A stretch of DNA of 38,435 bases. Source: a virus. Made by a program: the position numbers and the translations under genes. Positions 1 through 38,435 of the stretch are shown here, piece after piece. The notes below the pieces were generated by a model. It did not search any database. It saw only the letters and a list, made by a program, of their open reading frames with translations, and was not told where the DNA came from. The stretch is taken from IMG/VR virus record IMGVR_UViG_3300042922_000789, positions 1 through 38,435 of that record; one strand, 5' to 3'. How positions within the stretch are numbered: the stretch's first letter is position 1; each line of letters begins with the position of its first letter.

Positions 1-60
1 ATTCTAATCAAACAAATATTTATAGATAATGAGGATATAAAAATAGAGTGGAATTTTTGA
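1..60 (+). CDS. 3' end of a serine recombinase gene, partial at window start
   Basis: Codons from base 1 read ILIKQIFIDNEDIKIEWNF then TGA, the same as the C-terminus of the integrase at 36927-38321. The body of the gene, if present, lies left of the window. It could be an intact recombinase of a neighbouring element or only a duplicated end. This fragment has no function of its own that can be read here. Confidence 0.75.
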   Translation: MLIKQIFIDNEDIKIEWNF

Positions 61-80
61 GTTCCACTCTTATTGTTTTT
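45..80 (+). terminator. Rho-independent terminator (left copy)
   Basis: AGAGTGGAA (45-53) pairs perfectly with TTCCACTCT (62-70). The recombinase stop codon lies in the loop and a T-rich tract follows. It is identical to the terminator at the right end. Confidence 0.8.
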
Positions 81-95
81 AGTTATTTATTTAGG

Positions 96-142
96 CACAC
101 ATGGACTAACTATGTCTCTTGATAAGCCATGTATGCACATGG
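96..142. other. Probable attachment-site core region (attL)
   Basis: The switch from repeated to unique sequence falls after GATAAG at 126. ACATGG (99-104) and CCATGT (127-132) form inverted arms around a 22-bp centre, and CCATGT/ACATGG (127-142) is a second dyad. Imperfect dyads around the crossover are usual for large serine integrase attP sites. Joining the right-end sequence up to GATAAG with CCATGT here gives the inferred attP of the excised circle. The exact crossover dinucleotide cannot be fixed from one strand arrangement. Confidence 0.55.
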
Positions 143-163
143 ATTTATATTTAATTAAATAAT

Positions 164-193
164 ATATTAGCGCATATTTTGTAGTATTGTCAA
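164..193 (-). promoter_or_regulatory. Candidate outward-facing promoter near attL
   Basis: On the minus strand a perfect -35 TTGACA (188-193) is followed after 18 bp by TAATAT (164-169). It would transcribe leftward over the attachment site and antisense to the duplicated recombinase 3' end, or into the flank. No gene inside the window depends on it. Confidence 0.35.
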
Positions 194-194
194 C

Positions 195-230
195 ACTCAC
201 GATTTTATTCTATAATCGAAATTTGTGAGT
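195..230 (-). other. Imperfect hairpin downstream of the ATPase gene
   Basis: ACTCAC (195-200) pairs with GTGAGT (225-230), with an inner CGATT/AATCG stem. It lies just past the stop of the ATPase gene, so it could end that transcript, but no T-run follows on the minus strand. It may instead be part of the attachment or promoter region. Confidence 0.3.
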
Positions 231-239
231 TTCCTTCAT

Positions 240-2558
240 TTATACTGGCTTTGGCAGCTTACTAATAAATTTTGCATAACCTTTCTGATATTTAATTAAA
301 TTTAAAGAAGTAAACCTTTTCAAATTCAATAAGTCTTCTATCTCATATGGTTTCAATTCATCTTCAAGTTCTTTATATACTGTCTTATCTGCTCCATGCA
401 GTAGCATATATGAGCTGTTACCACTCTTAAGCTCTTCCTTCAATGTACCAATCTGATTGAGGTAGTGGCAGCTGAATACATACTTATTCCCAAACTTACG
501 CACCTGGTTAATTGTTTCTTTAATAAGCCTAGCTGCAGTTGGAGCTTGATATAGTTCATCAATTATTTCATGGCAGCGTGTGGGTTGATTATGCATAGAC
601 CCTCTTATCTTGGTTGCTAAAATTATCTTACTGCAGAAATACGTTACCAACACATTCTTAACCATCTTGCTTCCGAAGGTGTCCTCTGGCATCTTGATCA
701 GGATTACTTTGCCCTGCTCCATTGCCTGAACAAAGTCAATATTGTTGGAGCAGCCTTTGCTGTACATGTATTTTAAATATATGTTTTCTCTGATAAGGTT
801 TATACGGTCCAGTATCCCATCAATCTTGCTATCTCTTGTTCCAGTTAGCTCAGATAGAACTTCTTTTGTATCAGGATCCTTTGCAATGGTATATTCATTT
901 AGTTCTTCAAGCGCACCTATTTCTTCATCTAGAAGCACCTTCATAGACTCTGGTATTGCATCAATGTATTCCTGTCTCTTTCTATAATCTTGAAGACACA
1001 TTATAGCTGATTTTATATTTATATCAAAGAGAAAAGCTACGTTGCATGCTGCAGATAAATATCTGCGCATTTTGGAGGTAAGTGGAAGACCTTCATTGTT
1101 GATACTATCAACTAAAGCCAATGTCTGTTCAGCCATGAGATTAGCAGCCTTAAGTCTCTCAAAATCACTTTTATCAGTTCGCTTGATCTCATTATACCCA
1201 AGACCCTGTAGTTGAGATTCGTTAGAGCAATCAATGATAACGAGATCTTCCTTTGGCACTACTCTTTCAATATCATCTGATAACTCACAATTTTTTATGA
1301 AGTCAATAGCTATTACTGCTTCTTTGCGCTTCCTAGCATATTTTACATAGTTAGCAATATAAGTAGTTTTCCCACAACCAGGAGGACCCACAATCGTCAA
1401 TGGTAGATTCCCAAGGTTATACTCATCCGGCAGATAGGAAGGGTATTCTTTGCCTTTAAATGTGGCATCTCCAAGGTATATATATCCTTTATTTATTTCC
1501 TCTGGTATTGGAGATTCAAGCACATCTACTTTTTCAATATTAGAGTGCTGTTGCAATAATGTCCTCCCCGGTATTTGAATTAAGTTAGAAGCTTCCTCTG
1601 TGCTGATAATGTTAGTGGATACACCTTTGATTTTGAAGTCCTCTATACTATATACACACTTAACAGCTCTATATGAAAGGCTGTTATCTTCCGACAAGGT
1701 TTTATAACTCTCGCATACCGCTATAGCATTATTCTTAGCTCTTGTTTCGCTTTGGCTCTCACTGATCACCAGCATCTGTGCATCTAATATATTTCTATCT
1801 GACTTTCTCAAGGTTGTAGCAGAAAGCATTTTAAACAGCTGCATACCTGGACCTTCATCCTTACGTCCTTCAGTTATATTTTTGCCATCTCCTATGAAAT
1901 TGGCCATTTCTTCAAAAGTCATAATGAATATCTTCATAATTTCATCTATTAGGTACATCATCATATAGCCAATATTAAGTTTTTGCTTATCAATTGGAGT
2001 ATTCTTTTTTATCTTCTCCATAGTATCACGGTGTTTATTGTACCAGGCGGATTGATTAGTCGGCATGAAGTTATATAATACCCCTACTCGATCATCCTGT
2101 TCCATAATATCAATTACATTCAAAATACTGTTCAGCGGCTCATTACTCTTTTTATCAACCTTAAGGCTTAGAGCATCCTCTTTTCGATATACCAGTTCAT
2201 GCTTCACAGCTTTACTTGAGAACATCGGCACTTTTGCAACTCTTTGTATGGTAGCTTTTGGCCATGTATTGCTACACTTCTCTAATACCAACTTTTCAAA
2301 CTCTTCCGGAGTAATAATATAAAAGCTTACCTCTTTCAAACTTATATCTATAAAAAATGCTGTTTTATTTGGCAGCCTATAGGTAAGCTGGTGACTCTTA
2401 AACTTTAGTCTATCGATAGGAAGGTTATACATATTACATATAACCCTTGCTATATTTTCGCTGTCATAGTTTCTTATTGAGGTATCAGGAATTATCTTTA
2501 GTATGCTGTACTTTGGATTATAGATTTTAAAGAATTCGCTTGCTTTCATCCACTTCAT
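240..2558 (-). CDS. VirB4/HerA-class membrane-complex ATPase
   Basis: 772-aa ATPase of the HerA-FtsK superfamily. A Walker A motif GPPGCGKTT is at residues 391-399, a Walker B-like acidic pair IIDELYQAP at 666-674 (D667, E668), and a later polar motif FSCHYLNQ near 695-702. The first ~370 residues have no motif that I recognise, which fits the family pattern of a variable N-terminal domain before the motor. VirB4 and HerA relatives power type IV secretion or DNA translocation at the membrane. ATG start follows AAGGTGA and lies 2 bp from the upstream stop, so it is translationally coupled to two small membrane proteins in virB2-B3-B4 order. No relaxase or VirD4 partner is in the window. HerA-type helicase or FtsK-like pump are alternatives. 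Confidence 0.72.
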   Translation of the reverse strand: MKWMKASEFFKIYNPKYSILKIIPDTSIRNYDSENIARVICNMYNLPIDRLKFKSHQLTYRLPNKTAFFIDISLKEVSFYIITPEEFEKLVLEKCSNTWPKATIQRVAKVPMFSSKAVKHELVYRKEDALSLKVDKKSNEPLNSILNVIDIMEQDDRVGVLYNFMPTNQSAWYNKHRDTMEKIKKNTPIDKQKLNIGYMMMYLIDEIMKIFIMTFEEMANFIGDGKNITEGRKDEGPGMQLFKMLSATTLRKSDRNILDAQMLVISESQSETRAKNNAIAVCESYKTLSEDNSLSYRAVKCVYSIEDFKIKGVSTNIISTEEASNLIQIPGRTLLQQHSNIEKVDVLESPIPEEINKGYIYLGDATFKGKEYPSYLPDEYNLGNLPLTIVGPPGCGKTTYIANYVKYARKRKEAVIAIDFIKNCELSDDIERVVPKEDLVIIDCSNESQLQGLGYNEIKRTDKSDFERLKAANLMAEQTLALVDSINNEGLPLTSKMRRYLSAACNVAFLFDINIKSAIMCLQDYRKRQEYIDAIPESMKVLLDEEIGALEELNEYTIAKDPDTKEVLSELTGTRDSKIDGILDRINLIRENIYLKYMYSKGCSNNIDFVQAMEQGKVILIKMPEDTFGSKMVKNVLVTYFCSKIILATKIRGSMHNQPTRCHEIIDELYQAPTAARLIKETINQVRKFGNKYVFSCHYLNQIGTLKEELKSGNSSYMLLHGADKTVYKELEDELKPYEIEDLLNLKRFTSLNLIKYQKGYAKFISKLPKPV

Positions 2559-2559
2559 G

Positions 2560-2832
2560 CTACATCACCTTATTGAATATCATGATTGTCAAGTATACGA
2601 AGAATGCCATCTGAGCATATATCCTAGCCTTCTTTACCCCTAAGAGATAAACAACTAAACTGATACAGAATATCGATAGGCATACATAAAAGCTAAGATT
2701 AACTGCAGTGTTCCATAACCAAAGCAACAGCTCCTTTGGATGGGTAATATAGTGATATACACTTTTTATAATGTCGAAGTACTCTCTTGTGGACTCATTG
2801 AACCTTTTTAAGCTATCTATCATATCCCACAT
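2560..2832 (-). CDS. Small two-helix membrane protein, VirB3-like position
   Basis: About 90 aa. An N-terminal amphipathic stretch (MIDSLKRFNESTREYFDI) precedes two or three hydrophobic segments (about residues 38-63 and 68-88). The ATG at 2832 preceded by AGGTG is preferred; a GTG at 2841 directly after the upstream stop is an alternative. It sits between the secreted small protein and the ATPase with almost no spacing. VirB3 proteins are small membrane proteins encoded immediately before virB4, so position and size suggest that role, but there is no diagnostic sequence motif. Confidence 0.55.
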   Translation of the reverse strand: MWDMIDSLKRFNESTREYFDIIKSVYHYITHPKELLLWLWNTAVNLSFYVCLSIFCISLVVYLLGVKKARIYAQMAFFVYLTIMIFNKVM

Positions 2833-2841
2833 ACACCGCAC

Positions 2842-3123
2842 CTACCTCCCAAAGGTTTTATCAATCATAACGAATACATTTGGCACCACATAACTTGCGA
2901 TATAGGTAAGCACGCAGGTTATTACAAGTTTCTTACCTTTATCGTCATGTTTAAGCATTTGTAAATACAATCCATAGATACTGGAAAAAATCCCTACCCA
3001 AAACAAACCTTTTCTAAAAGCTGTAAGGAGCTTCCAGAAGTCATCATCTCCACTGGTAGCATTAACAGTTGTAGTTAATATTAATATAGCAATTAGTAGA
3101 AACACTAATAGTTTTTTATACAT
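2842..3123 (-). CDS. Exported small two-helix protein, VirB2/TrbC pilin-like
   Basis: 93 aa. The N-terminus MYKKLLVFLLIAILILTTTV is a clear signal peptide, with a likely signal peptidase site after VNA (residues 20-22). The mature part has an acidic DDD cluster and two hydrophobic segments (about residues 39-58 and 67-88) separated by a basic HDDKGKK loop. This architecture is that of VirB2/TrbC pilins. SD is AAGGAGGG, spaced well. It is first of a tightly packed three-gene operon with the ATPase. A membrane subunit of an unrelated transporter cannot be excluded. Confidence 0.6.
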   Translation of the reverse strand: MYKKLLVFLLIAILILTTTVNATSGDDDFWKLLTAFRKGLFWVGIFSSIYGLYLQMLKHDDKGKKLVITCVLTYIASYVVPNVFVMIDKTFGR

Positions 3124-3165
3124 AAAAACCCTCCTTATTGTAGATAATATAATTGAGGTGATATC

Positions 3166-3243
3166 ATGGGATTTATAATATTTGGCGGTTGCTGCATAGC
3201 AGCATCAGGAGTGCTTTATCTTATAGAATTGGCTTATCATTAG
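3166..3243 (+). CDS. Possible 25-aa hydrophobic peptide on opposite strand
   Basis: ATG preceded by GAGGTGAT with good spacing opens a 25-codon frame, MGFIIFGGCCIAASGVLYLI..., which is almost wholly hydrophobic. It runs opposite to every neighbour, between the pilin-like gene and parR. Such short hydrophobic peptides resemble type I toxins, but no antisense RNA promoter is evident. It could be chance. The remaining DNA to 3351 holds a GC-rich dyad near 3300-3325 and no other gene. Confidence 0.3.
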   Translation: MGFIIFGGCCIAASGVLYLIELAYH

Positions 3244-3351
3244 ATTATTCGAGGTGTACTAGCATAATTTGTAAATTTCAATCATACGCTATATTGCGTA
3301 GCGCAAGCGGGCTTGCACGCTGGAGCTGCAGTATACGCGGCTATGGCCATA

Positions 3352-3549
3352 CTATATGCTTTCAAGAATATCAATAATTTCCTCACTCTTTACCTCAGTT
3401 ACAGCTGGGGTAATATTTATTTTTTGGTCTTTGTGATTCAAATAGAACTTAAGTGCATCCTTTATAAAATTGCTTTTATCTCCCTGCTCTACTACCTTAT
3501 CAAATAATTCTTTTTCTTTTTTCTTAAAGCTTACTAATACCTTTGCCAT
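3352..3549 (-). CDS. parR: ParR-like ribbon-helix-helix DNA-binding protein
   Basis: 65 aa. The N-terminal strand AKVLVSFKKKEKELFDKV followed by helices SNFIKDALKFYLNH fits a ribbon-helix-helix fold; the acidic tail EVKSEEIIDILESI could contact the actin partner. It overlaps the end of the parM-like gene by 16 bp, the usual parM-parR order. In such systems ParR binds centromere repeats and caps ParM filaments. The assignment rests on size, fold pattern and position. Confidence 0.72.
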   Translation of the reverse strand: MAKVLVSFKKKEKELFDKVVEQGDKSNFIKDALKFYLNHKDQKINITPAVTEVKSEEIIDILESI

Positions 3550-4424
3550 AAACTCACCCCTATCTTTTTAAAACCTGCTGCGTTTGCAAATTGTGCATTT
3601 GTCATGATACTGATTCCTGGTATTCGCTTATCAAACAACTGCTTCAATACGTATGCTCCACCACCCACCAAAATCACTTTAGCGGTTTTTGCCGGATATT
3701 TAAGTAGTAGTTCCTTTAGGATCTTATCTGTATGCTCTTCTATAATGCATCTTATAAAGCCTGTGTCCTGTCTTTCTCCATATATGCTCAAACCATTCTT
3801 TAGAATTCTCTCTCCATCTTCAATCTCAAATAGTGTCTCATATTTAGAATTAATAGCTGCAACCATCTTGGAGAATAAAGTAAGAGTACCCTCATATATT
3901 GTTGAGTGCTGTGTTACTTTTCTTTTGCCGTTAACCACCTGCAGCAATGCAATAATAACTGTGCGCCCTCCTATATCTATATAAACTCTGTCCTCCGTGT
4001 CATCTATGGAATCAAGCGAATAATGAGCTCCAAGGCACTGAGGGAACACTTCTGCTTTGGTAATTGAAATTACCCTCTTTTGTTTATTCAGTTCAAACTC
4101 AACATACCTGTTGCTTAACAACATTTCCTTCATTTGTTCCTTTTGTGAGTTAAAGAGTCCTAATGGAAGTCCTGCAACAACTTGAAAATCACTTTGATTG
4201 CTCGACTTTGCGAGAGCTGCCAATAAACAGACTTTCGTAATTTCCTTATTTATTCTGTTAAGGTCAACTTCTATATTGCCTTCACCTACAACAAAGGTCT
4301 TATTATCAAGCTTTAGTTGCATACCATCTCCCATAATATCCTCTTGTGTACTTATTCTTGAAGGAAATATTATGCCTTCAGATGTCTTTGTTTTATCATA
4401 GCCTTGGTCATATCCAATAATCAT
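3534..4424 (-). CDS. parM: ParM/StbA-like actin ATPase for DNA segregation
   Basis: 296 aa with actin-fold signatures: phosphate-1 motif IIGYDQGYDKTK (residues 2-13), phosphate-2 motif YIDIGGRT near 148-155, and adenosine motif VILVGGGAYVLK near 250-261. ParM polymers push replicated plasmids apart. SD AAAGGAGG lies slightly far (about 12 bp) from the ATG. The gene is followed by an overlapping parR and preceded by an AT-rich repeat region and another ribbon-helix-helix gene. Partition genes are typical of plasmids and plasmid-prophages and would be superfluous in a strictly integrated phage. Confidence 0.85.
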   Translation of the reverse strand: MIIGYDQGYDKTKTSEGIIFPSRISTQEDIMGDGMQLKLDNKTFVVGEGNIEVDLNRINKEITKVCLLAALAKSSNQSDFQVVAGLPLGLFNSQKEQMKEMLLSNRYVEFELNKQKRVISITKAEVFPQCLGAHYSLDSIDDTEDRVYIDIGGRTVIIALLQVVNGKRKVTQHSTIYEGTLTLFSKMVAAINSKYETLFEIEDGERILKNGLSIYGERQDTGFIRCIIEEHTDKILKELLLKYPAKTAKVILVGGGAYVLKQLFDKRIPGISIMTNAQFANAAGFKKIGVSLWQRY

Positions 4425-4442
4425 ATATACTTTTACCTCCTT

Positions 4443-4516
4443 TTATATATTTGTATATACTACTTGTTGTGTGTTTCGTATATCCTTTGTTATATTTATA
4501 TATCTATGTATATATA
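4443..4516. other. Candidate centromere-like (parC) repeat region
   Basis: This AT-rich gap upstream of parM contains GTATAT at 4453, 4478 and 4508 plus several TTATAT words. Centromeres of parMRC systems lie upstream of parM and consist of short repeats. The repeat is degenerate and partly low-complexity, so this is suggestive only. The parM promoter must also lie here. Confidence 0.35.
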
Positions 4517-4531
4517 TTTATTACTAAATTG

Positions 4532-4566
4532 GTAAAAAAAATAAGCCCTATTCTTCTTTAGGGCTT
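4532..4566 (-). terminator. Rho-independent terminator after the small RHH gene
   Basis: AAGCCCTA (4543-4550) pairs with TAGGGCTT (4559-4566); on the minus strand the stem is followed by TTATTTTTTTT. The stop codon of the 51-aa gene lies in the stem. It separates that gene from parMR, which therefore needs its own promoter. Confidence 0.8.
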
Positions 4567-4703
4567 TTCTTCAACATATCTTCATATATTAATTGTTTTA
4601 CATATGCACTAGGACCTATTAATGCGCTTTGTTCCTTGAGAAACTTTATAATCTTTTGCTCAAGATCTGTCTGCTTAAAACTGATCAGTATCTTCTCAGG
4701 CAT
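4548..4703 (-). CDS. 51-aa ribbon-helix-helix-like protein
   Basis: MPEKILISFKQTDLEQKIIK starts a 51-aa protein whose pattern (short strand, two helices with SAYVKQLIYEDM) parallels the ParR-like protein at 3352-3549. It lies immediately upstream of the candidate centromere and ends in a terminator. It could be a second repressor of the parM promoter or a divergent ParR. The SD is weak (GGGGTG further upstream). Confidence 0.6.
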   Translation of the reverse strand: MPEKILISFKQTDLEQKIIKFLKEQSALIGPSAYVKQLIYEDMLKKSPKEE

Positions 4704-4775
4704 ATAAATCACCCCACACTAGTATTTTATGGAATTATTCTATGTAAGATGATTAAAATCCTTTTTATAATATCT

Positions 4776-5057
4776 CTAACCCACCTTAAGCATATGCCAT
4801 TTACATGATTGCTGGTCATACTGCAACTTAAAAGATACTAATGTATCCTCAATTATTGATTGACAATTAAATGTATAAGCTTTATTTTGATTACCATTCA
4901 TTGTGCCAAATGTATTTTTTAAATCTTGCTCTATAACCTTATCAATCTTAATAACATGGACCCCTTCTTCATCTTCAAACTTTATTCTATTAGGTCTGAT
5001 ACCGCCTTTTGGATCAAACGTAGCTATACACTCAACATGATATTTCTCACCAGCCAT
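4776..5057 (-). CDS. Conserved hypothetical protein, 93 aa
   Basis: The start is placed at MAGEKYHVECIATFD because GGAGGG lies 8 bp upstream; an in-frame ATG 15 bp earlier overlaps that SD. The protein is soluble, rich in beta-type residues, with two Cys near 65 and 86. It resembles small hypothetical proteins that I recall from clostridial genomes (PNRIKFEDEEG stretch), without known function. It is a stand-alone unit between the partition genes and the 165-aa gene. Confidence 0.7.
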   Translation of the reverse strand: MAGEKYHVECIATFDPKGGIRPNRIKFEDEEGVHVIKIDKVIEQDLKNTFGTMNGNQNKAYTFNCQSIIEDTLVSFKLQYDQQSCKWHMLKVG

Positions 5058-5120
5058 GCCATCCCTCCACACTCACATTTTAGTTAATTATACCAAACAT
5101 ATGTTTGCATTAAAACAGCA

Positions 5121-5149
5121 AAATAAAAAAGGTGCAGCCGAGCTACACC
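5121..5149 (-). terminator. Rho-independent terminator
   Basis: GGTGCAGC (5131-5138) and GCTACACC (5142-5149) form an 8-bp stem (one G-U on the minus strand) with a 3-nt loop, followed on the minus strand by TTTTTTATTTT. It ends the 165-aa gene. Confidence 0.85.
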
Positions 5150-5183
5150 CCATGTAATAAGATTATATAGATGAAAACTTTTT

Positions 5184-5681
5184 TTATAAAACCACTGTTC
5201 CATTCACATTTTTACTATCAAAAGTTAATTTATTGAATTCAGAAACAAATTTGTGTATCTTAAAAACATCAATCGTATTTTTTACAGCAATCTGAGCATC
5301 TTTCCCTTCAGAATTAATATAATCGACTAGAAGATATATTTCTGGAGGCTTCTTTGATGTTTTCTTGCCGGTCCCGCTTATACCTCCAACCACAGCTCCT
5401 ACAGGACCAAGCAGTAGGCCGCCTACTATCGCACGTCCCATAACACTCTTATCCTTCTCAAACGTCTCCTGTTCTATCATCACTTCTGCCTTTACAAGTC
5501 TATCCTTTGGAATTTCAAATGTAGTTTTATCTTTGTTTGCTGCTTCAATAATTAGTTTATCAGGAAAAAGCTGCAACTTTGCAGTCACCAAACTAGCCAA
5601 TCCTAATCCCTCGGAATGAGTGCCTCTAAATGATATAATTTCACCGTTATCAGCAGGCTTCTTCACACCAAACAAACCCAT
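5184..5681 (-). CDS. Hypothetical protein with glycine-rich hydrophobic segment
   Basis: 165 aa, not recognised. Residues about 81-104 (GRAIVGGLLLGPVGAVVGGI) form a glycine-zipper-like membrane segment; both sides look like beta-rich soluble domains, the first resembling PH-like or SHOCT-associated folds (unproven). SD GGAGG is well placed. The gene is a separate unit with its own terminator, located after the lysis genes where phages carry lysogenic-conversion genes. Confidence 0.65.
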   Translation of the reverse strand: MGLFGVKKPADNGEIISFRGTHSEGLGLASLVTAKLQLFPDKLIIEAANKDKTTFEIPKDRLVKAEVMIEQETFEKDKSVMGRAIVGGLLLGPVGAVVGGISGTGKKTSKKPPEIYLLVDYINSEGKDAQIAVKNTIDVFKIHKFVSEFNKLTFDSKNVNGTVVL

Positions 5682-5731
5682 ATCATAACCTCCAATTTTT
5701 AATATATTAACCTAACATTACCATACTTGAA

Positions 5732-5763
5732 CAAATAAAAAAAGGTGCAGCCGAAGCTACACC
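5732..5763 (-). terminator. Rho-independent terminator of the late operon
   Basis: GGTGCAGC (5744-5751), loop CGAA, GCTACACC (5756-5763); on the minus strand the loop is TTCG and eight T follow. It overlaps the stop codon of the glycosidase gene. The stem is identical to that at 5131-5149. Confidence 0.88.
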
Positions 5764-6440
5764 CATGAAATAACGGAATATAATTGTCTAGTTGTACTGA
5801 TTAAGCTTTTTCCGCCTACTTTAAGTACTGTAGAACCACCACCATCTAAGGTGATTCCCATTGTACAACCTAAATTTAATAATGTTTGCCTACCTCTTGC
5901 AATATTACTATCAGGTCTTACTGCTATAATAATCTTATTAGCTTTAGGGTTATATCCTATTACAGGTCGGCTTGTTACTCTGCCTATATCAGAGAAGTCT
6001 CTTACGATACCGTCTCTGCATTTTCTTTTGCAGAAACCTTCTTCTTTCATGCAGATTTTAGGAAGTATAGAGCACCCACCTACTGCGAACCAAACATTTA
6101 TCTCTTGGTTCAGGTCTGTAATTGACTTTACAGCTACTTTGCCATCACGATAGACTATTAATGTTCCTGCTGGATATGGTAGGCTTAGATGGTCAATATG
6201 TGGCTGCCTGTTGCAGATTATTTTACCCTCACTTGCTAATATGCTAATAGGTACGGCTTTTACTTTATTAGTCTTCTTACCAGTTTCATAAACCGCATCC
6301 CAGGTGATAAATCCAGGAGTAACCATATTTTTTAATGGCATCTTATTAGCTGCCATATCATGTACAGATATCCTTAAATCCAAAGGATCTAATTCTACTA
6401 CATGAGTTGAAGCTACTTTAGAATATTTCACTCTGACCAC
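5757..6440 (-). CDS. Phosphodiester glycosidase (NAGPA-domain) protein
   Basis: 227 aa. The motif GITLDGGGSTVLKVGG near residues 196-211 is characteristic of the NAGPA (phosphodiester glycosidase, DUF2233-like) family, as is a central VGGCSILP stretch. Related proteins act on sugar phosphodiesters; in a phage this would be the cell envelope, for example wall teichoic acid. There is no obvious signal peptide. It overlaps the endolysin gene by 13 bp and is last in the lysis cluster, which suggests an accessory wall-degrading role. Confidence 0.8.
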   Translation of the reverse strand: MVRVKYSKVASTHVVELDPLDLRISVHDMAANKMPLKNMVTPGFITWDAVYETGKKTNKVKAVPISILASEGKIICNRQPHIDHLSLPYPAGTLIVYRDGKVAVKSITDLNQEINVWFAVGGCSILPKICMKEEGFCKRKCRDGIVRDFSDIGRVTSRPVIGYNPKANKIIIAVRPDSNIARGRQTLLNLGCTMGITLDGGGSTVLKVGGKSLISTTRQLYSVISWV

Positions 6441-6784
6441 CTTGCCTTAAACCCTCTTACATCAACATGAGTAAATGTTTTGTATGCGCCTATACCATCA
6501 AAACCGATTTCTTCTGCTAGTTTTGCGACTTCTTTTGGTGTTAATCCATCAATTTTTATATCTGCTGCTGTTCCTGCCATGTGCTGTGATTTTGGCGCAC
6601 CACCTATTTTTTTATTATATTCTGGTGTTCTATATCCTGATACTATTGAAATAGGTTTTTGCACCTTATCCCTTAGATGTTGAAGTAATACTAATAATCT
6701 TTCGTCAATTTTTACAAGTTGTGAGCCGTCTTTGCATTGAAATTCATGGAGTGAAAAGTTTGGAGATATTTTAATATTATTCAC
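6428..6784 (-). CDS. Endolysin, peptidase M15 family D-Ala carboxypeptidase-like
   Basis: 118 aa; a single catalytic domain. The zinc ligands are visible: SQHMAGTAAD (H68, D75) and HVDVRG (H106), matching the M15 pattern SxHxxGxAxD...HxD, with the preceding SGYRTPEYN. It cleaves peptidoglycan stem or cross peptides. GTG start at 6784, preceded by AGGTGA. No cell-wall binding domain is present, so binding may rely on the catalytic domain. It lies directly after the holin-like gene. Confidence 0.9.
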   Translation of the reverse strand: MNNIKISPNFSLHEFQCKDGSQLVKIDERLLVLLQHLRDKVQKPISIVSGYRTPEYNKKIGGAPKSQHMAGTAADIKIDGLTPKEVAKLAEEIGFDGIGAYKTFTHVDVRGFKARWSE

Positions 6785-6786
6785 TA

Positions 6787-6969
6787 TTATTCACCTACTT
6801 TCTTTTTTGTAAAAAAATAAGTGGCTATCATAGTAGTTACATTGCTAAACAGTAAAAACACTTTTTCATCTATAGCTCTTCCGCTAATCACCATATAAAC
6901 TAACGTTGATACAAGCATTAAGGTTGAAATGCTTTTTACATCAATTAACTTTGCTAATTTTTCTAACAT
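6787..6969 (-). CDS. Holin-like small membrane protein
   Basis: 60 aa with two hydrophobic helices (about residues 14-29 and 35-53) and a basic tail FFTKKKVGE. Size, topology and location immediately upstream of the endolysin fit a class II holin. SD GGGG is about 10 bp from the ATG. Confidence 0.65.
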   Translation of the reverse strand: MLEKLAKLIDVKSISTLMLVSTLVYMVISGRAIDEKVFLLFSNVTTMIATYFFTKKKVGE

Positions 6970-6970
6970 A

Positions 6971-7291
6971 TCACATTGCCCCTTTCTTTATATCTGTTGG
7001 TAAGTCTTTAAGCCTTTCAACAAGCTCTGTAACAGTTCCATTGCCACCCAAAGCATGGTATTGAATATACAATGCAGTAACATTATCCAAAGCATATATG
7101 GGGCAGCAACCTTTATCCTGGTAGTGATTATACGATTGTATAATCCTATCTCTGAGCAGGGCTTGTATGCCTAATTTAATAGCGTCCTGCTCTTTTACTT
7201 TACTTGATAGTTTCTTGTATCCAGCAATTAAACCTGCGCTGGTAAGTCCAAATATAACTTCAATCCAATATCTAAGTATCCACTCTTGCAT
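6971..7291 (-). CDS. Membrane-anchored lysis-module protein, holin-associated
   Basis: 106 aa. One N-terminal hydrophobic helix (about residues 8-25) is followed by a cytoplasmic helical part with ALLRDRIIQSYNHYQDKGCCPIYA. I recall proteins of this pattern just before the endolysin in many clostridial prophages; they are usually annotated as holin or hypothetical. SD GAGGTGA precedes the ATG. It ends 2 bp before the next gene, so the three lysis genes are coupled. Confidence 0.6.
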   Translation of the reverse strand: MQEWILRYWIEVIFGLTSAGLIAGYKKLSSKVKEQDAIKLGIQALLRDRIIQSYNHYQDKGCCPIYALDNVTALYIQYHALGGNGTVTELVERLKDLPTDIKKGAM

Positions 7292-7317
7292 AATTCACCT
7301 CATTAGATTTTGTCATA

Positions 7318-7348
7318 ACAAAAGGAGCCTACCTAAGTAAGCTCCTTT
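7318..7348 (-). terminator. Probable terminator or attenuator before the lysis genes
   Basis: AAAGGAGC (7321-7328) pairs with GCTCCTTT (7341-7348); a short T-rich tract TTTTGTT follows on the minus strand. It overlaps the stop of the 28-aa frame and lies between the tail-fibre genes and the lysis genes. Confidence 0.65.
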
Positions 7349-7419
7349 ATTTCCTTTGGTGGTTTTGGAGTTGTCTGTAAAACTTCTGGTTTCTTTGGCC
7401 ATTCTAAGTATTTCTTCAT
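7333..7419 (-). CDS. 28-aa hypothetical protein
   Basis: A short frame MKKYLEWPKKPEVLQ..., proline and lysine rich, starts at 7419 with GGAGG 6-7 bp upstream. The good ribosome site and tight fit before the terminator suggest that it is translated. No function is recognised; tiny proteins are common between tail fibre and lysis genes. Confidence 0.5.
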   Translation of the reverse strand: MKKYLEWPKKPEVLQTTPKPPKEIKELT

Positions 7420-7507
7420 TTCGACCTCCACATTGTACTGCGCTAATTATCCTATATATTCCAAAATAATACAATGTTTACGTCGCAAAATTATCCAAAA
7501 TTACGTT

Positions 7508-7669
7508 CTAAACATCTTCTGTATGCTCTAGAATATAATTTTCTACAGCGAGTCTATAATCAGGATTTGTTATATCATCAAGCACATACACATTGCCTGT
7601 CTTTGGGTTTATGCCGCCATTTAAGATTCTTTCTGCTGCTATTCTTACTACTACCATATTAATTCCCAT
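7508..7669 (-). CDS. 53-aa XkdX/CD1375-like small phage protein
   Basis: MGINMVVVRIAAERILNGGI begins a 53-aa protein whose ATG overlaps the previous stop (TAATG) with GGAGG upstream. Its position after the tail-fibre genes and its pattern (hydrophobic N-terminus, NPKTGNVYVLDDI) match the small XkdX/CD1375-type proteins of PBSX-like phages; the function of these is unknown. Confidence 0.65.
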   Translation of the reverse strand: MGINMVVVRIAAERILNGGINPKTGNVYVLDDITNPDYRLAVENYILEHTEDV

Positions 7670-7962
7670 TATAAAATACCTCCTTCCGTACTATCTGCCA
7701 TTAGTAATAATTGGTTCTCTAAGTCCTCGATAGTTTGCTCTTGTGGCGTTTTATCCCTAACAATTTCCTCTAATATGGGTTTTCGTGTTACTAAGTCAAC
7801 GCCTATAACCTTAAACCTGACATAGTTTATTTCCCCAAACTCTAAGTCTATGTAGTCCAAACTAGTTATCGCCTTCCGTGGCGTTGCATAAGGACTCTCT
7901 GCAAGTTCAATTACAACTTCTCCGTCCTGGTCGAAAATAATCCTGCTACCTATATTCGACAT
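7669..7962 (-). CDS. Hypothetical tail-fibre-associated protein, 97 aa
   Basis: 97 aa, acidic, with a predicted beta-rich first half and a C-terminal helix (TIEDLENQLLLMADS). Its place directly behind the long tail-fibre gene is where fibre assembly or accessory proteins occur. I do not recognise a domain. It is coupled to the next gene by TAATG. Confidence 0.6.
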   Translation of the reverse strand: MSNIGSRIIFDQDGEVVIELAESPYATPRKAITSLDYIDLEFGEINYVRFKVIGVDLVTRKPILEEIVRDKTPQEQTIEDLENQLLLMADSTEGGIL

Positions 7963-7976
7963 GTAAACACTCCTTT

Positions 7977-9542
7977 CTAATTACCATATACTAATTTTAC
8001 ATCATTTATATACGATACTCTCGAACCACCACTGTCAAGAGATTTAGCACCAACTTGTATATAATGCAATCCATTTAAACTGTTTACATTTAAAACAAGC
8101 ATTGTTGTACTTCCACTACTAATATTGGCAGAAGTATTTGTAACAAATGTGTTTGTGATTTGTGTGGTAGATACTCCAAGTATATTAGAACCGGGAATAT
8201 TTCCTGCTTCTTCTTTGATTGAAGCAATTATATATTTTACACCAGTTAAATTAACTGTTTGTGATGTAACAACATACTGTTCACCCAATGCACTGGAATT
8301 TACTCTCATATAACCTGCCGTTACCTCTACATAAGAAGCTACATATGGCTGATTACGATAGCCTTGCATCCATGTTGTACTTCCAGATGGTACTGGAAAC
8401 TTATCTGGATTTCCTGCAATAATTGCTGTACCTTCTAAACCAAACATGTTTTTACCTAATGGGATATTTGGGGATATAAAGTCTGCATCATAAGCAAAAA
8501 CCCTATCATCCCCATCATAATAGCCTTTCGGTACTGTAATAAATATATCACCAGTACCCGAAGCTGTTGCGTTACTTCCTGTATCTCCTGCTCTAATTTG
8601 TATATTTCCTAAAATTTCCCCTGCATCTGTGCTTGCTGTTTTACCTGCTAGAACATCACCAGCAACGGCATTTCCAGATGCTCTAGCTAATAAGAAAAAA
8701 TGCGGATTTCTTGCAGGGTCATAAACTAACTCGTAATATTTATTAATCTTAATTGTGCCTGCGGCAAGTTCACTTTCACCTACAACATTAAGAATTAATA
8801 AAGTACCAATGGCATCTACGCTAATTGTTACACTTCCGGTGTTAGTTGCAATTGCCCTAAACATTAATTTTGCACCTTGTACAAATTTAAACGCACCACC
8901 AGTATTTATTGTTATAGCATTTGCTGTGCCACCTGCTGTATAAACTTTATTGCCATGCGCCACATTATCAGCCGTATGTGCAACAAAGTCTGTATCAAGC
9001 GTATACTGTGTATGTGGGTCTGCTGCACCTTCATGTGTAGTGATATCTGATTTTAAAGCTACATCGCTACTGTTTACTTTTAACTTCCCTGTACCTTTTG
9101 GTTTTATATTTACATCTATATTTGCATCAGTACCTAATGCTTCTATTGTAGGCGCATTTGCTGTTATTGCAGATTTTACCTGCAAGTAATTAACTGCATT
9201 TGCAACAGTTGCCATTATAAAATGTGTTGCATTAGAAGCTATTACACGAATTTTACCTAATCCTTTCGGTGCGAGTTTAATGTTAATATCAGCAGATTCC
9301 CCAGCTGCAATGATGCCTGGTTCTGCAATGGAGCTGCCATTAATTATTTGTAGATAATCTACAGCATTACTCATGTTGCTAAATTTAAGTACCTCGTTGC
9401 CATTAACGTCAACTATGTTAGGATCCTTGATAGTTTTGATGCCTGCATCGATTTTATCCATATTTTCATTTATTATAGCAATATCAGCTGTTTCGGTATC
9501 TAGTGGTTTTTTTAACCCTAGATTTTCTGTTAAATTTGGCAA
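7977..9542 (-). CDS. Tail fibre protein
   Basis: 521 aa. The N-terminus MPNLTENLGLKKP followed by NENMDKIDAG is the common baseplate-attaching start of Firmicute phage fibres. Residues about 175-190 contain the DPHTQY motif frequent in trimeric fibre shafts, followed by repetitive Ala/Gly/Thr-rich beta segments and a C-terminal lectin-like region with NSLNGLHYIQVGA. It should bind the host surface. The C-terminal half is expected to be variable between relatives. Confidence 0.85.
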   Translation of the reverse strand: MPNLTENLGLKKPLDTETADIAIINENMDKIDAGIKTIKDPNIVDVNGNEVLKFSNMSNAVDYLQIINGSSIAEPGIIAAGESADINIKLAPKGLGKIRVIASNATHFIMATVANAVNYLQVKSAITANAPTIEALGTDANIDVNIKPKGTGKLKVNSSDVALKSDITTHEGAADPHTQYTLDTDFVAHTADNVAHGNKVYTAGGTANAITINTGGAFKFVQGAKLMFRAIATNTGSVTISVDAIGTLLILNVVGESELAAGTIKINKYYELVYDPARNPHFFLLARASGNAVAGDVLAGKTASTDAGEILGNIQIRAGDTGSNATASGTGDIFITVPKGYYDGDDRVFAYDADFISPNIPLGKNMFGLEGTAIIAGNPDKFPVPSGSTTWMQGYRNQPYVASYVEVTAGYMRVNSSALGEQYVVTSQTVNLTGVKYIIASIKEEAGNIPGSNILGVSTTQITNTFVTNTSANISSGSTTMLVLNVNSLNGLHYIQVGAKSLDSGGSRVSYINDVKLVYGN

Positions 9543-10088
9543 TTATATCACCTCTCTTGTTTTTAATTGACCCCATGTACCTGTTTTAACAGTTGCCCAT
9601 GTAATATTCTTTACCTCGCTCCATAATGTATAGGTAAATTCATATAGAACTGCTAAATGGGCAGGCTTAATGTCTTCTATAGCTGCCTTTAAATCATCAA
9701 GATTTGGAGGTATCCCTTTGGAGCCAACAAACTTCACAGTAAAACTATAAGTTGGATTGTTTTCTATAATGTCAACCTCGCCATTAGCGAAGCTCTCAGC
9801 AACATTCTTCATAAGATTTACTGTAACAGTTCCTTTACCTCTTAATTTGCTTCTTATTCTGGACTTTCTAAACTCTATGTCATAGTTGTTTTTAACTTCA
9901 ATGCCTACCTCGGCTTCCCATCTTTCTAATGTTAGATCTGCGGTGTCTAAGAAGAATTGTCTTGCAACGCTCTCTAGCTTTTCATTAAATCCGTCTAACT
10001 CAGATGCTTGCGCATTGTTTAAGTTATCAATTACTTTTGAGGTCCTGTAATACCCTGGCATATAAGAAAGGAGTGTAACTTTATCCAA
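9543..10088 (-). CDS. Baseplate wedge protein, YmfQ (DUF2313) family
   Basis: 181 aa. MPGYYRTSKVIDNLNNAQASELDGFNEKL and the LERWEAEVGI motif are typical of YmfQ/XkdU-type proteins, encoded right after baseplate J. TTG start at 10088 preceded by GGGGGTG, overlapping the upstream gene by 8 bp. It should connect the baseplate wedge with the fibre. Confidence 0.88.
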   Translation of the reverse strand: MDKVTLLSYMPGYYRTSKVIDNLNNAQASELDGFNEKLESVARQFFLDTADLTLERWEAEVGIEVKNNYDIEFRKSRIRSKLRGKGTVTVNLMKNVAESFANGEVDIIENNPTYSFTVKFVGSKGIPPNLDDLKAAIEDIKPAHLAVLYEFTYTLWSEVKNITWATVKTGTWGQLKTREVI

Positions 10089-11124
10089 TAGTTACACCCC
10101 CTAATACCGCAACTTCTGTATCTGCCACTGCAATATTTATAGTACCATTATTGATTTTTAAATTGCTGTAATCCAATACTCCGTCAGTGTTAAATATGAT
10201 ATTCCCTATACTTGCATATGACACATAGCTATTTATAAAAGCTATGGATGCAAAGTGTTCTATCAAATTGCTCTCTATTGATGCTTCAACTTGCTCTGAA
10301 GTATAGTTGTTAACATCTATAACCAAAGTTACACTGACATTGATAGACTTTTCAACTGCAGAATCTAAATCAACAGTAACCCCTATAGGCCTGCTATCTT
10401 CTATATGTTCTAACACACTATCAAGCAAATTGATATCTGCAGCTCTTTTGTTGCTATTTATAATAACAACTTTTACTGTTCCAGGTCCATTTGCTAGAGG
10501 GAAGATTCTTGCATCTCCTACTCCTATGACTTCTTTCGCCCAGTTCAAGTAATGATACTTATTGCCTGATGTTGCCGGAGTCCTTACTTTGTCATAATAC
10601 CTTTGTCTTAGACTCTCATCTGATTCAGCATCATAGCCATTTGAAAACGTTTGTGGATTTGTTACTGTTTGTAGACCTTCTAATGTCTTAGGGAAATATT
10701 TAATTGTTCCTTCTGGTACATTCCCAATTAGGCCGTACTCTGTACATTCAACTGTTACGTTAATAATTCCATTAGCAGGAACCAAATCATCTACTGTAAA
10801 TACGAAGCTGGCATTGTCACTTGCAACCATCTCACCTTTTACTATAAGTGCTGCCTCTGTTCCTGTAATGGTTACTATGTTAGTAGCCTTAGTAGCTGGT
10901 TTTCTATAAATACCTTGCTCTCCGCATATTCTCTCTAAATCTGCACCCGTAGCTGTATCTGCAAATCCTTTGTTTAATATGTCATTAGCTTTTATATCTA
11001 GATTTTCAAGTTCTATAGCAACTGGTTTTATAGCATCATAAAAGAAACTACCTTCTGTTTTATCGTACTCATCAGATATGTTGCTAAGCATTCTGTCTTG
11101 AATAATTTCTTTGCTATCTACCAC
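10081..11124 (-). CDS. Baseplate J/gp47-family protein (XkdT-like)
   Basis: 347 aa. The central GYDAESDESLRQRYYDKVRTPATSGNKYHYLNWAKEV segment is diagnostic for the baseplate J (gp47/XkdT) family, a wedge component of contractile tails. GTG start preceded by GGAGGTGA; the start overlaps the preceding stop by one base. The order DUF2577, DUF2634, baseplate J, YmfQ is that of PBSX. Confidence 0.93.
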   Translation of the reverse strand: MVDSKEIIQDRMLSNISDEYDKTEGSFFYDAIKPVAIELENLDIKANDILNKGFADTATGADLERICGEQGIYRKPATKATNIVTITGTEAALIVKGEMVASDNASFVFTVDDLVPANGIINVTVECTEYGLIGNVPEGTIKYFPKTLEGLQTVTNPQTFSNGYDAESDESLRQRYYDKVRTPATSGNKYHYLNWAKEVIGVGDARIFPLANGPGTVKVVIINSNKRAADINLLDSVLEHIEDSRPIGVTVDLDSAVEKSINVSVTLVIDVNNYTSEQVEASIESNLIEHFASIAFINSYVSYASIGNIIFNTDGVLDYSNLKINNGTINIAVADTEVAVLGGVTIG

Positions 11125-11561
11125 TAGAATTTCACCTCCTGCCCCGTTGTGCCATATATACTATTAACATCAAAATTTACTACTAAAGTTCTTTTTTCTC
11201 TAGTGAAAATGAAGTTTTCTAAGCTTAAGACTTCTGGATTTACAAGCAAAGCTGCTGTAATTTCTCTCTGTATTTCTGATTGTATGAATGCCTGAGGATA
11301 ACCACTTGTTATGAGGTCCATTACTGTAATGCCATACTTGTTTGTTTTATCAGTATCATATATTTTAAACTTAAACTTTTCTGTTTTTAAAACCTTTTCT
11401 ATCCTTATTTTCAAAGCTTCAACATCTGATATGACCTGCAGCTTTCCATCCTTTGTAATAAAATCACCAGTATTAAAGTCAAATAAAAAAGACTTACCTA
11501 ATTTAGCAGCCTCTAATTCTTCAGTATTATTTTGTAATTGCGGTGAAAGTTCAGGAAACAT
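11124..11561 (-). CDS. DUF2634 baseplate protein (XkdS-like)
   Basis: 145 aa; the pattern FDFNTGDFITKDGKLQVISDVEALKIRIEKVLKTEKFKF is that of DUF2634/XkdS, the gp25-like wedge protein of PBSX-type baseplates. It lies between the XkdR-like and XkdT-like genes, with one-base overlaps at both ends. Confidence 0.88.
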   Translation of the reverse strand: MFPELSPQLQNNTEELEAAKLGKSFLFDFNTGDFITKDGKLQVISDVEALKIRIEKVLKTEKFKFKIYDTDKTNKYGITVMDLITSGYPQAFIQSEIQREITAALLVNPEVLSLENFIFTREKRTLVVNFDVNSIYGTTGQEVKF

Positions 11562-11953
11562 TATATACTCACCACCTTATCTATAATAAAAAATGTTTGT
11601 CCATCTGATGTAGGCAAACAAAGCACCATATCACCTTTTTTAAGCAGTTCTTTAAATGTTATTTCTGCATTGTAATCCTCTTTGTTATCTATGGTAATTG
11701 TACTTATGCTATCTCCCCTGCTGTCTATTGCACTTGCTCCAACACTATACCCTTCTATTTTCAAATCTGCTTTTCTTTTATGTGCTTCAATTAAGTTACT
11801 ACATAAATAGCATTGTTTCTCAGTTAGTATAACTTTATCACCTAATATAGAGATATTGATTGGATCTATACTAATAACTTTTCCTAATAGTGGACCCAAT
11901 GGCATCTTTAAATCTCTTTTTTTAAGTTGCTTTGCTATTTCTATATCCCACAT
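11561..11953 (-). CDS. DUF2577 baseplate protein (XkdR-like)
   Basis: 130 aa from MWDIEIAKQLKKRD; GGAG lies 7 bp upstream of this ATG and the preceding stop is 2 bp away, whereas an ATG 27 bp earlier lacks a ribosome site. The C-terminal half (TFKELLKKGDMVLCLPTSDGQTFFIIDKV) is a beta-barrel-like segment characteristic of XkdR. It is part of the baseplate hub or wedge. Confidence 0.85.
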   Translation of the reverse strand: MWDIEIAKQLKKRDLKMPLGPLLGKVISIDPINISILGDKVILTEKQCYLCSNLIEAHKRKADLKIEGYSVGASAIDSRGDSISTITIDNKEDYNAEITFKELLKKGDMVLCLPTSDGQTFFIIDKVVSI

Positions 11954-11954
11954 A

Positions 11955-12854
11955 TCACCACTCCAAACTAATTGATACATTATGCTTATTATTGCTTAAG
12001 CTATGATTCGCTGATGTAATCCTGTACCAACCCTTTAATTTATTAGCTACATTTAATTCAATGAGTCTATTAGCTTTAATGGTTTCAGCATCTTTTATTC
12101 CAATCAAGGGTATGCTGGTATCTTTAAATATTTTGTTTTTAGCCTTTAATAGATTGGCTGCTATATTTTTTGCTTGAGCTATATCCTTTTCATCAATGCT
12201 TTCTATTTCTTGAAGCAGACCATATTTAGATTGATTGGTTTTATCCTGCGCTGTAGCAATTATAGAGTTATTAGATTCTCCACTGCTCACAACAAGTATT
12301 TTGTTTTTCATTTCTTCAATGCTGCTATTTATAGTAACATCTTTACTTATAAGGATTTTAGGAGTAATTTTCATATCTGTAAGTTTAGATACAATCAGTG
12401 TATCAACTCGCATTTCTCTGAAATACTTTATCCCTTGGTCCTTCTCCGACTGTTCTAATATATCATCGATTATACTTGCGATACTTTCATCTTTATATAT
12501 TTTATTAATTTTAGTTGGTATATTAACTATTGAACTTTTAATAAAGTACTCGTTTAATAAAGTACTTAAAGCTTTACTAGCATTCGTATTAAATTGCTTA
12601 ATAACTTCATTTTTAAGATAAAAGCTATAATCAAAACAAGTATAGCTATAACTAAACTTACCGTCTGTTTTTTTTACTATAATTGCCTTGATATATTCCT
12701 TGCCATTGATAAACAAACTCGTTATAGAGCCCTCTGCGAGGTCGTATAAACTGTCAAAACTCAGTTCTATACCTAGTGTGTCTATATCACTATTCCAACT
12801 TAAATTATTGCTTTTAGGAAGGATATCAATGCCATTTGCAGTAAGCCTATACAT
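11955..12854 (-). CDS. Baseplate hub protein, XkdQ/YqbQ (gpD-like)
   Basis: 299 aa from MYRLTANGIDILPKSNNLSW; GGAGGG lies 7 bp before this ATG, and the start overlaps the preceding gene by 8 bp. An upstream in-frame ATG at 12923 would give 23 further residues but lacks a good SD. XkdQ/YqbQ proteins are gp27/gpD-type hub components. The C-terminal GWYRITSANHSLSNNKHNVSISLEW matches the family end. Confidence 0.85.
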   Translation of the reverse strand: MYRLTANGIDILPKSNNLSWNSDIDTLGIELSFDSLYDLAEGSITSLFINGKEYIKAIIVKKTDGKFSYSYTCFDYSFYLKNEVIKQFNTNASKALSTLLNEYFIKSSIVNIPTKINKIYKDESIASIIDDILEQSEKDQGIKYFREMRVDTLIVSKLTDMKITPKILISKDVTINSSIEEMKNKILVVSSGESNNSIIATAQDKTNQSKYGLLQEIESIDEKDIAQAKNIAANLLKAKNKIFKDTSIPLIGIKDAETIKANRLIELNVANKLKGWYRITSANHSLSNNKHNVSISLEW

Positions 12855-13272
12855 TGTAATCCCTCCATTGTTTAAATGAGATAGAGTATTGATAATCTCC
12901 CACTTTATCATCATGCCACTCAAAGCTCTCTACTGAAAATGTATCGTTGATATTGAATGAATCAGCTCTTACTATAACCACTCTTAAAGGCTTCTTATTA
13001 ATCATTGCTGCATTAATTAGATCAATGTATAAATCAGGGTTAATATTTTTAATTCTTTGAAATGGATAATTTTTACCCTTGCCAGGTAGATAGCTTTCTA
13101 AAGTAAATTCAAGAAGCCCTACATCACCAATCAAATTATATTTTCCATCTGAAAAGCTTTCAAACTCTTCGTTGGAACTGCTTTTAGAAAAGGAGGGCAT
13201 TTCTTCAGGTATTATTGGTAATTGTAATACTTTCTTTCGATCTATATCACTAATATAAATATCATATTTCAT
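12847..13272 (-). CDS. Tail assembly protein, XkdP-like without LysM domain
   Basis: 141 aa. MKYDIYISDIDRKKVLQLPIIPEEMPSF and the later RIKNINPDLYIDLINAAMINKKPLRVVIV resemble the N-terminal domain of XkdP. XkdP homologues usually run to about 200 aa and end in a LysM fold; here the protein stops at residue 141 with YQYSISFKQWRDYNV, so the LysM part is absent. Its position after the tape measure supports the call. Confidence 0.8.
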   Translation of the reverse strand: MKYDIYISDIDRKKVLQLPIIPEEMPSFSKSSSNEEFESFSDGKYNLIGDVGLLEFTLESYLPGKGKNYPFQRIKNINPDLYIDLINAAMINKKPLRVVIVRADSFNINDTFSVESFEWHDDKVGDYQYSISFKQWRDYNV

Positions 13273-13283
13273 GTTTGCCCTCC

Positions 13284-14933
13284 TTACATATTTGCTAATA
13301 CTAGATTTAGTCTTGTTGCTATTCTGTTACCTACATAATCTGCATATTCTTCATTACCGATAACATTCCCCTGTATAGTAACATTCACTGTAACTCCCTT
13401 ACCATTCATCATCTTCTTTGACTTATCGGCTGGAATAACTCTGCTGCCATTAGGCAAGTCAACTATTTCTCCGCCACGCTCATTTATTCTAGCAGCTCCA
13501 CCTTTAAAATACTGCGTTCCTGTAGCGAATGCCGGCAGTTCTGGTATCTTAAATCCAATCTCAGGTATTTTAATGCCAGGTATTAAATTTGCTGCTTTTA
13601 TTAGCAGGTTAAAAGGAGTTAATAAACCTTTAATCCACATGTTTGCACCTTTAATAACAAAATTGATTAAACCTCTAAAACCATCCTTAACACCATTCCA
13701 TAGTCCTGCAAAGAAATCTGCCACAGGAGCAAATGCGACTTTAATACCTTCCCACAATGCCAAGGCTTTGACTTTAATAGTGTCCCAATTCTTCCATAAC
13801 AACACGCCTATAGCTATTAATGCACCAATGCCTAATGCAATCTGCATCATTGGATTAGCTAGCATACTAGCATTTAATAACCATTGCATTATAGTCATGG
13901 TTTGAGTAATCTTTTTTAATGCGGTAAATACTGCAACAACTTTAGTAACAACTTGAAAAGCAATGAACGTACCCAATAGGCCACTGGCTACAGGAATTAA
14001 CCAATTCATATTGTCTTTTACCCACGATATTGCATTGCTTAAGTATTCAAAACCTTGCTTGCCTAAGGCAATAACCCTAGTCATTATTTCATCTATATTG
14101 ACTCCATCCATAAAAGCTATCCATTTAGCAAACAGCTTTTCAAGTGGAGGTATAGCATATGCCATAACTTTAGCACCCATATCTTTTACTTTAATTATCA
14201 TCGTCCTTAAACTATTAGCAAAACCAGTGTTAGTTTTAGTATAATCTCCCTGTGCGTCTTTTGATTTCTCAAGCATGTAATTATATCTTAAGGTTTGTTT
14301 TTCTGCCTCGGACATTTCCTTCCAAGACTTCTTTATGCCTTTTTGCAAGGCATAAGCTTCCATGCTTGCTACATTCATGTTAATACCTAACGCTAGCATT
14401 GGCTCAGTCTGACCAACCATTGCACTCTTAATCTTTTCAAAAGCTTCCTCAGGATCTAAGTTGTAAAATGATGCAAAGTCACCAGCAAGGCCAGCAAGAC
14501 CAGTACTCATATCAGCAAGCTTATTTCCACTAATGCCTGCTGATTTCATCATAGCCCCTAGTGTACCACTAAATTGCTTTGCTTGAAGCTCAGACATACC
14601 AAATTGTTTTCCGGCACCTTTAGCAAAATTATTTATTTTACTTGTCATACTGCCGAAAGTAGTATCAACAACGTTTTGTACCTCATTCAGATTACTCGCA
14701 AGCATTAAACTGTCTTTTGCAAATTTAGCTATGCCCAAAGCTGCTATAGTGCCGCCTATTTTCAATGCAACTCCACCAAAAGCACCTGATATAGATTTTC
14801 TCATTCGTTTGGCCTGATTCTCTGCCTGTTTAATCTGCCTTTGAAACTGCTTTGTATTATTAGTTGTCTTATCTATTGTTTTACTAAAGTTATCTTTAAG
14901 GTTTAGTATTGTGTTTATTGTTTTACTTGCCAC
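13284..14933 (-). CDS. Tail tape measure protein
   Basis: 549 aa; GTG start with GAGGTGAG 5 bp upstream. The order is an N-terminal Lys/Gln-rich coiled coil (residues 1-50), the conserved TMP core GQTEPMLALGINMNVASMEAYA (about 170-200) and TQGDYTKTNTGFANSLRTM-like stretch, several hydrophobic helices (about 310-380), and a C-terminal segment with GGEIVDLPNGSRVIPADKS. Tape measure length sets tail length; 549 residues is short and, at about 1.5 angstrom per residue (textbook rule), implies a tail near 80 nm. It overlaps nothing but follows the frameshifted chaperone by 10 bp. Confidence 0.93.
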   Translation of the reverse strand: MASKTINTILNLKDNFSKTIDKTTNNTKQFQRQIKQAENQAKRMRKSISGAFGGVALKIGGTIAALGIAKFAKDSLMLASNLNEVQNVVDTTFGSMTSKINNFAKGAGKQFGMSELQAKQFSGTLGAMMKSAGISGNKLADMSTGLAGLAGDFASFYNLDPEEAFEKIKSAMVGQTEPMLALGINMNVASMEAYALQKGIKKSWKEMSEAEKQTLRYNYMLEKSKDAQGDYTKTNTGFANSLRTMIIKVKDMGAKVMAYAIPPLEKLFAKWIAFMDGVNIDEIMTRVIALGKQGFEYLSNAISWVKDNMNWLIPVASGLLGTFIAFQVVTKVVAVFTALKKITQTMTIMQWLLNASMLANPMMQIALGIGALIAIGVLLWKNWDTIKVKALALWEGIKVAFAPVADFFAGLWNGVKDGFRGLINFVIKGANMWIKGLLTPFNLLIKAANLIPGIKIPEIGFKIPELPAFATGTQYFKGGAARINERGGEIVDLPNGSRVIPADKSKKMMNGKGVTVNVTIQGNVIGNEEYADYVGNRIATRLNLVLANM

Positions 14934-14942
14934 TTACTCACC

Positions 14943-15505
14943 TCATTTTTCACCAAATAAAGATTTATACTTTTGAGTTTCCTCTTTGTAAAATTCTTCT
15001 CTAGCACAATGCAGGAATACTTTTTCAAAGTAGCTAGAATTGACTAAATCGTCAAGTTTATAGCCTCTTACAACATAAAAAGCATACATGTTAAAGTCTG
15101 CATCATGCACTACTAGTTTTTTATTTCTTCAACCTTGCCGCCCATATCGATTAGGTCCATCAATTGCTCCCCAATTTCCATTATGTCAGCCAAGCTAAAC
15201 AACTTTTCAATTGTATCAAAAGGATCTACTACATCTAATTCTTTCTGCAATTCAGAGTCCTGTAGCATATTACAAGTAAGGTATATTAGTTTCTTATATC
15301 CACCAATAACCTTATGCATACTATTCATATCACCCATTTCATCCATGATATCAAGTATCAAATCATCCTTAGGCTTTTGAAATGTCAATGTGGCATTCAT
15401 GGATGTTACATATATGTCTTTCATCTTAAACTGATCTGATTCTTTTTGTAACTTCTTTGCTATTAGATCTTTAAACGTTGCTTTTTTAGCTTTTTCATTA
15501 TTCAT
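14943..15505 (-). CDS. Tail assembly chaperone, long form by -1 frameshift (gpGT-like)
   Basis: A second frame, open from the XkdN-like stop down to a TGA at 14943-14945, encodes 57 more residues (LVVHDADFNMYAFYVVRGYK...). It joins the 130-aa protein through a slippery A AAA AAC at 15122-15116, in the correct phase and directly before the TAG, giving a 187-aa fusion. In many tailed phages a short and a frameshifted long chaperone coat the tape measure during assembly, and the pair always precedes the tape measure gene, as here. There is no good independent ribosome site for the downstream frame. Confidence 0.85.
15113..15505 (-). CDS. Tail assembly chaperone, short form (XkdN-like)
   Basis: 130 aa, acidic and helical (DIMDEMGDMNSMHKVIGGYKKLIYLTCN). 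It matches the XkdN family by position between tube and tape measure genes, size and composition. ATG at 15505 with GGAGGG upstream. The last codons carry a frameshift signal that makes the longer product at 14943-15505. Confidence 0.88.
   Translation of the reverse strand: MNNEKAKKATFKDLIAKKLQKESDQFKMKDIYVTSMNATLTFQKPKDDLILDIMDEMGDMNSMHKVIGGYKKLIYLTCNMLQDSELQKELDVVDPFDTIEKLFSLADIMEIGEQLMDLIDMGGKVEEIKN
15116..15122 (-). promoter_or_regulatory. -1 frameshift slippery heptamer A AAA AAC
   Basis: Read on the minus strand, the zero-frame codons are ATA AAA AAC TAG. The heptamer fits X XXY YYZ exactly. Slippage leads to the 57-codon extension frame. A stimulatory structure downstream was not resolved by eye. 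Confidence 0.82.
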
Positions 15506-15527
15506 ACATACCCTCCATAATTAGAAG

Positions 15528-15555
15528 AAAAAGCACTCAATTAAGAGTGCTTTTT
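15528..15555. terminator. Bidirectional-looking terminator between tube and chaperone genes
   Basis: AAAAAGCACTC (15528-15538) pairs with GAGTGCTTTTT (15545-15555) around a 6-nt loop; it ends in T-runs on both strands. It lies right after the tube gene in the late operon, so partial termination would give more sheath and tube than downstream tail proteins. Confidence 0.8.
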
Positions 15556-15557
15556 AT

Positions 15558-15977
15558 CTATATTGTTTCTAATACTTCATAGTCACTGAATTTTAGTGGT
15601 AATTCTTCATCTATAAGAGCCTTCGCTTCAAACTTTGCAAGGAAAAACTCTGTTAAAACTACGTTACTTACAGCAACTCTCTCAGCTTTACCTGTAGATT
15701 TATCAGTAAGTTTAGATATGATCTTTATATCTGGCATATTTCCAGACTTATAAGCATCAGCCATCAGTTTAACTACTGTGCTATCTATCTTGCCCCAAGT
15801 CATGGACCCTTCACCATTCCAGCCAGTATATTTGTTGTGGGTTCCATAATCTCCACAAACACTAACCTCTTCAAAATTCCCTGTAACCTTTAGCTCAATG
15901 CTCTTTATTGTTGATGCAATTTTGCCATTGAACCAAACATTACCACTGGAACCAGTTAATATTTTATTTACATCCAT
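15558..15977 (-). CDS. Tail tube protein (XkdM-like)
   Basis: 139 aa. MDVNKILTGSSGNVWFNGKI and GYDKTYTGWNGEGSMTWGKID-like segment (here TGWNGEGSMTWGKIDS) match the XkdM/DUF2001 tube family. It follows the sheath gene and precedes a terminator. The subunits stack as hexameric rings inside the sheath. Confidence 0.92.
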   Translation of the reverse strand: MDVNKILTGSSGNVWFNGKIASTIKSIELKVTGNFEEVSVCGDYGTHNKYTGWNGEGSMTWGKIDSTVVKLMADAYKSGNMPDIKIISKLTDKSTGKAERVAVSNVVLTEFFLAKFEAKALIDEELPLKFSDYEVLETI

Positions 15978-15990
15978 ACTGATTCACCTC

Positions 15991-17076
15991 CTAAAATAGT
16001 GAGATATTAAACTTAAGATTTTCCATAGCTCCAAGTATTTTAATATCTCCGGCCAAGAATACTGATCTCTTAAAAGCATTATTTTTAACTTGTGTGTCTG
16101 TCCATGTTTCAGCTTCAGACTTGCCTACCCCAACCCAAGCTGCCCTTTGTGCTTCAATATTCACATCAGATTTGTTGATATAGTTATTGTCTAGTATATA
16201 ATCTTCAGCAAGCTGTTTAAAATAAGTATTTATTGCACTGATCAGCAATATCTGATTGTCATAATTATTTTTATAATTTCCGATATACTCATCTTTAAAC
16301 ACACTTGATATGTCATCCTGGACTAAATCCATAACCTCAACTATATCTATAAACTTCATATCCTCAGTGTTGGTTATGCCATCTATAGTAGTCATGGAGT
16401 TAATGCCAAGTGCTATTTTGACAGTGTCAACATCGTTAATTAGTATAAACTTTCCGGCACCAACAGCAACTTCATTGTCTGCAACTTCTACTACTCTTGA
16501 TAAATTGGTACATTTGTAATGAGTTGTACCTCTATTAACATTGCAGCTTGCAAGTATACCTATTAAACTAGGACAATACTTCTCGCCTGTGGTCGTACCC
16601 CTGGAGTCAACGAACGTTACACTGTCATTGCTGAAATTAACTATATGCTTACAATCTGTCACAGCAGTTTTGTAAGTTACCGCCTTGTATGTCTTTCTTT
16701 CAAGCTCCTTGGATTTAATCCAACTAGCTAATGCATCAAAATCTGCAGTTACACCGCCTGCAATAGTTATCCATCCTGTCTTAATATTACTTTCAATTAA
16801 CGTAAGAGCAGCTGCCATAGTACCATCTGTGTCAATTCTTACTACAACAACTTTGTTAAGTGCAAAGTTAAATATATCTTTTATGTACTGCAAGTTTGCA
16901 GCAGTATATTTTGCACTATCTTCTTCTAAGCCAACTATGCTCTTATATTCTTTGTAGTTGAAAGATTCATCGGTATCATCTTTAACTATGAGTATAGCTA
17001 TTCCCCTAGCACTTCTAGCTATCAATGTCCCTGCCAGCTGCTTAAAGATTATTTCTATATTTGGTAACGTGATCAT
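15991..17076 (-). CDS. Tail sheath protein (XkdK-like)
   Basis: 361 aa. N-terminal LPNIEIIFKQLAGTLIARSARGIAILIVKD and the C-terminal ENLKFNISLF are typical of PBSX XkdK/phage sheath proteins; the middle part forms the subtilisin-like sheath domain. It shows that the virion has a contractile tail. ATG preceded by AAAGGAGTGA. Confidence 0.93.
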   Translation of the reverse strand: MITLPNIEIIFKQLAGTLIARSARGIAILIVKDDTDESFNYKEYKSIVGLEEDSAKYTAANLQYIKDIFNFALNKVVVVRIDTDGTMAAALTLIESNIKTGWITIAGGVTADFDALASWIKSKELERKTYKAVTYKTAVTDCKHIVNFSNDSVTFVDSRGTTTGEKYCPSLIGILASCNVNRGTTHYKCTNLSRVVEVADNEVAVGAGKFILINDVDTVKIALGINSMTTIDGITNTEDMKFIDIVEVMDLVQDDISSVFKDEYIGNYKNNYDNQILLISAINTYFKQLAEDYILDNNYINKSDVNIEAQRAAWVGVGKSEAETWTDTQVKNNAFKRSVFLAGDIKILGAMENLKFNISLF

Positions 17077-17080
17077 GATA

Positions 17081-17554
17081 TCACTCCTTTTCTAATTTTA
17101 ATTCTAAAGCTTCCATCGGTTCTATTAACTCACCAATAGGATTAGTGGTTGCTTCTGGCAAAAGTTCAACAACATACAAGTCAAAACTACATATAAGAAC
17201 CGTATCAGTTACTTCACTTTCTACAGATTCTATAGGGATATGAAATCCTTCTTTGATTTTAAGACCTTCAATGAAGGTATTTTCTAATAATTCCTGCATT
17301 TTTACGTTGTCTAACTTATATTTATTTCGGTCTTTTGCAAAAAAATAAACCCTACAAGTAAGGTTCTTTTCTCTGCAATTTGCATTGAACTTGCCATTAG
17401 TGGAATTTTCAATTGCCACCTTTATAGATGGCCTTATAATAGGCTCTGAAACATCTTCGGCAACAATTAATTCATTAGGATTATATTCGGTTAAGGCCAA
17501 TGCCCCTTTAATCGAATCGTTTATAGCCTTATTGATTTCTATAAGAGTAACCAT
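17081..17554 (-). CDS. Tail terminator family protein (DUF6838-like)
   Basis: 157 aa. MVTLIEINKAINDSIKGAL and the CRVYFFAKDRNKYKLDNVKMQELLEN stretch resemble the tail-terminator family encoded directly before sheath genes in clostridial myophages. It should cap the tail and join it to the head. The C-terminal ~25 residues are Pro/Glu rich. SD TAGGAGG is optimal. Confidence 0.78.
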   Translation of the reverse strand: MVTLIEINKAINDSIKGALALTEYNPNELIVAEDVSEPIIRPSIKVAIENSTNGKFNANCREKNLTCRVYFFAKDRNKYKLDNVKMQELLENTFIEGLKIKEGFHIPIESVESEVTDTVLICSFDLYVVELLPEATTNPIGELIEPMEALELKLEKE

Positions 17555-17563
17555 ATATACCTC

Positions 17564-17995
17564 CTAGAGCCCTTTGTCTAATGTTTCATCAAGGAATTTT
17601 TGTACATCCTTATAATGTGTTTCAGGGAATTTATTTGCTGCTTCTTCAAAGAAATGTTGCCCTTTTACGAATCCGAGTTCTTTTCCATCCTTAGAAACTA
17701 ACTTATGTCCATACTCTAGAAGATGTATATGATAAGCTGGCTTACCGCCATAAACTCTAATACTTAAGCCGCCATTCCCTTTAAAAGTATATACTTTTCC
17801 GCTTTTTATTCCTTTAAAAAGGTTTCCTTTACCCTTTTTTACCCGCTTTTTTGCAATGGAAAGCGTTAGTTTTCTTAGTTTTTTACCTTCATCTTTTAAG
17901 AACCTTTTTGATTCTTTAGGCATTTTTTCATGAGCTAGTTTTAAAAGATTCTTTTCAAAATTTGTTAGTTCAGAAATATCGAACCCATCAGTCAT
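17564..17995 (-). CDS. HK97 gp10-like head-tail joining protein (XkdI-like)
   Basis: 143 aa, strongly basic in the middle (AKKRVKKGKGNLFKGIKSGKVY), with HLLEYGHKLV and GQHFFEEAANKF, the core pattern of the HK97 gp10 family. Its ATG overlaps the stop of the preceding gene (TAATG). It belongs to the neck/tail completion set. Confidence 0.87.
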   Translation of the reverse strand: MTDGFDISELTNFEKNLLKLAHEKMPKESKRFLKDEGKKLRKLTLSIAKKRVKKGKGNLFKGIKSGKVYTFKGNGGLSIRVYGGKPAYHIHLLEYGHKLVSKDGKELGFVKGQHFFEEAANKFPETHYKDVQKFLDETLDKGL

Positions 17996-18354
17996 TACTC
18001 AATCACCTGCTCAACAAACAATTCAAGACTTTGGTTTCTGAAATATGGATTGAGTATATACTTTATATCAAACCTTTGTTCTCTAAAAACGATATACATA
18101 TCCTGTGTAATATCCTTTCCAGCTCCATAACTTGTAATAACCTTATGAGTAACATTTGATATTATGGTTTCAGCTTGTTGTTTTTGTAAACTACCTGTTT
18201 GAGGTATAAAAGCAGCCCATATTGTTTTAATTTTAGCAGGATTTAAATCATTTTCACCTAACTCATTTTCTATCGGTACATTTCCCCATATATCTACTCT
18301 CTGATCTAATACTATCGAAAGTTCCTGCATTTTTTCTTTTTTAAACACTTTCAC
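17995..18354 (-). CDS. Head closure protein (SPP1 gp16-like)
   Basis: About 119 aa. A GTG at 18354, 9 bp behind GGAGG, is preferred; an in-frame TTG at 18363 overlaps the SD region. LDQRVDIWGNVP and KTIWAAFIPQTGSLQKQQAETIISNVTHKV fit the Phage_H_T_join/SPP1 gp16 fold family. It overlaps the connector gene by 14 bp. It plugs the portal after packaging. Confidence 0.8.
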   Translation of the reverse strand: MKVFKKEKMQELSIVLDQRVDIWGNVPIENELGENDLNPAKIKTIWAAFIPQTGSLQKQQAETIISNVTHKVITSYGAGKDITQDMYIVFREQRFDIKYILNPYFRNQSLELFVEQVIE

Positions 18355-18625
18355 TGGCAGCAACCTCCATAGCTTTTACACCTTCTTGCAATGATAGAAA
18401 CAATATATCATCTGCAAAGTTCTCCTTAAAGAACTCCAGTGCATTATTTCTTGCATATCTGCAATAATCAAAAAGTAATTGCGTTGGTAAATCGTCCTCT
18501 TCAAAAGTAAGGGTAGTACCTGTCATACTAGATAGGTACTTTTTCCCTCGCTCTATTAAACTTGTGATATCCGAATCTTCGTCATCCCATGTTATTTTTA
18601 AATAATTCTTTATTAGTTGCAACAT
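18341..18625 (-). CDS. Head-tail connector protein (gp6-like)
   Basis: 94 aa; LIKNYLKITWDDEDSDITSLIERGKKYLSSMTG is the characteristic start of gp6-like connectors that bind below the portal. ATG with TAGGTGA upstream. It follows the variable acidic gene and precedes head closure, the usual neck order. Confidence 0.88.
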   Translation of the reverse strand: MLQLIKNYLKITWDDEDSDITSLIERGKKYLSSMTGTTLTFEEDDLPTQLLFDYCRYARNNALEFFKENFADDILFLSLQEGVKAMEVAASESV

Positions 18626-18633
18626 AATATCAC

Positions 18634-19044
18634 CTACTTTTTAGTAGATTTCTTTTCTTCTTTAACTTCTTCTGCTACCTTTTCAGGTTCTACTATAATC
18701 GGAATTGTTATAGATTCTTCATTTTGTGCTTCGACTGCTGTTTCATTATTTTCTATCACATCGGCAGTCACTGCAGGTTCAATTTGTTGTGCTTCTGCTG
18801 TACCTGGAATTACTATAGGATCTATATTTGGTAACTCAGTTACTTTTACCTCGTCTTCTATCACATTTGCAGTCACCTCAGGTTTAATAGGTGGTGCTTC
18901 TTCTTTTATCTCCTCAACAAAAACACCAAAAGAGGTGGAGTTGATTTCCTCGCACCTCTTGTCAGTAACTTCTAGTGTTTCGCCAATTTCGTGAAGGAGA
19001 TTTGTATGCTTGTCTCTAAATAGTTTAATTACCTTCACTTTCAT
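18634..19044 (-). CDS. Repeat-containing acidic protein behind the capsid gene
   Basis: 136 aa. The first ~45 residues (MKVKVIKLFRDKHTNLLHEIGE...) look like a small SH3-like phage domain. Residues about 55-125 contain two imperfect ~34-residue repeats (TANVIEDEVKVTELPNIDP and TADVIENNETAVEAQNEES), acidic and Pro/Val rich, before a lysine-rich tail. Position between capsid and connector suggests a head-associated or decoration protein, but no function is proven. Confidence 0.65.
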   Translation of the reverse strand: MKVKVIKLFRDKHTNLLHEIGETLEVTDKRCEEINSTSFGVFVEEIKEEAPPIKPEVTANVIEDEVKVTELPNIDPIVIPGTAEAQQIEPAVTADVIENNETAVEAQNEESITIPIIVEPEKVAEEVKEEKKSTKK

Positions 19045-19055
19045 ATTGCTGCCTC

Positions 19056-20177
19056 CTATACTGTAGGAACGGTCATAGCTGTAATGTTGAATAACAGGAA
19101 GCTGTCATTGTCCATTGGCTTACCATTTGCATATTGTTTAGCTATATAAGTTCTTTCATCTTCTAAGAACTTGTAGTGATCTGAGAATTCTATTACTTGT
19201 GTGGATCCAACTCCCATGAAGTAATCTTTTGCCATACCTGCTATCATTTTGCCTTGTGGTACTGCTACGGATTGAACTATCTTCGCTTGAATTGGGAGTA
19301 CTCCATATACGTAAGTTCCTGCTGAACTCAACATTGTTGTATTTGGGAATATTTTAGCCCAATAATCTAAAGGATTAACTAACAGTAATACACTTGCTAC
19401 TGCTCTTTTGCCTTCTTTGGTTAATGGGGCCATTATTGAAGCTCCTAAAGTTGCAGGCTGTAAGTCGTTTAATGCCACAGCTGCTTTATCAGGGTATACA
19501 CCATCTACAACAGCTCCAGCTAAGTTTTTAATCATACCTATTGGCTGGTCTTTTCCTGTTCCTGCCACTATTGCTAATTCTAAAGCTATTGCAAGAGACT
19601 CAGACAAAATCTCCCTTACAAATCTGTCTAACCAAACAGGACCTAATGCTAGCATAGCTTTACATACTGGTACATACGCACTCAATTTGTATAAGCCTGT
19701 TGCTTCCTTCTTGAAGGCTACTTCTAATTTTTTTGTTATTGCAGCGACTAAAGTTCCCCACCAAGCAGCCTCTACATCATTATTTCTTGAAACCCACTCA
19801 GTAACTCCAGTAGTATTTACAAATGCTATTTCAGAAAGCAAAGGATGATTAGCCTTTAATTCCTCAAATACTCTTTCAAATATTGTAGCTGGCATAAGTT
19901 TCTCTGATCCACCAAAGCTAGCCCCTGTAATTACCTCGTTGTAATATGTTTTTTCTTCTGCTGTCAATGGATTAAGGCCTCTTTTTACCATAACTGCATT
20001 ATCATTAATATCTTCGCTTATCGCATCCTTAGATTCTTGTAATATTCTAGCCTCAATACCTTTAGCAAATTCAATTTGAACCTTTGCAAATGCTTCACTA
20101 TCACCACTTTCTATAGCAGCCTTGATTTTTTCCTTTAGTTCCAATTCATTTTTAAGATCTAGATCCTTATTTTTCAT
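19056..20177 (-). CDS. Major capsid protein, HK97 fold
   Basis: 373 aa. An N-terminal helical, charged segment (residues 1-65) resembles the delta/scaffold domain removed by the protease; the body has LMPATIFERVFEELKANHPLLSEI, and CKAMLALGPVWLDRFVREILSESLAIALELAIVAGTG, typical of HK97-like capsids. The gene follows the ClpP-like protease with a TAATG overlap. SD GGAGG is strong. Confidence 0.92.
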   Translation of the reverse strand: MKNKDLDLKNELELKEKIKAAIESGDSEAFAKVQIEFAKGIEARILQESKDAISEDINDNAVMVKRGLNPLTAEEKTYYNEVITGASFGGSEKLMPATIFERVFEELKANHPLLSEIAFVNTTGVTEWVSRNNDVEAAWWGTLVAAITKKLEVAFKKEATGLYKLSAYVPVCKAMLALGPVWLDRFVREILSESLAIALELAIVAGTGKDQPIGMIKNLAGAVVDGVYPDKAAVALNDLQPATLGASIMAPLTKEGKRAVASVLLLVNPLDYWAKIFPNTTMLSSAGTYVYGVLPIQAKIVQSVAVPQGKMIAGMAKDYFMGVGSTQVIEFSDHYKFLEDERTYIAKQYANGKPMDNDSFLLFNITAMTVPTV

Positions 20178-20887
20178 TATTCGTTACCTCCTAAATTTTG
20201 TTTTTTGAAAGAATTAAAAAGAGTGGGCTTATTTTCTCCCACTTTTGCTACTACTTCTTTTTTATATTTATTGAATAAAGTATCTTTGACTTTTGTTTCT
20301 ACTACTTTGGATTCATTAACATCTTCTAATATTTCAGTGCATAATCCAAAGGCCAGACATTCATCTGCTGTAAGAAATGTTGCTTCTTTGATTAAATTTA
20401 CTAATTCTTCTTCTGTTCCTATGAACTTGGTCATGTAGCTTGCTTTTACAGATGAATCAATCTTATCTAAGTCGGCAGCTACTTTCCTTAAATCGTCTGC
20501 ATTGCCTGAAGTATAAGTCCAAGCTTGATGTATCATCTGCATACTATTTGCGAACATAAACACTTTTTTTCCAGCTGTAGCTATTATACTTGCTCCACTT
20601 CCTGCCATACCATCAATGTAGATATTTATGTCTTTATCATGTTGTTTAAAAAGATTGCAAATAGCTATAGACTCAAATACATCTCCACCACCAGAGTTGA
20701 TATGAACATTAATTATCTTCCCTTTTAATTCAGCTAGTGACTTCTTAACGTTTCTAGCAGATATGCAATCTTCTTCTTCATCCCACCAATATGCTTGTCT
20801 TATAGTACCATATAAAAACAACTCGGCAGTCTCACTATCAACTTCATTCTTTACTTCTAATCTAGTTTTTATTTTCGTATTTTCCAC
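20177..20887 (-). CDS. Head maturation protease, ClpP-like
   Basis: 236 aa. The ClpP catalytic serine is in GMAGSGASIIA (S97), and the histidine in MQMIHQAW (H120); HINSGGGDVFESIAI forms the oxyanion glycine loop. It removes the capsid scaffold domain during prohead maturation. GTG start preceded by AAAGGGGGTGA. The order portal-protease-capsid is standard. Confidence 0.93.
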   Translation of the reverse strand: MENTKIKTRLEVKNEVDSETAELFLYGTIRQAYWWDEEEDCISARNVKKSLAELKGKIINVHINSGGGDVFESIAICNLFKQHDKDINIYIDGMAGSGASIIATAGKKVFMFANSMQMIHQAWTYTSGNADDLRKVAADLDKIDSSVKASYMTKFIGTEEELVNLIKEATFLTADECLAFGLCTEILEDVNESKVVETKVKDTLFNKYKKEVVAKVGENKPTLFNSFKKQNLGGNE

Positions 20888-22036
20888 TTACTCACCCCCT
20901 TTCAAAGTCTTAACGCTTTGATAGTTTTTAGTAATAAATCTTTCTTCTGCCCAAGCTTCATCAATAATCTCCCTTCCTAAAATTTTAAGATTCTCATTGA
21001 TACTATTAGCACCAATACGGAATAAAATATCTAACGAGCTAGCTATATCAGTAATATCTATATTTTTTATCCTAGTTGTATCTAGTTTTATATATGTTCG
21101 TTCTAAATAATTCTTCTTGCCGTATAGTTTTCTATTAACTTCATCAGTTAATAGCTCAGCTAAAGGATTTATACAGAAAGTTAAGAAGTTGTTAACCGCC
21201 TTATCTGTATCAGACACATTACCCTTTATTAATTGTGGTGGTACTTGAAAAGCTATAGCAATAAAATCAAATATATCATCTATAAATGCTCTAACATCCC
21301 TGCCCTCTGCCCCACCTTTTACACCAATATTACTGGATAGTTCTTCATATTTCATGCCATTGGATAAAGGTAAAACAGCTCCCCCCTCTGCCTCAAAGAA
21401 TCTTTTAAACCTAATAGATAGTAGGTCATTCAAATCCTTTTGAGCTTTTTCAGTTTGAGGATAACTAGCTGGTATATCTAACGTCCCACGCCTTGCATTA
21501 TTCTTTCTATAGTGTGATTTACTAGCTGCAACAAGTTGTGAGTATGATTGATACAAGCCTTCTATTACATTTTTTATCTTTTCATCATGCAATTCAAAGT
21601 GAAACACTTGAGATTCTATGAAAACCTTATTTAATTTATAATCTTCTATTACTATTTCTTTATAGATATTTTCTTTAAGCGCAAATTTAACAGCAACAAA
21701 GCTATCAGCTACATAAAACTTTCCTTCTTGCTGAATCACAAGACACTCATTTTCATATACCAGTTTATGTATCACGTCTCTCCAAAACTTACTTGAGCTT
21801 TTATTTTGATTCGGCTCCACGTTGAACAAATAATAGTTTTCTGCTTTTATCTCTTTGCCATTTTCATATGTTAAAAACTCACTTCTTGAAACTGCATTGG
21901 CTATTAAATTTACACAGGCTTGTACAGCTAATTCTTTATAGAATACTTCTCCAGCAATTTCTCCAACAAATGAATCAAGTGCTAGTGTTCCAGTATCTTT
22001 GTTAAACATTCCTAAAAACCAGTCCCATAATGCCAT
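20888..22036 (-). CDS. Portal protein, HK97 family
   Basis: 382 aa from MALWDWFLGMFNKDTG; TAGGAGGTGAT precedes this ATG, so an ATG 36 bp earlier is rejected. The sequence ELAVQACVNLIANAVSRSEFLTY, FQVPPQLIKGNVSDTDKAVNNFLTFCINPLAELLTDEVNRKL is typical of HK97-type portals. It forms the dodecameric packaging vertex. Confidence 0.93.
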   Translation of the reverse strand: MALWDWFLGMFNKDTGTLALDSFVGEIAGEVFYKELAVQACVNLIANAVSRSEFLTYENGKEIKAENYYLFNVEPNQNKSSSKFWRDVIHKLVYENECLVIQQEGKFYVADSFVAVKFALKENIYKEIVIEDYKLNKVFIESQVFHFELHDEKIKNVIEGLYQSYSQLVAASKSHYRKNNARRGTLDIPASYPQTEKAQKDLNDLLSIRFKRFFEAEGGAVLPLSNGMKYEELSSNIGVKGGAEGRDVRAFIDDIFDFIAIAFQVPPQLIKGNVSDTDKAVNNFLTFCINPLAELLTDEVNRKLYGKKNYLERTYIKLDTTRIKNIDITDIASSLDILFRIGANSINENLKILGREIIDEAWAEERFITKNYQSVKTLKGGE

Positions 22037-22052
22037 ATAATCACCTCCTAAA

Positions 22053-23714
22053 TTAAAATGTGACAACATCATATATTTGAATATCTTGCTGCACTTCTAC
22101 CAGGTCTGAATCTTTTGTTAATGCATGTATAAGTGCAAAGAAACCATCTGTCTTTCTTGTCTTAGGCTCTATCTTTAAGTATGTTGTGTTTCCCTTAGGA
22201 TCTACTTCAGTGCAGGTATTGTTTACATACCATCGCATTGTCATATTGTCTCCAAAGACTAGCGTTTCTTCTGAAAATATAGACTCTACCAAAGGAGCAA
22301 TTTTAGCATGTGTTATCGGCCCACTTCTTACTTCATGCAAAGGCAACCCTACCTCGCTAAATTTAGACGCTAAAAAGCTGAATCTATATGAGTCAGCTAC
22401 GATGTCTTGAATATTATATTTTTTAGCCTGTACCAAGAACCAATTAGCTATATCATCAGCAGTTATTGAATCTCTATTTATGATTGTTATTAGTCCTTTA
22501 TCTACTGCCTCCTGAATTGGAAACTTAATTGGTCGGCTTTGCACTTCTAATGCTTTATGACATACAAAAGTATGCTCTATCCAATACCTTTTGCCCATAT
22601 ATTTAAACAGCAGCCCTACGCTAGCAAAGTCAGTAATTCTAGCATAGTCAATTGCTCCTATGCAACTCATGCCTTCTAAATCTTCGTAAGGTATATTCTG
22701 ATTTGTTTTAAGTATCTTTTCCCACGGAGCAACTACTGTAAAATTATTTTCGGCTGGGAAATTCATTCTTTTGGTCATGAAGTCCTGAGCTTTGTTAGGT
22801 TGATATTTAAGTTTTATAAGGTCCTTATCCATCTCTTTTTTTAAGTCTGTAAAATACCTTATTGACGGATTCGCCTTCTCCCACATTTCAGGATCTTCGT
22901 ATTCTTCTTTTCTGTCTATTTTATATATTAAAGGCAATAATCCTAGATCTTTAATAGTTCCATTTAAAACATCCTTAGCAATTGCTAAGTAGTCATCTAA
23001 CACTCCCCCTCTAACATAACCATTGGTTGTTATATAAAAAGTCCTGGAGTGTTTTCTTTTTCCAAATCCGCTTGTAAATACTTTGATAGTATCGTAATCT
23101 TCATATTCATGGATTTCATCAAATACTAAACACGCAGACCTCTTACCATCTTTTGTCCTGGCATTTGAAGTATTGTATTTTATATAAGAGTTTGTCTTTT
23201 TCATGACTATTTTTTCTTTTGTTTTATAAAAGAATTTCTTTAGCTTACTCCACTTACCGTCCAGCATGTTCCAAACATCATCAAAAGAAGTTTTAGCCTG
23301 ATCTTCATTGTTTGCAATGATATCTATGTTGTAACTTTTAATCCCATGGAAGTGAGTAGAAAGATACCAAACAATTGGACTAACAAATCCATTCTTACCA
23401 TTACCTCTACCCATGACTATTAAAAACTCATCAAATACCACAGTATCATTTGTTTTATAATAGCAATGAATTAAAGCAGTTATGAACAATTCCCAATCAA
23501 GCAGCTTTAACTCGAAATATTCCTCCATCTTAGCTACCGCAATATCTATCTTATCCACGTCAATAAAAATATCTGGATTATTCAATTTGATTTCTACATA
23601 ATCCATAGCTAACTTAATTTCATTAGAGGACTTTATTTTTTCACTTCTTATGTCATCCATGTAGGCATCAATAAACGGATGAAACTTACATTTCTTCGCC
23701 GCCGTCATCACCAT
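22053..23714 (-). CDS. terL: Terminase large subunit
   Basis: 553 aa. ATPase Walker A is MGRGNGKNG at residues 101-109; Walker B VFDEIHEYED has D199/E200; the nuclease domain begins at GAIDYARITDFASVG with an acidic active site, and a late acidic IVADSYRF. It is the packaging motor of the HK97/phage Terminase_1 type. The start overlaps terS by 29 bp and has no strong SD, so translation is likely coupled; MTAAKKCK 6 bp later is an equally possible start. Confidence 0.94.
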   Translation of the reverse strand: MVMTAAKKCKFHPFIDAYMDDIRSEKIKSSNEIKLAMDYVEIKLNNPDIFIDVDKIDIAVAKMEEYFELKLLDWELFITALIHCYYKTNDTVVFDEFLIVMGRGNGKNGFVSPIVWYLSTHFHGIKSYNIDIIANNEDQAKTSFDDVWNMLDGKWSKLKKFFYKTKEKIVMKKTNSYIKYNTSNARTKDGKRSACLVFDEIHEYEDYDTIKVFTSGFGKRKHSRTFYITTNGYVRGGVLDDYLAIAKDVLNGTIKDLGLLPLIYKIDRKEEYEDPEMWEKANPSIRYFTDLKKEMDKDLIKLKYQPNKAQDFMTKRMNFPAENNFTVVAPWEKILKTNQNIPYEDLEGMSCIGAIDYARITDFASVGLLFKYMGKRYWIEHTFVCHKALEVQSRPIKFPIQEAVDKGLITIINRDSITADDIANWFLVQAKKYNIQDIVADSYRFSFLASKFSEVGLPLHEVRSGPITHAKIAPLVESIFSEETLVFGDNMTMRWYVNNTCTEVDPKGNTTYLKIEPKTRKTDGFFALIHALTKDSDLVEVQQDIQIYDVVTF

Positions 23715-24003
23715 CGCCTACTTTCGGTATAGCCTTTAATCCTAGCTCATTCAGCAACCTTAACATTTGAGCGTTAGTCTTGTTCAGTTCAGCAATGGAA
23801 TCGTTTTTCTTGAAGCCATGTTGAGATGCACCATTAACCCATTCAACAGATACACCCCTCTTTTTTATGTCTTTTATGAGGGCGTTCTTAATTTCCCATA
23901 GGGCCATATAGTCGTTTATCATATCAAGATACATGTTCCCATATATTCCTTTTTCCTCAAGCTGATCTAACAAGTCTTTTTTTATTTCTGCTTTTTTGCT
24001 CAT
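23686..24003 (-). CDS. terS: Terminase small subunit, P27-like
   Basis: 105 aa from MSKKAEIKKDLLDQLEEKG; a purine-rich GGGAGGGGG lies upstream of this ATG. Helical, with the ending pattern NKTNAQMLRLLNELGLKA common to P27-family small subunits. It recognises the packaging site; the candidate cos region lies directly upstream. Confidence 0.85.
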   Translation of the reverse strand: MSKKAEIKKDLLDQLEEKGIYGNMYLDMINDYMALWEIKNALIKDIKKRGVSVEWVNGASQHGFKKNDSIAELNKTNAQMLRLLNELGLKAIPKVGDGDDGGEEM

Positions 24004-24117
24004 TGCCCTACCCCCTCCCATCGTGCGTGAATTTTCGGATAAATCTCTTTTGTCAGTTCCTACCTCCGGTCCCCATGTTTTTAGCCTAAATTCGTTTTTT
24101 TGACCCGGGGGTATGCT
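24004..24117. other. Non-coding packaging (cos) candidate between HNH and terS
   Basis: The 114-bp gap has no frame and contains the only strongly GC-rich patch nearby, GACCCGGGGGTATGC, at 24102-24116, after a T-run. In HNH-associated cos phages the cleavage site lies beside the HNH and terS genes. The exact nick positions cannot be read from an integrated copy. Confidence 0.45.
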
Positions 24118-24435
24118 TTACCACTGTTCTTTATTCGTGAATTTATCAGTAACATTATTGTTATGCTTCTCAGGATGCTCCACATTGTGGCAAGGATTAC
24201 ATATGCTGATTAGATTCTCATCACTCAATGCCAACATCGGAAAATCTTTTAGATGTTTCTTATGATGCACGCATTCTGCTTTATGATATAGCCTTTTGTT
24301 TTTACACAACTGACATTCTTTGTTATCTCTAAGCAGTATTTCTTTTCTCTTCTTGCGCCACTCTTTACTCTTGTAGAACTTCCTGACATTACCTTCTTCA
24401 ATTGCTTTAAGTAATTCTATTCTCAATATCTTCAC
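24118..24435 (-). CDS. HNH endonuclease adjacent to terminase
   Basis: 105 aa. The zinc cysteines are CQLCKN and CNPCHN; the catalytic strand is AECVHHKKHLKDFPMLALSDENLISICNPCHNVEH (HNH/N). Phage HNH proteins next to terminase aid cos cleavage and packaging. The start is uncertain: GTG at 24435 or a TTG 9 bp later, which has a better SD (AGGTGA). Confidence 0.9.
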   Translation of the reverse strand: MKILRIELLKAIEEGNVRKFYKSKEWRKKRKEILLRDNKECQLCKNKRLYHKAECVHHKKHLKDFPMLALSDENLISICNPCHNVEHPEKHNNNVTDKFTNKEQW

Positions 24436-24449
24436 CTAGCTATATATTA

Positions 24450-24478
24450 GAGCCCGACACGGAGGAAATGCCGAGCTC
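24450..24478 (-). other. Structured RNA element copy 1 (hairpin with CCTCC loop)
   Basis: On the minus strand GAGCTCGGCA pairs with TGTCGGGCTC (two G-U pairs) and leaves the loop TTTCCTCCG. The pairing works only in minus-strand RNA, since the plus strand has C-A and A-C mismatches. It lies between the 63-aa gene and the HNH gene. A similar hairpin is at 24744-24770. Confidence 0.55.
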
Positions 24479-24484
24479 CCTAAC

Positions 24485-24676
24485 TTACATTATTCTTTTC
24501 AAACTCTCAGCTATCCACCTACTCTTTGGCAGCTCTCCTGTACATGCTAATCTGCAGAGCATGAAAGCTATGTCTTTACGCTTTACATGTGTATGATGCT
24601 CAAAGCCTTTGATCTTGTTAAACACTATGTATTGACCTTTTATATTAATAATGCCGAAATGCTTATAATGCAACAT
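24485..24676 (-). CDS. Hypothetical protein, 63 aa
   Basis: The start MLHYKHFGIINIKGQY is chosen because AGGTG lies 6 bp before; an in-frame TTG 27 bp earlier overlaps a hairpin. Basic protein with HHTHVKRKDIAFMLCRLACTG. No family is recognised. Two hairpin elements flank the gene. Confidence 0.6.
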   Translation of the reverse strand: MLHYKHFGIINIKGQYIVFNKIKGFEHHTHVKRKDIAFMLCRLACTGELPKSRWIAESLKRIM

Positions 24677-24701
24677 AACTGACACCTTCTTTATTTCATT
24701 C

Positions 24702-24733
24702 AATGCGGATAAGAATTACTCCCTATCCGCATT
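24702..24733 (-). other. Perfect 10-bp hairpin upstream of the 63-aa gene
   Basis: AATGCGGATA (24702-24711) and TATCCGCATT (24724-24733) enclose a 12-nt loop that contains GGGAG on the minus strand. No T-run follows, so it is not a simple terminator; it lies in the leader of the 63-aa gene. Confidence 0.6.
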
Positions 24734-24743
24734 GTTCATATAC

Positions 24744-24770
24744 AACCCAGCACGGAGGCAATGCCGAGTT
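24744..24770 (-). other. Structured RNA element copy 2 (hairpin with CCTCC loop)
   Basis: AACTCGGCA pairs with TGCTGGGTT on the minus strand and leaves TTGCCTCCG. Compared with copy 1, the outer base pair changes from G-C to A-T with pairing kept. It is located between the 32-aa gene and the 63-aa gene. Confidence 0.55.
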
Positions 24771-24779
24771 TCCTAGATA

Positions 24780-24878
24780 TCACTTCTTAATACACACAGC
24801 AAATAGACAAGTGTACTTATATCCATGCCATGTACCCCATATACATTTGTAGCACTTGTGATTACATGGTTCGTTCAC
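24780..24878 (-). CDS. 32-aa cysteine-rich small phage protein
   Basis: GTG at 24878, preceded by AAGGTGATGAG, opens a frame NEPCNHKCYKCIWGTWHGYK ending CIKK. Four Cys and a His in CNHKCYKC...C...C spacing suggest a small zinc-binding knuckle. Similar tiny CxWGTW proteins occur in clostridial phages as I recall, without known function. Confidence 0.6.
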   Translation of the reverse strand: MNEPCNHKCYKCIWGTWHGYKYTCLFAVCIKK

Positions 24879-24910
24879 CTCATCACCTTCTATGATTAAT
24901 TGATCACATT

Positions 24911-24940
24911 ATAAAAGCCGCCTGGTTTCCCAAACGGCTT
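24911..24940 (-). terminator. Rho-independent terminator
   Basis: AAGCCG (24915-24920) and CGGCTT (24935-24940) plus inner pairs close on a GAAA loop; TTTATA follows on the minus strand. It ends the recombinase cassette transcript. The 284 bp from here to 25163 carry no long gene, only this terminator, one copy of the 21-bp repeat and an inverted repeat TTTGAGT/ACTCAAA near 25037-25079. Confidence 0.75.
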
Positions 24941-24987
24941 CAAGTAATATCTTTCTAGTATAAACAGTATCATAGAAAGTCAAGGCT

Positions 24988-25008
24988 GTCAGTCACCTAA
25001 AAGTCACA
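24988..25008. repeat. 21-bp direct repeat, copy 1
   Basis: GTCAGTCAC then two variable bases then AAAAGTCACA; 19 of 21 bases match 26200-26220. At both sites a terminator follows about 50-60 bp further left, and an ATACTAGAAA word is shared. The copies bracket the short tyrosine recombinase and its partner gene. Confidence 0.7.
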
Positions 25009-25163
25009 ACTTTTACAAATACTTATTTTTAATTGTTTGAGTAGAACATATCTTATAAAACTGTTAAACCCACTCAAAGGAGTTTCTTCTATATATACAA
25101 ATTTATTTATAGATATGAGTTTGACAACTTCATTTTATGTTCTATTGTATGATAAAAAAATAT

Positions 25164-25532
25164 TTACAAGGCTTTACACAATTTATAAACCGTGATCCAT
25201 GCAACCTTTCCTGTGTTAAATCTATAAAGTGACTTCGCAATATGAAATATATCACTTTCAGTTTCATTAATGTCTATAATAGAAGTTACATCATTAGAGG
25301 TATACTTACGTTCTCCAAGCTTACCATTAGACTTAATCCTATAGCCTTCATTGTTTAGATATTCAGCAACCTTAGCTGCGTGTTGTAGTTCTATATACTT
25401 CTGTAGTATTTTTTCTTCAGTACTTTTACTATCACGTTGCAATAATTCTTTTAGTTTATTTCTTACAACTTCAAGTTCTTCTATCTTTTCATTTATAGAT
25501 TCAACTGTTATTACTTTTACCGGACTACTCAT
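25164..25532 (-). CDS. Coiled-coil hypothetical protein coupled to the recombinase
   Basis: 122 aa. The N-terminal half is a coiled coil (SINEKIEELEVVRNKLKELLQ); the C-terminal half (DIFHIAKSLYRFNTGKVAWITVYKLCKAL) is a compact helical domain. Not recognised. Its start overlaps the recombinase stop by 8 bp, which suggests that the two work together, perhaps as an accessory or directionality protein. Confidence 0.65.
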   Translation of the reverse strand: MSSPVKVITVESINEKIEELEVVRNKLKELLQRDSKSTEEKILQKYIELQHAAKVAEYLNNEGYRIKSNGKLGERKYTSNDVTSIIDINETESDIFHIAKSLYRFNTGKVAWITVYKLCKAL

Positions 25533-26103
25533 TTAATTCACCCCTCTTATTTCTTTTCTTATAACTTAATTTCTTCATGATCTTATCTTTAGTTTCTTGC
25601 ACAACACCTATATATCTAAGTGTTGTTGATATGTCCGAGTGGTTAAGTATCTCTTTTATTGCGGCTAAGTCCTTTGTCTGCTGATATAGAAAATACCCAA
25701 AAGTTTTTCTACATGTATGTGTACCTATACTTTCCAACCCAAATTTACCAGCTGCATCGTTTAATATTCCATAGGCCCTTGTTCTTGTAATTGCTTTATT
25801 CTGCCCTTCTCTTGATTTAAACAAGTGCTCATAGTCTTGTTTACCTTCAACATAATCTTTAAGTATTTCCTTGAGTTCATCATGTATTGGAAAGCGTTTT
25901 TCTTTATTAGTTTTCTGTTCATGGATATATATATAGTCTTTGTCTTTTACATCTCTCACTTTAATTTTAAGAATATCTGAGATTCTTAAACCAGAATATA
26001 TGCCGAACATAAACATTACATAATCCCTAATGTTCTTAGTTTTTAAATAATCCGCAATATCATTAACCATATCAATGTCTCTTATAGGTTCTACTGTATT
26101 CAT
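25525..26103 (-). CDS. Short tyrosine recombinase
   Basis: 192 aa consisting of the catalytic domain with little of the N-terminal core-binding domain. The catalytic set is visible: R40 (SGLRISD), K64/K67, H129-R132 (HTCR), H155 (LNHSD) and Y164. This is shorter than XerC/D (about 300 aa). It lies between the late regulator and the packaging genes, far from the attachment ends, so it is not the phage integrase. It may resolve multimers or mobilise its own cassette. Confidence 0.88.
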   Translation of the reverse strand: MNTVEPIRDIDMVNDIADYLKTKNIRDYVMFMFGIYSGLRISDILKIKVRDVKDKDYIYIHEQKTNKEKRFPIHDELKEILKDYVEGKQDYEHLFKSREGQNKAITRTRAYGILNDAAGKFGLESIGTHTCRKTFGYFLYQQTKDLAAIKEILNHSDISTTLRYIGVVQETKDKIMKKLSYKKRNKRGELNE

Positions 26104-26125
26104 CTATCTCACCTGCCTTTCATTA

Positions 26126-26157
26126 TAAAATAAGAAGCTCAGGTTTCCCCGAGCTTC
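26126..26157 (-). terminator. Rho-independent terminator after the late regulator
   Basis: A 10-bp stem (GAAGCTCAGG at 26134-26143 with CCCGAGCTTC at 26148-26157) encloses GAAA on the minus strand, then TTATTTTAT. It separates the regulator from the recombinase gene. Confidence 0.85.
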
Positions 26158-26199
26158 AATTTATCACTTAGTAACATGATATTCCTGTTTTCTAGTATT

Positions 26200-26220
26200 G
26201 TCAGTCACTAAAAAGTCACA
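26200..26220. repeat. 21-bp direct repeat, copy 2
   Basis: Partner of 24988-25008 with two mismatches. It covers the last codons and stop of the late regulator gene, so copy 1 may be a duplicated 3' end created when the 1.2-kb recombinase cassette entered. Confidence 0.7.
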
Positions 26221-26636
26221 TGTTTATTTCTACTACTTATATTTTTTATGTATCCATGGTCATGGCCTAATATATCTGCTATTTCTTGAAGGTCTATATT
26301 TTCAATATCTCTCAAATACACAACTTTGTAATCTAAACTATCAAGTTGAAGCACTTTAGCATATGTCTCCACTTTTAAATCTTTTAAATTCTGCAGAGTA
26401 CCTGTCTCAAGTTCAATCATTCTTTCATATTTCTGCATATACATGTGTATTCTATCATAACTCATCGCATTTCCATTTCCGTGTGGCTGACCATCATAAT
26501 TTATAGCACTAATTTCATGTGGAGCATCTTTGTGAAGTAATCGTTTATAATAATCTAATTGATTAGTTGCTACTTCTAAGTAGTCTTCATGTATTTCAAT
26601 CTGTAAATTAAGGTCTTTAAAAGATTTAAAATCCAC
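26208..26636 (-). CDS. Late transcription regulator, sigma-like (ArpU/RinA type)
   Basis: 142 aa; GTG start behind AAAGGAGG. The N-terminal two thirds are helical; the C-terminal part LDSLDYKVVYLRDIENIDLQEIADILGHDHGYIKNISSRNK is a sigma-70 region 4-like helix-turn-helix. ArpU/RinA/LtrC-type proteins placed just before the packaging genes activate the late operon. The protein ends within the 21-bp repeat. Confidence 0.8.
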   Translation of the reverse strand: MDFKSFKDLNLQIEIHEDYLEVATNQLDYYKRLLHKDAPHEISAINYDGQPHGNGNAMSYDRIHMYMQKYERMIELETGTLQNLKDLKVETYAKVLQLDSLDYKVVYLRDIENIDLQEIADILGHDHGYIKNISSRNKHVTF

Positions 26637-26666
26637 CTGCTCCTACCTCCTTTTTTTGTTCAAGTG

Positions 26667-27020
26667 TTAAGCTATTTTGTATTCTGATAGTTTGTAGTCA
26701 TACTTGTTTCCTGTGCCTTTGGTTAAGATATAAATTGGTTTGCCTTCCTCGATGGCCCATTTGTACTCTTCTGTGCATCCTTTGCTCTGCTCCCAATCTT
26801 CACATAAGATAATAGCATCACAAGCATTATATAAGTGTCTGCACTTTTCCATTGCCTCATCATTATTGCTTCCAAGAGGTAGTATTATTGGATTAACTAC
26901 CTTTATGTCATGATGCGTAAGCAAAGCAAATTCAATGACCTTTGCACTGATTATATTTTTCTTTAAGTCTCCATAAGTTGTGAACGGATGACTTAAATAA
27001 TAAAGTTTATTTTTATCCAT
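26667..27020 (-). CDS. DUF4406 protein (nucleoside deoxyribosyltransferase-like)
   Basis: 117 aa. LYYLSHPFTTYGD at the start, NACDAIILCEDWEQSKGCTEEYKWAIEEGKPIYIL in the second half match DUF4406, a Rossmann-like family related to nucleoside 2-deoxyribosyltransferases. The conserved S..G...E pattern supports nucleotide binding. Role in phage nucleotide metabolism is inferred. It overlaps the preceding gene by 8 bp. Confidence 0.8.
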   Translation of the reverse strand: MDKNKLYYLSHPFTTYGDLKKNIISAKVIEFALLTHHDIKVVNPIILPLGSNNDEAMEKCRHLYNACDAIILCEDWEQSKGCTEEYKWAIEEGKPIYILTKGTGNKYDYKLSEYKIA

Positions 27021-27198
27021 TGTTATTCTCCTTCATATCTTTATTTTTTTCTTTCCATTGGCTGCAGACATTTCTGTTTCCCCAATGAGTTTTACTGACT
27101 TCGCATTTTATGATATCTTTTTCTTCTGTTGGCTCTTCATGTTCACACGTGCAGCATCTCTGCTTAAGGTCGTACATGTCAACGTACATTTTACCCAT
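27013..27198 (-). CDS. Small cysteine-rich (zinc-binding) protein
   Basis: 61 aa or slightly fewer; internal ATGs at codons 4 and 8 are alternatives. CCTCEHEEP, KCEVSKTHWGNRNVCSQW gives a CxxC...C...C zinc-knuckle pattern. It is sandwiched between ssb and the DUF4406 gene with tight spacing. No known function. Confidence 0.6.
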   Translation of the reverse strand: MGKMYVDMYDLKQRCCTCEHEEPTEEKDIIKCEVSKTHWGNRNVCSQWKEKNKDMKENNNG

Positions 27199-27201
27199 TT
27201 A

Positions 27202-27591
27202 TTAAAATGGAAGATCGTCTTCTTCCTCTGCTGGGTGGAAGTCTGACTGCCCTTGTTGTTGTGCTTGTCCCTCTGTTGCCTTGTCTAAGAAATGCACTTC
27301 ATCGGCTGTAACCTCTGTAGCAAAATGTCTCTTTCCTTCCTGGTCATCCCAGCTTCTTGTCTGAATTCTTCCAGATACAGCAACTAATCTGCCTTTTTTT
27401 ATGTATTTGCCACAGTTCTCCGCAGGCTTACCCCATACAACTATTGGTATGAAATCTGCATCAGGCTGGCCTTCTTGCTTATATAATCTATTTACAGCCA
27501 AGGTAAACTTAGCTACTGGTGTTTGGTTGTTCGCTGTGTATCTTACTTCTGGGTCCTTGGTTAATCGACCCACTAAAGCTACCTTATTCAT
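27202..27591 (-). CDS. ssb: Single-stranded DNA-binding protein
   Basis: 129 aa. The OB fold is clear from MNKVALVGRLTKDPEVRYT, FTLAVNR and FIPIVVWGKPAENCGKYIKKG; the Gln/Gly-rich linker (residues 105-118) and the acidic tip EEEDDLPF are those of bacterial SSB, which recruits replication partners. SD TAGGAGG. It supports phage DNA replication. Confidence 0.96.
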   Translation of the reverse strand: MNKVALVGRLTKDPEVRYTANNQTPVAKFTLAVNRLYKQEGQPDADFIPIVVWGKPAENCGKYIKKGRLVAVSGRIQTRSWDDQEGKRHFATEVTADEVHFLDKATEGQAQQQGQSDFHPAEEEDDLPF

Positions 27592-27614
27592 TTAATTACC
27601 TCCTAACTATTTAA

Positions 27615-28613
27615 TTATTGAGCATGATGTTTTTTATATGCTTCCTGCTTTCGCTGTTCAGACACCGTTGCATAAATTTGAGTAGTAGCAGGATCCTCAT
27701 GCCCGAGCAATGCTTGTACATCAGCAAGATTTGCACCATTTTCTAATGCTAATGTTGCAAAGGTATGTCGCATGATATGTGGATGTATATTTTTCTTTAT
27801 TCCAGTACGTACTGCTATGATTTTAAACGATCTTTGTATAGCTCTATTGCCTAACCTAGTGTATGGCTTGCGTTCAGTTACAAATAAAGCTTCACAATCA
27901 TCTGTACGACTCATTAAATACTTTTTTAAATGGTAGAAAGCTTTGTAGCTAAAGCAAACTATTCTTTCTTTGTTACCCTTACCAATAACTTTTGCCGTCA
28001 TGTTTTGCCAGTTTATATCATCCTTACTCATTCCCGATATTTCAGATAGTCGGCTGCCTGTTGCGTAGAAGGTTTCTACTAACGCCCTTTCTCTAAGCGT
28101 TTTGCACCCTTCTCTTAGCAACTCAAATTCCTCAACATTTAGTGACTTCACTATGCGCTTTTCAGCTTTAATCTGATTAATCTTTCTCATTGGTGATTTA
28201 TTTATATAGTCTTGATTTTCTAGCCAAGTGAAGAAACTGCGTAATATTGATATCTCCGTTTGTATTGTAGAATTCTTAAGTGTTTTGCTCTTTGAATACT
28301 CTGCTAAAAATAATCGTATGTCCATGGCTGTAATGTCCTCAACATTCTTTTGCATAAACATTGCAAATCTTTTCAAGTGCTGAGCATATCCTTTTAGGGT
28401 TAACATGGACAGCCCGTCCAGTTTTTTCGATGCTAAGTATATCAATACTCTATCTCTTATATTTGACATAACTGTCAAGGCTGTCTCCATGGGTTTTAAT
28501 TCATAATCATTTAATACTAATTCCAGTGTTGTTCTGAGGTTGTTTTGGTCTATACCAGGCTGCTCCATCATAACTTTACTTACTATTTTTATAATCGCTT
28601 CATCTTTATACAT
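27615..28613 (-). CDS. Tyrosine recombinase, XerC/D-like
   Basis: 332 aa. After a ~65-aa N-terminal extension there is a SAM-like core-binding domain (about 68-150) and a complete catalytic domain: R188 (ATGSRLSE), K212/K215, H279-x-x-R282, H305 (LLGHED) and Y314. It is not beside the attachment ends. Plausible roles are resolving circular phage dimers or inverting DNA. A 40-bp dyad lies just upstream of its start and could be its target or operator. Confidence 0.9.
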   Translation of the reverse strand: MYKDEAIIKIVSKVMMEQPGIDQNNLRTTLELVLNDYELKPMETALTVMSNIRDRVLIYLASKKLDGLSMLTLKGYAQHLKRFAMFMQKNVEDITAMDIRLFLAEYSKSKTLKNSTIQTEISILRSFFTWLENQDYINKSPMRKINQIKAEKRIVKSLNVEEFELLREGCKTLRERALVETFYATGSRLSEISGMSKDDINWQNMTAKVIGKGNKERIVCFSYKAFYHLKKYLMSRTDDCEALFVTERKPYTRLGNRAIQRSFKIIAVRTGIKKNIHPHIMRHTFATLALENGANLADVQALLGHEDPATTQIYATVSEQRKQEAYKKHHAQ

Positions 28614-28636
28614 ACTAGTACCTCCATTTAATTTTA

Positions 28637-28676
28637 TAGGAGTTGTAAAAGCACTAAATATGTGTAAAAACTCCTA
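28637..28676. other. Dyad upstream of the 332-aa recombinase gene
   Basis: TAGGAGTT (28637-28644) and AACTCCTA (28669-28676) are perfect inverted arms, with inner CAC/GTG partly paired. There is no T-run, so it is a poor terminator. The 22-28 bp spacing is unlike a dif site; recombinase binding or operator function is possible. Confidence 0.4.
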
Positions 28677-28717
28677 GTTTATATATTTGTTAAAACTCTT
28701 TATGCTTGGAATGTGTC

Positions 28718-29227
28718 TTAACTAACTTTCTTTTCTACTGTTACAATAGTATCGTTATGGCTGCCACCATGAGCTACAAGTAAGATTTCTTCAATCTCAA
28801 ACCCTCTTACTTTTCCAACTCCAGAGCTGTTCCACCCTAAACTAATTACCTTGCCATTAGGCTTTAATATTCTTTTTATTTCGTCTATGTGCTTATTTCT
28901 CCAACTACTCTGTGTAGTTTCCATAGTTACTGCAATACCAACGTTTTTATAACATTCAGATACTTGCCTTAGTGAGTATGGAGGGTCATATAGCACTCCA
29001 TCAACTGAATTATCTGCAAACATTTTTAAGAAGTCTAAGGCATCCATATGGTAATCCGTATTGTATTCTGGGTTTAAATCATTTGTAATAGTTGCAATCT
29101 TACTTTCATTGGCGAAAGCATCAACCCATATTTCGCCCTGACAAACTATTACATTCAGCAGTTCCTTTATAGGCTTTATACTAAATGTTTTACTGTTAGG
29201 CATTGCCCACACCCTGGATATTTTCAT
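28718..29227 (-). CDS. Adenine-specific DNA methyltransferase-like protein
   Basis: 169 aa. The catalytic motif DPPY is at residues 81-84; WVDAFAN near 34-40 is the SAM-binding region. The motif order (SAM site before DPPY) fits short N6-adenine or N4-cytosine methyltransferases. No partner restriction enzyme is encoded, so it is an orphan enzyme that may protect phage DNA. SD AAAGGGGG precedes the ATG. Confidence 0.8.
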   Translation of the reverse strand: MKISRVWAMPNSKTFSIKPIKELLNVIVCQGEIWVDAFANESKIATITNDLNPEYNTDYHMDALDFLKMFADNSVDGVLYDPPYSLRQVSECYKNVGIAVTMETTQSSWRNKHIDEIKRILKPNGKVISLGWNSSGVGKVRGFEIEEILLVAHGGSHNDTIVTVEKKVS

Positions 29228-29264
29228 TCTCTATACATCCCCCTTTAACGCCTTCACATTTTAT

Positions 29265-29897
29265 TCAGTACTTGGTGGTATCTCCACCCCATTGTTCAGC
29301 CATAGCTTTTGCTATGCCGGGAAATGTTTTACTTCTTGTTTTGGCATCTCTTATTTTTGTTCCGCTTTGTTTTCTTGGATTGCCTTTGTTATCTTTTGAA
29401 CCTCCAGAAACCCAACTTATAATGTTTTCCGTAATTATCTCAGTAGGTTTTAATTTCGGTAAACCTTTTAACCATAAACAAGTTTTTTTGCTATATGGAT
29501 GTCCGTGTTCGAAAGGCTGTATTATTTGTGTGTATGGCGGTAATTCATATATTCTTGTTGGTATGGGATTCTCTATTGCTATTTTGTCGCAGTTTGCATT
29601 GTAAAAACTCATAAAGAACTCTTTTGCTTTTAACCCTTTTTCGTATCTTTCTAAGTTTAATTGTCCTTTTTTAGGATATAAACGAGCTGCGCCGGCATTA
29701 CTTAAGTATGTGCATGGGGGGAAAGCTATTATCATATCCCATTTTTCTTTTAGCAATATGATTACATCTTGCTGTAAATGCCATTCTGGATGCCCTCCAC
29801 TACACTCGATGATGTCACATGAATATGCTTCATGACCTAATCTTCTAAACTCTTTTGTTACTGCTTGACTTTCCTCACAAGCTACTAATATTTTCAT
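29265..29897 (-). CDS. Cytosine-C5 DNA methyltransferase-like phage protein
   Basis: 210 aa. FPPCTYLSNAG (P60-P61-C62) is the C5 methyltransferase motif IV with the catalytic Cys, IENPIPTR the ENP motif VI. Motif I is the phage-type LVACEESQAV rather than FxGxG. It is shorter than typical C5 enzymes (about 300 aa or more), lacking a large target-recognition domain, as in other small phage Dcm-like proteins. It is an orphan enzyme next to the adenine-type gene. Confidence 0.85.
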   Translation of the reverse strand: MKILVACEESQAVTKEFRRLGHEAYSCDIIECSGGHPEWHLQQDVIILLKEKWDMIIAFPPCTYLSNAGAARLYPKKGQLNLERYEKGLKAKEFFMSFYNANCDKIAIENPIPTRIYELPPYTQIIQPFEHGHPYSKKTCLWLKGLPKLKPTEIITENIISWVSGGSKDNKGNPRKQSGTKIRDAKTRSKTFPGIAKAMAEQWGGDTTKY

Positions 29898-30027
29898 TTT
29901 TTACCCTCCACGTCTGGAGGTGTGCGCACACTTTTTATCTAGAATTACTCCGATATTTTAATTTTTATTTGTTGCACAACATTATTCAGTTCTTGCAATG
30001 TTCTTGAACTGTACAACTATTAGCTTA

Positions 30028-30384
30028 TTAAAATTTATACTTCGAAATGGCTTCTTGAATCGTCTCAGCATCATATTCGCAATCTACTTCAATATATCTA
30101 GGGGAAACAACACCCTCAAACTTTACTAGGTCAAACCACTCCCCTTTATTTTCATTGCTGAAAACATAAGAATAGTAAATAGGAATCTCATGTATCCCAA
30201 ATCCTTCTATATCAAAGGCAGATTCGATTATATGACACACCCTCAAATCCAAATCCTCATTTAGTTTAGTCATTTCATTCGACTCAATTGCTTCTATATA
30301 TTTAGTGAGTTCATTTTGAATATAAATATTTGTTGTATTTTTTAAAAGCTCACTTGCCACCTTTATTTTGTTTTGCTTTTTCAT
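30028..30384 (-). CDS. Hypothetical protein, 118 aa
   Basis: The start MKKQNKIKVASELL is chosen because AAAGGGTGAT precedes it; a frame start 33 bp earlier would contain that SD. Helical N-terminus, then an acidic beta-rich C-terminus (EGVVSPRYIEVDCEYDAETIQEAISKYKF). Not recognised. The 130 bp to the methyltransferase gene hold nothing that I can identify. Confidence 0.6.
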   Translation of the reverse strand: MKKQNKIKVASELLKNTTNIYIQNELTKYIEAIESNEMTKLNEDLDLRVCHIIESAFDIEGFGIHEIPIYYSYVFSNENKGEWFDLVKFEGVVSPRYIEVDCEYDAETIQEAISKYKF

Positions 30385-30439
30385 ACAATCACCCTTTCTT
30401 ATTGAATATTTTCTCAAAGCATCTAATTATTGAAATATG

Positions 30440-30619
30440 TTATTTCATATCACGCATGTACATCATGCAATTTAAAACTCCCGTAACAGTAGTTGTTCTA
30501 CCTTTTCTCTTAATACCACCACCAAAGAACATCTTTTGCAACTTGGGGCAGTTAGGCTCACAATACTTCTGATTTTTCCTCTTAGGTTCAAATTCTTTAT
30601 TACAGCTTGTACATTTCAT
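30440..30619 (-). CDS. 59-aa zinc-finger-like small protein
   Basis: MKCTSCNKEFEPKRKNQKYC has a CxxC...CxxxC (CEPNC) pattern, followed by a basic GGGIKRKGRTTT stretch. ATG at 30619 with AAGGAGTG upstream. Typical of tiny phage early proteins of unknown role. Confidence 0.65.
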   Translation of the reverse strand: MKCTSCNKEFEPKRKNQKYCEPNCPKLQKMFFGGGIKRKGRTTTVTGVLNCMMYMRDMK

Positions 30620-30654
30620 TAAAAATTCACTCCTTCGCTACATATTCATGTTGC

Positions 30655-30903
30655 TTAAACTTGCTTCAAAAGCCTATCCCAAACATTCTGATTATCTTCG
30701 ATATATCCACACTCTACGAACTTCTTATTTATTGCCTTTGCTAACCAACCATTAGAAGTTACATAGTATTTAGTTTTTCCTAAGCAACCAATGAACTTAT
30801 ATTTTTTATCCTTGATAACTTCATTTCCATGTTGACAAGGTATTCCAATGCAATAATTACTCTTGCTGCTTTGACATTTTCTATTGCACTTTATAGTTTT
30901 CAT
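30655..30903 (-). CDS. Hypothetical cysteine-containing protein, 82 aa
   Basis: MKTIKCNRKCQSSKSNYCIGIPCQHGNEV carries four Cys and a His that could bind zinc; the C-terminal half is basic and helical. The ATG overlaps the stop of the replication gene (ATGA) with AGAGGTGA upstream, so translation is coupled to replication initiator synthesis. Confidence 0.65.
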   Translation of the reverse strand: MKTIKCNRKCQSSKSNYCIGIPCQHGNEVIKDKKYKFIGCLGKTKYYVTSNGWLAKAINKKFVECGYIEDNQNVWDRLLKQV

Positions 30904-31784
30904 AGTTCACCTCTACTTTTTGCTAGTAGCTTCTCTTCAAGCGATTGTGAATCATATTCTCTGTTCTTGAAGTTGCTAAATCCATTCTTCTTTTGATTGC
31001 CTTTTGCAGTCCCTTCTTTGTTCTTGTAGTTTCCCTCTATAATCTTTTGCAAGTTAGTTGGCTTGATGATCCAATCAAAGCTGCATCCAATCCAATTACC
31101 ATCGCGCCCACTAAGAAAGTTGCTTTCATGTACTGTCTGAAATAGACTTTTCCAAAACTCAATATCGCTGTATTCCTTCCACCTATTGTTAATTGTCTTT
31201 TGCCTGCTTCCTTTAACATTCTTAATTTTTGGTAAGGTTGTACACATTTCATTAAAAAGCTGTTGAATTTGTGCGTAAGGTGTCGGCTCTGCAGACGAGA
31301 TATTATTCTTTATATCTTTATCTAGTTCTTTATCTAGTTCTAGTTCTGTTGCGTTACCTTGCGTTACTGTAGCGTTACATGTAACGCTACCAGATAATAA
31401 CTTTTGTTTATCTCTGCATTTTTCAACTCTTAATCTTGTTTGTTGTCTTATTTTCTCGAGTCCTTCAATGTTTTGATATTCATTCCAGTTTTTTATGTAA
31501 ATAATATCTTCAAATATCTCAATCATTGAAAACCTTTCAAGAGTTATTAATGCTAATTGGATAACAGAAACTTCAAAATCAAATTCAATTGCTAGATCCT
31601 CTGTTCTAAATGGTATTGTGTCAGTTAAATACAGAGCTCCACTCTTGTTACACTCTCCTGCTTGTGCCAACAAGAAAACCCATATTAAAACAATGTTGTT
31701 TCCTTCGGGCAATGCCCTAATGCGCTTTATTTTTTTATTACTTACCATATCTGTATAAATTTTTATCCATTTTACATCTGACAA
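30900..31784 (-). CDS. Phage replisome organizer / replication initiator
   Basis: About 294 aa; a TTG at 31784, 7 bp behind GGAGG, is favoured over the TTG one codon earlier. The N-terminal ~120 residues (DVKWIKIYTDMVSNKKIKRIRALPEG ... NWNEYQNIEGLEKIRQQTRLRVEKCRDKQK) form the Phage_rep_org_N winged-helix domain; a low-complexity linker follows (residues 130-160), then a C-terminal domain with SFDWIIKPTNLQKIIEGNY typical of DnaD/DnaB-like initiators that recruit the helicase. The linker DNA contains iterons, as expected for phage origins located inside the initiator gene. Confidence 0.9.
   Translation of the reverse strand: MSDVKWIKIYTDMVSNKKIKRIRALPEGNNIVLIWVFLLAQAGECNKSGALYLTDTIPFRTEDLAIEFDFEVSVIQLALITLERFSMIEIFEDIIYIKNWNEYQNIEGLEKIRQQTRLRVEKCRDKQKLLSGSVTCNATVTQGNATELELDKELDKDIKNNISSAEPTPYAQIQQLFNEMCTTLPKIKNVKGSRQKTINNRWKEYSDIEFWKSLFQTVHESNFLSGRDGNWIGCSFDWIIKPTNLQKIIEGNYKNKEGTAKGNQKKNGFSNFKNREYDSQSLEEKLLAKSRGEL
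31309..31389. other. Putative phage replication origin (iterons and AT-rich tract)
   Basis: Inside the initiator gene TTGCGTTAC occurs at 31349-31357 and 31359-31367, followed by the perfect 20-bp palindrome TAGCGTTACATGTAACGCTA at 31370-31389. Half-sites are 10-11 bp apart, one helical turn. To the left lies an AT-rich stretch with repeated TTTATCTAG words (about 31309-31348), a likely unwinding region. The initiator's winged-helix domain would bind here. Confidence 0.75.
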
Positions 31785-31797
31785 CAAATCACCTCCC

Positions 31798-31827
31798 CTG
31801 AGAGGGTAACTCTGTAGCCACCCTCAG
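31798..31827 (-). promoter_or_regulatory. Leader hairpin directly before the initiator ribosome site
   Basis: On the minus strand CTGAGGGT pairs with ACCCTCTCAG (2-nt bulge) around a 12-nt loop; the SD GGGGAGG begins at once after it. It may limit ribosome access or protect the 5' end. Confidence 0.45.
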
Positions 31828-31882
31828 ATATTTGCATGTTTTATGTATTTGTGATATTTTTAAATTGAGTTATTTTTTATTT

Positions 31883-31907
31883 GAGCCGTTGCAAGGCTCT
31901 TTTTTTA
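31883..31907 (+). terminator. Plus-strand terminator with no evident gene
   Basis: GAGCC (31883-31887) and GGCTC (31895-31899) are followed by TTTTTTT on the plus strand; the minus strand has no T-run at the other end. No plus-strand gene precedes it, so it may end an antisense or small RNA from the initiator region, or it may be chance. Confidence 0.45.
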
Positions 31908-32039
31908 TTTCAATCCAAGTTTGTCACTAGCTTTTTGAAATTCTTTTGCAAGCCTTCTCCACTTAGCTCTGCATGATTTTGAACCACGGTCTTTCCAAAA
32001 TATATTAATGCATTTTACCCAGAATTTTATTCTTTTCAT
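31905..32039 (-). CDS. 44-aa basic small protein
   Basis: MKRIKFWVKCINIFWKDRGS starts a 44-aa, Lys/Arg/Trp-rich helical protein with GGAGG before the ATG. The C-terminus AKEFQKASDKLGLK is helical. Typical tiny early phage protein; function unknown. Confidence 0.6.
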   Translation of the reverse strand: MKRIKFWVKCINIFWKDRGSKSCRAKWRRLAKEFQKASDKLGLK

Positions 32040-32059
32040 AGTAACGCCTCCTAAATTAG

Positions 32060-32179
32060 TTAATTTCTCCACTCTGCCACAGCCCTCAATATACCAGGAC
32101 TCATGGTCTCAATTTTGCGCCTATCAATATATACAAGAACTGCCTTTCCTTTCTTTTTCCACTTGTTTTTCTTAGCCAT
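32060..32179 (-). CDS. 39-aa basic small protein
   Basis: MAKKNKWKKKGKAVLVYIDR begins with a lysine-rich patch; AAAGGAG lies upstream of the ATG. It ends ...GILRAVAEWRN. Translated in series with neighbouring tiny genes. No family recognised. Confidence 0.6.
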   Translation of the reverse strand: MAKKNKWKKKGKAVLVYIDRRKIETMSPGILRAVAEWRN

Positions 32180-32192
32180 GACCACCACTCCT

Positions 32193-32291
32193 TTAAATAA
32201 ATATGTTTATGCATATCCAAAGCCACATACTAACCGCTAAAGTGAGTGCCGAACCATAGAATAGAGTATCTTCAATCTTGCGTGTCGGCAC
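32193..32291 (-). CDS. 32-aa single-pass membrane peptide
   Basis: GTG at 32291, preceded by AAAGGAGC, gives PTRKIEDTLFYGSALTLAVS followed by a hydrophobic end MWLWICINIFI. It overlaps the preceding gene's end by 20 bp in another frame. One transmembrane helix is clear. Function unknown. Confidence 0.5.
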   Translation of the reverse strand: MPTRKIEDTLFYGSALTLAVSMWLWICINIFI

Positions 32292-32460
32292 ATTCAACAG
32301 CTCCTTTCTTAGGCTTGTCCATGGCTTTAAGTTCATCAATAACCTTGAGCCCAGCTGCTTCAAATTCTAAATATGCATCATTGTTGATGTTGGAATTTGC
32401 AACATTTATAAGAACTGCCTTAACATGTAGAATTGCATCTCTGTATTTCAAGTTGTACAC
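32272..32460 (-). CDS. Hypothetical protein, 62 aa
   Basis: GTG start within a GGGGGGTG stretch, overlapping the end of the upstream 53-aa gene. Helical, ILHVKAVLINVANSNINNDAYLEFEAAGLKVIDELKAMD. Not recognised. It is one of a chain of overlapping tiny genes. Confidence 0.55.
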   Translation of the reverse strand: MYNLKYRDAILHVKAVLINVANSNINNDAYLEFEAAGLKVIDELKAMDKPKKGAVECADTQD

Positions 32461-32609
32461 CCCCCATTAGTGTTTTTTAGTTTATTGAACCTTTTTGCTC
32501 TAACTACACTTGGTCTATCAACCGTAGCAACTCCGTTACTATCTTGGTGCCACCCACATTTGATACACCTTGTACTAAGCGATTGTTTATCCCATTCATG
32601 GTCACACAT
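32448..32609 (-). CDS. 53-aa putative zinc-binding protein
   Basis: MCDHEWDKQSLSTRCIKCGW has Cys-x-His and CxxC ligands like a small zinc ribbon; a basic second half follows. ATG at 32609 with AGGTGGG upstream. It overlaps the next gene by 13 bp. Confidence 0.6.
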   Translation of the reverse strand: MCDHEWDKQSLSTRCIKCGWHQDSNGVATVDRPSVVRAKRFNKLKNTNGGCTT

Positions 32610-32618
32610 GACACCCAC

Positions 32619-32984
32619 CTATAATCCAAGGTCTTCTGGTATCCAATATCCGTATTGCATTAATGGATCACCTTCTACCCAACCATCTACAAATCTTAAC
32701 CCTTCAAATTTTATAGGCTTATATTTAATGCTGTCTTTTTCTATATACATTAGAACTTGTCCATTTAAATAGTATTCTGAAACATAGATAGGGTTTATCC
32801 AGCCTGCATCTGTATACTGGATGATAGTGTAATTACCTGTTATTACTTCTGGATGTACAATTATTGATTGTTCTTGTAGTTTCTCAATCTTAACCTGCAG
32901 TATTGATATACTCCCCATGAGTACAACTATTGCCATCATAAGGCAAAGAATTATGACCTTTTGTCTAGATATGTATTTATTCAT
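32619..32984 (-). CDS. Membrane-anchored hypothetical protein, 121 aa
   Basis: A basic start MNKYISRQKV, one transmembrane helix (about residues 10-29: IILCLMMAIVVLMGSISIL) and a short coil lead to an external Tyr/Trp-rich beta domain. N-in, C-out topology is likely. A lysogeny or superinfection role is possible but unsupported. Its ATG overlaps the upstream stop (ATGA). Confidence 0.6.
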   Translation of the reverse strand: MNKYISRQKVIILCLMMAIVVLMGSISILQVKIEKLQEQSIIVHPEVITGNYTIIQYTDAGWINPIYVSEYYLNGQVLMYIEKDSIKYKPIKFEGLRFVDGWVEGDPLMQYGYWIPEDLGL

Positions 32985-33124
32985 AATTTGACCTCCTCAC
33001 AAAGTTTCTTATTTTGTTCCTTAGTTACTTGTTCATCAAGTTGCTGACTTAGCTCCAGTGCCAATTTACCATCTCCAGCTAAATATGCAGCTTCCATTCT
33101 GGTCTTAAGATCATCATCAATCAT
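32981..33124 (-). CDS. 47-aa Spo0E-like small protein (tentative)
   Basis: Two-helix peptide MIDDDLKTRMEAAYLAGDGK followed by LALELSQQLDEQVTKEQ. The LSQQLD word resembles the S-Q-E-L-D signature of Spo0E-like aspartyl-phosphate phosphatases, which dephosphorylate Spo0A. The match is one short motif only. SD is GGGAGT. Phage copies of such proteins could delay host sporulation. Confidence 0.5.
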   Translation of the reverse strand: MIDDDLKTRMEAAYLAGDGKLALELSQQLDEQVTKEQNKKLCEEVKL

Positions 33125-33161
33125 AGGCTTACTCCCTTCACATAATGCTTGATATGCGACA

Positions 33162-33686
33162 CTACTCGTTAAGCAAAACCACTGTGCTATAATCAGTTAC
33201 ATAGGCCTTTGCATACTGCTTCTTATTCCATGCTTCTACAAAGTCTAAAAGCTCTTTAAGGTCAACTGCTGAGTGTACTGCTTCAAAGTCCTCGTACATA
33301 TCTTCTTCTGCTTGTTCTATAGCGTGTTCAATATCAACTTGGAATGGTATTTCAGTGCAAGCATAACACCAATCTGGCATACCGCTGTTCCCTTCTTCAT
33401 TGTCATATTCAGCATAAGCTTCCGCCATTTCTTCAATATCAGAATAGTATTTTTTAGTTCTCTCATCCCATAGATATTGAGCCTTATACTCGCTATACTT
33501 GATTTTATTAGCCTTTCCAAACCTTATCTTTTCAGCACACAATGCACACTTTGTTCTATATCTAGGGGTTTCTACTCCGCACACTTCGCAACGATATGGC
33601 TTGCAACAATCATCTGCAAATTCTTTCTTCACATATACCTTTTTACAATCAGAACATTTGTAAACTGTTACTTCTCTACTATCCAT
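33162..33686 (-). CDS. Zinc-ribbon hypothetical protein, 174 aa
   Basis: Two to three CxxC pairs in the first 60 residues (YKCSDCKKVY, CCKPYRCEVCG, TKCALCAEK) suggest a double zinc ribbon; the remainder is acidic with WCYACTEIPF and a helical end. ATG with GAGGAAAT upstream. Similar proteins appear in early regions of clostridial phages. Function unknown; nucleic acid binding is plausible. Confidence 0.65.
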   Translation of the reverse strand: MDSREVTVYKCSDCKKVYVKKEFADDCCKPYRCEVCGVETPRYRTKCALCAEKIRFGKANKIKYSEYKAQYLWDERTKKYYSDIEEMAEAYAEYDNEEGNSGMPDWCYACTEIPFQVDIEHAIEQAEEDMYEDFEAVHSAVDLKELLDFVEAWNKKQYAKAYVTDYSTVVLLNE

Positions 33687-33745
33687 AATTTCCTCACTTT
33701 CTGCGACTGATTAAGTCGCTATATATTCAAACTATGTAGCTAACA

Positions 33746-33988
33746 TTAATTTATTGATTCTTTGTATCTCTTGATTCGCCTAAATACCACATGACCAGAT
33801 ACTCCAAACATTTCTCCGATTTGGTTATATGTAAAGCCTTGCTTTTTTTGTTCTATCATCTCAGGAGCATCTAATAGAGCTTCACCCTTTGTTACATATG
33901 TACTTCCTGTATCAAGACATTTAAAGGCTTGCTCCGGAGTACAATTTTTTAATATTGAAATTACTAATGCACAAAAGTTTTCGTTCAC
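33746..33988 (-). CDS. Small helix-turn-helix protein, 80 aa
   Basis: GTG start behind GAGGCGAG. The C-terminal half QGFTYNQIGEMFGVSGHVVFRRIKRYK is a convincing helix-turn-helix. The N-terminal half is helical (CTPEQAFKCLDTGS). It may be a regulator of the early region. Confidence 0.6.
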   Translation of the reverse strand: MNENFCALVISILKNCTPEQAFKCLDTGSTYVTKGEALLDAPEMIEQKKQGFTYNQIGEMFGVSGHVVFRRIKRYKESIN

Positions 33989-34027
33989 TTTACTCGCCTC
34001 TGTTTCATTATTTTGTATAACTAACTA

Positions 34028-34792
34028 TTAAACTGAGACTCCATGTCTTATTGCCATCTCCTTGACTATTGCTACATATATTTCTTTAAGCCTTACATCG
34101 TTAGTAATGATATCAAGGTAGTTCATGTCATTAAGTTTGCTTTTACATACACCTTCAAGTGCTGCTCTAGCTCTCATATTCTCTAACCTAATTTTTAAGT
34201 TACAATTAGCTCTCTCACCTAAAGCTTTGTATATAAGTCTCATAGGCTCTTGGTAATCATCAAGCTTTTTACCTATTTTGCGAATAAGCCTGTTAGTATC
34301 TTCTCTCCATGTATCACCAGGGATTATTGTTACTACTTCTCTGATTTCTTGGAGTTCTTCTTTGGCTGCTGTAATTGCTATCTCCATCTGGCTCTGCTTA
34401 AGTTCCATTTCAATAAGTAGTTGTAATTGTGGACTAAGGTTGTTCATTTGTGGAAACTTGTCTTTAATCTCATAATAGGTATCAACTAGCATTTCGTATG
34501 CTTCCCATGCTCTATCTGTATTAAGTGATTTTGCATGCAGCCATGCTCCTTTTTCTGTCCAGAGGTACAATATTGAAACGAATTTAAGGCTTTCGTCATT
34601 TTGTCGCAACCCTTTGAATTCTGTTAACCCATCTCCAGAAAGCGAATAATAATGTTTGCCCTCTGTATATCTGTCTCTATTCCTTTCAAAATTCTTAGCA
34701 ATTGTTTTTGAATCAGTGCCATAAACTTCTGCTAATTGTTGAGTAGTTAATACTCTTTGGTTTCTGTGTTCTATTGGTATAAGGTAATTCAT
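34028..34792 (-). CDS. ORF6N-domain antirepressor
   Basis: 254 aa. The N-terminal ORF6N domain is clear: IPIEHRNQRVLTTQQLAEVYGTDSKTIAKNFERNRDRYTEGKHYYSL. A middle coiled coil (about 110-160) precedes an ORF6C-like C-terminal domain (GDTWREDTNRLIRKIGKKL...ARAALEGV). Such proteins antagonise lysogeny repressors. Expressed from the leftward early transcript under control of the operator region at 36.0 kb. Confidence 0.87.
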   Translation of the reverse strand: MNYLIPIEHRNQRVLTTQQLAEVYGTDSKTIAKNFERNRDRYTEGKHYYSLSGDGLTEFKGLRQNDESLKFVSILYLWTEKGAWLHAKSLNTDRAWEAYEMLVDTYYEIKDKFPQMNNLSPQLQLLIEMELKQSQMEIAITAAKEELQEIREVVTIIPGDTWREDTNRLIRKIGKKLDDYQEPMRLIYKALGERANCNLKIRLENMRARAALEGVCKSKLNDMNYLDIITNDVRLKEIYVAIVKEMAIRHGVSV

Positions 34793-34825
34793 GGTATCTC
34801 TCCTTTCGTGTTCTAAACTTATTTG

Positions 34826-35293
34826 CTAAAATCCGAACATGTTTTTTCTAATTTCCAGAAGCTTTTTTGTAGACACTGCTTCTGGATCAGGCTCATATTG
34901 ATTATTAAATGAAAATAAATTATTATTATTTTCATTTAGTTTAGTAATAGGGTCAGACTGTACTACAGTTTGCACGACAACTTGTGAGACACTTTGCGAG
35001 ACAGTTTGTGGGTCCAATAGACTCACAAGACGATATACTGCACTTTGATTCCCAGTACGAGACTTCCATGTAATGCGTCCCTTTTGTGCCAATTCGTTAC
35101 GAGCTCTCTCTATTGTCTTCTTTTTCATGCCAGTTTTTAATTCTACAACCGATATGGCTACAGCAAATTCTCTCTGCCAACCTGCCTTATTATTGACATG
35201 CATCAGCGCATACCAGAGAACAATTGCATGTTCTGTCAGTGGATTTGTTTCGAGCCAATCATACAGGGCATTTATTTCTCTAAGATAGTTCAT
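34826..35293 (-). CDS. Winged-helix replication-like protein with internal iterons
   Basis: 155 aa. Residues 1-92 form a DnaD-like winged helix (LYDWLETNPLTEHAIVLWYALMHVNNKAGWQREF, KTGMKKKTIERARNELAQKG). A Val/Gln/Ser repeat follows (TVSQSVSQVVVQTVVQS), encoded by four 12-bp DNA repeats, then a short tail. Compared with DnaD-type initiators the C-terminal helicase-loading domain is missing, so it may be a truncated initiator or origin-binding regulator. ATG with AAGGTGAT upstream. Confidence 0.7.
   Translation of the reverse strand: MNYLREINALYDWLETNPLTEHAIVLWYALMHVNNKAGWQREFAVAISVVELKTGMKKKTIERARNELAQKGRITWKSRTGNQSAVYRLVSLLDPQTVSQSVSQVVVQTVVQSDPITKLNENNNNLFSFNNQYEPDPEAVSTKKLLEIRKNMFGF
34961..35008. 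repeat. Four tandem 12-bp iterons
   Basis: 12-mers at 34961, 34973, 34985 and 34997 (tactacagtttg, cacgacaacttg, tgagacactttg, cgagacagtttg) share the GACA..TTG core. They are inside the winged-helix gene and in phase with its codons. This is the layout of an iteron origin or an autoregulatory site. Confidence 0.65.
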
Positions 35294-35335
35294 CAGATCA
35301 CCTTCCTAAGAAGAGACCACCCTTTAATTAAGTGC

Positions 35336-35470
35336 TTATGATTTTGTATCTTTGGCTGCTTTCTTTCTGTCTTCTATGATTCTTTTTGCAATTGGCAGCA
35401 TGATATTGTATAAAGCCTTTTGAATTTCTTTTGGCATCACTGTGCCTGGTGCAATTGGATTAACAACCAT
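35336..35470 (-). CDS. 44-aa hypothetical protein
   Basis: MVVNPIAPGTVMPKEIQKAL starts a short helical, basic protein with GGAGG before the ATG; it follows the Xre gene by 4 bp. Unknown function. Confidence 0.6.
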   Translation of the reverse strand: MVVNPIAPGTVMPKEIQKALYNIMLPIAKRIIEDRKKAAKDTKS

Positions 35471-35474
35471 GCTA

Positions 35475-35678
35475 TTACCTCCCTTCATCTCCACAGTCTA
35501 TTAAGTCATTTGGTGTGCAATCTAGTGCTCTACAGAGTTTGCAGATTACTTTAATTGTTGGGATGAATTTCTCATTCTCAATTTCACTAATAAAATTCCT
35601 CGACACACCGCTCTTCATTTCGAGTTGCATTTGACTCCAATTTTTCTTCTCCCGAACTTCTTTCAGCCTTAGCTTCAT
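35475..35678 (-). CDS. Xre-family helix-turn-helix regulator, 67 aa
   Basis: From MKLRLKEVREKKNWSQMQLE; GGAGG lies 9 bp upstream of this ATG, so an ATG 21 bp earlier is rejected. The whole protein is an Xre domain (SQMQLEMKSGVSRNFISEIENEKFIPTIKVICKLCRALDC). As a Cro-sized protein, it may repress the early region or the lysogeny promoter. Confidence 0.8.
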   Translation of the reverse strand: MKLRLKEVREKKNWSQMQLEMKSGVSRNFISEIENEKFIPTIKVICKLCRALDCTPNDLIDCGDEGR

Positions 35679-35740
35679 GTTCGGGTCCTCCGATAACATC
35701 TTTTTCCTTTATGGAATATTAATAATAAGAGATACTATAA

Positions 35741-35977
35741 TTAAGCTGAATTTAAATTTAAGTCTCTTTGAGTGACATCGATAGCAAAAAAAATATCTTC
35801 TGTAGAACATTCATAAACCTCACTCATTTTTTTAATGAGCTCTCTACCAGGTTTTTTATGACCCTGTTCTATTTTATAAAGCATACTTTTGCTGATTTCA
35901 AGAGCTTTGGCGGCTTCGATTGTAGATTTGTATGATGATTTTGCTCTAAGGAATTTAAAATTTTTATTATTAGTCAT
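35741..35977 (-). CDS. Cro-like Xre regulator, first leftward early gene
   Basis: 78 aa from MTNNKNFKFLRAKSSYK (GTG three codons earlier possible). The Xre domain reads STIEAAKALEISKSMLYKIEQGHKKPGRELIKKMSEVYECS. It is divergent from the repressor gene across the operator region, the standard Cro position. SD GCGAGGTGA. Confidence 0.82.
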   Translation of the reverse strand: MTNNKNFKFLRAKSSYKSTIEAAKALEISKSMLYKIEQGHKKPGRELIKKMSEVYECSTEDIFFAIDVTQRDLNLNSA

Positions 35978-36174
35978 AAGTTTCACCTCGCTTTCATATT
36001 ATGATTATACCACTATTAGTGACATTGTATACTGGTAGTGACAGTTGTATTGCGTCATTTATTCACCATAGGTGACATTAGCTTGTTTTTTCTTTGATTA
36101 TCTTAATTTTTCAAACTTTTATTGTTGTTAAGTGACACTTATTGTGATAAATTAAATATGTAGGAGGTGGTATT
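35978..36174. promoter_or_regulatory. Divergent promoter/operator region of the lysogeny switch
   Basis: The gap carries a leftward -10 TATAAT (complement at 36004-36009) and a rightward pair TTGTTA (36125-36130) / TAAATT (36148-36153), 17-bp spacing. Operator-like words TAGTGACA occur at 36017 and 36036 (19 bp apart), AGGTGACA at 36070 and AAGTGACA at 36130; the last is within the palindrome TAAGTGACACTTA. Two boxes abut the leftward -10 and one is in the rightward spacer, as expected for repression of early genes and autoregulation. Confidence 0.75.
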
Positions 36175-36540
36175 TTGGAATTAAATAATAAAATTATTGA
36201 TTTACGCAATGAAATTGGAAAAACTCAAAGTCAATTAGCTGATGATTTAGATATTTCGAGATCAACAATCGCTATGATTGAAAGTGGGGAACGAAAGCCA
36301 GGATACGATCTTTTAATGAAAATTGCAGACTACTTTAATATATCTTTAGATTATCTCTTAGGAAGAGTAGAAGAAAAAGATTCCATAGTAGTAAAGCACG
36401 TAGTTGAAGGACGAGATATTAAACTTGAAGTTGATATGAAAGAATATCCAGATGGATTAACGCATGAACAAGTGGTTGAAATACTTGAAAAGCTCAAAGG
36501 AATGGGTATGGACTTTAGAAAAATAAATAAAGAAGATTAA
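36175..36540 (+). CDS. Lysogeny repressor, Xre family
   Basis: 121 aa; TTG start with GGAGGTGG upstream. Residues 5-62 form an Xre DNA-binding domain (TQSQLADDLDISRSTIAMIESGERKPGYDLLMKIADYFNISLDYLLGR); the rest is a short acidic C-terminal part. There is no LexA-type peptidase domain and no ImmA-like protease nearby, so induction is unlikely to use self-cleavage; the ORF6N protein may do it. It is the first rightward gene next to the operators. Confidence 0.85.
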   Translation: MELNNKIIDLRNEIGKTQSQLADDLDISRSTIAMIESGERKPGYDLLMKIADYFNISLDYLLGRVEEKDSIVVKHVVEGRDIKLEVDMKEYPDGLTHEQVVEILEKLKGMGMDFRKINKED

Positions 36541-36548
36541 TAATTATG

Positions 36549-36575
36549 GCACCATTTAATTGGTGCTTTTTTTAT
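36549..36575 (+). terminator. Rho-independent terminator of the repressor gene
   Basis: GCACCA (36549-36554) and TGGTGC (36561-36566), then seven T. It isolates the repressor transcript from the integrase operon. Confidence 0.88.
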
Positions 36576-36774
36576 TTGTGCGAATTGTCGTATTTTGTCG
36601 CATTGTCTTGTACGAAGTCGGTATACCGACGTAGGAAATGAAGTTTTATACACGAATGTATATATAGAACAAGTTAAATATTAATAATACTGGAAATTGG
36701 AGGGCATTGATGATACAATAAAAGAAAAGTACACGAACATACGTTCGCATTTAATTTAAGGGGGTGCATATATA
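36576..36774. promoter_or_regulatory. Integrase upstream region with dyads
   Basis: This non-coding stretch has a perfect palindrome GTCGGTATACCGAC (36617-36630), the dyad CGAACATACGTTCG (36734-36747) and TTGTCG words near 36587-36606. The arms GTCGGT/ACCGAC recur at 36844-36858 inside the next small gene. These look like binding sites of a regulator of integrase expression. No convincing -35/-10 pair was fixed. Confidence 0.45.
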
Positions 36775-36924
36775 TTGTTACATGGAATAAGGATTATCGA
36801 GGTATTTGAAAAGCCATTATATAGAGAGAGGGATAAAAAAGGAGTCGGTGATACCGACATGGAACAATGTACCACCACTACTTCACCTGATTCTGACGTA
36901 AAATTGGAGCAGGAGAGTGATTAA
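36775..36924 (+). CDS. 49-aa ORF coupled to the integrase
   Basis: TTG at 36775, 9 bp behind GGGGGTG, encodes LHGIRIIEVFEKPLYRERDK and an acidic Thr/Ser-rich tail. Its stop lies 2 bp before the integrase start, so translation is coupled. It may be a recombination partner or just a leader peptide. It contains the second GTCGGT/ACCGAC dyad. Confidence 0.5.
   Translation: MLHGIRIIEVFEKPLYRERDKKGVGDTDMEQCTTTTSPDSDVKLEQESD
36844..36858. repeat. Second GTCGGT...ACCGAC dyad
   Basis: GTCGGT, GAT, ACCGAC: the same arms as the palindrome at 36617-36630 with a 3-bp instead of 2-bp centre, 227 bp apart. A pair could be looped by one repressor. Confidence 0.5.
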
Positions 36925-36926
36925 AA

Positions 36927-38321
36927 TTGAAACGAGCTGTAATTTACGTGAGAGTTTCGACACAAGAGCAGGCCATGGAAGGTTATTCTATACAAGCACA
37001 AAAGGATAGATTAATCGCATACTGCATGGCTAGAGAGTGGAATATAGTAGATATATTAGTCGATGGCGGTTATTCAGGAAGTAATCTTGATCGCCCAGGC
37101 ATGCAAAAGCTGATAAAGGATGCCAGGGCTAATAAATTTGACGTTGTGCTTGTCTACAAGCTCGATAGACTGAGTAGAAGTCAGAAGGATACCTTATACC
37201 TTATAGAGGATGTTATACTGCGTAATAGGGTAGATTTTGTATCAATGAATGAGAGCTTTGATACTTCTTCTCCATTCGGCAGAGCGATGATAGGTATACT
37301 TTCAGTGTTTGCTCAATTGGAGAGAGAACAGATAAAAGAGCGTTCTCTGATGGGTAGAGTAGAAAGAGCCAAAGAAGGATTGTTTCACGGTGGCGGATTT
37401 ATACCTATTGGTTATGATTATGTTGATGGACAACTCGTTATTAATGAATTTGAAGCCATGCAAATCAAGGATATATTTGACATGTATGTTAATAAAGGAT
37501 TTGGAATAGAACGAGTTAGACAGGAGCTAGAAAGCAAATATGATAATAAGCACTCAGGATGGACTAGTCACACTTCTATAACTAATGTTATGGAGAATCA
37601 ATTATATACCGGTGTAATAGCATTTAAGGATGGAATCTATCCTGGCCAACACGAAGCTATTATTTCGAGTGAGATGTTTGCTGCAGCTCAGAGAAAAAGG
37701 ACACAAAATAAAGAAATAAATCAAAAGGCTTTTAAACGCCTGGCATTATTATCAGGTTTCATTTTTTGCAGGCATTGTGGTGGTAGATATTTTCTCAGAT
37801 CCAAAAGTGCTGAACATAAATACTATACATGTTATTCTAGAGCTAAGAATAGACCCCATATGATTAAGGATCCTAACTGCAGAAATAAGATATGGTCTTT
37901 AGAAAAAATGGACAAGTATATCGAAGATGAAATATTCAAGCTTGCGACTGATAAGGATTACTTTAACTCCTGCATGGAGAAGCCGGTGGAGGAGAGAAAT
38001 GATAAGGGCATACAAAAACGCCTTGCTGAAATAGAGAAGCAAGTAGAGAAGCTCATGGAGTTATATCAATTTGATAAAATACCTATTGATCAACTTAGTA
38101 ATAAAATAGACAAGCTTCATAGTGAAAAAAAAGAACTATCACAAATGACAGAGGAAGTACCTCAAGAGGTTGCAGATATATCTGGAATAGAAGATTTACT
38201 GGCAGAGTTGCCTGTGATATGGGAGTACTCAAATTTGGGTGAGCGTCAGCAGATGTTAAGTATTCTAATCAAACAAATATTTATAGATAATGAGGATATA
38301 AAAATAGAGTGGAATTTTTGA
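36927..38321 (+). CDS. int: Large serine recombinase (phage integrase)
   Basis: 464 aa; TTG start with GGAGCAGG upstream. The resolvase domain spans residues 3-145 with catalytic S11 (YVRVST), KLDRLSRS (78-85) and ERE/ERS helix; a recombinase domain follows (about 160-260), then a zinc ribbon with C281, C284, C302 and C318, and a coiled coil (about 360-425). It catalyses attP x attB integration. It is the last gene before the right attachment site, and its final 19 codons are duplicated at the left end. It can act with a directionality factor for excision, not identified with certainty. Confidence 0.95.
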   Translation: MKRAVIYVRVSTQEQAMEGYSIQAQKDRLIAYCMAREWNIVDILVDGGYSGSNLDRPGMQKLIKDARANKFDVVLVYKLDRLSRSQKDTLYLIEDVILRNRVDFVSMNESFDTSSPFGRAMIGILSVFAQLEREQIKERSLMGRVERAKEGLFHGGGFIPIGYDYVDGQLVINEFEAMQIKDIFDMYVNKGFGIERVRQELESKYDNKHSGWTSHTSITNVMENQLYTGVIAFKDGIYPGQHEAIISSEMFAAAQRKRTQNKEINQKAFKRLALLSGFIFCRHCGGRYFLRSKSAEHKYYTCYSRAKNRPHMIKDPNCRNKIWSLEKMDKYIEDEIFKLATDKDYFNSCMEKPVEERNDKGIQKRLAEIEKQVEKLMELYQFDKIPIDQLSNKIDKLHSEKKELSQMTEEVPQEVADISGIEDLLAELPVIWEYSNLGERQQMLSILIKQIFIDNEDIKIEWNF

Positions 38322-38387
38322 GTTCCACTCTTATTGTTTTTAGTTATTTATTTAGGCACACATGGACTAACTATGTCTCTTGATAAG
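38262..38387. repeat. Right copy of 126-bp terminal direct repeat (attR side)
   Basis: Identical to 1-126. It runs from codon 446 of the integrase through the terminator to GATAAG; divergence starts at 38388. The distance between copies gives an element of 38,261 bp. Confidence 0.93.
38306..38341 (+). terminator. Rho-independent terminator of the integrase gene
   Basis: AGAGTGGAA (38306-38314) and TTCCACTCT (38323-38331) with the stop codon in the loop, then TATTGTTTTT. Confidence 0.82.
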
Positions 38388-38435
38388 GTAATAATTTTAA
38401 TTTAATATCATGGTATCACAATCAATAATTATTGT
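38388..38435. other. Right flanking DNA
   Basis: 48 bp of AT-rich sequence beyond the repeat, presumed host or neighbouring-element DNA. No feature is recognised. Confidence 0.5.

Follow-up and report, generated by a model that had tools for sequence, protein, structure and literature searches.

Introduction

Single cases of the gene cassette described here were known before from phage SPP1, the Tyroviruses and B. pumilus phages. In SPP1, gp31.1 and gp31.2, both small membrane proteins, and gp32, a VirB4/TrwB/FtsK-like ATPase that comes after them, were proposed to form a trans-membrane translocon; gp32, which is 75% identical to a protein of GBK2, is non-essential and expressed early (PMC6316719). 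That arrangement, which our locus shares, was recognised in SPP1 and GBK2 only and, unlike the locus studied here, was described without a ParM; a pilin nature, wall hydrolase fusions and a micropeptide were likewise not described for it (PMC6316719). A second resemblance is to the Tyrovirus block gp11-gp18, which unites ParM, an RHH protein, a type IV secretion protein and a replication-relaxation protein and is interpreted as plasmid-derived genes, in a passage that does not deal with the small membrane genes (PMC9703825). Similarly, in phages Novomoskovsk and Bolokhovo a single genome combines a TrbC/VirB2 protein, an RHH protein, Replic_Relax and an FtsK/SpoIIIE-like ATPase; these were interpreted as leftovers of plasmid segregation, and a motor-pilin machine was not proposed (PMC9658697). 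For phage Grass, an FtsK/SpoIIIE-like protein and a ParM were reported, and the authors pointed to the role of SpoIIIE in pumping DNA into the forespore (PMC3853049).

The closest comparison beyond phages is with Gram-positive conjugative type IV secretion systems (T4SS). In five clostridial ICE-like loci (L134-L138), a VirB4-class ATPase gene also comes right after that of a small membrane protein, and in one of them (L137) a processed propilin-like protein is encoded further upstream. However, these loci encode a VirB6-like protein with 5-6 transmembrane (TM) helices and a PrgI extended at both the N- and the C-terminus, whereas the phage units have neither. Our literature search found no paper that treats the whole module or tests it.

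Results

A conserved three-gene operon at the left end of a temperate phage genome

The window, by which we mean the whole 38,435-nucleotide stretch of DNA that was analysed, is an IMG/VR virus record (IMGVR_UViG_3300042922_000789) with the usual gene layout of a temperate phage, including genes for terminase, portal, head protease, tape measure, a peptidase-type endolysin, a DnaD-like replication protein and an antirepressor, and with a serine integrase gene at its right end (Table 1). Three ORFs, all on the minus strand, occupy the left end, separated by gaps of 9 bp (0 bp with the GTG start of the middle gene) and 1 bp. They lie where the initial annotation had placed a tightly packed trio in the order virB2-virB3-virB4, and the exact 126-bp repeat shared with the integrase end confirms that the trio stands beside the left attachment site. 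Comparison with three close relatives gave dN/dS values of 0.02-0.15 for the three genes (dS of 0.5-2.9), and the trio is therefore constrained by strong purifying selection.

The two repeat copies are identical up to base 126/38387, where the crossover probably took place. The tail of the integrase gene is present in the left copy too, so that the left end resembles the circular (attP) form; the window may thus combine a left end in the circular form with a right end that is a host junction in the integrated form. The length of 126 bp is unusual for the att sites of a serine integrase. A promoter scan returned no more sites than shuffled sequences, and an Rfam search of the window gave no match.

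Table 1. Coordinates of the operon, its upstream neighbours and the genome ends in the window.
Feature	Position	Strand	Evidence or description
Left copy of 126-bp direct repeat (attachment site)	1..126	.	exact repeat of 38262-38387
Bidirectional terminator, 3′ of ATPase gene, within att repeat	45..70	.	11-pair hairpin and T tract
Predicted VirB4-class P-loop ATPase, 772 aa	240..2558	-	phrog_5156; Foldseek vs R388 TrwK/VirB4; clostridial VirB4 profile
Two-helix membrane protein in VirB3 position, 90 aa	2560..2832	-	ATG start; GTG at 2841 possible, giving 93 aa
Putative VirB2/TrbC-like propilin, 93 aa	2842..3123	-	leader 22 aa, mature chain 71 aa, two helices flanking a basic loop
Spacer between RHH gene and trio, 228 bp	3124..3351	.	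93% mean column identity, four relatives
Divergent micropeptide ORF, 25 aa, single TM	3166..3243	+	strong SD GAGGTGAT
RHH-like DNA-binding protein (ParR/ParG-like), 65 aa	3352..3549	-	phrog_18533, 1.5e-11
ParM-like actin, 296 aa	3534..4424	-	Pfam ALP_N, 1.5e-22; phrog_691 partition protein, 1.4e-47
AT-rich imperfect direct repeats upstream of parM	4425..4514	.	39-nt pair, 72% identical, spacing 55
Second short RHH-like protein, 54 aa, upstream of ParM-like gene	4548..4712	-	phrog_4223
Tyrosine-integrase family gene, mid-genome, besides the terminal serine integrase	27615..28613	-	phrog_1, 2.8e-57
Large serine integrase, 464 aa	36927..38321	+	Pfam Resolvase 2.2e-42, Recombinase, Zn ribbon; phrog_95 integrase 1e-126
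Right copy of 126-bp direct repeat	38262..38387	.	overlaps integrase 3′ end, last 60 bp of the gene

The 772-aa protein resembles VirB4-class motors

Over its full length the ATPase matches phrog_5156 (E 4.6e-104), a family with no assigned function. Pfam gave P-loop matches only, with TrwB_AAD_bind as the best; no curated VirB4 family model matched, and the Pfam and NCBIfam hits comprised generic AAA, TrwB_AAD_bind and weak TraD. The protein has a Walker A motif (GPPGCGKTT), an acidic Walker B pair (D667-E668) and an R687-K688 pair. Across 22 relatives of 20-95% identity, G394, G396, K397, E668, R687 and K688 are invariant and D667 is conserved in at least 90%.

Structure comparison pointed in a more specific direction. 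When an AlphaFold2 model (pLDDT 82) was searched against the PDB with Foldseek, full-length R388 TrwK/VirB4 ranked first (E 2.8e-14 to 8.5e-12), with ∼900 aligned columns compared with ∼600 for HerA and ∼450 for TrwB, both of which ranked lower; the motor domain of Thermoanaerobacter VirB4 was also matched (TMt 0.63). The overall TM-scores of these matches are low (∼0.3), so that they give moderate support to a class assignment, and not to close kinship, and at that level suggest that the protein carries a VirB4-type N-terminal domain and a C-terminal motor. In profile comparisons, five clostridial VirB4 proteins scored a probability of 95.7 and a VirD4-like protein 94.2, and the conserved IDE...RKxG stretch aligns as in VirB4. 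We gave up deciding between VirB4 and VirD4 from the profile alone, as the two are hardly separable by these scores. With the full-length structural match and the clostridial profile, the earlier assignment of the protein to the VirB4/HerA class holds, and the prediction of a VirB4/VirD4-superfamily ATPase with a VirB4-class motor is well supported.

A propilin-like protein and a membrane hairpin precede the ATPase

Conjugative VirB2/TraA propilins have a leader of ∼50 aa and a mature chain of ∼70 aa. The first small protein of the trio has a predicted signal peptide with cleavage at VNA|TS, followed by two further helices. Among 52 family members, alanine occupies the xxA signal-peptidase-like site in 49 (as [A/V]xA in 41 of these), and the predicted mature chain, with a median of 76 aa, consists of two helices and a basic loop. 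Five of the 52 match TrbC. Members from Bacillus phages match TrbC/VirB2 and T4SS_pilin at scores just below the curated cut-offs; the L022 member reaches E 4.4e-6 for TrbC/VirB2 (27.3 bits, curated cut-off 27.9) and 2.6e-5 for T4SS_pilin. A Pfam search with the window's own 93-aa protein gave no match, and Foldseek with the pilin-like model returned nothing below E 1.6. The family matches and the processing site bear out the initial description of an exported, two-helix VirB2-like protein, and a VirB2-like propilin is a well-supported prediction from these sequences.

The second small protein is a conserved hairpin with a basic loop and a G-K/R-K motif, and its gene stands immediately 5′ of the gene for the VirB4-class ATPase, as does that for VirB3. 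We dropped an identification as VirB3 or PrgI by sequence: Pfam VirB3 was matched by 2 of 40 members at E=0.19, PrgI was not among the matches, and the conserved N-terminal part of PrgI is missing. Of the proposal that this is a VirB3-like protein, position and hairpin topology thus stand while the sequence match does not, and the protein is VirB3-like by position and topology only.

The unit recurs in divergent phages and extends beyond the trio

Two scans of viral contigs yielded ∼80 distinct relatives, and the lytic phage SPO1 carries a comparable cassette. In this context survey, which the initial annotation had proposed, two small TM genes are packed directly before the ATPase gene in nearly all of the ∼80 loci; the exceptions are one locus with four small genes (L012), SPO1 with three, and D6E and 035JT001 with one recognised. 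Because gene order is kept in ∼80 divergent loci, chance is excluded as its origin.

An M23 peptidase, absent from the window, is encoded in 21 of 60 related records. Distances were computed for 18 virus records, in 17 of which it lies no more than 1.2 kb from the ATPase. It is fused to the second membrane protein at the N-terminus (L063-type) or the C-terminus (L066-type), or is encoded by a separate gene adjoining that of the ATPase, upstream or downstream. Given a basic loop in the cytoplasm, both fusion types would put the hydrolase outside. In a clade that includes L069 and L087, genes for a separate M23 peptidase and for a protein with a DndB domain come after the ATPase gene (L087:8538-10384, with the latter at L087:8999-10384; PF14072, 2.4e-19), and on an Alicyclobacillus plasmid (NZ_CP104066.1), which has two M23 copies, an M23 gene immediately precedes the ATPase gene.

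The absence of a relaxase, VirD4, VirB6 and wall hydrolase, as first annotated, was confirmed in the window record (PF03432, PF02534, PF04610 and PF01551, respectively). Among related records, the VirD4 coupling protein (PF02534) was found in 0 of 60, VirB6/TrbL (PF04610) in 0 of 31 and relaxase PF03432, the only relaxase family looked for besides Replic_Relax, in 0 of 31. Replic_Relax was found in 2 of 60 records, and genes of this family adjoin the ATPase gene in SPO1 and vB_BcoS-136. With VirB6, VirD4 and relaxase undetected, a complete conjugation apparatus is absent.

Upstream of the trio, an RHH-like gene was found in 58 of 79 loci, and 64 of 65 RHH matches were upstream and on the same strand. 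A ParM-like actin is encoded in 31 of 83 loci; where its gene adjoins that of the RHH adaptor, as in the window, features of ParMRC are present. The repeats upstream of parM are, weakly, a candidate centromere or promoter by their sequence.

The spacer between the RHH gene and the trio contains two conserved elements. One, at 3244-3351, is ∼90% identical in relatives, exceeds the synonymous sites of the adjoining genes in conservation and holds GC-rich palindromes; it is possibly a regulatory RNA or an RHH operator. The other is the divergent micropeptide ORF. In 20 of 52 loci, an SD-led hydrophobic ORF of 17-30 aa occupies the same position on the strand opposite to the trio, compared with 0.9% of shuffled spacers and random windows and 0 of 52 on the operon strand, under rules that were fixed after the window case and a looser first scan and applied identically to the controls. 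Its start precedes the first trio gene by 18-93 bp in almost all cases, with exceptions at 196 bp (L055) and overlapping the start of that gene (L018). Family searches with the micropeptides matched no family, and the four closest copies differ by too few substitutions to prove coding. The putative micropeptide, previously unseen, is part of the module and may resemble a type I toxin or act as an accessory to the channel.

The unit therefore exceeds the trio: the RHH protein, often ParM, the divergent micropeptide and, in relatives, M23 belong to the module. The earlier picture of a stand-alone three-part unit was right about its standing alone and incomplete in its count of parts.

Known carriers are almost all phages of endospore-forming genera

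With the window ATPase as query, 56 phage records were found at E≤1e-5, all from genera of endospore formers (phages of Bacillus, Geobacillus, Lysinibacillus, Brevibacillus, Alicyclobacillus and Terrisporobacter) except two records of the "deep-sea thermophilic phage" D6E, in which no host is entered; GBK2 is among the carriers. SPO1 gp27.4 as query gave 68 records, one of them a partial match in a Microcystis phage, and no homologs were reported in Staphylococcus, Enterococcus, Listeria or Lactobacillus records. In contrast, the window terminase has homologs in hundreds of phages of Lactococcus, Streptococcus, Staphylococcus and Enterococcus, and the SPO1-group capsid has them in 343 Staphylococcus, 69 Enterococcus, 55 Listeria and 27 Lactobacillus records. 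Host counts were also compared by a Fisher test, which was discarded since the two record sets were not matched. In Clostridia, 1 of 20 weak-to-strong matches came from a genome without SpoIVA; as SpoIVA is present in 336 of 398 sampled genomes (a base rate of 84%), a test for an association with sporulation there has no power. The restriction to hosts that form spores is suggestive of a link with sporulation, confounded by phage lineage.

Discussion

We propose that the operon encodes a phage-borne, stripped-down T4SS-like envelope machine that moves or maintains phage DNA, a reading whose chances of being right and wrong we judge to be about equal. The VirB4-class ATPase would dock on the small membrane hairpin that takes the place of VirB3 and pull signal-peptide-processed, VirB2-like pilin subunits from the membrane into a short pilus or pore. 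The M23 wall hydrolase that many relatives encode, fused to the VirB3-position protein or adjoining, would open the peptidoglycan there, and the RHH protein, with a ParM-like filament where present, would bind the phage genome and bring it to the machine or keep it there. Most likely, it is the DNA of the phage itself that the complex would move or maintain, at the envelope or from one compartment to another. Assembly, the formation of a pore or pilus and a DNA cargo are inferred, the last from the linkage to RHH, ParM and Replic_Relax genes. Motor, pilin, membrane hairpin and wall hydrolase are together most simply explained by such a machine, which is moderately supported as such. Counted against it are the lack of VirB6, VirD4 and relaxase, of sequence support for VirB3 and of a pilin fold match, the near equality of VirB4 and VirD4 profile scores, and the finding that SPP1 gp32 is non-essential (PMC6316719). 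Because no relaxase, VirD4 or VirB6 was found, the module falls outside the conjugation systems as these are defined, although it may work like their core.

One alternative is that RHH, ParM and the ATPase form a segregation-replication cassette of an extrachromosomal prophage, in which the ATPase would pump DNA at division and there would be no pilus or channel across the wall. Authors of single-genome studies interpret parts of the cassette in this way (PMC9658697, PMC9703825), and both the linkage of ParM, RHH and Replic_Relax and the ATPase gene on the Alicyclobacillus plasmid are in its favor. However, it leaves the processed pilin-like protein and the recurrent wall hydrolase fusions unexplained, ParM is missing from most loci, and the window phage has an integrase; we consider it unlikely.

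It is similarly doubtful that the machine is a septal DNA pump that, with ParM and RHH, brings the phage genome into the developing spore (virospore formation) or holds it there. The host range of the ATPase, the lack of such a restriction in the terminase and capsid controls, which unlike gp27.4 are common in phages of non-sporulating Firmicutes, and the independent remark on the FtsK/SpoIIIE-like protein and ParM of Grass (PMC3853049) are what favor this idea, whereas phage lineage alone may account for the restriction, the test in Clostridia was powerless and one partial match came from a Microcystis phage. A broader proposal, which we also regard as improbable, is that phages of endospore formers share an organelle dedicated to DNA delivery, composed of a type IV pilin/motor core, wall hydrolase, ParM-type filament and membrane micropeptide, through which the phage genome would reach the forespore or an adjacent cell with no virion involved.

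Another possible function is exclusion of superinfection or conjugation, by a membrane complex that stops other DNA from entering the lysogen or infected cell. The SPP1 counterpart is expressed early and dispensable (PMC6316719), and in many temperate relatives the unit lies between the lysis genes and the integrase/repressor, a usual site of genes for lysogenic conversion. Exclusion does not predict linkage to partition genes. Moreover, the exclusion proteins known to us need neither a VirB4-type motor nor a wall hydrolase, and we think this function rather improbable. Finally, despite distant homology to conjugation proteins, we reject a remnant of a decayed ICE as highly improbable, given that the compact unit recurs in ∼80 divergent phage loci and, in comparable form, in lytic phages, is conserved under purifying selection, and lacks the other ICE genes in the records tested.

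If the T4SS-like reading is true, a type IV secretion-like machine, of a kind so far known from plasmids, ICEs and pathogens, is also encoded by tailed phages themselves, the textbook lytic phage SPO1 among them, and the scattered annotations of SPP1 gp31-32, the Tyrovirus block and the FtsK/ParM pair of Grass would join into one module whose role would be directly testable in laboratory strains of B. subtilis. The suggested link with sporulation would bear on how phage genomes get trapped in spores.

Follow-up and report, generated by a model that had tools for sequence, protein, structure and literature searches.

A ParM-ParR pair at the front of a mobile phage gene cassette with a predicted VirB4-like ATPase

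The window analysed here is one entire IMG/VR virus record of 38,435 nucleotides. It carries an actin-like ATPase gene with small genes on both sides, followed on the same strand by two genes for small membrane proteins and one for a large ATPase, and it has attachment sequences at both ends. The features are listed by position and strand.

1-126 (+): 3' end of the integrase gene and arm of attP at the contig start, identical to 38262-38387
164-193 (-): promoter-like sequence TTGACA-18-TAATAT, pointing out through the attachment core
240-2558 (-): ATPase of the VirB4/TrwB/HerA class, 772 aa (phrog_5156; AlphaFold model)
2560-2841 (-): TMa, small membrane hairpin protein (from its translation)
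2842-3123 (-): TMb, small membrane protein with a signal-peptide-like start and a pilin-like look (from its translation)
3352-3549 (-): ParR-like ribbon-helix-helix (RHH) adaptor, 65 aa, with a hydrophobic C-terminal tail, ILESI (phrog_18533, 1.5e-11; tail pattern)
3534-4424 (-): ParM actin-like ATPase, 296 aa (Pfam, PHROG and PDB-structure profile match)
4425-4547 (no strand): candidate parC and parM promoter region, 80% AT (AT content; repeats)
4543-4566 (-): intrinsic terminator at the 3' end of the upstream RHH gene, which it sets apart from parM
4548-4703 (-): second RHH-like gene, 51 aa, tailless (phrog_4223, 3e-11)
4776-5057 (-): conserved 93-aa neighbour gene that travels with the cassette (48-94% identical in G002-G005; 35% in L018)
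36927-38321 (+): large serine integrase (phrog_95, 1.2e-126)
38262-38387 (+): the other copy of the 126-nt repeat, with host DNA after it
38376-38435 (+): attachment core and adjoining host DNA, corresponding to the 5' end of a metK leader with a SAM-I riboswitch (84% match to MAG contig G001:C9)

A preliminary description of this DNA had proposed a complete parM-parR pair, and the evidence supports such a type II (ParM/ParR) system, with both genes where they had been placed. At 3534-4424 the matches to Pfam (ALP_N, 1.5e-22; MreB-like_C, 1.2e-07), to PHROG (phrog_691, 'partition protein', 1.4e-47) and to the profile of the solved Clostridium botulinum Cbc-ParM (E 6.8e-40) agree on ParM, and the 65-aa gene and the parM stop overlap by 16 nt. 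The same description had ParM flanked by two RHH genes. Their positions were confirmed, and the two small proteins are probably related, since both match phrog_14312 (1.4e-05 for the 65-aa protein and 0.0021 for the 51-aa protein). No RHH model matched either of them in a Pfam scan, and a search of a ParR profile against the PDB gave no match; the RHH assignment of both comes from the sequence pattern and from a profile built in this analysis.

The two genes are not equivalent, however. In relatives where the profile found an RHH gene directly downstream of ParM, the protein had F, I, L, M or V as its final residue every time (17 of 17, with tails such as NILDF, NINFEF and LIEFDF), whereas the RHH genes of cassettes without ParM had a hydrophobic final residue in 2 of 19 cases (p ~2e-8, by hand and ignoring the kinship of the sequences). 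This shared hydrophobic tail suggests that the ParR C-terminus probably docks ParM, and the locus thereby has two features of a type II (ParMRC) system, a ParM-family ATPase and, directly downstream, a ParR gene with a probable docking C-terminus. The upstream 51-aa protein ends in KEE. Similar genes sit upstream of ParM in L015, L038, L086 and L090, and the proteins of the last three have polar ends too. Because the downstream gene has the ParM-linked tail, while the upstream gene is tailless, separated by a terminator and missing from the four closest relatives (G002-G005), the 65-aa gene is, as judged from its sequence, ParR and the sole ParM partner of the two. The same points make it highly improbable that both genes encode equivalent ParM adaptors, an idea that their common phrog_14312 match would favor. 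Nor is the upstream gene a general part of the locus, for in its place the four closest relatives have an XRE-type gene. We infer that it encodes an accessory DNA-binding protein or a regulator that can be exchanged, and not a second ParM adaptor.

The region between parM and the upstream gene had been described as AT-rich and repetitive. An AT content of 80% over its 123 nt is reached by 0.15% of 123-nt windows; the repeats amount to two 39-nt copies with 72% identity plus the AAATATATA motif. In L002-L005 this motif, which was chosen post hoc, stands at a fixed 20-nt spacing and occurs once more 44 nt further along, there with one mismatch in L004 and in L005. The AT-rich region upstream of parM is a probable candidate for the centromere.

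What the preliminary description overlooked is the continuation of the locus into the two membrane-protein genes and the VirB4-like ATPase. The AlphaFold model of the ATPase (pLDDT 86.8) had its best structural match in VirB4 (4ag5, VIA Z 27.6), followed closely by the DndH C-domain, TrwB and HerA; in the alignment to full-length TrwK/VirB4, 540 residues of the model (11-771) were matched at an rmsd of 10.7. When its sequence profile was compared with solved structures, VirB4 appeared at E ~0.6 only. By its modelled fold the protein is a VirB4-type ATPase, as found in type IV secretion. The order of a small signal-peptide membrane protein, a small membrane protein and a VirB4-like ATPase is also that of the virB2-virB3-virB4 block of type IV secretion systems (T4SS). 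A counterpart of TMb holds the same position across relatives, one of which gave a weak T4SS_pilin match (E 0.022), and in L039, L056, L070, L072, L074-L076 and L089 an M23 peptidase domain is fused to TMa, which suggests a wall- or envelope-crossing complex. Unlike in that block, TMa and TMb had no significant Pfam match as VirB3 or VirB2, their position and topology being compatible, and neither a relaxase nor VirB6, VirB8 or VirB10 was recognised among the window proteins scanned.

Relatives of the ATPase were gathered from genomes and viral contigs, and merging of near-copies left 53 loci with enough upstream sequence. In 22 of these independent loci ParM preceded the ATPase on its strand at a distance of 0.8-2.9 kb, and in four more it lay elsewhere; the remaining 27 had no ParM within reach, and hence the ATPase set does not need ParM. 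Among the 31 phage records matched by the terminase of the window, ParM was found in none (0/31) and the ATPase in none (0/31). Mapped onto the tree of the ATPase, the presence of ParM required 17 changes, at least 14 of them forced by well-supported branches, which is about as many as with shuffled labels; there were accordingly 14 or more predicted gains or losses of ParM, always in the same slot. Four phages with distant, unrelated or undetectable terminases share the cassette of the window at 80-86% identity, and the cassette therefore moves as a unit. ParM-ParR forms, on sequence grounds, the leading part of a phage-borne mobile cassette with the order ParM-ParR-TM-TM-ATPase. Cassettes with ParM were present on chromosome-scale contigs (L031, L034). 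L060 has, ~3.2 kb upstream of the ATPase, a gene for a ParA-like protein together with a small partner gene, at the place where other phages carry ParM.

The cassette also occurs in lytic phage SPO1 (L104, SPO1 88000-100000). There, ParM (gp27.9), the adaptor-like gp27.8, small membrane proteins and the same ATPase (gp27.4) form one gene run within gp27.9-gp27.3 (NC_011421). SPO1 differs from the phage of the window in being lytic and in having an additional Replic_Relax protein, gp27.3, with the same replication-relaxation domain as reported for the tyroviruses discussed below. ParM accompanies the same ATPase in phage D6E, as in SPO1. A keyword-level literature search on SPO1 and the cassette found nothing. 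All organism or host names of the 56 ATPase-bearing phage records, the host of D6E being inferred, point to endospore-forming genera, which we regard as a lead only. Among 399 Bacilli genomes the ATPase was found in 21, and Spo0A was present in 21 of these 21 as compared with 326 of the 399 overall; with p ~0.01 by hand and phylogeny ignored, this too is kept as a lead only. The Clostridia genomes with the ATPase also have Spo0A, as expected of most Clostridia.

Since the last 60 nt at the right end match the 5' end of the SAM riboswitch upstream of metK, the phage integrates at the metK leader, evidently by its serine integrase; the related MAG contig G001:C9 has the riboswitch (RF00162, E 7.9e-19) and a metK ORF. 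The integrase seems to use as its host site the conserved 5' end of the SAM-I riboswitch (window 38376-38435; L093 1412-1514), and the exact attachment-core DNA was found in no other viral contig. The phage-borne promoter-like site at 164-193 would face the riboswitch once integrated, and promoter-like sites at the attachment end are no commoner than in shuffles. Besides the serine integrase there are two tyrosine recombinases (25525-26103, 192 aa; 27615-28613, 332 aa), one of which could resolve dimers. Elsewhere in the window, a gene at 5757-6440 with a weak match to NAGPA phosphodiester glycosidase adjoins the endolysin gene, and two adjoining DNA methyltransferase-like genes occupy 28718-29897.

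The contig starts with the repeated 126 nt of the integrase end, followed by phage DNA, and thus has an intact attP, so that circles or concatemers were present in the sample. Such DNA is as compatible with lytic replication as with a plasmid. A phage-plasmid state in addition to integration had been suggested for this virus, partly from iteron clusters. Integration and circular or concatemeric DNA hold up, but the plasmid state does not follow: ParM by itself is no marker of a phage-plasmid here, because the cassettes also occur on chromosome-scale contigs and in a lytic phage. Nor was an iteron array found over 24000-37000, which gave 2-copy repeats only. The replication genes seen among the window ORFs scanned are of the ordinary phage DnaD type, and the cassette lies between the lysis genes and the attachment site.

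Several known systems resemble parts of this locus. With the plasmid type II systems R1 ParMRC, pSK41 and Cbc-ParM of C. botulinum it shares the ParM family, a ParR gene directly downstream and an AT-rich region upstream of parM; it differs from them in its integrating phage, its extra tailless RHH gene and the linked VirB4-like ATPase set, and its centromere is a candidate one. In the Corynebacterium prophage CGP3, which is integrated and able to excise, the actin-like AlpC was reported to link excised phage DNA to filaments and appears to push DNA to the membrane (PMC4446434). AlpAC likewise combines an actin-like protein with a DNA adaptor, but there the adaptor gene lies upstream of the actin gene, whereas in the window the tailed adaptor is downstream and the upstream RHH gene lies behind a terminator; a membrane ATPase cassette is no part of the description of CGP3 drawn on here (PMC4446434). 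The srpMRC locus of SXT is a ParMRC system on an integrative element that stabilises the element by acting on its excised circle (PMC4489591). SXT/R391 elements, which we liken by description and not by sequence, differ in being conjugative, with a full transfer system and relaxase (PMC4489591). The closest parallel in gene content was described for Thrax1-5, tyroviruses of Bacillus anthracis, whose gp11-gp18 include ParM, an RHH partner directly downstream, an ATPase of the type IV secretion class together with a replication-relaxation protein, a block that the authors proposed to originate in a conjugative plasmid (PMC9703825). No replication-relaxation gene was found in the window. Such a block was therefore already known in Bacillus tyroviruses; added here are the recurrence of the ParM-ParR and VirB4-like cassette, the membrane pair and the M23 fusions, which are absent from the part of that account available to us, an account that covers one phage group (PMC9703825).

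We consider it fairly probable (about 0.6) that this mobile cassette is headed by a true type II ParM-ParR unit, which has a probable centromere and handles excised or replicating phage circles, probably towards a membrane complex. ParR would bind the AT-rich region upstream of parM and, by its C-terminal tail, hook the phage DNA to ParM filaments, which would carry the excised or replicating circular DNA as far as the membrane or the pole. At that site the ATPase and its two membrane-protein partners may either anchor the DNA for replication and inheritance or translocate it.

It is possible, with lower probability, that the phage is also a low-copy plasmid whose plasmid form ParMRC segregates at division. 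The intact attP, and with it circular or concatemeric DNA in the sample, would agree with this, as would the ParA-like gene and partner that replace ParM in L060 and the B. cereus plasmid prophages reported to have ParM with an RHH gene (PMC8026635). Among named sequences, the closest relatives of this ParM belong to C. difficile plasmids that bear phage genes as well, the two records tested being without the ATPase. The serine integrase and host junction point instead to integration, and the chromosome-scale contigs, SPO1, the DnaD-type replication genes and the missing iteron array over 24000-37000 all speak against a plasmid. Somewhat more doubtful is a role of ParM confined to lytic growth, in which it would position phage DNA as AlpC does and aid replication, the ATPase complex being a membrane anchor or having a separate function. 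CGP3 gives the precedent (PMC4446434), SPO1 is lytic and the cassette adjoins the lysis genes; the inverted order of AlpA and AlpC relative to ParM and ParR, and a recurrent ATPase partner that has no counterpart in the CGP3 description cited (PMC4446434), argue otherwise. Unlikelier still is a lysogenic-conversion or anti-phage defence module with ParM as an incidental neighbour. The C-domain of the ATPase does match the PADLOC mad8 model (1.4e-11), HerA defence complexes share its fold, and accessory genes are typically found close to an attachment site, as the cassette is, but neither an effector nuclease nor an NADase was found in the cassette, ParM returned to the same slot at least 14 times and SPO1 has the same set.

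Returning to the reading in which ParM and ParR bring phage DNA to a membrane complex, transfer of DNA through that complex is a possibility. A more speculative proposal, which we hold to be rather unlikely as it stands, is that phages of endospore formers carry a minimal, relaxase-free T4SS-like DNA translocator made of pilin-, VirB3- and VirB4-like proteins and sometimes an M23 hydrolase, with ParM and ParR delivering the DNA. If this were true, phage DNA would cross an envelope or a septum and could enter, for instance, a forespore or an adjacent cell. ParM on a phage is usually taken as the mark of a phage-plasmid, and our findings warn against such a call from ParM alone. The re-assembly of ParM-ParR beside a VirB4-like set on integrated, temperate and lytic phages points to a shared way of handling phage DNA at the membrane, and the role of the cassette is testable in SPO1, a long-studied phage.
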